A stretch of 43,350 nucleotides of DNA, from assembly GCA_017458085.1 (NCBI GenBank), contig JAFTGE010000021.1:1-43350 (forward strand). Reading direction: 5' to 3'. Made by a program: the position numbers and the translations under genes. The first letter of the stretch is position 1, and the number at the start of each line of letters is the position of its first letter. This document shows, piece after piece, positions 1 to 43,350 of this stretch. Origin of the DNA: Oscillospiraceae bacterium (GTDB lineage: Bacteria; Bacillota; Clostridia; Oscillospirales; Oscillospiraceae). The notes below the pieces were generated by a model. It was not told the origin of the DNA. It searched no databases and saw nothing but the letters and a program-made list of their open reading frames with translations.

Positions 1-3000
1 AGCGGAACGTAAATTTCAGATCCTGCCCGGCGGGAAGCAGATATTCGGGGTGCGTTCTGGCGCCCCAGGTGTCGTCTCCGCCTATGCCCATCTGCTGCAT
101 GGCCACGCGCACAACGCTGTAGTGCACCGGGGGCAGCTCATAGGCGTGCGCCGCGTTTTCCAGCTCATGGGGCGTGTAGGGAAGCACATTGACGTTCATC
201 GCATCGCCCGAAAAGAGCAGGCCGCGCCCTCTGCGGTCCACCACCCTGGCCCAGCGAACATCGCACTTGTTGCCGGATTCCTGCGGCACCAGGTAGCGCG
301 CCAGATTCTCGGCCACCGGCTTTTCATAAACGCCCAGCTTCCCGCCGCGCCTGCGGTCGGCATAGGTCTCCTCGGGGCCGAGGCCGTACCAGATGACCCG
401 GTCATAATCGGCGCTGAGCTTGAAGAGCATGCCGAATTCGGGCATGTCGGGAAGACCCTCGACCGCGGCATAGGAGAGCGTCGTCTCCACAGTGCCGTCG
501 CCGAAGACCTCATAGGAGACCCGGCAGCTGCTCTTTGGCTCCGTGGGCAGGTAGTAACGATAGGAGACCGTGACGCTGTGCGCCTTTTCCGCTACCTCCG
601 GCGACGGCGGCAACTGGCCTGGGCCGAAGGGCGTGACGTACATGCTGGCGATCTTCCACTGGGCATAGCGCTGGGGCATCAGGTTGGCCCGGTCATTGTC
701 CACCGGCGCGCGCCAGAAGTTCGGCGCCGGGATCTGGCTGATCAGCTCCACGCCGTCGTAGACATAGGAGGTCAGACCCGGACGGTTCGAGGAGAACTGG
801 GCGGAAAACGTTCTGCCCCGGACGCCGAGGTTATACTTTCCGTGAATCACGGTCAGCGGCTCCGTGCAGGCGTGAGGCTCCGGACGCCGACGGAAGACCG
901 TCTGACCAAAGGCCACCTCGTGCCCAGCCTTTGCCCAGAGGCAGTCGGCCTTGAGAGAAAAGGAAACCGTCACGGCAAATTCCGGCAGGCTGCGGCCCAG
1001 GGAGCGGGCCGCCCGCTCCTGCGTCTCCATTTCCGCCAGCAGGCTCTCCGGCAGGTCAAACGCCGCCTCCGACAGCGGCGGAACAGAGACGGCAAGCGTC
1101 TCGCGTTTGCATTCCACGCCGTCCTTGAGCAGGATGGCGTCGGCGCGGTAGACATCGGTGTTGACAAACAGATTCTTGTTCTTAACGGTAAACGCGGTCC
1201 CGGAGAACGCAACGGAGATGTTCTGATAGTTGAACTTGACCTCCTGCATCTTCGGTGAGGGCGTGCGGTCCCCGCCGTAAACGATGCCGTTGCCGCTGAA
1301 ATTGTAGTCGGTGGGGCGCTCGCCGTGGTCGCCGCCGTACGCCTGGAACCACTGCCCGTAGCGGTCCTTTTTATAGAGGGACTGATCCACGTAATCCCAG
1401 ATGAAGCCACCCTGATAGCGGGGCTCGCGGTCGCTCAGATCCGTGTACTTATGCATGGCGCCGCAGGAATTGCCCATGGCGTGTGTATACTCGCAGCAGA
1501 GGAAGGGCTTATCCGGGTGCGCGGCGAGAAAGGCTTCGATCTCGGACACAGGTGTGTACATCTGGCTCTCCATGTCGCTGGTATCCGGGTAGCTCCGGTC
1601 GGCGTGGATTCCCTCGTAATGCACCAGACGGTGCCCGTCCAGCCGGCGGAAGAGCCGGCTCATCTCCCAGATGACCTTCCCGCCGAAGCTCTCGTTGCCG
1701 CAGGACCAGATCAGCACGCAGGGGTGATTCTTGTCCCGCTGATAAATGGAGTTGACCCGGTCCAGCAGCAGCGGCTGGAACTGCTCGTGATCCTTCGGCA
1801 CCACATAATCCGGGCCGGCCTGCCCACGCAGCAGCGCATCCCAGGAGCCATGCGTCTCCATGTTGTTCTCGTCGATCACATAGAGGCCGTAACGGTCACA
1901 CAGCGCGTAAAGCGCCGACTGGTTCGGGTAATGGGAGGTGCGGACAGCGTTGATGTTGTTGCGCTTCATGGTCACGATATCCTGCACAAGCTCCTCACGA
2001 TTGGGAACGCGCCCGGAGATCGAGCTGAAGTCATGCCGGTTGACACCCTTGAAGACGATCCGCTTTCCGTTGAGCAGCATGAGCCCGTCTTTCAGCTCAA
2101 TGCGGCGGAAGCCGACATCCTGCTCCATGACCTCCGTCGTCTCCCCGGCGGGATCGAGCACCTCAACAAGCAGACGGTAGAGGTGGGGCGTCTCGGCGCT
2201 CCACAGGTCGGGGGACTGCACGGAAAACACGGCCTGCGCGTCCGCCGCGTCTTCCTTCCATGCGACGGCCTTCGACGCGATCGGCTGCCCGTCCTTGGTC
2301 AGCGTCAGCCGGAGCGTGCCCGCGCCCGCTGTTTTTGCCATGATGCGCAGCGTGCCGACGGAAAAATCCGCGTCCAGCGTGGGAAGGACAGACAGATCCG
2401 TCACGGCGGTCTTCGGCTGCATATACAGGTACACGCTGCGGAAGATCCCCGAGAAGCGGTAAAAATCCTGATCCTCGAACCAGCTGCCGGGCGTCCACTT
2501 GAACACGCGAACCGCCAGCTTGTTCCGCCCCGGCCGAAGCACGTCGGTCAGGTCAAAGTCGGCGGGGTCAAAGCTGTCCTCGCTATAGCCGATATAAACG
2601 CCGTTGAGCCACAGGGCAAAGCCGCTCTCCACCCCTTCAAACGAGATGTTGACAGTCTCGCCCCGAAAGGCGGCGGGGAGCTCAAACTCCGTCACGTAAT
2701 CCGCCACGGGGTTAAAGTAGGCCGGAACCTGGCCCGGCGCCAATTCCTCGGCCGCATCCCAGGGGTACTGGATGTTGACATAGGCCGGCGTATCATGACC
2801 CTCCAGCTGAATGTGGGCGGGCACGCGGATGGTGTCCCAGCCGTCTGTGTCATAGGAGAGCGCCCAGAAGCCCTCGGGCGCGGTCTGGATACTTTTCGCG
2901 TAATGGAACTTCCACACCCCGTCCAGATACAGACGGAGGCTTGACGCGCCCGCGGCCAGCTCCTCGACGGAGCGGTAGGGGACATGGTCGGAGTGGGCGG

Positions 3001-3064
3001 GAAGCCGGTTGTCCGCGAACACCGCAGGGTCTTTTACGAGTTTTTCATAGCTGAATTCCTTCAT
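1..3064 (-). CDS. lacZ: Beta-galactosidase, GH2 family (3' end cut by window edge)
   Basis: Hydrolyses terminal beta-galactosides such as lactose, in the cytoplasm. The minus frame is open from the ATG at 3064 to base 1, about 1021 codons, against about 1024 for E. coli LacZ. The last readable residues (GGDDTWGARTHPEYLLPAG...) align with the extreme LacZ C-terminus, so only a few residues and the stop lie outside. Order: N-terminal jelly-roll sugar-binding domain, Ig-like domain, TIM barrel, then small-chain domain. The acid/base Glu is near residue 458 (IWSCGNES) and the nucleophile near 525 (FLCCEYTHAMGNS). GGAG lies just upstream of the ATG (ggagaacgtattATG). No signal peptide is seen. It is a stand-alone gene here with its own promoter. 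The family call is firm; the natural substrate is not shown. Confidence 0.95.
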   Translation of the reverse strand, partial: MKEFSYEKLVKDPAVFADNRLPAHSDHVPYRSVEELAAGASSLRLYLDGVWKFHYAKSIQTAPEGFWALSYDTDGWDTIRVPAHIQLEGHDTPAYVNIQYPWDAAEELAPGQVPAYFNPVADYVTEFELPAAFRGETVNISFEGVESGFALWLNGVYIGYSEDSFDPADFDLTDVLRPGRNKLAVRVFKWTPGSWFEDQDFYRFSGIFRSVYLYMQPKTAVTDLSVLPTLDADFSVGTLRIMAKTAGAGTLRLTLTKDGQPIASKAVAWKEDAADAQAVFSVQSPDLWSAETPHLYRLLVEVLDPAGETTEVMEQDVGFRRIELKDGLMLLNGKRIVFKGVNRHDFSSISGRVPNREELVQDIVTMKRNNINAVRTSHYPNQSALYALCDRYGLYVIDENNMETHGSWDALLRGQAGPDYVVPKDHEQFQPLLLDRVNSIYQRDKNHPCVLIWSCGNESFGGKVIWEMSRLFRRLDGHRLVHYEGIHADRSYPDTSDMESQMYTPVSEIEAFLAAHPDKPFLCCEYTHAMGNSCGAMHKYTDLSDREPRYQGGFIWDYVDQSLYKKDRYGQWFQAYGGDHGERPTDYNFSGNGIVYGGDRTPSPKMQEVKFNYQNISVAFSGTAFTVKNKNLFVNTDVYRADAILLKDGVECKRETLAVSVPPLSEAAFDLPESLLAEMETQERAARSLGRSLPEFAVTVSFSLKADCLWAKAGHEVAFGQTVFRRRPEPHACTEPLTVIHGKYNLGVRGRTFSAQFSSNRPGLTSYVYDGVELISQIPAPNFWRAPVDNDRANLMPQRYAQWKIASMYVTPFGPGQLPPSPEVAEKAHSVTVSYRYYLPTEPKSSCRVSYEVFGDGTVETTLSYAAVEGLPDMPEFGMLFKLSADYDRVIWYGLGPEETYADRRRGGKLGVYEKPVAENLARYLVPQESGNKCDVRWARVVDRRGRGLLFSGDAMNVNVLPYTPHELENAAHAYELPPVHYSVVRVAMQQMGIGGDDTWGARTHPEYLLPAGQDLKFTFR

Positions 3065-3132
3065 AATACGTTCTCCAAACATGAAAGCGGCGCTCCCCCA
3101 CCGAAGCAGGAGAGCGCCAGCGTGCGGCCGGA

Positions 3133-3204
3133 TTACCTGGCCGCGCCGGTGATGCCCTCTGCAAACTGCTTTCGCAGAATGTCAGGCTGAGCGAGGGATT
3201 TCCC
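3133..3204 (-). pseudogene. Possible C-terminal remnant of a carbohydrate ABC permease in the lacZ leader
   Basis: Between the lacZ promoter and its ATG a minus-strand frame reads ...QPDILRKQFAEGITGAAR then a TAA stop. The ending resembles the common C-terminus of MalG-type sugar permeases (aromatic-x-x-G-I/L-T-x-G-A). It has no start codon, RBS or upstream body. It would fit a deletion that removed a sugar ABC transporter formerly upstream of lacZ. The resemblance is short and recalled rather than searched, so confidence is low. Confidence 0.3.
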
Positions 3205-3228
3205 TTGCCGCAGCGTTTGACTGCATGC

Positions 3229-3257
3229 ATTATAAATCAGCAGACGATCCCGCGCAA
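3229..3257 (-). promoter_or_regulatory. Probable sigma-A promoter of lacZ
   Basis: On the minus strand TTGCGC (3257-3252) and a perfect TATAAT (3234-3229) are separated by 17 nt. The predicted leader to the lacZ ATG is about 160 nt and includes an inverted repeat GCGGCC/GGCCGC (3124-3144). Confidence 0.55.
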
Positions 3258-3344
3258 GTATTTCGTCTTGTCGTGTTCCGGCGTTCGGGTCATGGCGCCG
3301 GGTGCTCTGTCAGGCGGCCTGCCGGGAATATCGTTCTGCCAGTC

Positions 3345-3965
3345 TTATACCCCATGCGCAGAAGACGCGACAGATAGATAATTCCCAATGATGCGCCGCA
3401 GGACCGACTCAATATCCATTTCTCCGTTGTTCAGCGCCCATTCAAATACGCAGCCCTTTACAATCGTGCAGATATCCATGCTTACGGTATGGACATCTAC
3501 CGCTTTGTTCAGAATGCCTTGCCGCTGCGCGTCGGTCAACTCCTGCTCACAGCGGGCCATAACCGTCCCCTCGGCAAAGCAGCCGTCGGCCTGACCCATA
3601 TAGGCGGAGAGCGCCGTGTTGCCGGTGGTGTAAAAGCTCTTCATAAACTCCTCACCCAGATCAAGATAACGGTCGATCAGGTGCATATATAGCTCACATA
3701 CACGCCCGGCAATATCGGTAATCGGCGTTTCCAACACGAAGCGGTCAAAGGACGCCTCCCGTACAAAGTGCATCAGCAGACTGTCCTTGTTCTGAAAGTA
3801 GTGATAGAAGGTGCCGATGGACAGCCCCGCTTCCTCGCAGACACTCCGCACGGTGATGCTGTCCGCGCCATATCTCTTGACCAAATCCACCGTCGTATCA
3901 ATCAGCTTTTGCTTTGCGTCGATCGGTTCCGCCGCTTTGGGCGGACGACCGCATTTCTTCGTCAT
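3345..3965 (-). CDS. TetR/AcrR family transcriptional repressor
   Basis: 206 aa. The N-terminal TetR helix-turn-helix spans roughly residues 17-64, with the typical core SVCEEAGLSIGTFYHYFQNKDSLL, after a basic leader MTKKCGRPPK. The C-terminal two thirds are the variable ligand-binding/dimerisation part. The start follows GTGAGGTGATCGGAC (good RBS). It is divergent from the DsbA-like/MBL pair at 4080-5412 with only 114 bp between. Overlapping promoters and paired operator-like boxes there indicate that it represses both itself and the pair. The inducer cannot be read from sequence; the neighbours suggest a thiol- or electrophile-type signal. Confidence 0.9.
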   Translation of the reverse strand: MTKKCGRPPKAAEPIDAKQKLIDTTVDLVKRYGADSITVRSVCEEAGLSIGTFYHYFQNKDSLLMHFVREASFDRFVLETPITDIAGRVCELYMHLIDRYLDLGEEFMKSFYTTGNTALSAYMGQADGCFAEGTVMARCEQELTDAQRQGILNKAVDVHTVSMDICTIVKGCVFEWALNNGEMDIESVLRRIIGNYLSVASSAHGV

Positions 3966-3987
3966 GTCCGATCACCTCACGAGAAAA

Positions 3988-4001
3988 TGAAACGCGTTCT
4001 A
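3988..4001. promoter_or_regulatory. Operator-like box 1 (TetR candidate site)
   Basis: TGAAACGCGTTCTA differs at two positions from the ideal palindrome TAGAACGCGTTCTA. It lies directly upstream of the -35 of the 4080 promoter and in the leader of the tetR gene. Confidence 0.5.
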
Positions 4002-4009
4002 AAAAACTG

Positions 4010-4038
4010 TTGACATCATAGCACACCGCGCATATAAT
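4010..4038 (+). promoter_or_regulatory. Consensus sigma-A promoter for the DsbA-like/MBL operon
   Basis: TTGACA at 4010-4015 and TATAAT at 4033-4038 with a 17-nt spacer: a perfect match to the consensus. Such strength normally needs a repressor, consistent with the adjacent tetR gene and the boxes on each side. Confidence 0.85.
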
Positions 4039-4043
4039 TGCAA
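4015..4043 (-). promoter_or_regulatory. Probable promoter of the tetR gene
   Basis: On the minus strand TTGCAA (4043-4038), 17 nt, then TATGAT (4020-4015). It overlaps the divergent promoter almost completely, so the two polymerases would compete and a single repressor could block both. Confidence 0.6.
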
Positions 4044-4057
4044 TAGAACGTGTTTTA
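4044..4057. promoter_or_regulatory. Operator-like box 2 (TetR candidate site)
   Basis: TAGAACGTGTTTTA, two mismatches from the palindrome TAGAACGCGTTCTA. It sits just after the -10 of the 4080 promoter, over the expected transcription start. It is an inverted partner of box 1. Confidence 0.5.
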
Positions 4058-4079
4058 TTTTTGAAAGGGAGCTTCTATT

Positions 4080-4781
4080 ATGAAAATCATCTACTGGTCT
4101 GACTATGCCTGCCCTTACTGCTATATCGGTGAGGCGCGCCTGAAAAAGGCGCTGGCCGCCATCCCTGAATTGAAGGATACAGAAATCGAGATGAAGAGCT
4201 TCCAGCTCGATCCCAGCGCCGGACAGCACGCGGCAAGCGACACGCAGACCCGCTTTGCGCAGAAATACGGCATCAGCTACGAGGCCGCCGGACGGCAGAT
4301 TGAGACCATCTCCAAGATGGGCCGGGCCGAGGGCATTGATTTTAAGTACGCCACCACGCTCTTTACCAACACCATGGACGCCCACCGGCTGACCAAGCTG
4401 GCGCAGAGCAAGGGCGACGCCGCCCTGACGGAGCGGGTGATCGAGGCGCTGTTTGACGCCTATTTTACACAGAACAGGGAACTGGCCGACCATGCATTGC
4501 TGCAACAGCTGGGGGAGAACTGCGGCCTGGATGCGGAGGAGGTACGCGAGGTGCTGGCCTCCGACAAATATCACGACGACGTGATCATGGACGAACGCGA
4601 AGCGGCCTATCACGGCGTCCACGCGGTGCCCTTTTTTGTCATCAACGGTAAGTACAGCATCTCCGGCGCGCCGGACACGGAGGGGCTTCGGCAGGCGCTT
4701 ATAAGGCTGATGGATAAAGAGCGCGATGAACAGATGGCCTCCGGCATGAGCTGCGGGCCAGAGGGCTGTAAGCTCCGGTAA
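4080..4781 (+). CDS. DsbA/FrnE-like thiol oxidoreductase
   Basis: 233 aa. A thioredoxin-fold protein of the DsbA-like family that includes FrnE and 2-hydroxychromene-2-carboxylate isomerase. The active-site pair is C11-P-Y-C14 right after the first beta strand (YWSDYACPYCYIG), and a cis-Pro region is visible at HAVPFFVINGKY. There is no signal peptide, so it acts in the cytoplasm. The extreme C-terminus adds a second cysteine pair (SCGPEGC), which could resolve disulfides or bind metal. RBS AAAGGGAG precedes the ATG. It is first gene of a two-gene unit with the MBL hydrolase 4 bp downstream and is probably repressed by the divergent TetR. The physiological substrate is unknown. Confidence 0.88.
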   Translation: MKIIYWSDYACPYCYIGEARLKKALAAIPELKDTEIEMKSFQLDPSAGQHAASDTQTRFAQKYGISYEAAGRQIETISKMGRAEGIDFKYATTLFTNTMDAHRLTKLAQSKGDAALTERVIEALFDAYFTQNRELADHALLQQLGENCGLDAEEVREVLASDKYHDDVIMDEREAAYHGVHAVPFFVINGKYSISGAPDTEGLRQALIRLMDKERDEQMASGMSCGPEGCKLR

Positions 4782-4785
4782 GGCC

Positions 4786-5412
4786 ATGGTCAAATGTGTG
4801 CCCGTCAAGGGCTATTTTGCGGAAAACTGCTTCTTCTATATCGACGATGAGACGAAGCATGGTTTTCTGATCGACCCCGGCGCGGAAGGCCCGCGGCTGC
4901 TGTCCCTCATCTGCCGCGAGGCTTGGGTGATTGAGCAGATTCTGCTGACCCACGGACATTTCGATCATACCGGCGCGGTCAACGAACTGCGGACAGCGCT
5001 GGGGGTTCCCGTCTGTGCCCACGAGGATTCTGACCGCTATCTGCTGGATCCCCGGATGAACCTCTCCGCCTTTTGTGTGGGCAACTGGACGGTGCGGAAT
5101 GTGGAGTACCTGCGCGACGGAGATACTGTTTCTTTGTCTGCCAAGCCTGCGTTTTCACTGAGGGTCATCCACACGCCGGGCCACACCACGGATTCCGTGG
5201 TCTATTACAATGAAAAAGACCGCGTCGCCTTTGTGGGCGATACGATCTTCAAGGGCAGTATCGGCAACTACCAGTACCCCGGCGGCAACCGGCAGGCAAT
5301 CATGAAAAGCATCACCGAGAAGATCCTGACCTTGCCGGAGGATACTGTGCTCTATTCCGGCCATTCCGAAGTGACAAGCGTAGGCATGGAAAAAAGAAGA
5401 TACTTTTACTAA
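4786..5412 (+). CDS. MBL-fold metallo-hydrolase (glyoxalase II-like)
   Basis: 208 aa, the size of the small YcbL/glyoxalase II-like group. It carries the metal motif H56-G-H58-F-D60-H61 (LLTHGHFDHTG), then HTPGHTTDSV, the bridging Asp in FVGDTIF, and a final His in SGHSEVTSV, giving a complete two-metal site. Cytoplasmic. The start ATG lies 4 bp after the oxidoreductase stop, so translation is coupled. The pairing with a thiol oxidoreductase and TetR suggests detoxification of a thioester or reactive carbonyl adduct; this is inference. Confidence 0.88.
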   Translation: MVKCVPVKGYFAENCFFYIDDETKHGFLIDPGAEGPRLLSLICREAWVIEQILLTHGHFDHTGAVNELRTALGVPVCAHEDSDRYLLDPRMNLSAFCVGNWTVRNVEYLRDGDTVSLSAKPAFSLRVIHTPGHTTDSVVYYNEKDRVAFVGDTIFKGSIGNYQYPGGNRQAIMKSITEKILTLPEDTVLYSGHSEVTSVGMEKRRYFY

Positions 5413-5452
5413 ACAGCGTAGATACACATTCCGCCTGGCGGTCTGCGCTGTT
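5412..5452. terminator. Hairpin after the MBL gene
   Basis: 11-bp arms (AACAGCGTAGA with TCTGCGCTGTT, one G-U pair) enclose a small CCGCC/GGCGG stem. It begins at the last base of the stop codon. There is no U-tract, so it may stabilise mRNA or terminate weakly. Confidence 0.45.
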
Positions 5453-5516
5453 CGGCTAAGAGAGAGCGAAAACATCACAAATACGGCAGGAAGTATATCC
5501 GTTTGACGCAAAAATG

Positions 5517-5525
5517 TGATATAAT
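5517..5525 (+). promoter_or_regulatory. Extended -10 promoter for the nitroreductase gene
   Basis: TGATATAAT (TGn + TATAAT) about 45 bp before the ATG. No good -35 is found at 17 nt, as is usual for extended -10 promoters. Confidence 0.5.
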
Positions 5526-5569
5526 AAAAAAACAGCTACCAAATTCTCAAGCCGATCGGAGGAGCAAGC

Positions 5570-6061
5570 ATGAAAGAAATCTTTGAGCGCGTGAGCATTC
5601 GGAAATTTGAGGACAGGCCAGTAGAGCGGGAGAAGATCGAGGCCCTGCTGCGCGCGGCGATGGCGGCGCCGTCCGCGGGAAATCAGCAGCCCTGGGAGTT
5701 CTATGTCGTCACCGATAAGCCTACGCTGGAAAGACTGAGCAAGGTCAGCCCGTATGCGGGCTGCACAAAGAACGCGCCGGTCGCCATCGTGTCCGCCTAC
5801 CGGGAGCAGCTCTGGGCGCCGGAGTACGCCCAGATCGATATGAGCATCGCGATGGAAAACCTGTGGCTGGCCTGCGCAGAGCAGGGACTTGGCGGTGTGT
5901 GGCTCGGTATCGCGCCGCTTGAGGAACGCATGAGGGCCGTGGAGGAGGTCGTCGGAATCCCCGAGGGACAGCGCGCTTTTGCGGTTTTTCCGCTGGGCTT
6001 CCCGGCAGAGTCCCGCAGGCAGCAGGACCGCTATGACGAGGCGCGGGTCCATTATCTTTGA
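5570..6061 (+). CDS. Nitroreductase family FMN protein
   Basis: 163 aa, at the short end of the family. Motifs: the N-terminal FMN-phosphate region RVSIRKFEDRPV, APSAGNQQPWEFYVV, and the late flavin/dimer segment MENLWLACAEQGLGGVWLG. It would reduce nitroaromatics, quinones or similar compounds with NAD(P)H in the cytoplasm as a dimer. RBS GGAGGAGCAAGC precedes the ATG. It appears monocistronic, followed by the palindrome at 6078-6105. The true substrate is unknown. Confidence 0.9.
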   Translation: MKEIFERVSIRKFEDRPVEREKIEALLRAAMAAPSAGNQQPWEFYVVTDKPTLERLSKVSPYAGCTKNAPVAIVSAYREQLWAPEYAQIDMSIAMENLWLACAEQGLGGVWLGIAPLEERMRAVEEVVGIPEGQRAFAVFPLGFPAESRRQQDRYDEARVHYL

Positions 6062-6065
6062 GCGC

Positions 6066-6113
6066 TTGCAATTTTCCTTCCGAGGGGGTATAATCCCCCT
6101 CGGAAAACTGCAA
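6066..6113 (+). promoter_or_regulatory. Promoter whose -10 lies in the loop of a perfect palindrome
   Basis: TTGCAA (6066-6071), 17 nt, TATAAT (6089-6094). The TATAAT is exactly the loop between 11-bp arms TTCCGAGGGGG (6078-6088) and CCCCCTCGGAA (6095-6105), and TTGCA/TGCAA form an outer pair (6066-6070, 6109-6113). It may be an operator centred on the promoter of the DUF2798 gene, a terminator for the nitroreductase gene, or both. Confidence 0.55.
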
Positions 6114-6198
6114 CCGGGAAACCAGAAATAAGTCTTCGTGGCGTAGTCTGTTTCGACAGGCTGCGCTTTTTGATACTTTTTTCTGGAGGATACCTTTT

Positions 6199-6711
6199 AT
6201 GCCAAAAACCAAAACACAGGGAATCATCTTCGGCCTCATCATGTCCTACGCCATGGCCATCGGGATGGAGGTCTACAACATCGCTATCAAGATGGGCTTC
6301 AATCTCAACATGGGCGGCTTTTCGTCTATGACAAACGCCGTCTTCCCTGCGGCACTGATCGAAGCCGGCTACATGGGACTGTTCGTCTTCCTTTTCTCCA
6401 ATCTCTATGGCAACCGCGTCGGCGCGGCCTTTTCCGCAAAGGTGAGCGATCCCGCAAAAGACAACCCGTATTTCTGCCAGCTGATCCGGCAGGCAGGCAC
6501 CATCGCCGTGATGTGTCCCACCATGAGCATGGTGGCGTCCATCCTGTTTAATGTGATCCTGGCCGGGCAGCCGGTTACGCAGCTTCCCGCTATCTGGGTG
6601 GGGACGGTCATCAAGAATTTTCCCATGGCCTTTTTCTGGAACATGTTTGCTGCCGCGCCCTTAACGCGCTGGCTGTTTGGGAAGCTGTTCCCGGTCAAAA
6701 CGCACGTCTGA
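6199..6711 (+). CDS. DUF2798 family integral membrane protein
   Basis: 170 aa, very hydrophobic, with about four membrane segments (residues about 8-29, 48-70, 92-117, 124-152). The N-terminal block KTQGIIFGLIMSYAMAIGME and the C-terminal block with IWVGTVIKNFPMAFFWNMF look like two copies of the DUF2798 unit. The function of this family is not established. RBS CTGGAGGATACC precedes the ATG. The gene is alone, between the palindromic promoter at 6066-6113 and the strong terminator at 6735-6777. Confidence 0.8.
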   Translation: MPKTKTQGIIFGLIMSYAMAIGMEVYNIAIKMGFNLNMGGFSSMTNAVFPAALIEAGYMGLFVFLFSNLYGNRVGAAFSAKVSDPAKDNPYFCQLIRQAGTIAVMCPTMSMVASILFNVILAGQPVTQLPAIWVGTVIKNFPMAFFWNMFAAAPLTRWLFGKLFPVKTHV

Positions 6712-6734
6712 TACCAGTCCCCATAAAACGCTAT

Positions 6735-6777
6735 AAAACGGACCGCCACAGCTTTTTGCTGCGGCGGTCCGTTTTTT
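6735..6777 (+). terminator. Intrinsic terminator after the DUF2798 gene
   Basis: AAAACGGACCGCC and CAGC pair with GCTG and GGCGGTCCGTTTT around a short T-rich loop, ending in six Ts. Confidence 0.92.
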
Positions 6778-7299
6778 GCGCGGCGTCAGAATAGCAGGAG
6801 ACTTCATTGCCTTGCGCAAAGCTTATCTGCCCGATCCAAGAGCGGGATCTGAGGGACGGTGCGGCTTCGGATGAAGTGATCCGAGTATCTGCCCGCAGAT
6901 ACCGACTCTGTGAATTGGTTAAAATAACCTATTCTAATGCATGTTGATCACAGTTTTTTGTGTTGTGCGTTCCGGCAAATCGTGATATACTAAATTGCTA
7001 AAAAATAAGTATATTCCGTGAATTTGCAGTTTTTTTGACAATTTTCGCCTGCTTGACAGTGTAGATTAAAGGGTGTTTGAGGCGGCCGCGGATACATGCA
7101 TAAAGATTAAAAGGGCGTTTACAGTACGCCGGGCGGACGCTTCATTTGCGCTCACCGCTTGGATGAATTTCCTCAGTTCATTAACATACTTGAGGGGGAT
7201 GTGTCGGCCGCGGGAGATAAGCTTATACCGGGGCAGACCGAGAAGAACGTATTATCACAATAAAGAATAGAACAGCGAACAATAACTTTTCTCAACTAA
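6778..7299. other. Non-coding stretch with promoter-like and repeat elements
   Basis: No convincing gene is seen; a GTG-started frame at 7073-7270 lacks a properly spaced RBS and family resemblance. Visible elements: an 8-bp inverted repeat GTATCTGC-cc-GCAGATAC (6885-6902), two TTGACA hexamers 18 bp apart (7035-7040, 7053-7058), a direct repeat AGATTAAAGGGTGTTT / AGATTAAAAGGGCGTTT (7063-7078, 7104-7120), and GGCCGCGG twice (7084, 7205). It reads like the leader of the decayed exopolysaccharide locus that follows. Confidence 0.5.
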
Positions 7300-7461
7300 A
7301 GTGGGGGAAAACCCAGCCTCCTCTATGAATGGCCTGTGGTCATTGAAGAGGAGGATGCTCAAGTGCCGTTAGAGATGTTGACCGGTATGGCAGAGCGACT
7401 TGATTTGACGGACCCTGATCAAATTGCTTTGCCATTGCTTTTTGAAAAGGGACGAGAATAA
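7300..7461 (+). pseudogene. Orphan gene fragment, unrecognised
   Basis: After an in-frame stop at 7297-7299 a frame stays open for 53 codons to TAA at 7459-7461. It has protein-like composition: YEWPVVIEEEDAQVPLEML, then MAERLDLTDPDQIALPLLF. There is no clear RBS or start codon near its beginning. It probably is the C-terminal remainder of a gene whose 5' part was deleted. I do not recognise the family. Confidence 0.35.
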
Positions 7462-7516
7462 CGCCTAAAGGACGGCGGTAAAAAGACGTGGGTTATGGAT
7501 GCAGGAGTTGAATGTC

Positions 7517-8536
7517 ATGGGAAAGCACAATGAAAAGAACACATACAAGATCATGGGCGTGAAAACAATTCATTTGTTGCTCACGGTGGCCTTGTTTTTC
7601 GTGTTCTGGCTTTTGTTCCGGTATGGAGAGCTGCAGTTTCAAGGGTACGGTTACCGATATAACTATTTCGTAGCGTTGTTATACGGTGTGCTGGTACACG
7701 TCTTTAACCGGACCTATAACGCGTATCTCCTAGGTTACAGCCGTGTGCGTACATTAGTCTTCGGCCTGTTTCTGGCGCAGTTTTTTTCCGTTGTTATTAC
7801 ATACATCCTGACAGCTATCGCATGGGAACAGCTCCACGCACCGTGGATATTTCTGATCCTTCTTATTATTCAACTGGCTCTGGATGTCGCCTGGGCCTAT
7901 CTCGCAACGACTTATTACTTTCATCTCACGCCCAAAAGAAGAACGCTCCTGATCTACAGGAACGAGTTAGACAAGAAGCGTTTTGGCGTTATTCGTGGCA
8001 AACCGACAGAGCGGCTCTATCAAGTCACGGATGAGCTTCAATACGACGGGAGCTTTACAGAACTGGAGGACAAGCTCGAAGACTTTGACGCGATTTTTGT
8101 CGCCGGAGTCAACAGCCGTTGCAGAAACGGCATTCTGAAATACTGCAAAGAAAACGCGATCCCCGGCTTCTTCCTCCCGCATATCGGCGATGAGATCATG
8201 CAGGAAGCCGTACATGTAAAGACTTTTGACTCGCCAGTCCTGTATGTAAACCGCACCGCCCTGAATCCTGAATATGCAATCATCAAACGGGCGTTCGATA
8301 TCGTTTCTTCTGGCCTGGCACTTGTCCTTCTCAGCCCGATCTTCTTGACCACCGCGCTTGCGATCCATTTCTATGATGGCGGCCCGGTGTTCTACAAGCA
8401 GACACGGCTGACAAAGGATCTGAAACACATGACAGATAGAACCGTTGTGATTGTAACTCATCGGCCGGCTGCCTTCGGAATCTGCGACCGGGTGCTGCGT
8501 TTCACAGGAAAAGGCGTGGAGGATCAGAAGAACTGA
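7517..8536 (+). pseudogene. Chimera: truncated polyprenyl-phosphate sugar transferase fused to ABC exporter ATPase tail
   Basis: 339 aa from the ATG at 7517, chosen because AGGAG lies 9 bp upstream; an in-frame ATG at 7499 has no RBS. Residues about 15-145 form four membrane helices, followed by a nucleotide-binding-like middle and the start of a bacterial sugar transferase domain (IIKRAFDIVSSGLALVLLSP, then GGPVFYKQTRLTKD). At about residue 303 (near base 8423) the transferase stops short. The sequence continues as the end of an ABC exporter ATPase: LKHMTDRTVVIVTHRPAAFGICDRVL, with the H-loop His. The catalytic transferase region that should follow is missing, and so are the Walker motifs of the ATPase. 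Best read as a deletion fusion with neither original activity. Confidence 0.75.
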
Positions 8537-8666
8537 AGAAAGCCCTGTTAACAGCCGGAACAGACCCTTCCCACGATTCCTTCCTCCAGCTCGGACTCCG
8601 CTATCGCGCAGATGACCCAACTCCTGAATAAGGTGCAAAGTAGAGAAAATGTCATCAATAAACGAC

Positions 8667-8717
8667 TGCCGGGTACGCAGAAAGTTTTTCTGTGTACCCG
8701 GCATAATATAAATTTTT
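8667..8717 (+). terminator. Long hairpin, probable terminator
   Basis: 17-bp arms TGCCGGGTACGCAGAAA / TTTCTGTGTACCCGGCA with one G-U pair and loop GTT. An AT-rich tail follows, ending in six Ts at 8712-8717, about 10 nt after the stem. Confidence 0.65.
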
Positions 8718-8771
8718 TGTTGAATGAAAATTCATACTCCACAACGACGATGAGCGTGTGCTATAATAATA

Positions 8772-8794
8772 GACAAATGGTATAATGAATTGTC
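8772..8794. promoter_or_regulatory. Operator-like inverted repeat over a TATAAT box
   Basis: GACAA-N13-TTGTC encloses TATAAT at 8781-8786, upstream of the SorC gene; a second TATAAT lies at 8763-8768. It could be an autoregulatory site. No good -35 is visible. Confidence 0.35.
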
Positions 8795-8857
8795 AGACGG
8801 CAGCCATGTTTGCCGGTCCTCGATCTTATTATCCCGATTATTCTCCCGGAGGCTGCT

Positions 8858-9802
8858 ATGATTACAAGGGAACAAAAAGTCAAGAGGATGATTGAGGTCG
8901 CACACCTCTATTATGAAGAAAATAAGAGTCAGAATGAGATCGCGAAGGTAATGGGGATCTCCCGGCCTCTCGTCAGTGTCATTCTGACTGAGGCGAAAGA
9001 GCAGGGGATCGTCACCATCACGATCAACGACATGCGCAGCTCGGCGGAGCAGATCGCGGAGAAGATCAGAAACATCTACAAGATTAACACGATCCTCATC
9101 GTGCCGGATGAGACGAACGACAGCGTAACCAACTTCAAAGTGGCGGCTACCGCCTTCAGTAATTACTTCAGCAAGGCCAACGACGGCAAGCGCGCGGGCA
9201 TCGGATGGGGCTCCATGATCGGCAGGATGGCGGATTACGCGGCTACCCTGGACAGCCGCACAAACAACAACGGCGGCGCGCTCTTTCCCCTGGCCGGCGG
9301 GATCAACTCTGTGACAAAGGATTACCACATCAACGAGCTTGTCCGCATTTTCTCCCTGGAGACAGGACGGGAACCGATCTTCCTCTATGCCCCCGCGCTG
9401 CACGACACCTCCCTGGAATATGAGTTTTTGAAAAAAACGGACGCATTCGAGGCCATCAGAGAGGAATGGGATTTCATGGAGCAGGCGCTGGTGTCTATCT
9501 CCAACTTTCCCTCCTACCCGGATCTGGGTGTCCGGTCCCTCTACGGAAACGCGCTGACGGAGAAAAAGGCCGTGGGCAGGATCCTGGCCCACTACTTCGA
9601 CTCCTACGGAAGGATCATCTCCCCGGCGGCGGAATCCACCCTCCAGGCTTCGGTCAAGCAGCTGAGGTCGACCGACGTGACAGCGGTGTGTTCCAACCAG
9701 GTCAAGCCGCAATGCGTGATCGGCGCACTCAGAACAGGCATCATCAACACACTGATTCTCTCGCTGAGCCTGGCGGAAAAAGTATCCGTCATATCTTTTT
9801 AA
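8858..9802 (+). CDS. SorC-family (LsrR/DeoR-type) sugar-responsive regulator
   Basis: 314 aa from the ATG at 8858, which follows CCCGGAGGCTGCT; a longer frame from 8810 has no RBS. The N-terminal helix-turn-helix spans residues about 24-45 (SQNEIAKVMGISRPLVSVIL). The rest is the sugar-phosphate-binding domain of the SorC family, related to the sugar-isomerase fold, with blocks RAGIGWGSMIGRM and GALFPLAGGIN. Family members such as LsrR and DeoR bind a phosphorylated sugar and release DNA. It lies directly upstream of the kinase/aldolase/ABC operon on the same strand, so it is the obvious controller. Its stop codon overlaps the first TTAACA-NN-TGTTAA palindrome. Confidence 0.88.
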   Translation: MITREQKVKRMIEVAHLYYEENKSQNEIAKVMGISRPLVSVILTEAKEQGIVTITINDMRSSAEQIAEKIRNIYKINTILIVPDETNDSVTNFKVAATAFSNYFSKANDGKRAGIGWGSMIGRMADYAATLDSRTNNNGGALFPLAGGINSVTKDYHINELVRIFSLETGREPIFLYAPALHDTSLEYEFLKKTDAFEAIREEWDFMEQALVSISNFPSYPDLGVRSLYGNALTEKKAVGRILAHYFDSYGRIISPAAESTLQASVKQLRSTDVTAVCSNQVKPQCVIGALRTGIINTLILSLSLAEKVSVISF

Positions 9803-9812
9803 CATCTGTTAA
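9799..9812. promoter_or_regulatory. Palindrome copy 1, TTAACA-TC-TGTTAA
   Basis: Perfect 6-bp arms with a 2-bp centre, overlapping the TAA of the SorC gene. The same arms recur at 9956-9969. Confidence 0.5.
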
Positions 9813-9819
9813 TTTCCGT

Positions 9820-9871
9820 GACATTATTGCCTAAAGACCGCACGACGATTTTGGCAATAATGTCTTTTTTT
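9820..9871 (+). terminator. Intrinsic terminator after the SorC gene
   Basis: A perfect 12-bp stem GACATTATTGCC / GGCAATAATGTC with a 21-nt loop, followed by seven Ts. It separates the regulator from the operon, so the operon must have its own promoter. Confidence 0.85.
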
Positions 9872-9892
9872 GCGCCAAATGCCCAAATTCCC

Positions 9893-9921
9893 TTGACTTG
9901 TACTAAACAAAATGATAAAAC
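9893..9921 (+). promoter_or_regulatory. Candidate promoter of the kinase/aldolase/transporter operon
   Basis: TTGACT (9893-9898), 17 nt, TAAAAC (9916-9921) preceded by TGA (extended -10). An alternative is TTGACG (9926-9931) with TAAAAT at 9951-9956 (19-nt spacer), which would place palindrome copy 2 over the start site. Confidence 0.45.
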
Positions 9922-9955
9922 GATATTGACGCAGGTTAAAGTCAAGCGCCTAAAA

Positions 9956-9969
9956 TTAACATTTGTTAA
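9956..9969. promoter_or_regulatory. Palindrome copy 2, TTAACA-TT-TGTTAA
   Basis: It has the same arms as 9799-9812, lies 28 bp before the DhaL ATG, and is centred 157 bp from copy 1. A probable operator; looping repression between the two copies is possible. Confidence 0.55.
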
Positions 9970-9996
9970 AATTATAAGAGCGAGAAGGACGATTTT

Positions 9997-10608
9997 ATGA
10001 TTTCTAAGAAGCAGCTTGAGAACCGGATTCTTAACGCATGTGAAAATGTGATGGCCGCCGAAGCTGAGCTCACGGAGATCGATTCCAAGTTCGGCGATGC
10101 CGACCACGGGCTGACGATGCACAAGATCGCCGACGCGGTCAAGGCCTCCGTGCAGGGTTCTGACGGCAGCATCAAGGAGATGCTGGACGACGCAGCCATG
10201 GCGGTCATGGGCCTCAACGGCGGCAGCGCCGTTCCGCTGTGGAACACCTGGCTGGACGGAATGCAGGAGGGTGCGCCCGAGGCCGAAGAGATCGATACGA
10301 AGGGCTTGCAGGCGATGTTCGCGGCGGCTTTCGAGGCCCTCGATGACATGTCCGGGGCAAAGGTTGGAGACAAGACCATGATGGACGCGGTGATCCCCGC
10401 CTCCAAGGCGATCGCCGAGTATGCCGGCGACAGCGAGGAAGAGCTGTTTGCCGTGGCGGCCGAGGCTGCTCTGGCAGGCGCCGAGAACAGTAAAAACTTC
10501 GTATCCAAATTCGGCAGAGCCAAGAGCTACGGCACGAAGACGATCGGAACGCCGGACGCCGGCGCCGTTTCCATGTCGAAGTTTTTTGAAGGTCTCGCGA
10601 AAGCGTAA
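9997..10608 (+). CDS. dhaL: DhaL-like kinase subunit (ADP/ATP-binding)
   Basis: 203 aa, the usual DhaL length. In the Dha kinase family this subunit holds the nucleotide and Mg2+ that phosphorylate the ketose bound to DhaK. The metal Asp cluster is intact at D29, D34 and D36 (EIDSKFGDADHGLTM), equivalent to D30/D35/D37 of E. coli DhaL. The rest is an all-alpha barrel with a Gly/Ser loop (VMGLNGGSAVPLWN). RBS GAGAAGGACG precedes the ATG. It is first gene of the operon, with dhaK next. No DhaM or other PTS donor gene is seen nearby, so free ATP may be the phosphate donor, as in the erythrulose-type kinases; that is inference. Confidence 0.88.
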   Translation: MISKKQLENRILNACENVMAAEAELTEIDSKFGDADHGLTMHKIADAVKASVQGSDGSIKEMLDDAAMAVMGLNGGSAVPLWNTWLDGMQEGAPEAEEIDTKGLQAMFAAAFEALDDMSGAKVGDKTMMDAVIPASKAIAEYAGDSEEELFAVAAEAALAGAENSKNFVSKFGRAKSYGTKTIGTPDAGAVSMSKFFEGLAKA

Positions 10609-10658
10609 ACACCAGGTTTGAATACCTCATTATAATTTCAAAAAAAGGAAGGAGATCC

Positions 10659-11657
10659 ATGAAAATGAAGAAGTTCATGAACAGCCCCGAGACTCTGACC
10701 GATGAGTTGCTCGTTGGAATGGGATTGGCGTATAGCGACGTCGTTGAAGTCGATGGCCATCTCGTCATCAGCAAGGACCTTGCCAACGCCGACCGCGTCA
10801 CGGTCGTCACCTACGGTGGCTCCGGCCACGAGCCTGCCGTGCAGGGATATACCGGCAGAGGCATGCTGGATATCGTTGCCGTCGGCGATATCTTCGCCGC
10901 GCCCTCCGGCCAGCTGGTCTTTGAGGCCATGCAGCGCGCGGACAAGGGCCACGGCGTCCTGCTTCTCACGCTGAACTACGCGGGCGACCAGCTCGCCGGC
11001 AAGCAGGCCATGAAGCTGGCCAAGAAGGCCGGCATGAATGTTCGCCAGGTCGTCACAGACGAAGAGATCCGCTTCGATCCCAACGGCGAGGACAACCGCC
11101 GCGGTCTGGGCGGCGCCGCTGCTCTGTACCACATTGCGGGCGCTGCGGCAGCTGCCGGAAAGACCCTGGATGAGGTCGCCGATATCTGCGAGCGCTATGC
11201 CAGGAACATGGCCTCCATTGCGGTCCAGGTTGCAAACGCTACCCACCCGCAGAACGGTATGTCCTTCGGCGATCTCGCCGAGAGCGACATGATGGAAATC
11301 GGCGCCGGTCAGCACGGCGAAGGCGGCGGTGTCCGCGTTCCCATGATGACTGCCAAGGAAACCATTGCCACCGTTGCCAAGCCCATCACCGAGCACCTGG
11401 GCCTGAAGGCCGGCGACAAGGCTTTCGTTATGATCAACGGCAGCGGCTCCACCACGTTGATGGAGATGTACATCCTCTATAAAGAGGCTGTTGCCTATCT
11501 GGAGAACATGGGCGTGAAGGTCGTCGGCAACATGGTCGGCGAGATCCTGACCGTTCAGGAGGCCGGCGGCTTCCAGCTGAACATGGCCAAGTGGGACGAC
11601 GAGATCGAGGCGCTGTGGAATACGCCTGCGCACGCCACCGTCTTCTTCAAAGAATAA
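10659..11657 (+). CDS. dhaK: DhaK-like ketose kinase subunit
   Basis: 332 aa. DhaK binds a short ketone sugar covalently through a hemiaminal to a His. The expected active-site residues are present: H57 in GGSGHEP, D110 in NYAGDQ and the covalent H219 in GAGQHGEGGG (E. coli H56, D109, H218). The start follows AAGGAGATCC; an ATG two codons later is also possible. It works with the DhaL subunit encoded 50 bp upstream. Here it sits beside an LsrF-like enzyme and a sugar ABC importer rather than glycerol genes. The substrate is therefore probably an imported C4-C5 keto-sugar and not dihydroxyacetone. The catalytic call is good; the substrate is unknown. Confidence 0.9.
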   Translation: MKMKKFMNSPETLTDELLVGMGLAYSDVVEVDGHLVISKDLANADRVTVVTYGGSGHEPAVQGYTGRGMLDIVAVGDIFAAPSGQLVFEAMQRADKGHGVLLLTLNYAGDQLAGKQAMKLAKKAGMNVRQVVTDEEIRFDPNGEDNRRGLGGAAALYHIAGAAAAAGKTLDEVADICERYARNMASIAVQVANATHPQNGMSFGDLAESDMMEIGAGQHGEGGGVRVPMMTAKETIATVAKPITEHLGLKAGDKAFVMINGSGSTTLMEMYILYKEAVAYLENMGVKVVGNMVGEILTVQEAGGFQLNMAKWDDEIEALWNTPAHATVFFKE

Positions 11658-11673
11658 GGAGGAATAACAAAAC

Positions 11674-12552
11674 ATGGCAGACGCAGTTGGAAATATCAAC
11701 GCACATAATTATCATCTTGATGTCCCCCCTGCCGACACCGGCTTTTTTGTGAAAGGCATGGGCAACACGGATTGGGGTTTGAAGAACCGCCTGTCCAGGA
11801 TCTTTGATCCCAAGTCTGGAAACACGGTCATGCTGGCTTTCGACCATGGCTATTTCATGGGTGCCACTGCCGGCCTGGAGCGTATGGATGTGACCATCGC
11901 CCCGCTGTGCGAATACGCGGACGTGCTGATGGGCACGAGAGGCGCGATCAGAAGCTGCATCCCGCCCACCACCAGCAAGGCCGTCTGCTTGAGAGCTACT
12001 CATGACACTTCCGTCCTGTTTGAGGATCTGAGCACAGGCTCTGGCCTGGCGCTGGATTTTGAGGACGCGATCCGCATGAACGCTTCCGGCCTGGCCATCC
12101 AGTGCTTCGTCGGCGGTTCGGGCGAGGCGGCCTCTCTGGAGGCCCTGTGCAGAGCAGCGGATCAGGGCTACAAGTTCGGCATCCCCGTGCTCGGCGTCAC
12201 CGCTGTGGGCAAGGAAATGGCGCGCACGAATCGGTACTTCACCCTGGCGACCCGCATCCTCGCTGAGCTTGGCGCGAACTTCGTCAAGACCTACTACTGC
12301 GAGGACTTCGAGACCGTTGTCGCGGCCTGCCCGGTTCCCATCGTCATCGCCGGCGGCAAGAAGCTGCCCGAGGACGAGGCGCTGGAGATGGCCTACAAAG
12401 CGATCCAGAGCGGCGCAAGGGGCGTCGACATGGGCCGCAACGTGTTCCAGAGCGAGCACCCGGTCGAGATGCTCCAGGCCATTCGCAAGGTGGTGCACGA
12501 GGGCTTCACCGGCAAGGAAGCCTTTGAGTTCTTCACCGATGCGATCAACTGA
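11674..12552 (+). CDS. lsrF: LsrF-like class I aldolase/thiolase
   Basis: 292 aa against 291 for E. coli LsrF, which transfers an acetyl group from 3-hydroxy-5-phosphonooxypentane-2,4-dione to CoA, giving dihydroxyacetone phosphate and acetyl-CoA. Strong blocks match LsrF: WGLKNRLSRIFDPKSGNTVML, AFDHGYFMG, VKTYYCEDF, PIVIAGGKKLPE and GVDMGRNVFQSEHP. The Schiff-base Lys is K205 (E. coli K203). RBS AAGGAGGAATAAC precedes the ATG. The family also contains DhnA-type fructose-bisphosphate aldolases, so it may instead cleave a ketose phosphate made by DhaKL. Its place between the kinase subunits and the transporter supports a kinase-then-cleavage pathway. Confidence 0.85.
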   Translation: MADAVGNINAHNYHLDVPPADTGFFVKGMGNTDWGLKNRLSRIFDPKSGNTVMLAFDHGYFMGATAGLERMDVTIAPLCEYADVLMGTRGAIRSCIPPTTSKAVCLRATHDTSVLFEDLSTGSGLALDFEDAIRMNASGLAIQCFVGGSGEAASLEALCRAADQGYKFGIPVLGVTAVGKEMARTNRYFTLATRILAELGANFVKTYYCEDFETVVAACPVPIVIAGGKKLPEDEALEMAYKAIQSGARGVDMGRNVFQSEHPVEMLQAIRKVVHEGFTGKEAFEFFTDAIN

Positions 12553-12593
12553 TCAAGGAAGATTAAAGTTTGTAGAAAGGGGTAACAGCACAT

Positions 12594-12926
12594 ATGTCCG
12601 CTGAATACATGCATGTAGGCATTCCTGTCCTGAACAAGAAGCCCAATATGGTCTACAACGATTGGGGCAAATTCTGGGTCAACGAGAGTGTCGACGAATA
12701 TGACTTTAAGATCGAGTACCTCAAGTTCGACGAGGGCACCATCTTCCCCGAGATCCTGTCCAAGCAGCCCCATGTGGCCTACAACGTGGACAATATCGAG
12801 TTTTACGCCGAGCAGGCCCAGCAGGTCATCTTCGGACCCGCCCACGTCAACAATGACCCCAACATCCGCCTGGCCTTCGTCATCTGGGATGACGCCATCA
12901 TAGAGCTCTACGAGGACAAGAGCTGA
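12594..12926 (+). CDS. Small VOC-fold-like protein of unknown function
   Basis: 110 aa, cytoplasmic, no signal peptide. The C-terminal half (HVAYNVDNIEFYAEQAQQVI, FGPA, then AFVIWDDAIIELYE) has the pattern of a vicinal-oxygen-chelate half-domain, with possible metal ligands His and Glu. Only one beta-alpha-beta-beta-beta unit fits, so it would act as a dimer. RBS GAAAGGGG precedes the ATG. In lsr loci the gene next to lsrF is lsrG, an isomerase of similar size but a different (ABM) fold. This protein could fill that step or epimerise the sugar phosphate; this is inference. Confidence 0.55.
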   Translation: MSAEYMHVGIPVLNKKPNMVYNDWGKFWVNESVDEYDFKIEYLKFDEGTIFPEILSKQPHVAYNVDNIEFYAEQAQQVIFGPAHVNNDPNIRLAFVIWDDAIIELYEDKS

Positions 12927-12945
12927 TCACACAAGGCTTTAGAAT

Positions 12946-12965
12946 CTTATCGGAAGATAAGTTTT
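12946..12965 (+). other. Small intercistronic hairpin before the binding-protein gene
   Basis: CTTATC-GGAA-GATAAG with a GNRA-type loop followed by TTTT. It may protect or weakly attenuate the mRNA upstream of the highly expressed lipoprotein gene. Confidence 0.4.
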
Positions 12966-12998
12966 AAAGAAAAAAAGAATTTTTCAAGGAGGAAAAAC

Positions 12999-14135
12999 AT
13001 GAAAAAGGTTCTCGCAATGATCCTCGCCCTGGTCATGATCTTCGCACTCGTTGCGTGCGGCCAGCAGTCTGCACCTTCCGGTGGAAGCAACCAGAGCACC
13101 TCTCAGGCCGGCAGCGCCGGTTCCCCCAAGCAGGACATCGCCGCCCCCGCCGCCCCCGCTGCGGACGAGCAGACCACCGAACTCAAGCATATCAAGATGG
13201 GTCTTGCCATGCAGAGCCTCCAGGCCGCCGCTTTCCACGCCTGGGCCGACTATCTGCAGTACCGCCTGGACTACGAAGCTGAGCAGCGTGGTTACGAGGT
13301 CGAGCTGATCGTCACCAACGCCAACGACGACGTCACCAAGCAGGCCAACGACATCCGCGACCTGATTGCCGCCGGCTGCGAAGTCATCTTCTGCCCCTGC
13401 CTTGACTCTCAGGCCATCCTGAAGTCCGTCGAGGAAGTCCACGACGCTGGCATCATCTACGTCTCCTACTGCCGCGAGGTTTCCCATGACGCCACCGGCA
13501 AGCAGGTCCCCGACCTGACCGTTAACTTTGCTTCCGAAGAGCAGGCCTATGTCGGCATGATGGATCTGTGGGAGATCATGAAGGCTGACGACGTTGAGCC
13601 CGTCAAGCTGATCGACTGCTACGGTGACAAGACCGACGAGAACGCCCACAACCGTGAGCACGGCCTGCGCCGCGCCATGGAAGATGCCGGCTATGCCGAT
13701 CTGCCCGTGGTCGAGGTCGAGTGCGGTCACTGGGAGCCCGACGTCTGCGGCCAGAACCTGGCCCCCGTCCTGGCTGCCAACCCCGATGCCAACTGCATGT
13801 ACTCTTCTTCTGACTTCCTGAACAGCGGCATCCAGAAGGCTATGGAAGATGCCGGTATGTGGCACAAGCGCGGTGAGGAAGGCCACGTGTACTTCTCCGC
13901 TTCCGATATGTATCCTCTCGGCATCCAGCATCTGCGTGAGGGTTACATGGACACCGCCGTTGACCAGGGCTGCTACAACTTTGCTGTGCACGCTGCTGCC
14001 GGCGCCTTCGATCTGCTTGAGGGCAAGGAAGTTGAGCAGGTGCAGCTGGTTCTTGGTACCCAGTCCACCAACGACAACATCGAAGAGATCCTGGCCACCA
14101 TTCCTCTGTGGGGCAACGACTACGCGGATTACTAA
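12999..14135 (+). CDS. RbsB/LsrB-type sugar-binding lipoprotein
   Basis: 378 aa. A lipoprotein signal peptide with lipobox ALVAC places the lipidated Cys at residue 20, followed by a Ser/Gly/Pro/Ala-rich linker to about residue 58. Then comes a periplasmic-binding-protein type 1 (RbsB-like) domain starting HIKMGLAMQSLQ. It would sit on the outer face of the membrane and deliver a sugar to the permeases encoded downstream. The LsrB signature lysine in the first strand (IPK in Salmonella LsrB) is not evident here (MQS), which argues against simple AI-2 binding. RBS AAGGAGGAAAAAC precedes the ATG. The family call is firm; the ligand is unknown. Confidence 0.88.
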   Translation: MKKVLAMILALVMIFALVACGQQSAPSGGSNQSTSQAGSAGSPKQDIAAPAAPAADEQTTELKHIKMGLAMQSLQAAAFHAWADYLQYRLDYEAEQRGYEVELIVTNANDDVTKQANDIRDLIAAGCEVIFCPCLDSQAILKSVEEVHDAGIIYVSYCREVSHDATGKQVPDLTVNFASEEQAYVGMMDLWEIMKADDVEPVKLIDCYGDKTDENAHNREHGLRRAMEDAGYADLPVVEVECGHWEPDVCGQNLAPVLAANPDANCMYSSSDFLNSGIQKAMEDAGMWHKRGEEGHVYFSASDMYPLGIQHLREGYMDTAVDQGCYNFAVHAAAGAFDLLEGKEVEQVQLVLGTQSTNDNIEEILATIPLWGNDYADY

Positions 14136-14156
14136 TATCACAGCAAACGCAATAGT

Positions 14157-14216
14157 CTGTTAGCTTCACGTTCTAACAGCAAACCTTTTGTGGGGCGAGG
14201 CAATTGCCTCGCCCCA
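14157..14216 (+). terminator. Tandem hairpins between binding protein and permease genes
   Basis: CTGTTAG/CTAACAG (14157-14179), then a perfect 26-nt palindrome TGGGGCGAGG-caattg-CCTCGCCCCA (14191-14216). There is no U-tract directly after. Such elements commonly leave more binding-protein mRNA than permease mRNA. Confidence 0.6.
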
Positions 14217-14276
14217 GTTCCTGATTCTCTTTTTCTTTCGACTTAGACAGCTTCCATGAATGGAGGGAACACGATA

Positions 14277-15233
14277 GTGTCAGAGAAACTAAAACGCTTC
14301 ACAAGCAACAATAAACAGCTACTGATCATGCTCGGCGTGATTGCCGTCGTGTTTATCATACTATCATTGACGGTTCCTAATTTCTCCACTGCGCGAAACC
14401 TCACCAACCTCCTGCAGCAGATCGCCCCCATCGCCGTCATGGCCTGCGGTGCGACCTACGTGCTGGTCATCGGCGGCATGGACATCTCCAACCCCGCCGT
14501 GATGGCGGCCTCCGCCGTGGTTGGTGTGTATTATATGACGACCGGCGGCGGCAACCTGGTCCTCGGCACGATCCTGATCGTTCTGACGGGCACCTTCCTC
14601 GGCCTGATCAACGGCTTTGCCATCGCAAAGCTCAAGATGGTTCCGATGGTGGTTACGCTGTCCATGATGACGATCGGCACCGGCCTTGCCACGATCCTCA
14701 GCGGCACCCGCGGCCTGCCGATCCTGCCGGCGTCCTTTTCCAATGTTTTGAATAAGACTGTGGTCATCATCATCCTGTTGGTTGTGATGATCGTCATGGA
14801 CTTTATCCTGACCGGCACCAAGTTTGGCAGAAAGCTCTATTACATCGGCAACAATGCCAGAACCGCCAGGATCTCCGGCATTGACAGCGAGAACATCACC
14901 ATGTTCACATACGCCATCAGCGGCATGTGCGCCGGCATCGCGGGCGTCATCAACACGGCCTCTATCGCCACCGCCCGCGCCAATATGGGCCCGCAGTCTC
15001 AGATTCTGGACATCATCAGTGCGGCTGTCATCGGCGGTGTCTCTCCCAACGGCGGCTCTGGCCGCGTCCGGGACGCGGTCCTTGGCGCAGTCCTCATCGT
15101 CGGCCTGAACAACGTGATGAATCTGCTGGCTGTGTCGGACTACTATACGACGCTGATCAAGGGCGGCATCATCATCGGCGCTATGGGCCTCGCCTCCTAC
15201 CGGCAACAGCAGGCTGCAAAGAGAGGGGTGTAA
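14277..15233 (+). CDS. RbsC-type sugar ABC permease 1
   Basis: 318 aa from the GTG at 14277, chosen because GGAGGG lies 9 bp upstream; an in-frame ATG at 14256 precedes the RBS and is less likely. It is a BPD_transp_2 (ribose/xylose/galactose) permease with 8-10 membrane helices. The helices start at QLLIMLGVIAVVFIIL, and the conserved IGGVSPNGGSGRVRDAVLGA loop is present near the C-terminus. It would form the membrane channel as a heterodimer with the second permease encoded at 16753. It follows the tandem hairpins and is 3 bp from the ATPase gene. Confidence 0.9.
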   Translation: MSEKLKRFTSNNKQLLIMLGVIAVVFIILSLTVPNFSTARNLTNLLQQIAPIAVMACGATYVLVIGGMDISNPAVMAASAVVGVYYMTTGGGNLVLGTILIVLTGTFLGLINGFAIAKLKMVPMVVTLSMMTIGTGLATILSGTRGLPILPASFSNVLNKTVVIIILLVVMIVMDFILTGTKFGRKLYYIGNNARTARISGIDSENITMFTYAISGMCAGIAGVINTASIATARANMGPQSQILDIISAAVIGGVSPNGGSGRVRDAVLGAVLIVGLNNVMNLLAVSDYYTTLIKGGIIIGAMGLASYRQQQAAKRGV

Positions 15234-15236
15234 TCG

Positions 15237-16763
15237 ATGGATAATAAGCTTTCTCTGGAGCTGAAGCACATCAGCAAGACATTTCCTGGCGTAAAGGCGC
15301 TCAACGATGTTTCGTTTTCCGCGCAGCCGGGCAAGGTGTGCGGTATCGTCGGCGTCAACGGCGCAGGCAAGTCCACCCTGATGAACATCCTCGGCGGCAT
15401 CCACCAGCCGGATGAGGGCGGCGAGATCTTCATCAACGGCGAAAAAGTCGTCATCGCCGACCCCAAGGCATCCACAGAGCTGGGCGTCGCCTTTATCCAG
15501 CAAGAGGTCCAGGCTTTCGACACCATGAATGTCTATGAGAATATTCTGGCGGCGGACTTAAACAAATGGCGGAAAAAGCACTCCCTCGCGCTGGATCGCG
15601 CCGCCATGAAGAAGGAAGCGCAGGTTCATCTGGACGCCCTTGACAGCCACATCGATGTGGACGCGCCGGTGTACACCCTCACCGTCGGTGACAAGCAGAT
15701 CATCCAGATCGCCCGTGCGCTGAGCCAGGGTGGTCGGATCCTGCTGTTTGACGAGCCCACCTCCTCCCTCTCCGACCATGAGGTGGCCATGCTGTTTGGC
15801 GTCGTCCGCCGCCTGAAGGAGCAGGGCTACATCATCTTCTACATCTCCCACTTCCTGGATGAGATCTTTGAGCTGTGCGACAACGTGGTGATCCTGCGGG
15901 ACGGCCAGTTGGTCGACCAGGCGGAGATCAGCGACATCAACAAAGAGCAGTTGGTCGAGATGATGCTGGGCTATCAGATCGAAGGCAATACCCACTCCCG
16001 CGAGCATGCCCAGGATGAGGTGATTTTCAAGGCCGAGCATATTTCCGGCGAAAAGCTGCCGAGAGACTTCAGCTTTGAACTCCATAAAGGTGAGATCCTC
16101 GGTGTATGGGGACTGCTGGGCTCCGGCAGGAGCGAGCTGTTCAACACCATCCTCGGCATCGACAAGATGATGGACGGCAAGCTGTTCTTCAAGCAGGATG
16201 GGGAACTCAAGGAAATCACCCAGAAGGATTTCTACAAGCACATCGGTTATCTGACCGAGGGCAGACATTATGACGGTCTGTTCCTGAACATGCCCATCTG
16301 CCAGAACATCACCAGCTCCGACCTGGATCAGTTCGCGGCAAAGGGCACCGGCATTCTCAACCCCGCCAAGGAGCATGTGGAATCCCGCAAGCTGATCGAA
16401 CAGGTGGGCGTCAAAACGCCGGACGAAAACGTAAAGGTCTCCAAGCTCTCCGGCGGCAATCAGCAGAAGGTCATTGTTGCCAAGTGGTTCCTCAAGGACC
16501 CGGAGATCCTGTTCATGGACGAGCCCACCAAGGGCGTCGACGTTGGCGCCAAGAACGAGATCAAGGAACTGATTTTTGACAAGGCCGAGAAGGGGACCTC
16601 TTTTGTGGTCATTTCGTCCGAGCTGGAAGAGATCATGAGCCTGTGCGACAGGATCATCGTGATCTACGAAGGCAGACTGGTCGGCGAAGTGCAGAAAGCG
16701 GACTTCTCCAAGGAGAGCCTGATGAAGGGCATCGTCAGTCAGGAGGATAAAGATGCAGAGTAA
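15237..16763 (+). CDS. RbsA/MglA-type sugar ABC ATPase (tandem)
   Basis: 508 aa, two ABC domains as in RbsA, MglA and LsrA. The first domain has an intact Walker A GVNGAGKST (39-47) and Walker B LLFDEPTSSL, with a degenerate signature LTVGDKQ. The second has the degenerate P-loop GLLGSGRSE, an intact signature KLSGGNQQ and Walker B ILFMDEPTKGVDVG. This alternation is normal for carbohydrate-uptake transporter class 2. It powers the importer formed by the two flanking permeases. The gene begins 3 bp after permease 1 and overlaps permease 2 by 11 bp, so all three are translationally coupled. Confidence 0.93.
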   Translation: MDNKLSLELKHISKTFPGVKALNDVSFSAQPGKVCGIVGVNGAGKSTLMNILGGIHQPDEGGEIFINGEKVVIADPKASTELGVAFIQQEVQAFDTMNVYENILAADLNKWRKKHSLALDRAAMKKEAQVHLDALDSHIDVDAPVYTLTVGDKQIIQIARALSQGGRILLFDEPTSSLSDHEVAMLFGVVRRLKEQGYIIFYISHFLDEIFELCDNVVILRDGQLVDQAEISDINKEQLVEMMLGYQIEGNTHSREHAQDEVIFKAEHISGEKLPRDFSFELHKGEILGVWGLLGSGRSELFNTILGIDKMMDGKLFFKQDGELKEITQKDFYKHIGYLTEGRHYDGLFLNMPICQNITSSDLDQFAAKGTGILNPAKEHVESRKLIEQVGVKTPDENVKVSKLSGGNQQKVIVAKWFLKDPEILFMDEPTKGVDVGAKNEIKELIFDKAEKGTSFVVISSELEEIMSLCDRIIVIYEGRLVGEVQKADFSKESLMKGIVSQEDKDAE

Positions 16764-17724
16764 GAAAAAATTTGACATTTTTAATCTGTCGTCCTATCTT
16801 GTGCTGTTGGCCATCCTGGTCGTCTTCGGCATCGTAGGAAACAACTTCCTGGCCATCAAGAGCATCTACGCCACCATCAACAACGGCACGCCCCTGATCC
16901 TGATCACCTGCGCCGTCACCTTCAGCCTCCTGGTGGGGATCATCGACCTGTCCTGTGCCGCCATCGGCTACGCGGCGGGTGTTACCTCCGGTATGCTGAT
17001 GCACTGGTACGGCGTGGCCTTCCCCGTGGCCCTGCTGGTGGGCATCGTGATCGGCGTGTTCCTGGGCTGGATCAACTCCCTGCTGATCGTAAAGCTCAAG
17101 ATGAACGGCATGCTGGTCACATTCGGCATGATGTTGGTTCTGCGCGCCTACGGGCGTATCATCACCAACGACAACACCATCACCCTCGGCGACCACGTGA
17201 AGGCGATCCGGCAGGCCCGTATCGCCGCGCTGGGCGGCCTGCAGGTTACGGTCATCGTGCTGATCGCGCTTGCGGTGATCCTGCATCTGGTACTGAAATA
17301 CACTGCCTTTGGCCGCCGGCTGATGCTGGTGGGCTGCGATGAGAACGTAGCCAAGAGGATCGGCATCAATTCCGACAAGGTCAAGACCCAGGCCCTGCTG
17401 CTGGAGGGGCTTCTCTGCGGCATCGCCGGTTCTTTCTTCTGGATCGTTGTGGAGGGCGCCATTGTGACCACCGGCCTCAACAGCTATGAGTTCCTTGCCA
17501 TTGCGGGCGCCTGCCTTGGCGGCATCAGCCTGCTCGGCGGCCGCGGCACGATTTTCCCGGGTGCGGTCATTGGCTCGCTGATTCTGCTGTTTCTGGCTGC
17601 TGGCATGGCCAATGCGGGCATCTCCATTTTCGTCACGCCCTTCGTTCGCGGCGTCATCATCTTCATCGCGATGTACATTGACGCTCTGCGCACCAGGCGT
17701 ATGATGGGCAACAAACTGGGATAA
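16753..17724 (+). CDS. RbsC-type sugar ABC permease 2
   Basis: 323 aa, BPD_transp_2 family, with about 8-10 membrane helices, beginning YLVLLAILVVFGIVGNNFLA. The conserved late loop GACLGGISLLGGRGTIFPGAVIGS is present. RBS CAGGAGGATAAAG lies inside the end of the ATPase gene. The presence of two different permeases plus one tandem ATPase resembles LsrC/LsrD with LsrA rather than the single RbsC of ribose systems. It is last gene of the transport block, followed by a strong terminator at 17742-17779. Confidence 0.9.
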   Translation: MQSKKKFDIFNLSSYLVLLAILVVFGIVGNNFLAIKSIYATINNGTPLILITCAVTFSLLVGIIDLSCAAIGYAAGVTSGMLMHWYGVAFPVALLVGIVIGVFLGWINSLLIVKLKMNGMLVTFGMMLVLRAYGRIITNDNTITLGDHVKAIRQARIAALGGLQVTVIVLIALAVILHLVLKYTAFGRRLMLVGCDENVAKRIGINSDKVKTQALLLEGLLCGIAGSFFWIVVEGAIVTTGLNSYEFLAIAGACLGGISLLGGRGTIFPGAVIGSLILLFLAAGMANAGISIFVTPFVRGVIIFIAMYIDALRTRRMMGNKLG

Positions 17725-17741
17725 GAACAACAGAACTTGGC

Positions 17742-17779
17742 AAAGATCATACAGGTCCGAGGACCTGTATGATCTTTTT
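17742..17779 (+). terminator. Intrinsic terminator of the sugar operon
   Basis: A perfect 17-bp stem AAAGATCATACAGGTCC / GGACCTGTATGATCTTT with loop GA and a five-T run. Only 35 bp remain before the next ATG, so the PrsA-like gene is reached by read-through or by an undetected promoter. Confidence 0.9.
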
Positions 17780-17814
17780 CCAGCGCTTTTCGTACGGAAA
17801 AGGAGACCTGCCAA

Positions 17815-19044
17815 ATGAAAAAGATGATTCCACTCATGCTGATCGCCTGCCTGCTCCTGGGCGGCCTCGTCGGGTATCTGCGGTATCAGGGAGGCACCGC
17901 GCCGGAGACGGCAGCACCTGCGCCCGCGCCGGAGGCCCCCGCGGAGACAGCAGCACCTGCGCCCGCACCGGATATTCAGATGGAGGATATGGATTACGAG
18001 ACCCTGGATATCAAGCGCCTTCGTGCCGCTCATGATCCGCAGGAGACTGTCCTTTCCGTCGACGGGAAGGCGGAGAGCTGGGGCGACTATTTCTACTTCC
18101 TCGCCTCGCAGATAAACGAGATGGAGAGACTCCTCGTCCGCTACTACGCCAATTATGGCGCGGAGCTGCTCTGGTCCGATACGGCGGACGCGGATGGCAA
18201 CACCTTTGCAGACCTGGCGCTGAGCGGCGCAGAGAAGGGCCTGCTGCAGCTTACCGCCATCGAGGGCTTTGCGGCGGAGAACGCCGTGGAACTCACCGAG
18301 GAGAGCAGGCAGGACATGGCACGGCAGCTGGCGTCGGATATGAAAGCCTACTGCGGCGAGGCCGCCATGGAGACAGCGTTTGATGCGTATCTGGCGGCGC
18401 ACGATATGAACCGCTCGCTGTATGACCGCATTCTTATGAGCCAGGCTCTGTACCGGGAGGGCTTCCACCGTCTATACGGCGACGGCGGCGAGCTTCTGGA
18501 GGAAGAGACTGCCCTGCGGTATCTGGAGGACAATGGGTATATCTCCGCAAACCATATCCTGCTGGCGACCGTGGACCCATTGACCGGCGAGAAATTGGAG
18601 GAAGCGGTGATCGCGGAGAAGGCCGATGCTGCCCGGCGCCTGGCGGCGGAGCTGCAGGCCATTGAAGACCCGGCGGAGCGGCTGCAGCGCTTTGCCCAGT
18701 TCAAGGAGGCGTACTGTGAGGACGCCGGCAAGACCATATACCCTGAGGGCTACACCTTCACTCCCCACACCATGGCGGCGGACTTTGAAAGAGTCTGCAA
18801 GGAGCTGGAGCCCTACGCGGTGTCAGACCCGGTGCAGTCCAACTATGGCTACCACATTATCATGAAGCTGCCCCCGGATGCGGACGCACTGCTCTTTAAC
18901 AGCAGCGGCGATCCGATCACAGCGCGTGCTGCGGCTGCCAGCATAGAATATGACGAGCGGCTCCAGGCCTATACGGACGGCCTGAAGATGGAATACGCCG
19001 AAGGCTTTGAAAAGCCGAACCTGCTGGATTATATCAACGGATGA
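17815..19044 (+). CDS. PrsA-like parvulin-type peptidyl-prolyl isomerase
   Basis: 409 aa. An N-terminal membrane segment (IPLMLIACLLLGGLVGYL) is a signal anchor; LIAC is lipobox-like, but the hydrophobic run continues past the Cys. Residues about 30-58 are a Pro/Ala/Glu-rich linker made by a 30-bp direct repeat (17904-17933, 17943-17972, two mismatches, period 39). A SurA/PrsA-like helical region follows, then a parvulin domain from SANHILLATVDP to VQSNYGYHIIMKL. It would help fold secreted proteins at the outer membrane face. RBS AAAAGGAGACC precedes the ATG. Its relation to the sugar operon is probably positional only. Confidence 0.8.
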   Translation: MKKMIPLMLIACLLLGGLVGYLRYQGGTAPETAAPAPAPEAPAETAAPAPAPDIQMEDMDYETLDIKRLRAAHDPQETVLSVDGKAESWGDYFYFLASQINEMERLLVRYYANYGAELLWSDTADADGNTFADLALSGAEKGLLQLTAIEGFAAENAVELTEESRQDMARQLASDMKAYCGEAAMETAFDAYLAAHDMNRSLYDRILMSQALYREGFHRLYGDGGELLEEETALRYLEDNGYISANHILLATVDPLTGEKLEEAVIAEKADAARRLAAELQAIEDPAERLQRFAQFKEAYCEDAGKTIYPEGYTFTPHTMAADFERVCKELEPYAVSDPVQSNYGYHIIMKLPPDADALLFNSSGDPITARAAAASIEYDERLQAYTDGLKMEYAEGFEKPNLLDYING

Positions 19045-19462
19045 GAATACAATGCGCATGAACTCAGGCGCAACGCAAAAAACACGGTAGACTGAAACAG
19101 ACGCCTTATGCGACAATAGTTGTTGTCTACTTTTAATTGGAAACTAGTATGAAAACTGCGCCGTGCATTCCGAATATACGGAATGCACGGCGCAGTTTTA
19201 TGGCGGATGTTTTATCGTTCGGAACGCATGCGCGACGGAAAAGGCTTCCGGAACACAGCCCGTTTAATGGGGCAGCTAATTTGCTGCAATTTGGCTGCAG
19301 AGGAAAAGCGGAGCTCTTTAGTTTTCTCTGGGAGGTGAGAAAAAGGTCCGTCGCTCATCCGCTGCCTGCGTGAATCAAAACCGAAAAGATCTTGTTGAAA
19401 TGTGAAAGGAGACCCTTTTTAAACTTTTATATTAGGGGAGGCAATCGGCATGATCTGCCCGA
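19045..19462. other. Convergent intergenic region
   Basis: It lies between the foldase gene and the end of the minus-strand peptide operon. It holds the large hairpin at 19152-19199 and, near its end, an RBS-like AGGGGAGG followed by ATG at 19450 that opens a 19-codon frame running antisense into the amidohydrolase gene. No convincing gene is seen elsewhere in it. Confidence 0.5.
19152..19199. terminator. Perfect 21-bp hairpin, probable bidirectional terminator
   Basis: The arm 19152-19172 (AAAACTGCGCCGTGC...) is fully complementary to 19179-19199, with the six-nt loop AATATA. Arms begin with AAAA and end with TTTT, so it can terminate on either strand. Confidence 0.8.
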
Positions 19463-20731
19463 TCAATCCAGGCAGGACTCGCTCTCGTAGACCTTACCTT
19501 CTTTCATGACGAAGACGCAGTCCAGCAGAGCCTTCGGGTCGTGCATAATGTCTCGCCGCCAGGCGGAGATGTCCGCATATTTTCCGGGCTCGATGGAGCC
19601 GATCTCGGACGACAGGCCCAGGATCTCGGCATTGGTGCGGGTGGCGGCTTTCAAGGCGCGGAAGGGGTCCATACCGCTGTTCATCCAGGCCATGAATTCA
19701 TAGCCACTTTCATAGTTCTGGTGGTTGGCCACGAAGTCTGTGCCGTAGCCCAGCTTGATCTTGCTGCTGCAAATGACTTCGCGCCCGGCCTGCAACGCGT
19801 CTTTGTACAGTTCCAGCTTCTGCCGGAACTCGGGCTGCTTATCCTTGAGCGCTTCGGGATCGTAGTGAATCGCCTCCTCGTAAGGGGAGAAGGTGGGAAC
19901 AAGATACAGGCCCTTGTCCTCGAACATGGCCGCCGTCTCCCTGTCCATGAGAGAGCCGTGTTCCATGCCGTCGATGCCGAAGCGGATCAGCTTGTGCATG
20001 AGGGCCGGGGTGTAGACATGGGCGGTCACGGTTTTGCCCAACTCGTGGGCGGTGCGGATGATGGCCTCCAACTCTTCATCATTGAGTTGCTGCTGCACAG
20101 GGGAGTCGTTGGGAGTGAAGAAACCGCCTGTGGCCATGATCTTGATGAAGTCGCTGCCGTACTTGATCTGTTCCCGCACGGCGCCGACAAAGAAGTCCTT
20201 GCCGCTGCCCAGGGTCGTCCGCTGACGCTGCAGCAGCGCGGAGAGTTCCGGGTTCCGGGAAAAGCCCTGGGAAAGATCCCCGTGGCTGCCCGGTGAGCAC
20301 AGGAACAGGGGCGCAGCCAGGATACGTGCACCCTCCAGGTATCCCGCGGCGATGGCACGCTTCACATCCAGCACACCGTAGCCTTTGCTGGTAATGCCGC
20401 CCACATGGCGGACTGTGGTAAAGCCCCGTTGCAGCGCTTTTTTGGCACAGCGGGCTATGGCCAGGGTTTTGGCTTCCTCTGAGGTGGAGTAAACTTCCTC
20501 CCGGACGCTGTGCCAGTCGAAGAAGTCCATGTGCATATGGGCGTCAATCAGACCCGGCGTCACCTGATAAGCACGCAGATCGATCTCCTCAGTGCCCTCC
20601 GGGGCGGGGACCGTCGTGCCGACAGCGGCAATACGCGTCCCCTCCACCAGGATCTGCTGGTTTTCTTTCCACTCCTCCGTCACGCCGTCATAAAGGCGAC
20701 CGCAGTGGATGCGTTTATATGTTTCGTTCAT
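19463..20731 (-). CDS. Metal-dependent amidohydrolase (imidazolonepropionase-like / prolidase-like)
   Basis: 422 aa, amidohydrolase superfamily with a full metal set: H65-x-H67 (DAHMHMD), carboxylatable K197 (DFIKIMATGG), H238 (VTAHVYTP), H258 (GMEHGS) and D332 (GYGTDF). The N- and C-terminal beta-sandwich halves flank the barrel, ending EPGKYADISAWRRDI. Close relatives recalled for this motif set are Xaa-Pro dipeptidases and imidazolonepropionase-like enzymes. It is last gene of the operon with the peptide transporter and carboxypeptidase, so a dipeptidase or N-acyl amino acid hydrolase role is likely. RBS AAAGAGGTTT precedes the ATG. Confidence 0.85.
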   Translation of the reverse strand: MNETYKRIHCGRLYDGVTEEWKENQQILVEGTRIAAVGTTVPAPEGTEEIDLRAYQVTPGLIDAHMHMDFFDWHSVREEVYSTSEEAKTLAIARCAKKALQRGFTTVRHVGGITSKGYGVLDVKRAIAAGYLEGARILAAPLFLCSPGSHGDLSQGFSRNPELSALLQRQRTTLGSGKDFFVGAVREQIKYGSDFIKIMATGGFFTPNDSPVQQQLNDEELEAIIRTAHELGKTVTAHVYTPALMHKLIRFGIDGMEHGSLMDRETAAMFEDKGLYLVPTFSPYEEAIHYDPEALKDKQPEFRQKLELYKDALQAGREVICSSKIKLGYGTDFVANHQNYESGYEFMAWMNSGMDPFRALKAATRTNAEILGLSSEIGSIEPGKYADISAWRRDIMHDPKALLDCVFVMKEGKVYESESCLD

Positions 20732-20755
20732 ATTCCAAACCTCAAAGAAAGCGGC

Positions 20756-22249
20756 TTAAAGCTTGTAAATTTCGGTATATTTGTCCGTAAGATATTGCAG
20801 ATAATGCCTGGCGGAGAGCTCTTCTCCTGTGGCGTCCCACAGTACCTGGCGCGGGGTTTTCGTAGAGGCGAAGCGGTGGATGTGCGATACATTCCATCTC
20901 AGAATGTGGGAGAAGTCCCCGCGCCGGACTTGATCGAACATGTCGGGAATCTCCCTCTGCATGGCATGCAGGAAGTGGCCGTCATAGCAATTGCCCAGCA
21001 CGTAGCTCTGGAAATAGCAGATATAGCCGCTGAACCAATGCATGTCCTGCAGCACGCCGTCCGCGTCATTGGCCGGACGTACACCCAGGTAGGCTTCAGA
21101 CTTCTCACTCCAGGCCGCCGGAAGATCTTCAAAGGACAGGCTCCCGTCCAACAGGGCCTTTTCCAACTCATAGCGCAGGATAATATGGAGATTGTAGGTA
21201 AGTTCATCCGCCGTGAGCCGGATAGGAGAGACGTGCAGGGCATTCAGCGCGCGGTAGAAATCCTCCGGAGAGACATCTCCCAGATCCGGGAAGAACTTTC
21301 GCGCCACAGGCAGAAAATATTCCCAAAAGGCCAGGCTCCGGCCCAGGATATTTTCCTGAAAACGGGACTGGGATTCGTCCACCGAAAGGGAGGTGGACAC
21401 GGCCAGCGTAGTGCCGTCCAGATCCTCGCCCATGTTTTGCCAATGGATCGCATGACCGCCCTCGTGAAGGCTAGACAGCGTGGCGCGGGTGAAGTCGTCC
21501 TCAAAATAACGGCAGGTAAAGCGGATGTCCTTGCGGTAATTGAAGGTGGTATAGGGGTGCGCCCCTTCGTCTACCCGGCCCCGATCGAAATTATAGCCCA
21601 CGGCCCGGAGCACCTCCCGGCAGAAGGCCTTTTGCTTCTCCTTGGGAAAGAAGCCCCGCACAAGCGCCGGATTCGGCTGCGGCTCATCGCGCAGTCGCCG
21701 GACGAAGGGAATCAGAAATGTCTTCAGTTCCTCGTAAAGCCGGTCGATCTGCTGCCGGGTGGTGCCCGCTTCCCATTCGTCCATGAGTCCGGTAAGGGGA
21801 TCATTGGCAAAGCCCGCGCAACTAATCAGTTCCTTTTTATAGGCAAACTCCTGCTTCAGGTAGGGGAGGACCATGGCATAGTCGTTCTTTGCCCTGGCCT
21901 CTGCCCAGATGTGTTCGGTTTTGAGATTGTGATCCGCATAGGCGGAGTAGAGCGCTTCAGGCACCTGCGACAGCTTGTCATAGGTGAAGCGCGCCTTCCG
22001 CACCATAGCTGCCAGCACCCGGTCCTCTATGGGCGCAGCCTCCAATTCCTGCAGCAGCGCCGCCATTTCCTCCGAGGTCTCCAGGGCATGAATCTGTCCG
22101 GCCAGAAAACCCATTTCGGCGCCCCGGTATTCGGCGGCGTCCTGCGGCATCATCACCCGCATGTCCCAGGACAGAGTCTGGCTGATGTTGGTCAGGTAGT
22201 CGATCTTCTGCATGACAGATCGAAATTGTTGTTCCGCCTTATGTGCCAT
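20756..22249 (-). CDS. M32 family metallocarboxypeptidase (thermostable carboxypeptidase 1 type)
   Basis: 497 aa, the usual M32 length. The zinc motif H262-E-G-G-H266 (SSLHEGGHAIHWQN) and the third ligand E292 in DESQSRFQEN are intact; the family more often has HESQSR. It releases C-terminal residues from peptides in the cytoplasm. The ATG begins 3 bp after the stop of the upstream ATPase gene, with GGAGG inside that gene's end. Its place between peptide importer and amidohydrolase indicates degradation of imported oligopeptides. Confidence 0.92.
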   Translation of the reverse strand: MAHKAEQQFRSVMQKIDYLTNISQTLSWDMRVMMPQDAAEYRGAEMGFLAGQIHALETSEEMAALLQELEAAPIEDRVLAAMVRKARFTYDKLSQVPEALYSAYADHNLKTEHIWAEARAKNDYAMVLPYLKQEFAYKKELISCAGFANDPLTGLMDEWEAGTTRQQIDRLYEELKTFLIPFVRRLRDEPQPNPALVRGFFPKEKQKAFCREVLRAVGYNFDRGRVDEGAHPYTTFNYRKDIRFTCRYFEDDFTRATLSSLHEGGHAIHWQNMGEDLDGTTLAVSTSLSVDESQSRFQENILGRSLAFWEYFLPVARKFFPDLGDVSPEDFYRALNALHVSPIRLTADELTYNLHIILRYELEKALLDGSLSFEDLPAAWSEKSEAYLGVRPANDADGVLQDMHWFSGYICYFQSYVLGNCYDGHFLHAMQREIPDMFDQVRRGDFSHILRWNVSHIHRFASTKTPRQVLWDATGEELSARHYLQYLTDKYTEIYKL

Positions 22250-22252
22250 CGC

Positions 22253-23212
22253 TTATTTCTGTCCTCCGTTGTACAGATGGCAGGCGACGATGCTGTTGCC
22301 GTTGGGCATCAGTTCCGGACAACTTTCGGCGCATTCCGGCATGGCCCAGCGGCAGCGGGTCCGAAAACGGCAGCCCGGCGCGGGATTGATGGGGCTGGCC
22401 ACATCGCCTTCCAGAATGATTCGATCCGGGTGCGCGGTGGGGTCCGGAATGGGGATGGCGGAGAGTAAGGCCTTGGTGTAAGGGTGCTTGGGATCTCGGA
22501 AGATGGTCTCATGATCCGCCAACTCTGCCAGCTTGCCCAGGTACATGACCGCGATCTGGTCGCTGATATGCTTGACAACGCTCAGATTGTGGGAGATAAA
22601 CAGATAGGTGAGCTTCAGTTCCTTTTGCAGATCCATCAGCAGGTTCAAAATTTGCGCCTGAACGCACACGTCCAGAGCGGACACGGGCTCGTCCAGTACG
22701 ACGAACTCAGGCTCCAGAATCAGCGCCCGGGCGATGCCGATGCGCTGCCGGCGGCCGCCGTCCAACTCGTGGGGATAGGAGTGAGCAAGCCGACGTTCCA
22801 GGCCCACCAGATCCATGATGGCCAGCACCCGCCGCTCCCGTTCCGCAGAACTCATGCCGCGGCTGCGCTGGAGAAGGGACTCCTCAATGAGGCTTTTCAC
22901 GCTCATGCGAGGGTTCAGAGAGGAATAGGGGTCCTGAAACACGATCTGCATTTTCCGGCGCATCTCCCGCATCTCCCGGGGAGAGAGCTCCAGAATGTTC
23001 TTGCCCCGATACAGGACTTCACCGTCTGTGGCCTCGTGGAGCCGCAGGATCACGCGGCCTGTCGTGGACTTGCCGCAGCCGGACTCGCCTACCAGACCGA
23101 GGGTTTTCCCTTCTTCGATGGAGAAGCTCACATCGTCTACGGCGTGGAGCATCCCGCTCTTGGTGGGGAAGTATTTTTTCAGGTGCCGAACCTCCAGCAG
23201 TGGTTCACTCAT
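22253..23212 (-). CDS. Oligopeptide ABC transporter ATPase (OppF-like)
   Basis: 319 aa from the ATG at 23212 (MSEPLLEVRHLKKYF); the longer frame to 23266 lies inside the upstream gene and is rejected as N-terminal extension. Walker A is GLVGESGCGKST and Walker B EFVVLDEPVSALD. The signature reads ELDGGRRQR, not the usual LSGGQRQR. The C-terminal oligopeptide-transporter region has the cysteine cluster CRFRTRCRWAMPEC. It overlaps the OppD-like gene by 8 bp. It energises peptide import together with the OppD-like subunit. Confidence 0.92.
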   Translation of the reverse strand: MSEPLLEVRHLKKYFPTKSGMLHAVDDVSFSIEEGKTLGLVGESGCGKSTTGRVILRLHEATDGEVLYRGKNILELSPREMREMRRKMQIVFQDPYSSLNPRMSVKSLIEESLLQRSRGMSSAERERRVLAIMDLVGLERRLAHSYPHELDGGRRQRIGIARALILEPEFVVLDEPVSALDVCVQAQILNLLMDLQKELKLTYLFISHNLSVVKHISDQIAVMYLGKLAELADHETIFRDPKHPYTKALLSAIPIPDPTAHPDRIILEGDVASPINPAPGCRFRTRCRWAMPECAESCPELMPNGNSIVACHLYNGGQK

Positions 23213-24188
23213 GGGCGCGCCTCCCTTCTTCCCGGGCCAGGAAGCATTTGACCCAGTGGGTCTCATTCAGGTGGACCGCCTCCGGCTTCTCCGTTTTGCA
23301 CCGCTCCATGCAGTGCGGGCAGCGGGGATGGAAGGGACACCCGGCGGGTATATCGGTTGGATCGGGCGGCAAACCGTTAATCACCTTCAGCCGTTCCTGA
23401 TCCCGGTTTACATCCGGGATGGAATCAAACAAAGCCCTGGTGTAGGGGTGCCGCGGATCTTTGTATATTTCAAAAACACTGCCGTACTCCAGCACACAGC
23501 CGGCGTACATGATGGCCACATTGTCGCAGATCTCCGCCACGATGCCCAGGTCGTGAGTGATCATGATCATGGAGGACTGATACTGTTTTTTCAGATCCTT
23601 CATCAGTTCCAGAATCTGTGCCTGGATTGTCACATCCAGGGCGGTTGTGGGTTCATCCGCGATGAGGAGGGAGGGCCGGCAGGAGAGCGCAATGGCGATG
23701 ACGACACGCTGCTTCATGCCGCCGGAAAACTGGTGGGGATACTCGCCGGCACGGTTCCGGTCGATGCCCACGGTTTCCAGCATGTCGCCGGCCTTCTGCC
23801 AGGCTTCCTTCTTGGAGCAGCGCTGGTGAAGCTGGATCATTTCGCAGATCTGGTCGCCCACGGTCTTTACCGGATCCAGAGAGGTCATGGGGTCCTGGAA
23901 GATCATGGCGATCTCTTCGCCGCGGATAGCGCGCATCTCCCGCTCACTCAACTGGAACAGATCCTGACCTTTGAAAATCACCTTGCCGCTCAGCACTTTG
24001 GCCGGCGGGTTGGGGAGAATTCGGAGAATGCTCAAGGCGGTGGTGGTTTTTCCCGCGCCGGTTTCGCCGACGAAGCCCAGGGCCTCGCCTTCGCCCACCT
24101 GCAGATCAAGGGAATTGACCGCGTGGACATGGCGCCTGCCGGAGCGATATTCAACTGTAAGGTCTTCAATCCTTAAAAAATCATTCAT
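23205..24188 (-). CDS. Oligopeptide ABC transporter ATPase (OppD-like)
   Basis: 327 aa from the ATG at 24188, which follows AAAGGTGGCAGAGCGT; a GTG four codons upstream overlaps that RBS. Walker A is GFVGETGAGKTT, the signature FSGGMKQR and Walker B LLIADEPTTALD. The C-terminal oligopeptide region has cysteines (CPFHPRCPHCMERC). It is paired with the OppF-like ATPase and the two permeases in the same operon. Confidence 0.93.
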   Translation of the reverse strand: MNDFLRIEDLTVEYRSGRRHVHAVNSLDLQVGEGEALGFVGETGAGKTTTALSILRILPNPPAKVLSGKVIFKGQDLFQLSEREMRAIRGEEIAMIFQDPMTSLDPVKTVGDQICEMIQLHQRCSKKEAWQKAGDMLETVGIDRNRAGEYPHQFSGGMKQRVVIAIALSCRPSLLIADEPTTALDVTIQAQILELMKDLKKQYQSSMIMITHDLGIVAEICDNVAIMYAGCVLEYGSVFEIYKDPRHPYTRALFDSIPDVNRDQERLKVINGLPPDPTDIPAGCPFHPRCPHCMERCKTEKPEAVHLNETHWVKCFLAREEGRRAHE

Positions 24189-24206
24189 ACGCTCTGCCAC
24201 CTTTTC

Positions 24207-25070
24207 TTACTGCCGAAGCTTAGGATCCAGCGCGTCCCGAAGACCGTCGCCCAGCACGTTCAGACTGAATATGGTAATGGCGATGGCAAGACCCGGGAAG
24301 AGACACATATAGGAGTAGTCGCGGATATAGGTACGCGCGTTGGAGAGCATGGCGCCCCATTCCGGGGTGGGCGGCTCGATGCCCAGGCCGATAAAGCTCA
24401 GTCCCGCTGCCGTCAGAATGGCGAAGGCGACACCCAATGTGGCCTGCACAATGATGGGAGCGAGGCAGTTGGGCAGGATGTGCTTACGCAGGATGGTGAA
24501 ATCACGTGTGCCCACAGCCTTGGCCGCTTCCACAAATTCCTGCTCCTTGATCCCCAGGACCGATGCACGTACAATGCGGGCGTAGGTGGGGATCGAGGCA
24601 ATGCCCGTGGCAATCATCAGGTTTGTAAGTCCGGCGCCCAGGGCTGCCGCAATGGAGATGGCCAGGAGCGTGGCGGGGATGGACATGATCACGTCCATGG
24701 CGCGCATGATCAGATTGTCTGTCCAGCCGCCATAGTATCCGGCTACGGCGCCCAGCAGACCGCCGACCACCACCGAGATACTTACGGCGATGAAGCCTAC
24801 CTTCAGGGAGATCCGGGAACCGTAAACCACCCGGCTGAAAATATCCCGGCCAAATTCATCCGTGCCAAAGATATGGCCTTTGCAGGGGAACTGATAGGCG
24901 TTGAGCAGATCCATCTCATCGTAGGAATAGGGGGCGATCTGGTCTGCGAAAATGGCGGTCAGAACCAGAACGCACAGCACAAACAGGCCGAACACCGCCA
25001 GCTTATTCTTGAAGAGCCGCGCAAAGGTTTCCCGCGCGAAGCTGTAACGTTTTTCTTTTTTTTGCTTCAT
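24207..25070 (-). CDS. Oligopeptide ABC permease (OppC/DppC-like)
   Basis: 287 aa from the ATG at 25070, which follows GAGGGAGGATCGGGAA; a TTG at 25088 upstream of that RBS is rejected. It has an N-terminal OppC-N segment with one helix (KLAVFGLFVLCVLVLTAIFA), then the BPD_transp_1 domain with about five more helices and the EAA-type loop EFVEAAKAVGTRDFTILRKHILPN. It forms the membrane channel with the OppB-like subunit encoded just upstream. Confidence 0.93.
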   Translation of the reverse strand: MKQKKEKRYSFARETFARLFKNKLAVFGLFVLCVLVLTAIFADQIAPYSYDEMDLLNAYQFPCKGHIFGTDEFGRDIFSRVVYGSRISLKVGFIAVSISVVVGGLLGAVAGYYGGWTDNLIMRAMDVIMSIPATLLAISIAAALGAGLTNLMIATGIASIPTYARIVRASVLGIKEQEFVEAAKAVGTRDFTILRKHILPNCLAPIIVQATLGVAFAILTAAGLSFIGLGIEPPTPEWGAMLSNARTYIRDYSYMCLFPGLAIAITIFSLNVLGDGLRDALDPKLRQ

Positions 25071-25084
25071 TTCCCGATCCTCCC

Positions 25085-26014
25085 TCAATTGTACTGAGAC
25101 TTGATCTTCGGATCAAGAAATGCGTAGACGATGTCGATAATCAGGTTAATCAGGCAGAAAGCAAGGGAGATAAACAGTACGCCACCCTGAACCACAGGAA
25201 AGTCCCGCTGCTTGATGGCGTCCACCATCAGACGGCCTACACCGTTGATGGAAAAGATCGTTTCACAGAGCACAGCGCCGCCCAGAAGGTTGCCGAACTG
25301 AATACCGACCACGGTGACGATGGGAACCAGCGCATTGCGCAGCACATGATCCAGCGTGATGCGGCTTTCCTTCTGGCCCTTGGCACGGACTGTGCGAATA
25401 TAGTCCTGACGGATGACCTCCAGCATACTGGAGCGGGTCATGCGGGCAAAGACTGCGATGGACTGGGTGCCCAGCGTGAAGGCGGGCAGAATCACATGGC
25501 GAAAGCTCGTAAGCCCCGAGGGGGGAAACCAACCAAGCTTGACTGAAAAAAGAAGGATCAGCAGAAGACCCAGCCAGAACACGGGCATGGAAATGCCGAT
25601 CAGCCCAAGGATCATGGTGAAGTTGTCAAAAAGGGAATATTGCTTGGTAGCAGAGATGATACCGATGGGAATCCCGATCAGGACGGCAATGATGATGGCG
25701 GCCAGCGACAGCCGGATCGTGGAAGGCAGGGCGCTGGTGATCTCTTTCATGACAGGGAGACCGCTTTTGTAGGAAGTGCCCAGATCTCCGTGCAGAAACA
25801 GATTTTGTACATAACGCAGGTAGCGGATGAAGAAGGGATCGTTGAGTCCCATGCTCTCCCGCATGGCCTCCACCTCCTCCACAGAGGCGGACTCGCCCAG
25901 TACAATCCGGGCGGGATCGCCCTTGGTGATGGACATGAGGAAGAACACGATCAGCGTCACAAGGAGCATGACCGGGATCAGATACAGGATCCGCTTCAGA
26001 ATATATTTTATCAT
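25085..26014 (-). CDS. Oligopeptide ABC permease (OppB/DppB-like)
   Basis: 309 aa from the ATG at 26014, which follows TAGAGGAACTCCA; the frame extends to 26035 through the RBS from a TTG and that start is rejected. There are six membrane helices. The first is YLIPVMLLVTLIVFFL, and the conserved GDPARIVLGESAS segment follows. The EAA-like loop is IRQDYIRTVRAKGQKESRITLDHVLRN. It is preceded by an attenuator-like hairpin after the binding-protein gene. Confidence 0.93.
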   Translation of the reverse strand: MIKYILKRILYLIPVMLLVTLIVFFLMSITKGDPARIVLGESASVEEVEAMRESMGLNDPFFIRYLRYVQNLFLHGDLGTSYKSGLPVMKEITSALPSTIRLSLAAIIIAVLIGIPIGIISATKQYSLFDNFTMILGLIGISMPVFWLGLLLILLFSVKLGWFPPSGLTSFRHVILPAFTLGTQSIAVFARMTRSSMLEVIRQDYIRTVRAKGQKESRITLDHVLRNALVPIVTVVGIQFGNLLGGAVLCETIFSINGVGRLMVDAIKQRDFPVVQGGVLFISLAFCLINLIIDIVYAFLDPKIKSQYN

Positions 26015-26045
26015 TGGAGTTCCTCTAAACCTCAAAGAATCAAGC

Positions 26046-26075
26046 GGGGTGCGGCATCATTCAATGCCGCACCCC
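26046..26075 (-). terminator. Attenuator-like hairpin between binding protein and permease genes
   Basis: A perfect 12-bp stem GGGGTGCGGCAT / ATGCCGCACCCC with a six-nt loop and no T-run. It probably leaves more binding-protein transcript than downstream transcript. Confidence 0.65.
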
Positions 26076-26092
26076 CAGAAGAAATGAATGGA

Positions 26093-27652
26093 TCACTTGA
26101 CTTTGTAGTAGGAGTAGCAGCTGTTGGGGTCCATAACCATGGAATCCACATTGCCGCCAATGCCAACGAAGTATTTGCGTACCCAGAGGTTGATCCAGGG
26201 GCTCTCTTCAGCCAGCAGATCCTGGATCTCGCCATAGACCGCGCCGCGCTCGTCATCGTCAAAGACGACACGGGACTGCTCCAGCAGCTCGTCCGCCTTC
26301 GCATTCACAAAACGGGCCCAGTTGTTGCCGCCGTCCACCGCGTTGGAAGAGTGGAAGCAGTTGAACAGAACGGTGTCGGGATCCATGGTGCCGCTGCCCC
26401 AGCCAACGATGAACAACTGAGAATTGCCCGCATAGGCCTCAGAGCACATGGTGGCAAACTCCATGGTGTCGATCTTTACGGTGATGCCCACAGCCTGCAG
26501 TTGCTGCTGTACGATGGTGGCTACGTCCAGGTTCTCTTTCTTCTCATCGCAGAGAATGGAGATATTAAAGCCATTCTCATAGCCGGCTTCCTTCAACAGC
26601 GCCTTGGCCTTGTCCACATCGTAGTCGTGGGAGGAAGTGATCTCCTTGTAGTACTTCATGTTGGAACTGATTTCGCTGTAAGCGATCTCAGCGGTGTCGC
26701 CCTTAATGGCCTTTACCAGGGTGGGAACATCCAACGCGTGAGAAATGGCCTGACGGACGCGCACGTCATCCAGCGGCGCTTTGCTGCAGTTCATGCCCAG
26801 CAGGGTGGTGGCGCGGGCGGGCTGCTCCAACAACTGGAGGCCTTCGGTATCACGGACGCGGTTCAGATCGGTCACGGGAATCTCCAAAGCGATATCCACA
26901 TTGCCGCTTTCCAACTCGATGGTGCGGTTGGTGCCCTCGGGGACAGCGACGACTTCCACGGTGCGGAAGACGGGTTTTTCACCCCAGTACTCTTCATTGC
27001 ACTCCAGAATCAGCTTCACGCCCTTGTCCCAGGACTGGAGCTTGTAAGGGCCGGTGCCAACGGGCTGAGTGCCGCTGTTCTCGCCGGCCTCGGTGATGGC
27101 CTTCTCATTGACGATGGCGGTGGAGGCAAAGGTCAGACCGGTCAGGAAAGGGGCGGAAGGCTGGTTGAGCACGATCTCCACATCGTAATCGCCGGTGGCG
27201 GTGACAGAGGCCACATCCCGGAAGTAGGAAGCAGTCTTGGGGGATTCGGCGTCGCGGGTGTAGGTAAACACCACGTCGCTGGCTTTCAGCTCTTCGCCAT
27301 TGGTAAACATCACGCCCTTGCGCAGGTGGAATATGTAAGTCACATCGTCGACCTGCTCATAGTTCTCAGCCAGCTTGCCCACGATGTTCTGGGCTTCATC
27401 CTCGTAAACCAGCGTCTCAAAAATGTTGTTGAAGATCTGCTGGGAGGAGGCGTCAGTGGTCTGAGAGGGGTCGAGGGTGGAGGCTTCCGCATTGGCCGCA
27501 ACGCGGAGGACATCCTTGTTTTTTGCGGTCTCCGTGGCGCCGGCAGCCGGTGCGGTGCCGCCCGAAGATGAGGTTCCCGCGCTGCTGCCGCAGCCGGCGA
27601 GCAGAGAAATGCTCAGAACCAGGATCAACAAGAGTGCCAGATAGCGTTTCAT
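26093..27652 (-). CDS. Peptide-binding lipoprotein (SBP family 5, OppA/DppA-like)
   Basis: 519 aa from the ATG at 27652, which follows AAAAGGAGAAAAAGAC; the upstream extension to 27730 lies in the leader. The lipoprotein signal ends in LLAGC, then a Ser/Gly/Thr-rich linker. The SBP_bac_5 domain begins KDVLRVAANAEASTLDPSQT, with typical blocks YIFHLRKGVMFTNGEELKASDV and VGTGPYKL. It captures peptides outside the membrane for the permeases and ATPases of this operon. It is the promoter-proximal gene, as expected for the most abundant component. Confidence 0.93.
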   Translation of the reverse strand: MKRYLALLLILVLSISLLAGCGSSAGTSSSGGTAPAAGATETAKNKDVLRVAANAEASTLDPSQTTDASSQQIFNNIFETLVYEDEAQNIVGKLAENYEQVDDVTYIFHLRKGVMFTNGEELKASDVVFTYTRDAESPKTASYFRDVASVTATGDYDVEIVLNQPSAPFLTGLTFASTAIVNEKAITEAGENSGTQPVGTGPYKLQSWDKGVKLILECNEEYWGEKPVFRTVEVVAVPEGTNRTIELESGNVDIALEIPVTDLNRVRDTEGLQLLEQPARATTLLGMNCSKAPLDDVRVRQAISHALDVPTLVKAIKGDTAEIAYSEISSNMKYYKEITSSHDYDVDKAKALLKEAGYENGFNISILCDEKKENLDVATIVQQQLQAVGITVKIDTMEFATMCSEAYAGNSQLFIVGWGSGTMDPDTVLFNCFHSSNAVDGGNNWARFVNAKADELLEQSRVVFDDDERGAVYGEIQDLLAEESPWINLWVRKYFVGIGGNVDSMVMDPNSCYSYYKVK

Positions 27653-27758
27653 GTCTTTTTCTCCTTTTCCCTGTCTGCCGTGTACAGCGCCCCAGCAGGG
27701 GGAGATGCTGCATGCCGGAAGAAAATGCAACGGCAGACAAAAATGGTATTATATTAGA

Positions 27759-27787
27759 ATTATACACATTCTCTGAGGAAACAACAA
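27759..27787 (-). promoter_or_regulatory. Promoter of the peptide transport operon
   Basis: On the minus strand TTGTTG (27787-27782), 17 nt, perfect TATAAT (27764-27759), about 100 nt upstream of the binding-protein ATG. Confidence 0.7.
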
Positions 27788-27915
27788 GTATTTTTTTCAA
27801 TTACCTGTGACCAAATTTGATGCCGGGATCAGCAAGCGGGAGCCTGCGGCTGACCTCCCGGAAAAATCCGATTGCCGGTTCGCAGAAAGGGACTGCGTAA
27901 GATCATGTTCCGGCG

Positions 27916-27944
27916 TTGCGCGAAACGAAACAACGTGCTATACT
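27916..27944 (+). promoter_or_regulatory. Promoter of the second amidohydrolase gene
   Basis: TTGCGC (27916-27921), 17 nt, TATACT (27939-27944), 33 bp before the ATG at 27978. Confidence 0.6.
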
Positions 27945-27977
27945 TTACGCAATGTAAAAAGAAAGGTCAGAAGCATC

Positions 27978-29135
27978 ATGTTGTTTATCAAGAACGCACA
28001 CATCCTCCCCATTGTGGGAGAGGAGATCGAAGACGGCTGCCTGCTCATGGAGCGGGGGAAAATCGTGGCCGTCGGAGCGGGTATCCCGGCTCCGCAGGGT
28101 GCGGAGATTATCGACGCGCAGGGACGTCTGGTAACGCCCGGCTGTGTTGAGGCTCACTGCCATGTGGGACTGGACAACGAGGCGATGAACTGGGAGGGCG
28201 CTGACTTCAATGAGATGGTCGACCCCATCACGCCCCAGATGCGCGCGATCGACTCCATCAACCCGCTGGATCCTGGGCTTGCTGAGGCCGTTCGGGGCGG
28301 CGTGACCACCGCATGCACCGGCCCGGGCAGCGCAAACGTGGTGGGCGGCAGCTTTGCGGTGATTAAACTGCACGGGAAACGGGTAGATAAAATGGTGCTG
28401 AAGGATCCCGCAGCCATGAAGTGCGCCTTTGGCGAGAATCCAAAGGGCTGCTACGGCAAAGCCGGCGGCAAGGCCCCCATGACCCGAATGGGGACTGCGG
28501 CGCTGCTCCGAGAACTGCTGTTCAAGGCAAAGCGATATCGGGAGGACAAGCAGGCCGGGAAGGAGCCGGCTTTTGACATGAAATTGGAGGCGATGCTCCC
28601 GGTGATGGCGGGGGAAATCCCGCTGAAATGCCACTGCCACCGGGCGGACGACATCCTCACCGCGGTGCGCATCGCGAAGGAATTCGGGTTGCGCGCGACG
28701 TTGGATCACTGTACGGACGGGGAGTTGATCGTGGAGGAACTGGCTGAAGAAGACTATCCGGTATTCATCGGGCCCAGCCTGGGGCACAAATCCAAGATCG
28801 AACTTGCGAACAAGAGCTTCACCACCCCCGGCGTTTTGAACCGGGCGGGACTTTGTATCAGCATCATCACCGACGCGCCGGTGATCCCGCTGCAGTATCT
28901 GCCCATGTGCGCGGGTCTGGCTGTCAACTCCGGCCTCGATAAGAAAGAGGCCTGGAAAGCGATCACCATCAACCCCGCCAGAAGTCTGGGCGTGGAAGAC
29001 CGCGTGGGCAGCCTGGAGGTCGGAAAGGACGCCGATGTGGTGATCTGGACTGCCGACCCCCTGACCAATATCGGCGGAGAGGCCTATATCACCATCATCG
29101 ACGGCCGGGTGGTCTATCGCCGGGGTGACATGTAA
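27978..29135 (+). CDS. Amidohydrolase (imidazolonepropionase-like), second copy
   Basis: 385 aa from the ATG at 27978, after AAAGGTCAG; the frame extends upstream to 27807, but that part covers the promoter and is rejected. Amidohydrolase superfamily: H60-x-H62 (VEAHCHVG), then KCHCHRADDI, ATLDHCTDG and the late SIITDAP, and a C-terminal GSLEVGKDADVVIWTADPL. The middle lacks a typical carboxylated-Lys block like that of the 19463 protein, so it belongs to a different subgroup. It is divergent from the peptide operon and may act on the same class of substrate (dipeptide, N-acyl or cyclic amide). The exact substrate is unknown. Confidence 0.85.
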   Translation: MLFIKNAHILPIVGEEIEDGCLLMERGKIVAVGAGIPAPQGAEIIDAQGRLVTPGCVEAHCHVGLDNEAMNWEGADFNEMVDPITPQMRAIDSINPLDPGLAEAVRGGVTTACTGPGSANVVGGSFAVIKLHGKRVDKMVLKDPAAMKCAFGENPKGCYGKAGGKAPMTRMGTAALLRELLFKAKRYREDKQAGKEPAFDMKLEAMLPVMAGEIPLKCHCHRADDILTAVRIAKEFGLRATLDHCTDGELIVEELAEEDYPVFIGPSLGHKSKIELANKSFTTPGVLNRAGLCISIITDAPVIPLQYLPMCAGLAVNSGLDKKEAWKAITINPARSLGVEDRVGSLEVGKDADVVIWTADPLTNIGGEAYITIIDGRVVYRRGDM

Positions 29136-29279
29136 GTTTCCACTGTGCCGAAAAGACGGTGTCGTCCGTTGCCATATGCGAACAGATAAGGACACGCACT
29201 GGCCGAATGAGGGAAGGATATCCTGCTGTGGCCGATTTGCGGCAAAGTGATACAGCAACAGGGAGAAAGTGAATACAAT

Positions 29280-29312
29280 AAAGTGCCGATTTCTTAATGA
29301 AATCGGCACTTT
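29280..29312. terminator. Hairpin terminator beside the tRNA fragment
   Basis: 14-bp perfect arms AAAGTGCCGATTTC / GAAATCGGCACTTT with loop TTAAT. It lies 2 bp beyond the CCA end of the minus-strand tRNA fragment, as a native tRNA terminator would. It can also stop transcription from the amidohydrolase side. Confidence 0.8.
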
Positions 29313-29314
29313 TG

Positions 29315-29337
29315 TGGTTGCGGGGGAAGGATTTGAA
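29315..29337 (-). other. tRNA 3'-end fragment (initiator-tRNA-fMet-like), putative attachment site
   Basis: Read on the minus strand the 23 nt fit a tRNA 3' end in exact register: T-loop TTCAAAT, T-stem strand CCTTC, acceptor strand CCCCGCA, discriminator A, then CCA. The acceptor CCCCGCA-A-CCA is the one found in initiator tRNA-fMet. The rest of the tRNA is absent: upstream bases (GGGGAAA) do not pair properly with the T-stem strand. This is the pattern left when an element integrates at the 3' end of a tRNA gene. Confidence 0.65.
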
Positions 29338-29451
29338 TTTCCCCAGCTACTTCTACGGCAACATTTTCAATGCGAAACCATGATAATACATACGTTTTTC
29401 GTGATAATCCGAACATTTTATGAGGATGGATTTCCCAATTTTCAAGCTATA

Positions 29452-29474
29452 AAGGGTCAAAATAAGGGTCAAAA
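29452..29474 (+). repeat. Direct repeat AAGGGTCAAAA x2
   Basis: Copies at 29452-29462 and 29464-29474, one base apart (12-bp period). Their place about 115 bp inside the tRNA fragment suits arm-type binding sites of a tyrosine integrase. Confidence 0.5.
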
Positions 29475-29490
29475 AACAGGAGAAAAAATC

Positions 29491-29862
29491 ATGGAAAAAT
29501 CAACGTTTGAATCACTCGGCGGAAGCTACATAAGGGTTGGCGATTATCTGTTTCCAGACCTGATCATAGCAGACGAAACTCCCCTCGGCAAGTGGGGCCT
29601 ACTGCGGAAACAGTACTTGAAAGAGCATCGCCCCGCGCTCTGTTCCAGTATGCTTCTCACCGGAAAACTGGATCATCACCTGGCAGAGATCGACCGCGCC
29701 GGTCAGGAGCGAATGGACTTGATCGTTGCACAGCTTCATAATCAGGAAGGGATCACTGAATCTCTGAAACGCTCTGATCAAATGGAATGGGTACAGCGCG
29801 TGAACAGCATTCGACATCGCGCGGAAGAGATCGTTTTGTCAGAGCTTGTATTTACCATTTGA
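29491..29862 (+). CDS. TnpV-like transposon-encoded protein
   Basis: 123 aa from the ATG at 29491, after ACAGGAGAAAAAATC. It has the features of the TnpV family carried on Clostridial mobile elements such as Tn4451: a short start EKSTFESLGGSYIRVGDYLFPDL, a central GLLRKQYLKEHRPALCSSML, and a helical C-terminus. It has no known catalytic motif and its role is not established. The reading frame is open upstream to 29269, but that covers the att-like region. It is 14 bp before the excisionase-like gene and likely co-transcribed. Confidence 0.75.
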   Translation: MEKSTFESLGGSYIRVGDYLFPDLIIADETPLGKWGLLRKQYLKEHRPALCSSMLLTGKLDHHLAEIDRAGQERMDLIVAQLHNQEGITESLKRSDQMEWVQRVNSIRHRAEEIVLSELVFTI

Positions 29863-29876
29863 AGGAGGATAAAACT

Positions 29877-30077
29877 ATGGATCAATCTTTTTACACGCAA
29901 TTCGATGAACTGCCCCTCACGCTCTGTGCCACCGATATCGCGGCAATACTCAACATCTCGCGATCCAATGCATACATGCTTCTGCGCCGTGAGGATTTTC
30001 CCACGCTTCGCATCGGGAAGCGTATGCTGACACCCAAGCACCGTTTTATTCAGTGGATCGAGGAGAATACAAAGTAA
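29877..30077 (+). CDS. Excisionase-like helix-turn-helix protein
   Basis: 66 aa from the ATG at 29877, after GAAGGAGGATAAAACT. The MerR/excisionase-type winged helix is ATDIAAILNISRSNAYMLLRR, then FPTLRIGKRMLTPKHRFIQWI. Proteins of this size next to tnpV usually are Xis-type directionality factors or small repressors of integrative elements. No integrase gene follows; it may lie at the other end of the element, outside the window. Confidence 0.75.
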   Translation: MDQSFYTQFDELPLTLCATDIAAILNISRSNAYMLLRREDFPTLRIGKRMLTPKHRFIQWIEENTK

Positions 30078-30184
30078 GACTGCTCTTCATAGCCAGCGGT
30101 CACGCTGAATGCAGGAGCGGCTTTCCCTGTTGAATTCAGTCCAGAGGAAACCCACCAAGGGCTGCACTGCCCAGGGGACACACA

Positions 30185-30217
30185 CCTATATGCTTGCTGT
30201 CAACAGCGGCATATAGG
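30185..30217. terminator. Convergent terminator hairpin
   Basis: CCTATATGC / GCATATAGG around a 15-nt loop, between the end of the excisionase-like gene and the end of the AlbA_2 gene. A T-rich TTTTTAT follows on the plus strand. Confidence 0.5.
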
Positions 30218-30226
30218 CGTATGTTT

Positions 30227-31627
30227 TTATGCTTTAACGTATTTCTGATTCTTGCTTTTGGGCTTATCCGGGATGGTCATTTTGACCCTGCCGGATTCGA
30301 GTAGCGGCTTCAAGTAAGCTTTCCTGAAATGATCCCGATTGACAAGACCGAGAAATTCCATCATTTCCTCACGCGTTTTGGGCTCTGCACAGGCATCAAC
30401 CAACTTGTTCAGCCTTTCGTCATGCATGGCATCATGGATGGCGTCATGCATGGTATCTTGATCACTACCATCCATGTTGTAATTCACATTTTTCAGCACA
30501 ACACGGAAATCCGTGCCGGAGGAATGAAATTCCGGGCGCAGCTCCTCGGTATAGCCGGGGAGCTTTTCCGTCTCACTGACGATTTTCCGCAGACCGCTGC
30601 CACGGCGCTCCATGAACTTCATACGGTGGAACAGATCGGCGATCACGGGATTGCGGCGCACGGAGCCAACCGTGTTGATGTTGCAGTCCTGGATGGGCTT
30701 GCCCTCAAACATCCCGCCCGGTGACTGGATCTCCAGCCGGTCGTGGTACATGTCGATGTGGATCTCACTGCCCCGCACAATGTAGTCACGGTGGATCAGG
30801 GCATTGACCAGGGCCTCGGTCACGGCGCGGTCGGCATAATCCGGCTTGTCCACCCGGTACTGCGCTTTCTTGGCAAAGCGCACCTTGGAATTGTTGCGGA
30901 TAAAGTCGCTGCCGTTTTGCAGAAGGTAAATGAGATTGCCCTCAAATTCCTTGTCGTCCAGGGCGTCATCGAAGATCGAGCCCTTCTCCAGCCCGTTCCA
31001 GCGGGTACAGAAGACGCGGGAGTTATACACGATGTGCTGATCCGCCAGCAAGCGGCCGGCGTTGGTTAGAAAGCCGTTCTTATCCATCAGACCGAAGGAG
31101 ACATAGTCTGAGGGCTCAAAGCGCAGGCCCGTCCGCTCGCGGTAGGTGGCCTCCAGCAATGTAAAGCTGTAATCCTCCTTGCGCTCGTCCGTCACCAGCG
31201 CGTCGAAGGAACGGTTGGTGCCTTTGAGGATCAGCTCGTTGAGCACATAATCCGGCGCGGGGACACTCTCGTTCCCGACGCGGATATAGGCCTCTTTTAC
31301 GCCGTCCGCGCTGTAGTAGTACGGTGTGCTCCGCCCGGCGGTGATCTCCACGGCCAACAACTCCTTGCCTTTGTCCTGCATCGGGCGCAGGACGAACTGC
31401 GGTAGGGGCATGATGCGCTCCTTGATGAGGCGGCTGATCGCCTCGGCGTCTTGCTGCGCGTTGGCAAGGCCGACGATGCTGCGGTCATCTGCCACGCCAA
31501 ACAGCAGTACTCCGCCGATCCCATTGGCAAAGGCGCTGACGCTTTTCAGCCAGCTTTTCGGTTTTTTCACTTCCAAAGCGACCTTGAAATCGATCTCCGT
31601 CGCCTCGGCAATCAGCTTGTTGAGCAT
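30227..31627 (-). CDS. AlbA_2 (Schlafen-type) / HATPase-like DNA-binding protein
   Basis: 466 aa. The N-terminal AlbA_2 domain (residues about 9-125) has EIDFKVAL, WLKSVSAFANGIGGVLLFGV and the IVGLANAQQD region. The middle region carries a GHKL-like ATPase element (ALVNALIHRDYIVRGSEIHI) and RRNPVIADLFHRM...RRGSGL, typical of the HATPase_c_4 group. A His/Asp-rich repeat linker (MHDAIHDAMHDER) leads to a C-terminal winged helix. Such proteins are usually annotated as ATP-binding or transcriptional regulators and occur often in defence islands. RBS TAAGGAGGCCGCC precedes the ATG. It is last of the minus-strand cluster. Confidence 0.8.
   Translation of the reverse strand: MLNKLIAEATEIDFKVALEVKKPKSWLKSVSAFANGIGGVLLFGVADDRSIVGLANAQQDAEAISRLIKERIMPLPQFVLRPMQDKGKELLAVEITAGRSTPYYYSADGVKEAYIRVGNESVPAPDYVLNELILKGTNRSFDALVTDERKEDYSFTLLEATYRERTGLRFEPSDYVSFGLMDKNGFLTNAGRLLADQHIVYNSRVFCTRWNGLEKGSIFDDALDDKEFEGNLIYLLQNGSDFIRNNSKVRFAKKAQYRVDKPDYADRAVTEALVNALIHRDYIVRGSEIHIDMYHDRLEIQSPGGMFEGKPIQDCNINTVGSVRRNPVIADLFHRMKFMERRGSGLRKIVSETEKLPGYTEELRPEFHSSGTDFRVVLKNVNYNMDGSDQDTMHDAIHDAMHDERLNKLVDACAEPKTREEMMEFLGLVNRDHFRKAYLKPLLESGRVKMTIPDKPKSKNQKYVKA
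30416..30451 (-). repeat. Three tandem 12-bp units inside the AlbA_2 gene
   Basis: Units ATGCATGACGCC, ATCCATGATGCC and ATGCATGACGAA encode (M/I)-H-D-(A/E) three times, forming the linker before the winged helix. Each unit contains ATGCAT or ATCCAT, so the block could expand or contract by slippage. Confidence 0.7.
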
Positions 31628-31641
31628 GGCGGCCTCCTTAA

Positions 31642-31791
31642 TCAGAGAGATGATACCTCTTGTATAAAGAACTTAAAATCGTGTGCCTTATCAAATATGG
31701 CTTTATTCTGTTTCGACATTTGCGCTAAAACTTTGGCGAAGTCCAGCGAAACGGGAAGAGTCTTATATAGGCTGCCACCGCTATTTATATG
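31642..31791 (-). pseudogene. Orphan frame between helicase and AlbA_2 genes
   Basis: After a TAG the minus frame stays open for 49 codons to TGA at 31644-31642. It has protein-like composition (KTLPVSLDFAKVLAQMSKQ, then IFDKAHDFKFFIQEVSSL). An internal ATG (MSKQNK...) has no RBS. It may be the C-terminal scrap of a lost gene; I do not recognise the family. Confidence 0.3.
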
Positions 31792-31809
31792 CTATTTCAG
31801 CGCATTCTC

Positions 31810-34800
31810 TTAATGCTTCAGCTTTTTCTTAATTATCTCTAGACTTCTATGCCCTGAATCCTCACATGAAAAACCGGCGACAATTTCCTGCATGGTCTCT
31901 GAACTCCAAAAAATCTTGAGTTTTTCTTTTGCACGAGTAATCGCAGTATAAAAGATGCCATGTGTTATTCTTTCTGCATTGCTGCTTGGAATCACGATTT
32001 TAACAGATTTATATTCCAACCCCTGTGCTTTATGAATTGAAACCGCATAGGCTAGTTGAAATGGAACTACTGTTTTTTCCCGGTCTTCTTCCGGCATTTC
32101 ATCATCGAACTTCAGCACAGCAAAACGTATTCTCGTTCCGTCCTCAACTGTATCGACAAACTCAATCCCATCATAGAAGCAATCAGTCTCTGTCAAAGGA
32201 ATTTCAACATCGACTGTAAAAAGGATTTGTTCCGCACACTTTTCTATGCTGACGATTCTTCCCTTAAGATTGTTATATAACTGAGAAAACCTGTTCGTAT
32301 TATTGAAAAGAATCGGATCGCCTGCTTTAAATCTCCAGTCGCTCCAATAAACAGCTTTCGCCGGATTTGCATTCTGGAAATAGCAGTTCATATTGTTTAG
32401 ACCGAATTTTCCATCATAGTTTAGACAAAGGATGACCTCATCTTTGATCCCACATTTAAAGATATTTTCACCAATTTCTTCTGAAAATGGCCCGTCGATT
32501 ACCAACTTTTCTGTGATCAGAGGGCCCTTGGTTCGCACTTCATTCCATAAGGAGATTAGATTCAGATCTTTGGTGCGCCATGTACTGACAAGCTCTGTAT
32601 TGGCGCCCGGTGCTTTAATCAAATCCTTGGCATAGAAGAACCAGTTTCCAAAATCGATGGATTCAATCTGATAAATATCACCAGCTAGAACCAAAAATGT
32701 TTCCGGACTCGTTTTATTAAGAAATGCCATCATGGTTCGATTGTCGATTGTACTGCATTCATCGACAAATATGATTCCGTAATCCGGGAGATTAACTTTC
32801 TTTGTAAAGCTGTCAATACTAATAAAATCGGCGTCTGCCCCCGGATTTTCTATTCTCCGTTTCAAGTTTTGTAATGCAGTATGAGTTTTTGTAAGGAAGA
32901 GTTTCCGCCGCCCGGACATCATTGTCGATAGCATATTGATCAGTGTTGTTTTCCCTGTTCCGGCAGCCCCATAGATGAGGAGTACTCTTGAGTTTACAAA
33001 CACAGATTTTAGTGCCTCTTTTTTCTTCTGATCGGTAAAATCGATCATGCTTTGCCGAAGGAAATGTTCATTATACTCTTTTTGCCCTTTATTAGGGACA
33101 TGAGAACTTGCCAGAAGTCGTTTGAGGATTTCAAGCGTTGACTTTTCATAAGCGTCAATAAAAGCAAGGTTGCCTTCTACGGTTATAGCAAGCCCTTGGC
33201 GTTTCTCCCAATTATCCAACTGCCTGTTGTATTCCTGAATGGAATCAACAGTTAGTTTGGAATTGATCTCACAGTATATCTCTCCTGTCTCTTGAATTGA
33301 CTTAATGATTGTCCAAAATGGGATCACCGTATTTGTTTTCTTCCTCTCAACAACACTCGCCAGAATCCGTGCCTGACTGATTGCACTTGTTTTACTTCCA
33401 GGCAAGTCGGATATGAGAGGATTGCTTTCAAATGGCACGCATTTACGTGACAAGTATAGCTCATCACATTTCCATTGCGGACTGAATTGAGAGGGCAATA
33501 CTCTTTCCAATAACTCTTCCCGCAGATAAATTAACAAGTATCGAACGGTGTATCTGCCGTACTTATCGGACTCCGAAGAATAGTCCTCTTTTAACCGCTG
33601 TAATATTTCTTTGAAATAAACTGTGTTGCAGTTCCGGTAGATTTCGTCAAGAATCTCCGCAAACCTTACTTCTCGAAAGTCTATCATCTCAAGGAAGTTT
33701 GTACCGGTAATTGTTAAAAACTGCATTAACGCATTGTATTCTCCATATTGAGATGAAAGCCTTAACGGCATTTTCAATATTTGACCCAGTTTATTCAGAC
33801 ATTTTGGGTTTATAGACACTTTCCAGCCAGTAATGATTTTAATCTCTGTATCAATTCCCCACAAGTTTATTGACGAGGTTAAATACTTGATTTGAATGGA
33901 GTAGTTAGAAGAAATATTCAATTTTGTATACGCAGTAATACGATTATATTTTGAGGCATATAATCCTTCCTGCTGAAGCGTTATTTCATAGAATCTTTCC
34001 TTATCAATATAGAAGGGTGTCTTTTTCTGGATGTAGAATCTTGTAGCACTATCATTTTCAATGCTGCCTCCGGCGGTTTTAAATGCATCAGCCACTAGTT
34101 GGTAATATTGCATATCCAGTTCATCAGACCCTGTATATTCGAGAAGCTTTTCTAGATTATCAAGTATTGAAACACCATATCTCTCGTGCAGCGACTTACG
34201 AATTTGCCACATGAAATCATAATACTTCAACATCAGTCGCTCTGACTGACCATCATCGGGGATACGCCGACCAATATATTGTAAGCCTCGGAAGAAGTTC
34301 CCTAAATACTTGGTCTCGATGTTCAGAAAAGAGTGCTCCCATGCAAGTGCGGTGGATGGGTGCTGATAGCCATCATAGATTGCGTTAAGCAAGAGAGTCG
34401 CAACACAAAAATCATTCAGTTTCGTTAGGATACGCCTTGAGATATTATCTCTGTCTTCATTCAGGAAATCCCAGCGTTCAATGCTGTCAGAAATCTCTTC
34501 ATTGCAAATCTGAATAATTCTCTGTACCTCTGTTTCCGAATAATAATGCCGTTCCAATTGATTGACAAAAGAGTGGCGCTCTGCAACCTCCTGCAATCTT
34601 TCGCAAAATAATAGAATACTTTCCTCGTCATTCTTTATTTCTTCTTCTGCCTGGAAGCACACTGTTATACTATCTTTTAAAAAATCAATCGAATTCAAGA
34701 ATTCAGCAGAAAGATATTTCCAGAAAACCCTTTCGCTGCCTCTACTTGTCGGGTTGAGTACAACGAACAGAATCCCGGGATCAAGCGAGACCTCAGAGCA

Positions 34801-35109
34801 AATAAATGCAGGAAAAGCCAGATCCCGCAAAACATACTTTACTGTATCGTCCTTTTCGGTATAAGCACCAGTTCCTTTGATTTGAACCATAAAAGTATCT
34901 TTTGGCCGACGATCCGCCTCTGGATCTGGGACAAGCTCCAAAAAACCGTCATGATTCGGCCAAGTATCATTTGAAGCAAATGATGGATTAATTCTACCAT
35001 TTGAACGTAGAAAAGACTCCAAGACCGAGACAGCAGCTCTATCGTCATCAGACCGCTCCGAATGGGTCTTTACGTGTCTTTCGATATTATTTGGATCATG
35101 TTCGAGCAT
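31810..35109 (-). CDS. PD-(D/E)XK-like nuclease fused to SF1 helicase (candidate defence effector)
   Basis: 1099 aa. The N-terminal about 180 residues resemble DUF4365-type nuclease domains: E31, D54 (PNHDGFLEL) and Q76-x-K78 (FMVQIKGTGAY). A long middle region (about 180-690) has no recognisable motif. The C-terminal part is a superfamily 1 UvrD/RecD/Pif1-like helicase: Walker A YGAAGTGKTTL (near residue 715), Walker B IIFVDECST, motif III VLAGDIYQIE, STWRT, and motif VI SIHKAQGLE with YTAITRAKEKL. RBS AAAGGAATAGCA precedes the ATG. It is more AT-rich than the metabolic regions, which suggests transfer. A DNA-targeting anti-phage role is inferred from fusion and context. Confidence 0.8.
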   Translation of the reverse strand: MLEHDPNNIERHVKTHSERSDDDRAAVSVLESFLRSNGRINPSFASNDTWPNHDGFLELVPDPEADRRPKDTFMVQIKGTGAYTEKDDTVKYVLRDLAFPAFICSEVSLDPGILFVVLNPTSRGSERVFWKYLSAEFLNSIDFLKDSITVCFQAEEEIKNDEESILLFCERLQEVAERHSFVNQLERHYYSETEVQRIIQICNEEISDSIERWDFLNEDRDNISRRILTKLNDFCVATLLLNAIYDGYQHPSTALAWEHSFLNIETKYLGNFFRGLQYIGRRIPDDGQSERLMLKYYDFMWQIRKSLHERYGVSILDNLEKLLEYTGSDELDMQYYQLVADAFKTAGGSIENDSATRFYIQKKTPFYIDKERFYEITLQQEGLYASKYNRITAYTKLNISSNYSIQIKYLTSSINLWGIDTEIKIITGWKVSINPKCLNKLGQILKMPLRLSSQYGEYNALMQFLTITGTNFLEMIDFREVRFAEILDEIYRNCNTVYFKEILQRLKEDYSSESDKYGRYTVRYLLIYLREELLERVLPSQFSPQWKCDELYLSRKCVPFESNPLISDLPGSKTSAISQARILASVVERKKTNTVIPFWTIIKSIQETGEIYCEINSKLTVDSIQEYNRQLDNWEKRQGLAITVEGNLAFIDAYEKSTLEILKRLLASSHVPNKGQKEYNEHFLRQSMIDFTDQKKKEALKSVFVNSRVLLIYGAAGTGKTTLINMLSTMMSGRRKLFLTKTHTALQNLKRRIENPGADADFISIDSFTKKVNLPDYGIIFVDECSTIDNRTMMAFLNKTSPETFLVLAGDIYQIESIDFGNWFFYAKDLIKAPGANTELVSTWRTKDLNLISLWNEVRTKGPLITEKLVIDGPFSEEIGENIFKCGIKDEVILCLNYDGKFGLNNMNCYFQNANPAKAVYWSDWRFKAGDPILFNNTNRFSQLYNNLKGRIVSIEKCAEQILFTVDVEIPLTETDCFYDGIEFVDTVEDGTRIRFAVLKFDDEMPEEDREKTVVPFQLAYAVSIHKAQGLEYKSVKIVIPSSNAERITHGIFYTAITRAKEKLKIFWSSETMQEIVAGFSCEDSGHRSLEIIKKKLKH

Positions 35110-35193
35110 TGCTATTCCTTTCTAAATACACAAATGTGTTTGTTACATCTGCATTAAAACAAACAAAGTGTTATGTCCTGATTCAACACGCAA

Positions 35194-36360
35194 CTAATCC
35201 CGCATCATATCCTCTACGCAATTATGGCAGATCGGGATATTCCCATTCTTTCGCATGAGGCTTCCGCATTTTTCACAGAAAGTCAGATCTTCATCTGTGT
35301 AGTTTGCGCCGCAGGCGAAACAGTGATAACGATGGCCGTCTGCATCATAGGCAAGTTGCTCCTCACCGCATTCCGGGCATTCATACACGGGGAACTCTCC
35401 GCCTTCTTTGCCGCATTCATAGGCGCTGATTTCCAGTTCTCTTTCGACGAATTCTGTCGCATTGTTCTTGTATTTGTACAGTACATACGGATCATCAAAA
35501 GGCTGATACTCATCCTGCGTCAGTTCCCGGTAATAATGGATCAACGCACTATGAAGCGTCTTAATCTCTGTTTCTCCCTCATAGCCGTCAAAATCGGAAA
35601 GCCGAATCTTGCGCAGCCAGTTCAGCTCCACTCTTGAAAGAGAATACTCTTTGATAAATTCTTGAATCATCTGCTCGTCCGGATCTAAATATGCCCGGAT
35701 ATCCGGGTCATGGAAATTAGGATCACTGACGGTTTTCTTATAGAAATCAATCAGATCAGTTTTCAGAAGCTCGACTACTTTCTGTATTTTTGTATTATAG
35801 CTGTTCAGCGCTTCCATAAAAAGTTCATCCGAGGTGAGCTGAAGCTGCCCGTTGGCATGGGCATATTTGTTTCTCTCCCGCACCAATTTCTGCAACTCAC
35901 CGAGCAAGTCACTATCAAGCCCTACCACTCGAAGCAGCATAAACACATCGCTCTCATTGATTAAAGCAAAGCTGCCGAAATAGAGTTTACCATTTTTTGT
36001 GTTGGTTTCCTTCCAGAAATCAGCATACCGATCCTTAAGCAGATAGTAGAGTGCCTTCTTCAGCTCTTCCTCGTGAAATATCGATACCTTCAGAATTGCA
36101 TAGTACACCGCTGTCATGAACAGCATATGGTACTGCACATAGGCAAACTGATACAGGCCGTTTTCATAGCTCGTCTGCGCCGCCAGCATCAGGGCATCTA
36201 TGTATTTCTCCTCTGTTTCTTCAGCAAATTCTTCCGGCAAATACTCAAGCATTTTGAACAGCTCATCTGGCGGATCGGGAATTGCATACTCCGGATGCTC
36301 CGATTCAAAAGCTACCTTTATTGCCTCTGAAAGCTTGCTTACATCAAATTCGAGTGTCAT
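35194..36360 (-). CDS. HEPN-like protein with C-terminal double zinc ribbon
   Basis: 388 aa, unrecognised as a named family. Residues about 50-205 are helical and contain R163-N-K-Y-A-H168, matching the RNx3H signature of HEPN ribonucleases. The C-terminal 65 residues carry two zinc-ribbon-type Cys sets: C328/C331/C347/C350 and C362/C365/C378/C381. No membrane segment. RBS TAAGGAG lies 12 bp before the ATG. It sits between the RM genes and the helicase on the same strand. An RNase toxin-like effector role, by analogy with anticodon nucleases PrrC/RloC found with type I RM systems, is a hypothesis. Confidence 0.65.
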   Translation of the reverse strand: MTLEFDVSKLSEAIKVAFESEHPEYAIPDPPDELFKMLEYLPEEFAEETEEKYIDALMLAAQTSYENGLYQFAYVQYHMLFMTAVYYAILKVSIFHEEELKKALYYLLKDRYADFWKETNTKNGKLYFGSFALINESDVFMLLRVVGLDSDLLGELQKLVRERNKYAHANGQLQLTSDELFMEALNSYNTKIQKVVELLKTDLIDFYKKTVSDPNFHDPDIRAYLDPDEQMIQEFIKEYSLSRVELNWLRKIRLSDFDGYEGETEIKTLHSALIHYYRELTQDEYQPFDDPYVLYKYKNNATEFVERELEISAYECGKEGGEFPVYECPECGEEQLAYDADGHRYHCFACGANYTDEDLTFCEKCGSLMRKNGNIPICHNCVEDMMRD

Positions 36361-36390
36361 ATATAATTACACTCCTTACCGCAGAAAGGC

Positions 36391-36753
36391 TTATTTCTTT
36401 TTCGAGTTTTTGAACGCTTGTCCGATGGCCTGCTTTGCTTCCGGCGTATTCATAGCAGCATCCATCATGCTTGTGAGAAGCTGTCCGCCTAAAGCAGTTT
36501 CCATCTCTTTTTCCTTAAGTTCGAGTTGATGCCGATGTTCCAGCTCCATTTTCTCAATTTCCATCTGATGCTTACGCTCCAGGGAATCAATATCCAGTTT
36601 GTGTTGCTCCATGAGGCGATTGATCTCATGCTTATTACTTTCCTGCAAAGTTTTAAGTTCTGTTCGGCAGCTTTTTGCAGATGCCAAATAGGACATGATA
36701 CCTGTAATCACTGCAACGAGAACAGAAACTATGTAAGGAAGAGACTCTTTCAA
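36391..36753 (-). CDS. Small membrane-anchored coiled-coil protein
   Basis: 120 aa from a TTG at 36753, chosen because GGGGGGAG lies 4 bp upstream and the codon follows the hsdMS stop (TAA) by one base; a TTG start at 36777 has no RBS. Residues about 5-24 are a membrane helix (LPYIVSVLVAVITGIMSYLA). Residues about 30-90 are a long charged coiled coil (LMEQHKLDIDSLERKHQMEI...). The tail contains AAMNTPEAKQAIGQAF. Translational coupling to hsdMS implies a linked function, but no family is recognised. Confidence 0.65.
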   Translation of the reverse strand: MKESLPYIVSVLVAVITGIMSYLASAKSCRTELKTLQESNKHEINRLMEQHKLDIDSLERKHQMEIEKMELEHRHQLELKEKEMETALGGQLLTSMMDAAMNTPEAKQAIGQAFKNSKKK

Positions 36754-36754
36754 T

Positions 36755-39244
36755 TTACTCCCCCCAGACTTCGGCAATCTTATCTTTGATCTTCTGCTGG
36801 AAGATTTTAATTAGGCGCTTGTTCTGATCCACGATAGACATTTCGATTTTTATCTCATCAACGATCTTATCCTGTTGTGTCATCGAAATACTCGGAAAGG
36901 GCATCGCTTTGAGTTCTTTTACTGACACGACATTCTGTATCGCAGCACCTGATTGATTCATAAAGTATTTTTTCTGGATTTGGAGGCTCTCAAGATAAAG
37001 CTTCACAAACCACGGGTTTACCAAGCTCTTTCTAGGCGTGAGCTTAAGTAATGCTTGATTTATTATTCCTAGTCTGTGTTCTGAAGGAACTATCGCAACT
37101 CTTCCCATCGTTCCTGAACAACTGACAAGTAAATCGTCTGTAAATACCTCAAATCGTTTCATTTCTTGGAACTTCTTTTCATCAATGAAGTATTTCTGGT
37201 ATGAAAAATCTCCACTAATTGCGTGATGCTGCTCATACACCAAGTAACCATCTTCTACAAATATTTCCTTTTTTAAGCTTCCTCCGAATGGGCCCCGAAC
37301 AAAATCGCAGACACAGCCTAAGGAAGTCATTTCCCACGCCGGATCAATCTTTATCGTCGGCTTATAGTTCTCCGTGACCTGGCGGGCACCGTCGATGACT
37401 CTCTGATACCCCTCGATCTCGGTAACGATTTCTTCCTGTACGGTCAGTGGAGGGAGGGGAATAGACAGCCCAGCTAAGGTTTTAGCGTTTATAGCAGCTT
37501 GTCCGACCCATTTGTTGCACATTCTTAGAAATATGCCGTTTTCAAACATGCTCTGCAAGACAAGCGCCATATATTGGGGCATTACTTGGTCGCCAACTCG
37601 AATTCGGGTAATGTGATTTGAGAATCCCGCATTTATGTCAGAAACGACAAAACAGGTTTTTCCAACTAATTCCTTGCTGTTTGTATTATTAAAAAGAACA
37701 TCACCTGCTCGGATCTTAAACTCTTCTCGTAACTCCCCTCTATCAATGTATTTTGAACCCACAAGTGAAAAGCGGCCATCGGGAGTAATGTTCATTGGTC
37801 GAATATGAACGACACCTTCAATGTCTTTTGCAGAGTTCCCACATGCAAATCCGGCTTTTATTTCTGTACAGATATCCCCTATCTTTGCTTGGGGCCACTT
37901 GCCGCTTGATGAGGTCGCAATAACATATCTTTCACCAACAAGGATATAATCCTGCTCTCCAATATCACTCTTTTTCGCAAGAACCACATTCTCCCGACCA
38001 TCAACATCAACACTATTTCGATAATCTTTTAAGATGTTTACTACATCCGGAATCTCACTGCCTTTGATTTCACGGCGTTGGGCACCGAGATCAAAACCAT
38101 CGTTATTCAGCTTCACAAAAAGAATACTGTCCCTCTCTTTCGCCATCGTCCGGTCGATCAGCAAGATACTGGTCTTGATGCCACTGTATGGATTGAACAC
38201 ACCGGCGGGGAGGGAAATCACGCCATATAGATAATTGCCATCTACAAGCATCCTGCGGAGATTCTTATATGCCGTCTGGGACTGGAACACGATGCCTTCC
38301 GGGACGATGATTGCGGCCCGGCCAGTAGGGTTCAGGTGCTCGGCAATATAGTCCACAAACAGGACTTCCGCACGTTTTGCGGAAACCCGATAACGGTTAT
38401 GTGGGGTAATGCCGCCCTTTGGCGTCATAAACGGCGGATTAGAGAAGATAACATCGTAGGTATCGTCCCACTTTTCAAGACTGGTCAGCGTGTCGTATTC
38501 ACTGATGTTCGGTGAGGTGAAGCCATGCAGGTACATGTTCACACGAGAAAGCCGAACCATATCCGGCGAAATATCATAGCCCGCAAAGTTTTTGGTCATA
38601 CGGGTCATATCGTCGGCTGTCAGCTTGGACTTACCCTGTTCATCCAAATTGGCTCTTTTGATGTAGTTATAGGCACTGATGAGGAAACCTGCCGTACCAC
38701 AGGCAGGGTCGAGAATAGTCTCATTCTTGGACGGAGCCGTGATCTCCACCATCATGTCGATGATGTGGCGGGGTGTACGGAACTGGCCTGCGTCGCCCTG
38801 ACTGCCCATGATGGAGAGCAGATATTCAAAGGCGTTGCCCAGATCTTCACTGTCCTCGTAGGAGAATTCCGCAATCTCTTTCAGGAAGCGATTGAGAGTC
38901 TCCGGGTCACGGTAAGGAATATAGGCGTTGCGCAGAATATCCCGGAACAACTTTGGTAGATCGGGGTTGTTGGTCATCTTCTCGATGCCCTCAGCGTAGA
39001 GATTCAAACGATCTTGAGCGCTATGCACCTCAAACATGATTTCAGAAAAGGCATATTTCTCATACTCACCCTTGAAAAACTCACGAGAGCCGCCAAAATC
39101 TACGCCCTGCTGGTCTATATCATCCATAAACTTGTATATCAGAGCAATGGTAATCTGCTCCACCTGCGCCTTGGGGTCAGGCACTTTACCAACCAAAATA
39201 TCCCGCAGGGTATTGATTTTCCGTTTTACATCAAAATTCAGCAT
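36755..39244 (-). CDS. hsdM: Type I restriction-modification HsdM-HsdS fusion
   Basis: 829 aa. The N-terminal HsdM part (about 1-445) has an N12-class helical domain, SAM motif I D179-PACGTAG and catalytic motif N269-PPF, giving N6-adenine methylation. The C-terminal 380 residues are an HsdS-type specificity region with two target recognition domains. TRD1 starts at KWPQAKIGDICTEI (about 449); TRD2 starts at PAWEMTSLGCVCDFVRG (about 636). Each is followed by a helical conserved region (LTVQEEIVTEIEGYQ; MTQQDKIVDEIKIEM). Usually M and S are separate genes. It lies 9 bp after hsdR. The TRD part is more AT-rich, as is common for exchanged specificity domains. Confidence 0.92.
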   Translation of the reverse strand: MLNFDVKRKINTLRDILVGKVPDPKAQVEQITIALIYKFMDDIDQQGVDFGGSREFFKGEYEKYAFSEIMFEVHSAQDRLNLYAEGIEKMTNNPDLPKLFRDILRNAYIPYRDPETLNRFLKEIAEFSYEDSEDLGNAFEYLLSIMGSQGDAGQFRTPRHIIDMMVEITAPSKNETILDPACGTAGFLISAYNYIKRANLDEQGKSKLTADDMTRMTKNFAGYDISPDMVRLSRVNMYLHGFTSPNISEYDTLTSLEKWDDTYDVIFSNPPFMTPKGGITPHNRYRVSAKRAEVLFVDYIAEHLNPTGRAAIIVPEGIVFQSQTAYKNLRRMLVDGNYLYGVISLPAGVFNPYSGIKTSILLIDRTMAKERDSILFVKLNNDGFDLGAQRREIKGSEIPDVVNILKDYRNSVDVDGRENVVLAKKSDIGEQDYILVGERYVIATSSSGKWPQAKIGDICTEIKAGFACGNSAKDIEGVVHIRPMNITPDGRFSLVGSKYIDRGELREEFKIRAGDVLFNNTNSKELVGKTCFVVSDINAGFSNHITRIRVGDQVMPQYMALVLQSMFENGIFLRMCNKWVGQAAINAKTLAGLSIPLPPLTVQEEIVTEIEGYQRVIDGARQVTENYKPTIKIDPAWEMTSLGCVCDFVRGPFGGSLKKEIFVEDGYLVYEQHHAISGDFSYQKYFIDEKKFQEMKRFEVFTDDLLVSCSGTMGRVAIVPSEHRLGIINQALLKLTPRKSLVNPWFVKLYLESLQIQKKYFMNQSGAAIQNVVSVKELKAMPFPSISMTQQDKIVDEIKIEMSIVDQNKRLIKIFQQKIKDKIAEVWGE

Positions 39245-39253
39245 AATGATTCC

Positions 39254-41788
39254 TCACATAAATCTGGACAGGTTCACATTGTCGTTGATATAGCCAACAA
39301 CTCGATCCATATTGGGCTTGCCAAGCCGTTTCAGATCCGCAAAGGTATAGCTAGGGATTTCAGTTCCAAGCCTTTGATACTTTTTGTCCTCTATAGCGCG
39401 GCGCACTTCTTTGTCCGTCAGATAGGTTTCAAAGAAGTGCCGGACTTCATAGTAATCACCAGACGGGACACCGCAGGTCAAAAGATAACCGTCGAATTCA
39501 TCATTAACCAGTTCCTGCTTGCTCTTAAAGGCGGGAATCAGGCCGAAAATCTTATCCAGCATCTCCCGGACAGTCACGCGGCGATCCACACCGGTAGCGC
39601 GTCGGAGTTTGTCCCAGGTGAAGTGTTCGGTAGGCTTGTCGAGATATGTATCTTCAATATACCTTTGGGCTGCGGCGTAATTGCCCTGTTCGTACTGTGC
39701 GCGGGCAGTTTCGTCCTGTTTGACCTCATCTTCAAACTTCTGGAAGAACATGCGGTCAATCTTCATGCCCTGCAGCCCGATCTTCGTTTCGGTCATGGTT
39801 CTCAGCGGATCGGGATTGAAGTTTTCAAAGGTCGTCGCCGTTAACCCACCGCCAAGGCCGGAGCTTTTGGAAGTGGGCTTCGGCAGTTTTATAACTTCGT
39901 CGTAATCAAATTTCTCTTCAAAGTACTCGCAGTTCCCAAAGAAATCGAAGAGTTTGAAGGTACCTTTCGGTGCTTCATGGATTTCATCAGCGCCGTTGGC
40001 TCTGGTTTTATAGGTGAACGTGAAAGTCCTGGTGCCGCGTCCTTTGATCTGAATGAAATCCGTGGGAGAGAAGATCGGGCGGAACAAGCCGATATTCAAT
40101 AAATCCTCACAGTCATAACCGGTCGTCATCATACCGACGGTCACACAGATTCGGGTTTTTGACGTTTTGTACCCTTCAAGGAACTTGGAATACCCGCTTA
40201 GATTGTTGTTCTGGAAGTTGATCGTGTACTGCTGCGCGTCCTGCACATCAGAAGTGATTTGCATTGCAAAATCTGAGTAATACATATCCGGGAACATCTT
40301 GTCTGCGTACACGTTCAGAAGCTGCGTGATTTTGGCGGCATGTTTCCGGCTGACACAGAACACAATCCCTTTGCCGATCTCGCCTGTAATCGGATCACGC
40401 AGGGCGTTGTCCATGAAGGTTTTTACGAAGATCATATTGGTCTCATCCGAGAAAAACTTCTTTTCAAAATCGCGGGCGAAATAAGTCTCTTCTTCATCTT
40501 CATCCTCTTCGTCACCGTGGTTGATAACTGCATATCCTTCGTCAGCCAAAAGCTGCGTGGTGATCTCCGTGCGAGCATCCACTACGGTCGGATTCACAAG
40601 AAACGGGCCATCCGGGTCGTTGACACCGTCGATCAGGGAATAGCGGAAGGTTGGCTCCCCACTCTCGCAGCCAAAGGTTTTGTAAGTATCCAGCAGTTGA
40701 CGGCGTTCCCATGCGCGGGGATCATTGGTTGCCAGATCATCCGCATCTACATTTTTCAGATAATCCTTTGGCGTGGCAGTCAGACCGAGTTTATATCCGA
40801 TGAAATATTCAAACACCGCCCTACTGTTTCCACTGATGGATCGGTGGCTCTCGTCAGCGATAATCAGGGAGAAATCTGTAGGCTTAAAAACGGTTTTATA
40901 TTTGTTGTTATATGCCAGCGTCTGCACCGTTGAAACGACGATATCCGCACGCCGCCAATCTTCGGTATGTTCCTTGAAGATGACCGTGTCGTAATCGGGT
41001 TTCAGGTAATTGATGAAATTCTTTTTCGCTTGGTTTTCCAGCTCAATACGATCAACGAGAAACAGAATCCGATTGGCATTTCCGCTACGTAGGAACAATC
41101 TTATAACCGCAGCAGATGTCAATGTCTTTCCGGTTCCGGTTGCCATTTCAAATAGGAAACGCTGGTTGCCGGCTTTGACAGATTCCTGAAGGGCTTTTAG
41201 CGCGTTGACCTGATATTTGCGCAGCATGCGCAAACCGCGATCTTTTAGATATTGTGATCTTGTATCTGGATTCTGGTACTCCGGTGATTCTGCATAGCGT
41301 GGATCTCGCACAACGGCGATATAATCCGAGGTAATCTCTTCGGTAAAGAGTCTGGTTGGATCAGCATTCAAGGCCTTGCTGCCTTTAACGCTCTCGCAGG
41401 ATGGGAAAGAAACGATAATCTGGGGATTGCCCTTGTAAATGTTCCAGAAGTAGTGGATATTTCCGTTGGAAAGGATCACATATTTCACGAACTGAGATTT
41501 GGCATAATTCCGTGCCTGTTCTTTGCCAACCAGAGGATCAATATCTTCAGACTTCGCCTCCAGCACAATGAAAGGCTTACCATTCTCGTCCAAAAGCAGA
41601 AAATCTACAAAACCGTTTTTGACCTTCTCGAAGTTTTCTCCATAGGCATCGATTTGCTTTTTCGTAATCTTTACGTTTGCTTCAAGTTGGATGTTTGCGG
41701 GACCGTCTTCGTAATCGAAGAAACGCCAGCCGGCGGCTTCGAGTAGTTTATTGATTTTGATTCGGGCTTTTGCCTCTTTTGCTCCCAT
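39254..41788 (-). CDS. hsdR: Type I restriction endonuclease subunit R (EcoEI-like)
   Basis: 844 aa. The N-terminal PD-(D/E)XK nuclease core has D62 and E77-A-K79 (GFVDFLLLDENGKPFIVLEAKS). An SF2 helicase/translocase motor follows: Walker A ATGTGKT (ending at 222), DESH box (IIADESHR, 312-315), a later TATP motif, and motif VI QIKGRGTR. The C-terminal EcoEI_R-type region binds the methylase complex. It cleaves unmodified DNA after translocation. RBS CGAGGTGACAGTTC precedes the ATG. First gene of the RM cluster; no strong promoter is seen in the 147 bp upstream. Confidence 0.95.
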   Translation of the reverse strand: MGAKEAKARIKINKLLEAAGWRFFDYEDGPANIQLEANVKITKKQIDAYGENFEKVKNGFVDFLLLDENGKPFIVLEAKSEDIDPLVGKEQARNYAKSQFVKYVILSNGNIHYFWNIYKGNPQIIVSFPSCESVKGSKALNADPTRLFTEEITSDYIAVVRDPRYAESPEYQNPDTRSQYLKDRGLRMLRKYQVNALKALQESVKAGNQRFLFEMATGTGKTLTSAAVIRLFLRSGNANRILFLVDRIELENQAKKNFINYLKPDYDTVIFKEHTEDWRRADIVVSTVQTLAYNNKYKTVFKPTDFSLIIADESHRSISGNSRAVFEYFIGYKLGLTATPKDYLKNVDADDLATNDPRAWERRQLLDTYKTFGCESGEPTFRYSLIDGVNDPDGPFLVNPTVVDARTEITTQLLADEGYAVINHGDEEDEDEEETYFARDFEKKFFSDETNMIFVKTFMDNALRDPITGEIGKGIVFCVSRKHAAKITQLLNVYADKMFPDMYYSDFAMQITSDVQDAQQYTINFQNNNLSGYSKFLEGYKTSKTRICVTVGMMTTGYDCEDLLNIGLFRPIFSPTDFIQIKGRGTRTFTFTYKTRANGADEIHEAPKGTFKLFDFFGNCEYFEEKFDYDEVIKLPKPTSKSSGLGGGLTATTFENFNPDPLRTMTETKIGLQGMKIDRMFFQKFEDEVKQDETARAQYEQGNYAAAQRYIEDTYLDKPTEHFTWDKLRRATGVDRRVTVREMLDKIFGLIPAFKSKQELVNDEFDGYLLTCGVPSGDYYEVRHFFETYLTDKEVRRAIEDKKYQRLGTEIPSYTFADLKRLGKPNMDRVVGYINDNVNLSRFM

Positions 41789-41892
41789 GAACTGTCACCT
41801 CGACTATTTTCGCTATTCAGTACGGCCAATTCCAAAGCATTTTAATTTGTGTGATCCTAACCTTGTTATGTCGTAGGCTCATCTGCCGGATC

Positions 41893-41941
41893 GGGCAACA
41901 CTTCTATAATGTTGCCGATGTCGTAGATAAGCGCGCTTATC
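41893..41941. other. Two inverted repeats between the AAA-ATPase-like gene and hsdR
   Basis: GGCAACA/TGTTGCC (41893-41916), 9-10 bp apart, and the perfect 16-bp palindrome GATAAGCGCGCTTATC (41926-41941), which overlaps the stop codon at 41937-41939. They may be a terminator plus an operator of the RM genes. Confidence 0.4.
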
Positions 41942-43350
41942 CTCCGACAATCTCTACCTGTTTCCCGCTAAAGGCCACCCCGTATTTGAGCATGCTCTCC
42001 ACCCCGCGGGTCTTCATGTCGGTGTCATATTTCTGCGCCTCGATCTGCTGCAAAGCGGTCTGCGCTAGAGCCCTCAATTCGTCTTCCGACACGTTTTTTG
42101 CCGCTTTCAACTCAATCAGGATTCCCGGCAATGCGCTATCCTTCGGCTCCAGCTGTAGATCATACCGGCCTTCGCCGGATTCCCGATTAGAGGTAACATA
42201 GTAGCGATTGTCCATGATGGCGGTCAGCCCCAGCATCAACCCCTGGTAAAACAACTCACCCGCGGTATCGTGATAGCTGGCCGACTGGAGCAGCAGCGTC
42301 TCCAGCCGTTTTTGCAGATCGGTGGCGTTGCCGGTATAAAGCGCCTCCTGGATGGAAATTGCCGTGGACTGCGGGATCAGCGCGGTCAGCTTATCCAGGA
42401 TCTCTTTCTTGAAGACATAGGCGATCTCCTTGTTGGGCAATGCCACCTCGCAGAGATAACCATCGCCTAAAGATGGCTCGGACCGGACCAGCTTCAAATA
42501 GCCGGTGACCAGCAGAAAGCTATAGACTGACGAAGGGTCGCTTTTGATCTGCGGATAAACCACTCCGGTGTCGATATAGGTCAGAACCGTCTTGCCCTGC
42601 AAAAGGGAGTTGAGCTTCTCAAAAAGCTCCTCGGTCGCGTCGGTGAGGATCTCTCCCACAACATCGTTGGAGCTGGTGGAGACCCAATAGGCCTGCAGCT
42701 TACACTTGCGCTGGAAGTAGTTGACGATGGACCAGGGGTTGAAAATATCACTCTCGCCAAAGCGGTAGCCATCGTACCACTCGCAGAGCTCGGCATACTT
42801 TTCGCTCGCGCCGTAATACTCCGCGATCTGCTTGACCTCCTCATGGGTGAAGCCGAAATACTCGCTGAAGCTCTCGTCCAAAACGGAGTAAACAGCCAGG
42901 TTGTTCAGACCGCTGAAAATGCTCTCCTTTGCCACACGCAGGATGCCGGTGAGGTAGCCATGTGACAAATGCTTGTTATCCTTGAATCCTCCGGAAAACA
43001 GATTCCGCATAAAGGCAACGGCCTCATCATAGAAGCCCTGCGTGTGTCCCTGCTGAATGGGAATGTCGTATTCGTCGATAATAATGATCGGCGCAATTCC
43101 GTGATGGACATCCAGCATCTGCGAGAGCATCAGAAGCGCGTTCATCAGTTCGCCCTCCGTGGCCTGTCCTGTGACGACCTTCTGATAATACGCTTTCTCA
43201 CTCAGGCTGCATTTGCCGCTGTCTGCCAATTCTCCGTGGCGCTGGAATTCATTGATAAAGAGAAAACGGATGTTTTCCAGGGTATCTGCCCAAGTGGGCA
43301 TTTTGCAATCCTTAAAGGTGAGAAAAACCACCGGAAACGCGCCCTGGTAC
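41937..43350 (-). CDS. AAA-ATPase-like / PD-(D/E)XK protein (DUF1703 type), 5' end outside the window
   Basis: At least 470 aa; the frame stays open to the right edge (YQGAFPVVFLTFKDC...), so the N-terminal part with the P-loop is not in view. Visible are a Walker-B-like PIIIIDEYDIPI and the family block YLTGILRVAKESIFSGLNN. Later come WYDGYRFG...FNPWSIVNYF, and a C-terminal PD-(D/E)XK nuclease-like domain (GEGRYDLQL, then GILIELKAAK). These proteins are common, often multicopy, in gut Bacteroidetes and Clostridia; their role is unsettled, with a suggested link to mobile elements. It is upstream of hsdR on the same strand, 148 bp apart. Confidence 0.88.
   Translation of the reverse strand, partial: YQGAFPVVFLTFKDCKMPTWADTLENIRFLFINEFQRHGELADSGKCSLSEKAYYQKVVTGQATEGELMNALLMLSQMLDVHHGIAPIIIIDEYDIPIQQGHTQGFYDEAVAFMRNLFSGGFKDNKHLSHGYLTGILRVAKESIFSGLNNLAVYSVLDESFSEYFGFTHEEVKQIAEYYGASEKYAELCEWYDGYRFGESDIFNPWSIVNYFQRKCKLQAYWVSTSSNDVVGEILTDATEELFEKLNSLLQGKTVLTYIDTGVVYPQIKSDPSSVYSFLLVTGYLKLVRSEPSLGDGYLCEVALPNKEIAYVFKKEILDKLTALIPQSTAISIQEALYTGNATDLQKRLETLLLQSASYHDTAGELFYQGLMLGLTAIMDNRYYVTSNRESGEGRYDLQLEPKDSALPGILIELKAAKNVSEDELRALAQTALQQIEAQKYDTDMKTRGVESMLKYGVAFSGKQVEIVGG

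Follow-up and report, generated by a model that had tools for sequence, protein, structure and literature searches.

A conserved DhaL-DhaK-LsrF-VOC gene cassette that may act on AI-2-type furanones

Bacteria of several phyla carry a gene cassette whose conserved unit, judged from sequence, is a DhaL, a distinct DhaK, an LsrF-family thiolase/aldolase and a VOC protein of ~105 amino acids. We found it in Bacillota, Synergistota, Pseudomonadota and Bacteroidota, often accompanied by a SorC regulator. Our tentative reading, with somewhat less than an even chance of being right, is a dedicated catabolic cassette in which the VOC protein would isomerise an AI-2-type furanone/dione, DhaKL would phosphorylate it and LsrF would carry out the cleavage. 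Like the lsr AI-2 system of E. coli and Bacillota (LsrKRACDBFG), the cassette has an LsrF-family enzyme with the same active site and a SorC-family regulator, and in the window also a CUT2-type importer. In contrast to that system, it uses DhaKL for the FGGY kinase LsrK, has the VOC protein at LsrG's place and is without LsrB, and most cassette loci examined have no importer. A literature search, which left most subscription journals outside its scope, returned no DhaK-LsrF cassette in titles or abstract openings among the matches listed. Dihydroxyacetone is not mentioned in the accessible parts of PMC12268683 and PMC10787695, the latter of which reports upregulated lsrF in a syntroph.

Gene content of the window and related loci

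The window, that is, the whole stretch of 43,350 bases analysed, contains all nine co-directional ORFs of the first-pass annotation, on the plus strand at 8858-17724 (Table 1). The SorC gene starts with an ATG at 8858, preceded by GGAGG. Its product is best matched in NCBIfam by DeoR (130 bits, cut-off 420) and scores 47.7 bits against the LsrR equivalog cut-off of 486, LsrR belonging to the same SorC family. A palindrome derived from the window itself, TTAACATNTGTTAA, was searched across the window at up to two mismatches and has exactly two sites, 9799 and 9956, compared with a mean of 0.35 in 20 mononucleotide-shuffled windows. The two sites flank the gap between SorC and dhaL and are candidate SorC operators. 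A scan of 21 canonical lsr loci found similar sites close to SorC or the ABC genes in four (L023, L028, L036 and L053), so that the motif may be a common feature of SorC regulators. The stretch 9800-9880, which includes the hairpin after SorC, folds at -18.7 kcal/mol (z -2.88), with 2 of 200 shuffles folding equally well.

Table 1 Features of the cassette region in the window
Feature	Coordinates	Strand	Basis
SorC/DeoR-family regulator	8858..9802	+	PF04198 (Sugar-bind) 87.8 bits
Palindrome TTAACATCTGTTAA, candidate SorC operator 1	9799..9812		≤2-mismatch scan of window; operator role putative
Terminator-like hairpin, then T run, after SorC	9820..9871	+	Folding of stretch 9800-9880
Palindrome TTAACATTTGTTAA upstream of dhaL, candidate SorC operator 2	9956..9969		≤2-mismatch scan of window
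DhaL, nucleotide-binding subunit	9997..10608	+	PF02734 (Dak2) 124 bits; metal motif IDSKFGDADHG
DhaK, distinct clade	10659..11657	+	PF02733 (Dak1) 279 bits; Leu105 at E. coli Lys104 position
LsrF-family thiolase/aldolase	11674..12552	+	NF006081 413.6 bits, cut-off 297; Pfam DeoC 53 bits
VOC-superfamily protein, putative metal-dependent isomerase	12594..12926	+	H7-E41-H60-E104 invariant; glyoxalase I profile match
RbsB-type lipoprotein binding protein, not LsrB	12999..14135	+	PF13407 (Peripla_BP_4) 98.5 bits
CUT2-type permease, first	14256..15233	+	PF02653 (BPD_transp_2) 117.6 bits
Tandem ATPase, RbsA/AraG type	15237..16763	+	PF00005 (ABC_tran), two stretches in one protein
CUT2-type permease, second	16753..17724	+	PF02653 (BPD_transp_2) 88.7 bits

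The region had been described as an Lsr-like uptake operon, a description that we abandon given that an importer is rare beside the cassette and the window binding protein does not match LsrB. Besides the window, 4 of 31 related loci (L004, L005, L006 and L124) have a sugar ABC importer next to the cassette. The one at L124 is of CUT2 type but has a different binding protein; outside the window, the importer with the window-type binding protein was seen only at L004, L005 and L006, which are close relatives. A phmmer search from E. coli LsrB did not match the window protein, and none of its 48 PDB sequence matches at E ≤1 is named LsrB. At the positions that we take to be the six LsrB ligand residues it has Q, C, N, A, S and D, compared with K, D, D, Q, P and A in LsrB, with none in common. 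The SorC gene adjoins the cassette in 11 of the 31 loci.

Sorted by surrounding DNA, 80 LsrF loci fall into 14 with DhaK, 65 with LsrK and/or LsrB, one with neither and none with both. Among 149 Synergistota genomes, VOC is found in 20, LsrF in 19 and both in 18 (Fisher p 5e-20, a value that ignores kinship and linkage). In all five genomes with DhaK-DhaL-VOC lacking an adjacent LsrF, LsrF lies elsewhere. Outside Synergistota the cassette is rare in the genomes sampled: the window VOC protein as a probe matches 2 of 295 genomes across the order, and the VOC profile matches 4 of 398 across the phylum (two of them, G509 and G416, with no DhaK beside VOC) and 6 of 101 in the family of Vibrio comitans, where DhaK adjoins VOC in two (the genome of L040, and G911). 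Even Dak1 is uncommon in the order, with matches in 4 of 79 genomes. Relatives of the VOC protein also occur without DhaK, for example at L139, where the neighbours are a dehydrogenase and a sugar importer. The Klebsiella dha regulon lies a few genes from lsr; it is a glycerol regulon, with glycerol dehydrogenase and dhaR, and we took its position as coincidence.

The kinase, LsrF and VOC proteins

The cassette kinase shares with PTS-dependent DhaKLM and ATP-dependent DHA kinases the Dak1 and Dak2 domains, the covalent-binding His and the catalytic Asp/His. It differs in forming a separate clade, in having Leu for Lys104 and GQHGEGGG in place of GIHGEPG, and in the lack of DhaM in the cassette. 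The window DhaK, the single DhaK match in its genome, falls below the cut-off of the dhaK1 equivalog TIGR02363 (245.8 versus 406.25 bits). The phylogeny that the first-pass annotation had offered as a check places the cassette DhaKs in one clade (support 100/100), with no grouping with the sampled glycerol/DHA-type DhaKs, the outcome named there as a refutation; the 'DHA' label was assigned with the position-104 state already known, the sample is without a characterised erythrulose kinase, and the tree omits L090_8759 (a fused protein whose 345-residue trim lost the DhaK part) and the interrupted L134_5458. Leu occupies the E. coli Lys104 position, which we take to be a ligand of DHA's far hydroxyl, in 31/31 cassette rows. 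The residue is Leu105 in the window DhaK and had gone unremarked in the first-pass annotation. Kinases with Gly at this position, such as that of L206 beside a GolD/DthD-type dehydrogenase, are likewise DhaK/DhaL pairs, some in records beside sugar ABC importers, but lie outside the cassette clade.

DhaKL might simply phosphorylate DHA, with LsrF and VOC handling side products, as would suit the retention of DhaK H57, D110 and H219 and of the DhaL metal residues D29, D34 and D36, all of which had been called correctly at first pass. The separate clade and the invariant Leu make this very improbable, as does the absence of DhaM from the cassette at all 31 loci, which bears out the earlier call. 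The only DhaM match is at L052, where it is part of a distinct canonical dhaKLM next to the cassette, an arrangement that also argues against a plain DHA kinase. That ATP would be the phosphoryl donor is suggested only by the lack of DhaM nearby.

The best PDB matches of the window LsrF are E. coli LsrF structures (E 2e-98). Of the active-site residues, whose roles are described in the accessible part of PMC2728841, D57, H58, K203, Y205, G226 and G227 are kept in 27/27 cassette LsrFs and 67/67 others, and D251, G253 and R254 in 26/27 (with a gap in one interrupted row) and 67/67; Asp251, the LsrF-specific one, is kept in the window protein. In the LsrF trees the cassette proteins are placed between an enterobacterial/Vibrio group and a Bacillota group of LsrFs from LsrK/LsrB operons, so that their reaction is bracketed by AI-2 operons. 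A single clade of LsrFs from LsrK + LsrB loci is rejected (AU p 0.00043, 18 versus 25 rows), in a test that is post hoc, the quick tree having been seen beforehand. From 107 LsrF rows collected, 75 entered the quick tree, 57 the next and 43 the final AU test; all trees omit the interrupted L134, and the two later ones also omit L181, the outgroup L218 and L005, a near-copy. The 57-row test had taken L214 and L215 as canonical, and given that L215 has no LsrB/LsrK annotation, the final test was restricted to loci with both LsrK and LsrB. The kept active site and the phylogeny agree with the alternative AI-2-type route raised at first pass.

The serious rival, in our view unlikely, is a ketose route. 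DhaKL would phosphorylate an imported or internal ketose (erythrulose or apulose in the first-pass proposal) to a ketose-1-phosphate, the LsrF-like protein, as a class I aldolase, would split this into DHAP and an aldehyde, and the VOC protein would be a sugar epimerase/isomerase. An R-CO-CH2OH substrate suits DhaK chemistry, the LsrF-like protein has class I aldolase relatives, and the window and loci L004, L005, L006 and L124 have CUT2 sugar importers next to the cassette. However, the active-site residues checked, Asp251 among them, are conserved, AI-2-operon LsrFs bracket those of the cassette, and inspection by eye of ORF beginnings at the loci listed revealed no recurring aldehyde dehydrogenase or second cleavage enzyme beside the cassette, which is what DHAP and acetyl-CoA as products would lead one to expect.

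Position 61 of LsrF is Ile in 22/27 cassette proteins and Phe in 67/67 others. With LsrF chemistry otherwise conserved, this exchange and the Leu of DhaK could point to another beta-dicarbonyl, R-CO-CHOH-CO-CH2OH other than HPD, from which LsrF would release DHAP and a different acyl-CoA. We regard this as improbable, given that Phe61 is retained in the LsrFs of the window and L004-L006 and that neighbouring genes indicate no such metabolite.

At E 0.001 neither Pfam nor NCBIfam gives a match to the window VOC protein, but a 15-row family profile finds the glyoxalase I structures 3hdp/2qh0 (E 5e-4). H7, E41, H60 and E104 are invariant in 15/15 rows, and the last three align with the Glu, His and Glu of the glyoxalase I chains, H7 lying outside the alignment. 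By alignment the family thus shares VOC-superfamily metal-ligand positions with glyoxalase I and methylmalonyl-CoA epimerase, but it is shorter and has no Pfam family over cut-off. We consider the window protein a putative metal-dependent isomerase.

Lsr components in cassette-bearing genomes

The window genome (93.5% complete) has no LsrB match at E 1e-20, and its best LsrK match reaches 118.4 bits against a cut-off of 528. Seven of 31 genomes have LsrB-like proteins at E 1e-20, and these look genuine only in G911, which holds a full lsr operon, and in G823 (223 bits; residues K, D, D, Q, N and S, like clostridial LsrB). We give the latter little weight because its contig is 4.8 kb and without lsrC/D. 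Of 31 genomes that carry either the cassette or its VOC gene, one, again G911, has an LsrK over the cut-off; the set is without a canonical Bacillota genome, and Bacillota LsrK may escape this search. E. coli LsrG as a query had no match in cassette loci, but it is a weak probe that matched only E. coli itself. Only 6 of the 16 cassette genomes searched carry luxS, and it was not found in the window genome. One Vibrionaceae genome combines DhaK-DhaL-VOC genes with a complete lsrKRACDBFG operon. Against an AI-2 reading we count this genome, the non-LsrB importer, the patchy luxS, VOC without DhaK, Ile61 of LsrF and the chance that the search misses Bacillota LsrK.

LuxS-independent formation of AI-2 from ribulose-5-phosphate is reported in the accessible part of PMC2443158. 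Given that MHF and AI-2 activity arise from it without LuxS, the cassette could serve salvage or detoxification of furanones of intracellular origin. This would account for the lack of an adjoining importer at most copies examined and of luxS in many hosts.

Possible pathway and significance

In the AI-2-type reading, the substrate would be a member of the AI-2 (DPD) furanone/dione pool, possibly imported in the window by its RbsABC transporter. The VOC protein, with its glyoxalase-I-like metal site, would perform a ketol isomerisation, LsrG's role in E. coli, giving a product with a terminal -CO-CH2OH group, namely HPD, which is the furanone MHF in its open form. DhaK would bind the ketone covalently via H219, and DhaL-ATP would phosphorylate the terminal hydroxyl to give 3-hydroxy-5-phosphonooxypentane-2,4-dione, which LsrF would thiolyse to dihydroxyacetone phosphate and acetyl-CoA. 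That this is a second, independently assembled AI-2-type route, running on unphosphorylated DPD/HPD/MHF from VOC isomerisation through DhaK phosphorylation to LsrF thiolysis, is a doubtful proposition, with little more than one chance in four.

A gut survey, in its accessible part, accepts LsrB-type AI-2 systems by lsrACDB with lsrK and lsrR (PMC12503165), and by this rule cassette-bearing bacteria would be missed. The cassette, previously unnamed, suggests that AI-2-like molecules can be consumed in a second way, so far undescribed. Should the substrate be confirmed, the cassette would represent a non-orthologous replacement of two of the three AI-2 processing enzymes, add a new class of substrates to the chemistry of DhaK and provide a testable pathway for the LsrF-annotated genes of Synergistota and Bacteroidota.

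Distribution and layout of the cassette

Probing genome contigs with the LsrF-like protein recovered at least 80 loci. Among the matches listed, and judged by the DNA around each locus, DhaK adjoins LsrF in 14 of 80, LsrK and/or LsrB of the AI-2 (lsr) system are present in 65, DhaK is never found together with LsrK or LsrB, and L009 alone has neither. We compared 31 cassette or partial-cassette loci, with the window as an extra, many of them from metagenome-assembled genomes. The cassette (DhaL, a distinct DhaK, an LsrF-family protein and a small VOC protein) occurs in Bacillota, Synergistota, Pseudomonadota (Vibrio and one Methylobacteriaceae assembly) and on Bacteroidota plasmids. Many loci have the order DhaL-DhaK-LsrF-VOC; the alternative VOC-DhaK-DhaL-LsrF is seen in L040, L051, L086, L087 and L136-L138. 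Five partial cassettes have no adjacent LsrF (L127, L128, L130, L132 and L144; the VOC ORF of L132, missed by ORF annotation of the locus, was located by VOC profile search), the partial cassette L045 gave no DhaL match and the cassette of L134 is interrupted. A CUT2 importer lies next to the cassette in at least 4 of the 31 loci (L004, L005, L006 and L124), a lower bound because several contigs are short. The Aureibacter cassette is adjoined by a protein annotated as DUF1097, to which the small membrane proteins after LsrF in both Vibrio loci are likened by eye only. Immediately 3' of the cassette, L123 and L126 carry kduI- and kduD-like genes (by eye; uronate breakdown). Locus L168 (G300:C106), on a contig of 3.7 kb, carries a further LsrF-VOC pair in a genome that also has a full cassette; its LsrF starts 247 bases from the contig end, beyond which a DhaK could lie.

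In the window, ORFs and profile matches bear out all nine genes named in the first-pass annotation. The 194-base gap between SorC and dhaL contains a terminator-like hairpin and, by eye, a promoter-like TTGACT, with palindromes at either end; the gaps after dhaL are, in order, 50, 16, 41, 72, 120 and 3 bases, followed by an 11-base overlap. We left the next gene, of PpiC type, out of the unit because no counterpart was found among the matches that follow the second permease gene in either L004 or L006, with PrsA among the queries. The motif TTAACATNTGTTAA (up to two mismatches) occurs in 10 of the 12 SorC-bearing cassette loci, a count that includes close relatives, not independent of one another, and the window, whose own matches are not independent since the motif was taken from it. 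It has no match in SorC-bearing L134 and L143 or in any of the 20 cassette loci without SorC, and every match lies beside SorC or dhaL. In L008 the contig starts 400 bases ahead of dhaL, and its end may have cut off a SorC gene.

Features of the window and of two other loci, with coordinates
Locus	Position	Strand	Feature
Window	7499-8536		ORF just upstream of the operon; match to a bacterial sugar transferase confined to 48 of 179 profile positions; final ~35 residues resemble the end of an ABC-type ATPase (by eye); looks like a truncated or chimeric gene
Window	8858-17724	+	Operon; SorC starts with ATG at 8858
Window	17815	+	PpiC-type foldase-like protein, next same-strand gene
Window	31810-41788	-	Likely defence island; type I restriction-modification genes (N6_Mtase and Methylase_S in a single protein, HsdR-like) and a helicase-like protein of 1099 aa; lower GC, 0.39-0.49 from about 32,000 on versus 0.49-0.62 before
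L009	1332-2210		LsrF grouping with the cassette LsrF of L007 (quick tree); no DhaK, LsrK or LsrB match within the surrounding 11 kb; class-II-aldolase-like gene upstream (by eye)
L139 (G827)	7286-11625		VOC relative without adjacent DhaK; neighbours are a dehydrogenase (zinc-type by eye), a CUT2 permease, an ATPase and a binding protein with weak resemblance to LsrB (41 bits)

Co-occurrence with LsrF, LsrK and luxS

Among 149 Synergistota genomes, 20 have a VOC profile match, 19 have LsrF over the cut-off and 18 share both (Fisher p 5e-20, kinship ignored), the exceptions being G760 and G766 (VOC without LsrF) and G807 (LsrF without VOC). This association is mostly due to linkage. LsrF lies on a contig separate from VOC in G765, G823, G825, G827 and G845, and no DhaK adjoins the VOC gene of G827. 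DhaK-DhaL-VOC without adjacent LsrF was found in G765, G823, G825, G845 and the Vibrionaceae genome G911; all five have LsrF elsewhere, in G911 within a complete lsr operon. LsrK, which phmmer with the E. coli protein detects in Bacillota at 511-607 bits, exceeded its family-profile cut-off of 528 bits in 1 of 31 cassette or VOC genomes (G911; no canonical Bacillota genome was among them as positive control), the second-best match reaching 236 bits. luxS is present in 6 of 16 cassette genomes versus 3 of 4 canonical genomes checked, a distribution that does not tell an AI-2-type reading from rivals such as a ketose-1-phosphate aldolase route.

Enzymes and proposed chemistry

The window genome has a single DhaK match. 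In a 53-row tree (31 cassette, 10 DHA-type and 12 other DhaKs), a single branch separates the 31 cassette proteins, with 100/100 support and a stem length of 0.86 changes per column, from the other two groups. At the position of E. coli Lys104, which we take to contact the non-phosphorylated end of the substrate, all 31 cassette rows have Leu, the other DhaKs Gly (11/12) or Asn (1/12) and all 10 DHA-type rows Lys, a label assigned after the state at this position was known. Given that contact, the swap to Leu suggests a cassette substrate whose far side is other than CH2OH. The active-site His binds the ketone covalently in both DHA kinase classes, according to PMC6429413.

Cassette LsrFs keep all the phosphate-binding and catalytic residues checked, as given in the E. 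coli structure paper (PMC2728841). With canonical meaning loci with both LsrK and LsrB, the 18 canonical LsrFs are not one clade in a 43-row tree (log-likelihood loss 36.2, p-AU 0.00043), and a 57-row tree agrees (p-AU 0.0003); the class label in these AU tests is operon content, and the p-values are post hoc, as the test was picked after a quick tree was known. E. coli-like LsrFs group with Bacteroidota cassette proteins, and those of Bacillota lsr operons fall among cassette proteins from Synergistota and Bacillota.

The cassette functions proposed here are all read from sequence. LsrG, annotated as a phospho-DPD isomerase, is to our knowledge unrelated to VOC proteins. Sequence comparison gives the cassette VOC protein a glyoxalase-I-type ligand set and, since glyoxalase I typically catalyses a metal-assisted ketol isomerisation, we propose that it would be an isomerase acting by this chemistry. 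Its step would precede phosphorylation by DhaK, because DhaKs phosphorylate the hydroxyl next to the ketone, making HPD (the proposed isomerisation product) a better fit than DPD (AI-2). According to PMC8092285, the furanone MHF arises by breakdown of DPD and is produced by yeast, among others; by our own chemical reasoning, MHF once hydrated and opened would be HPD.
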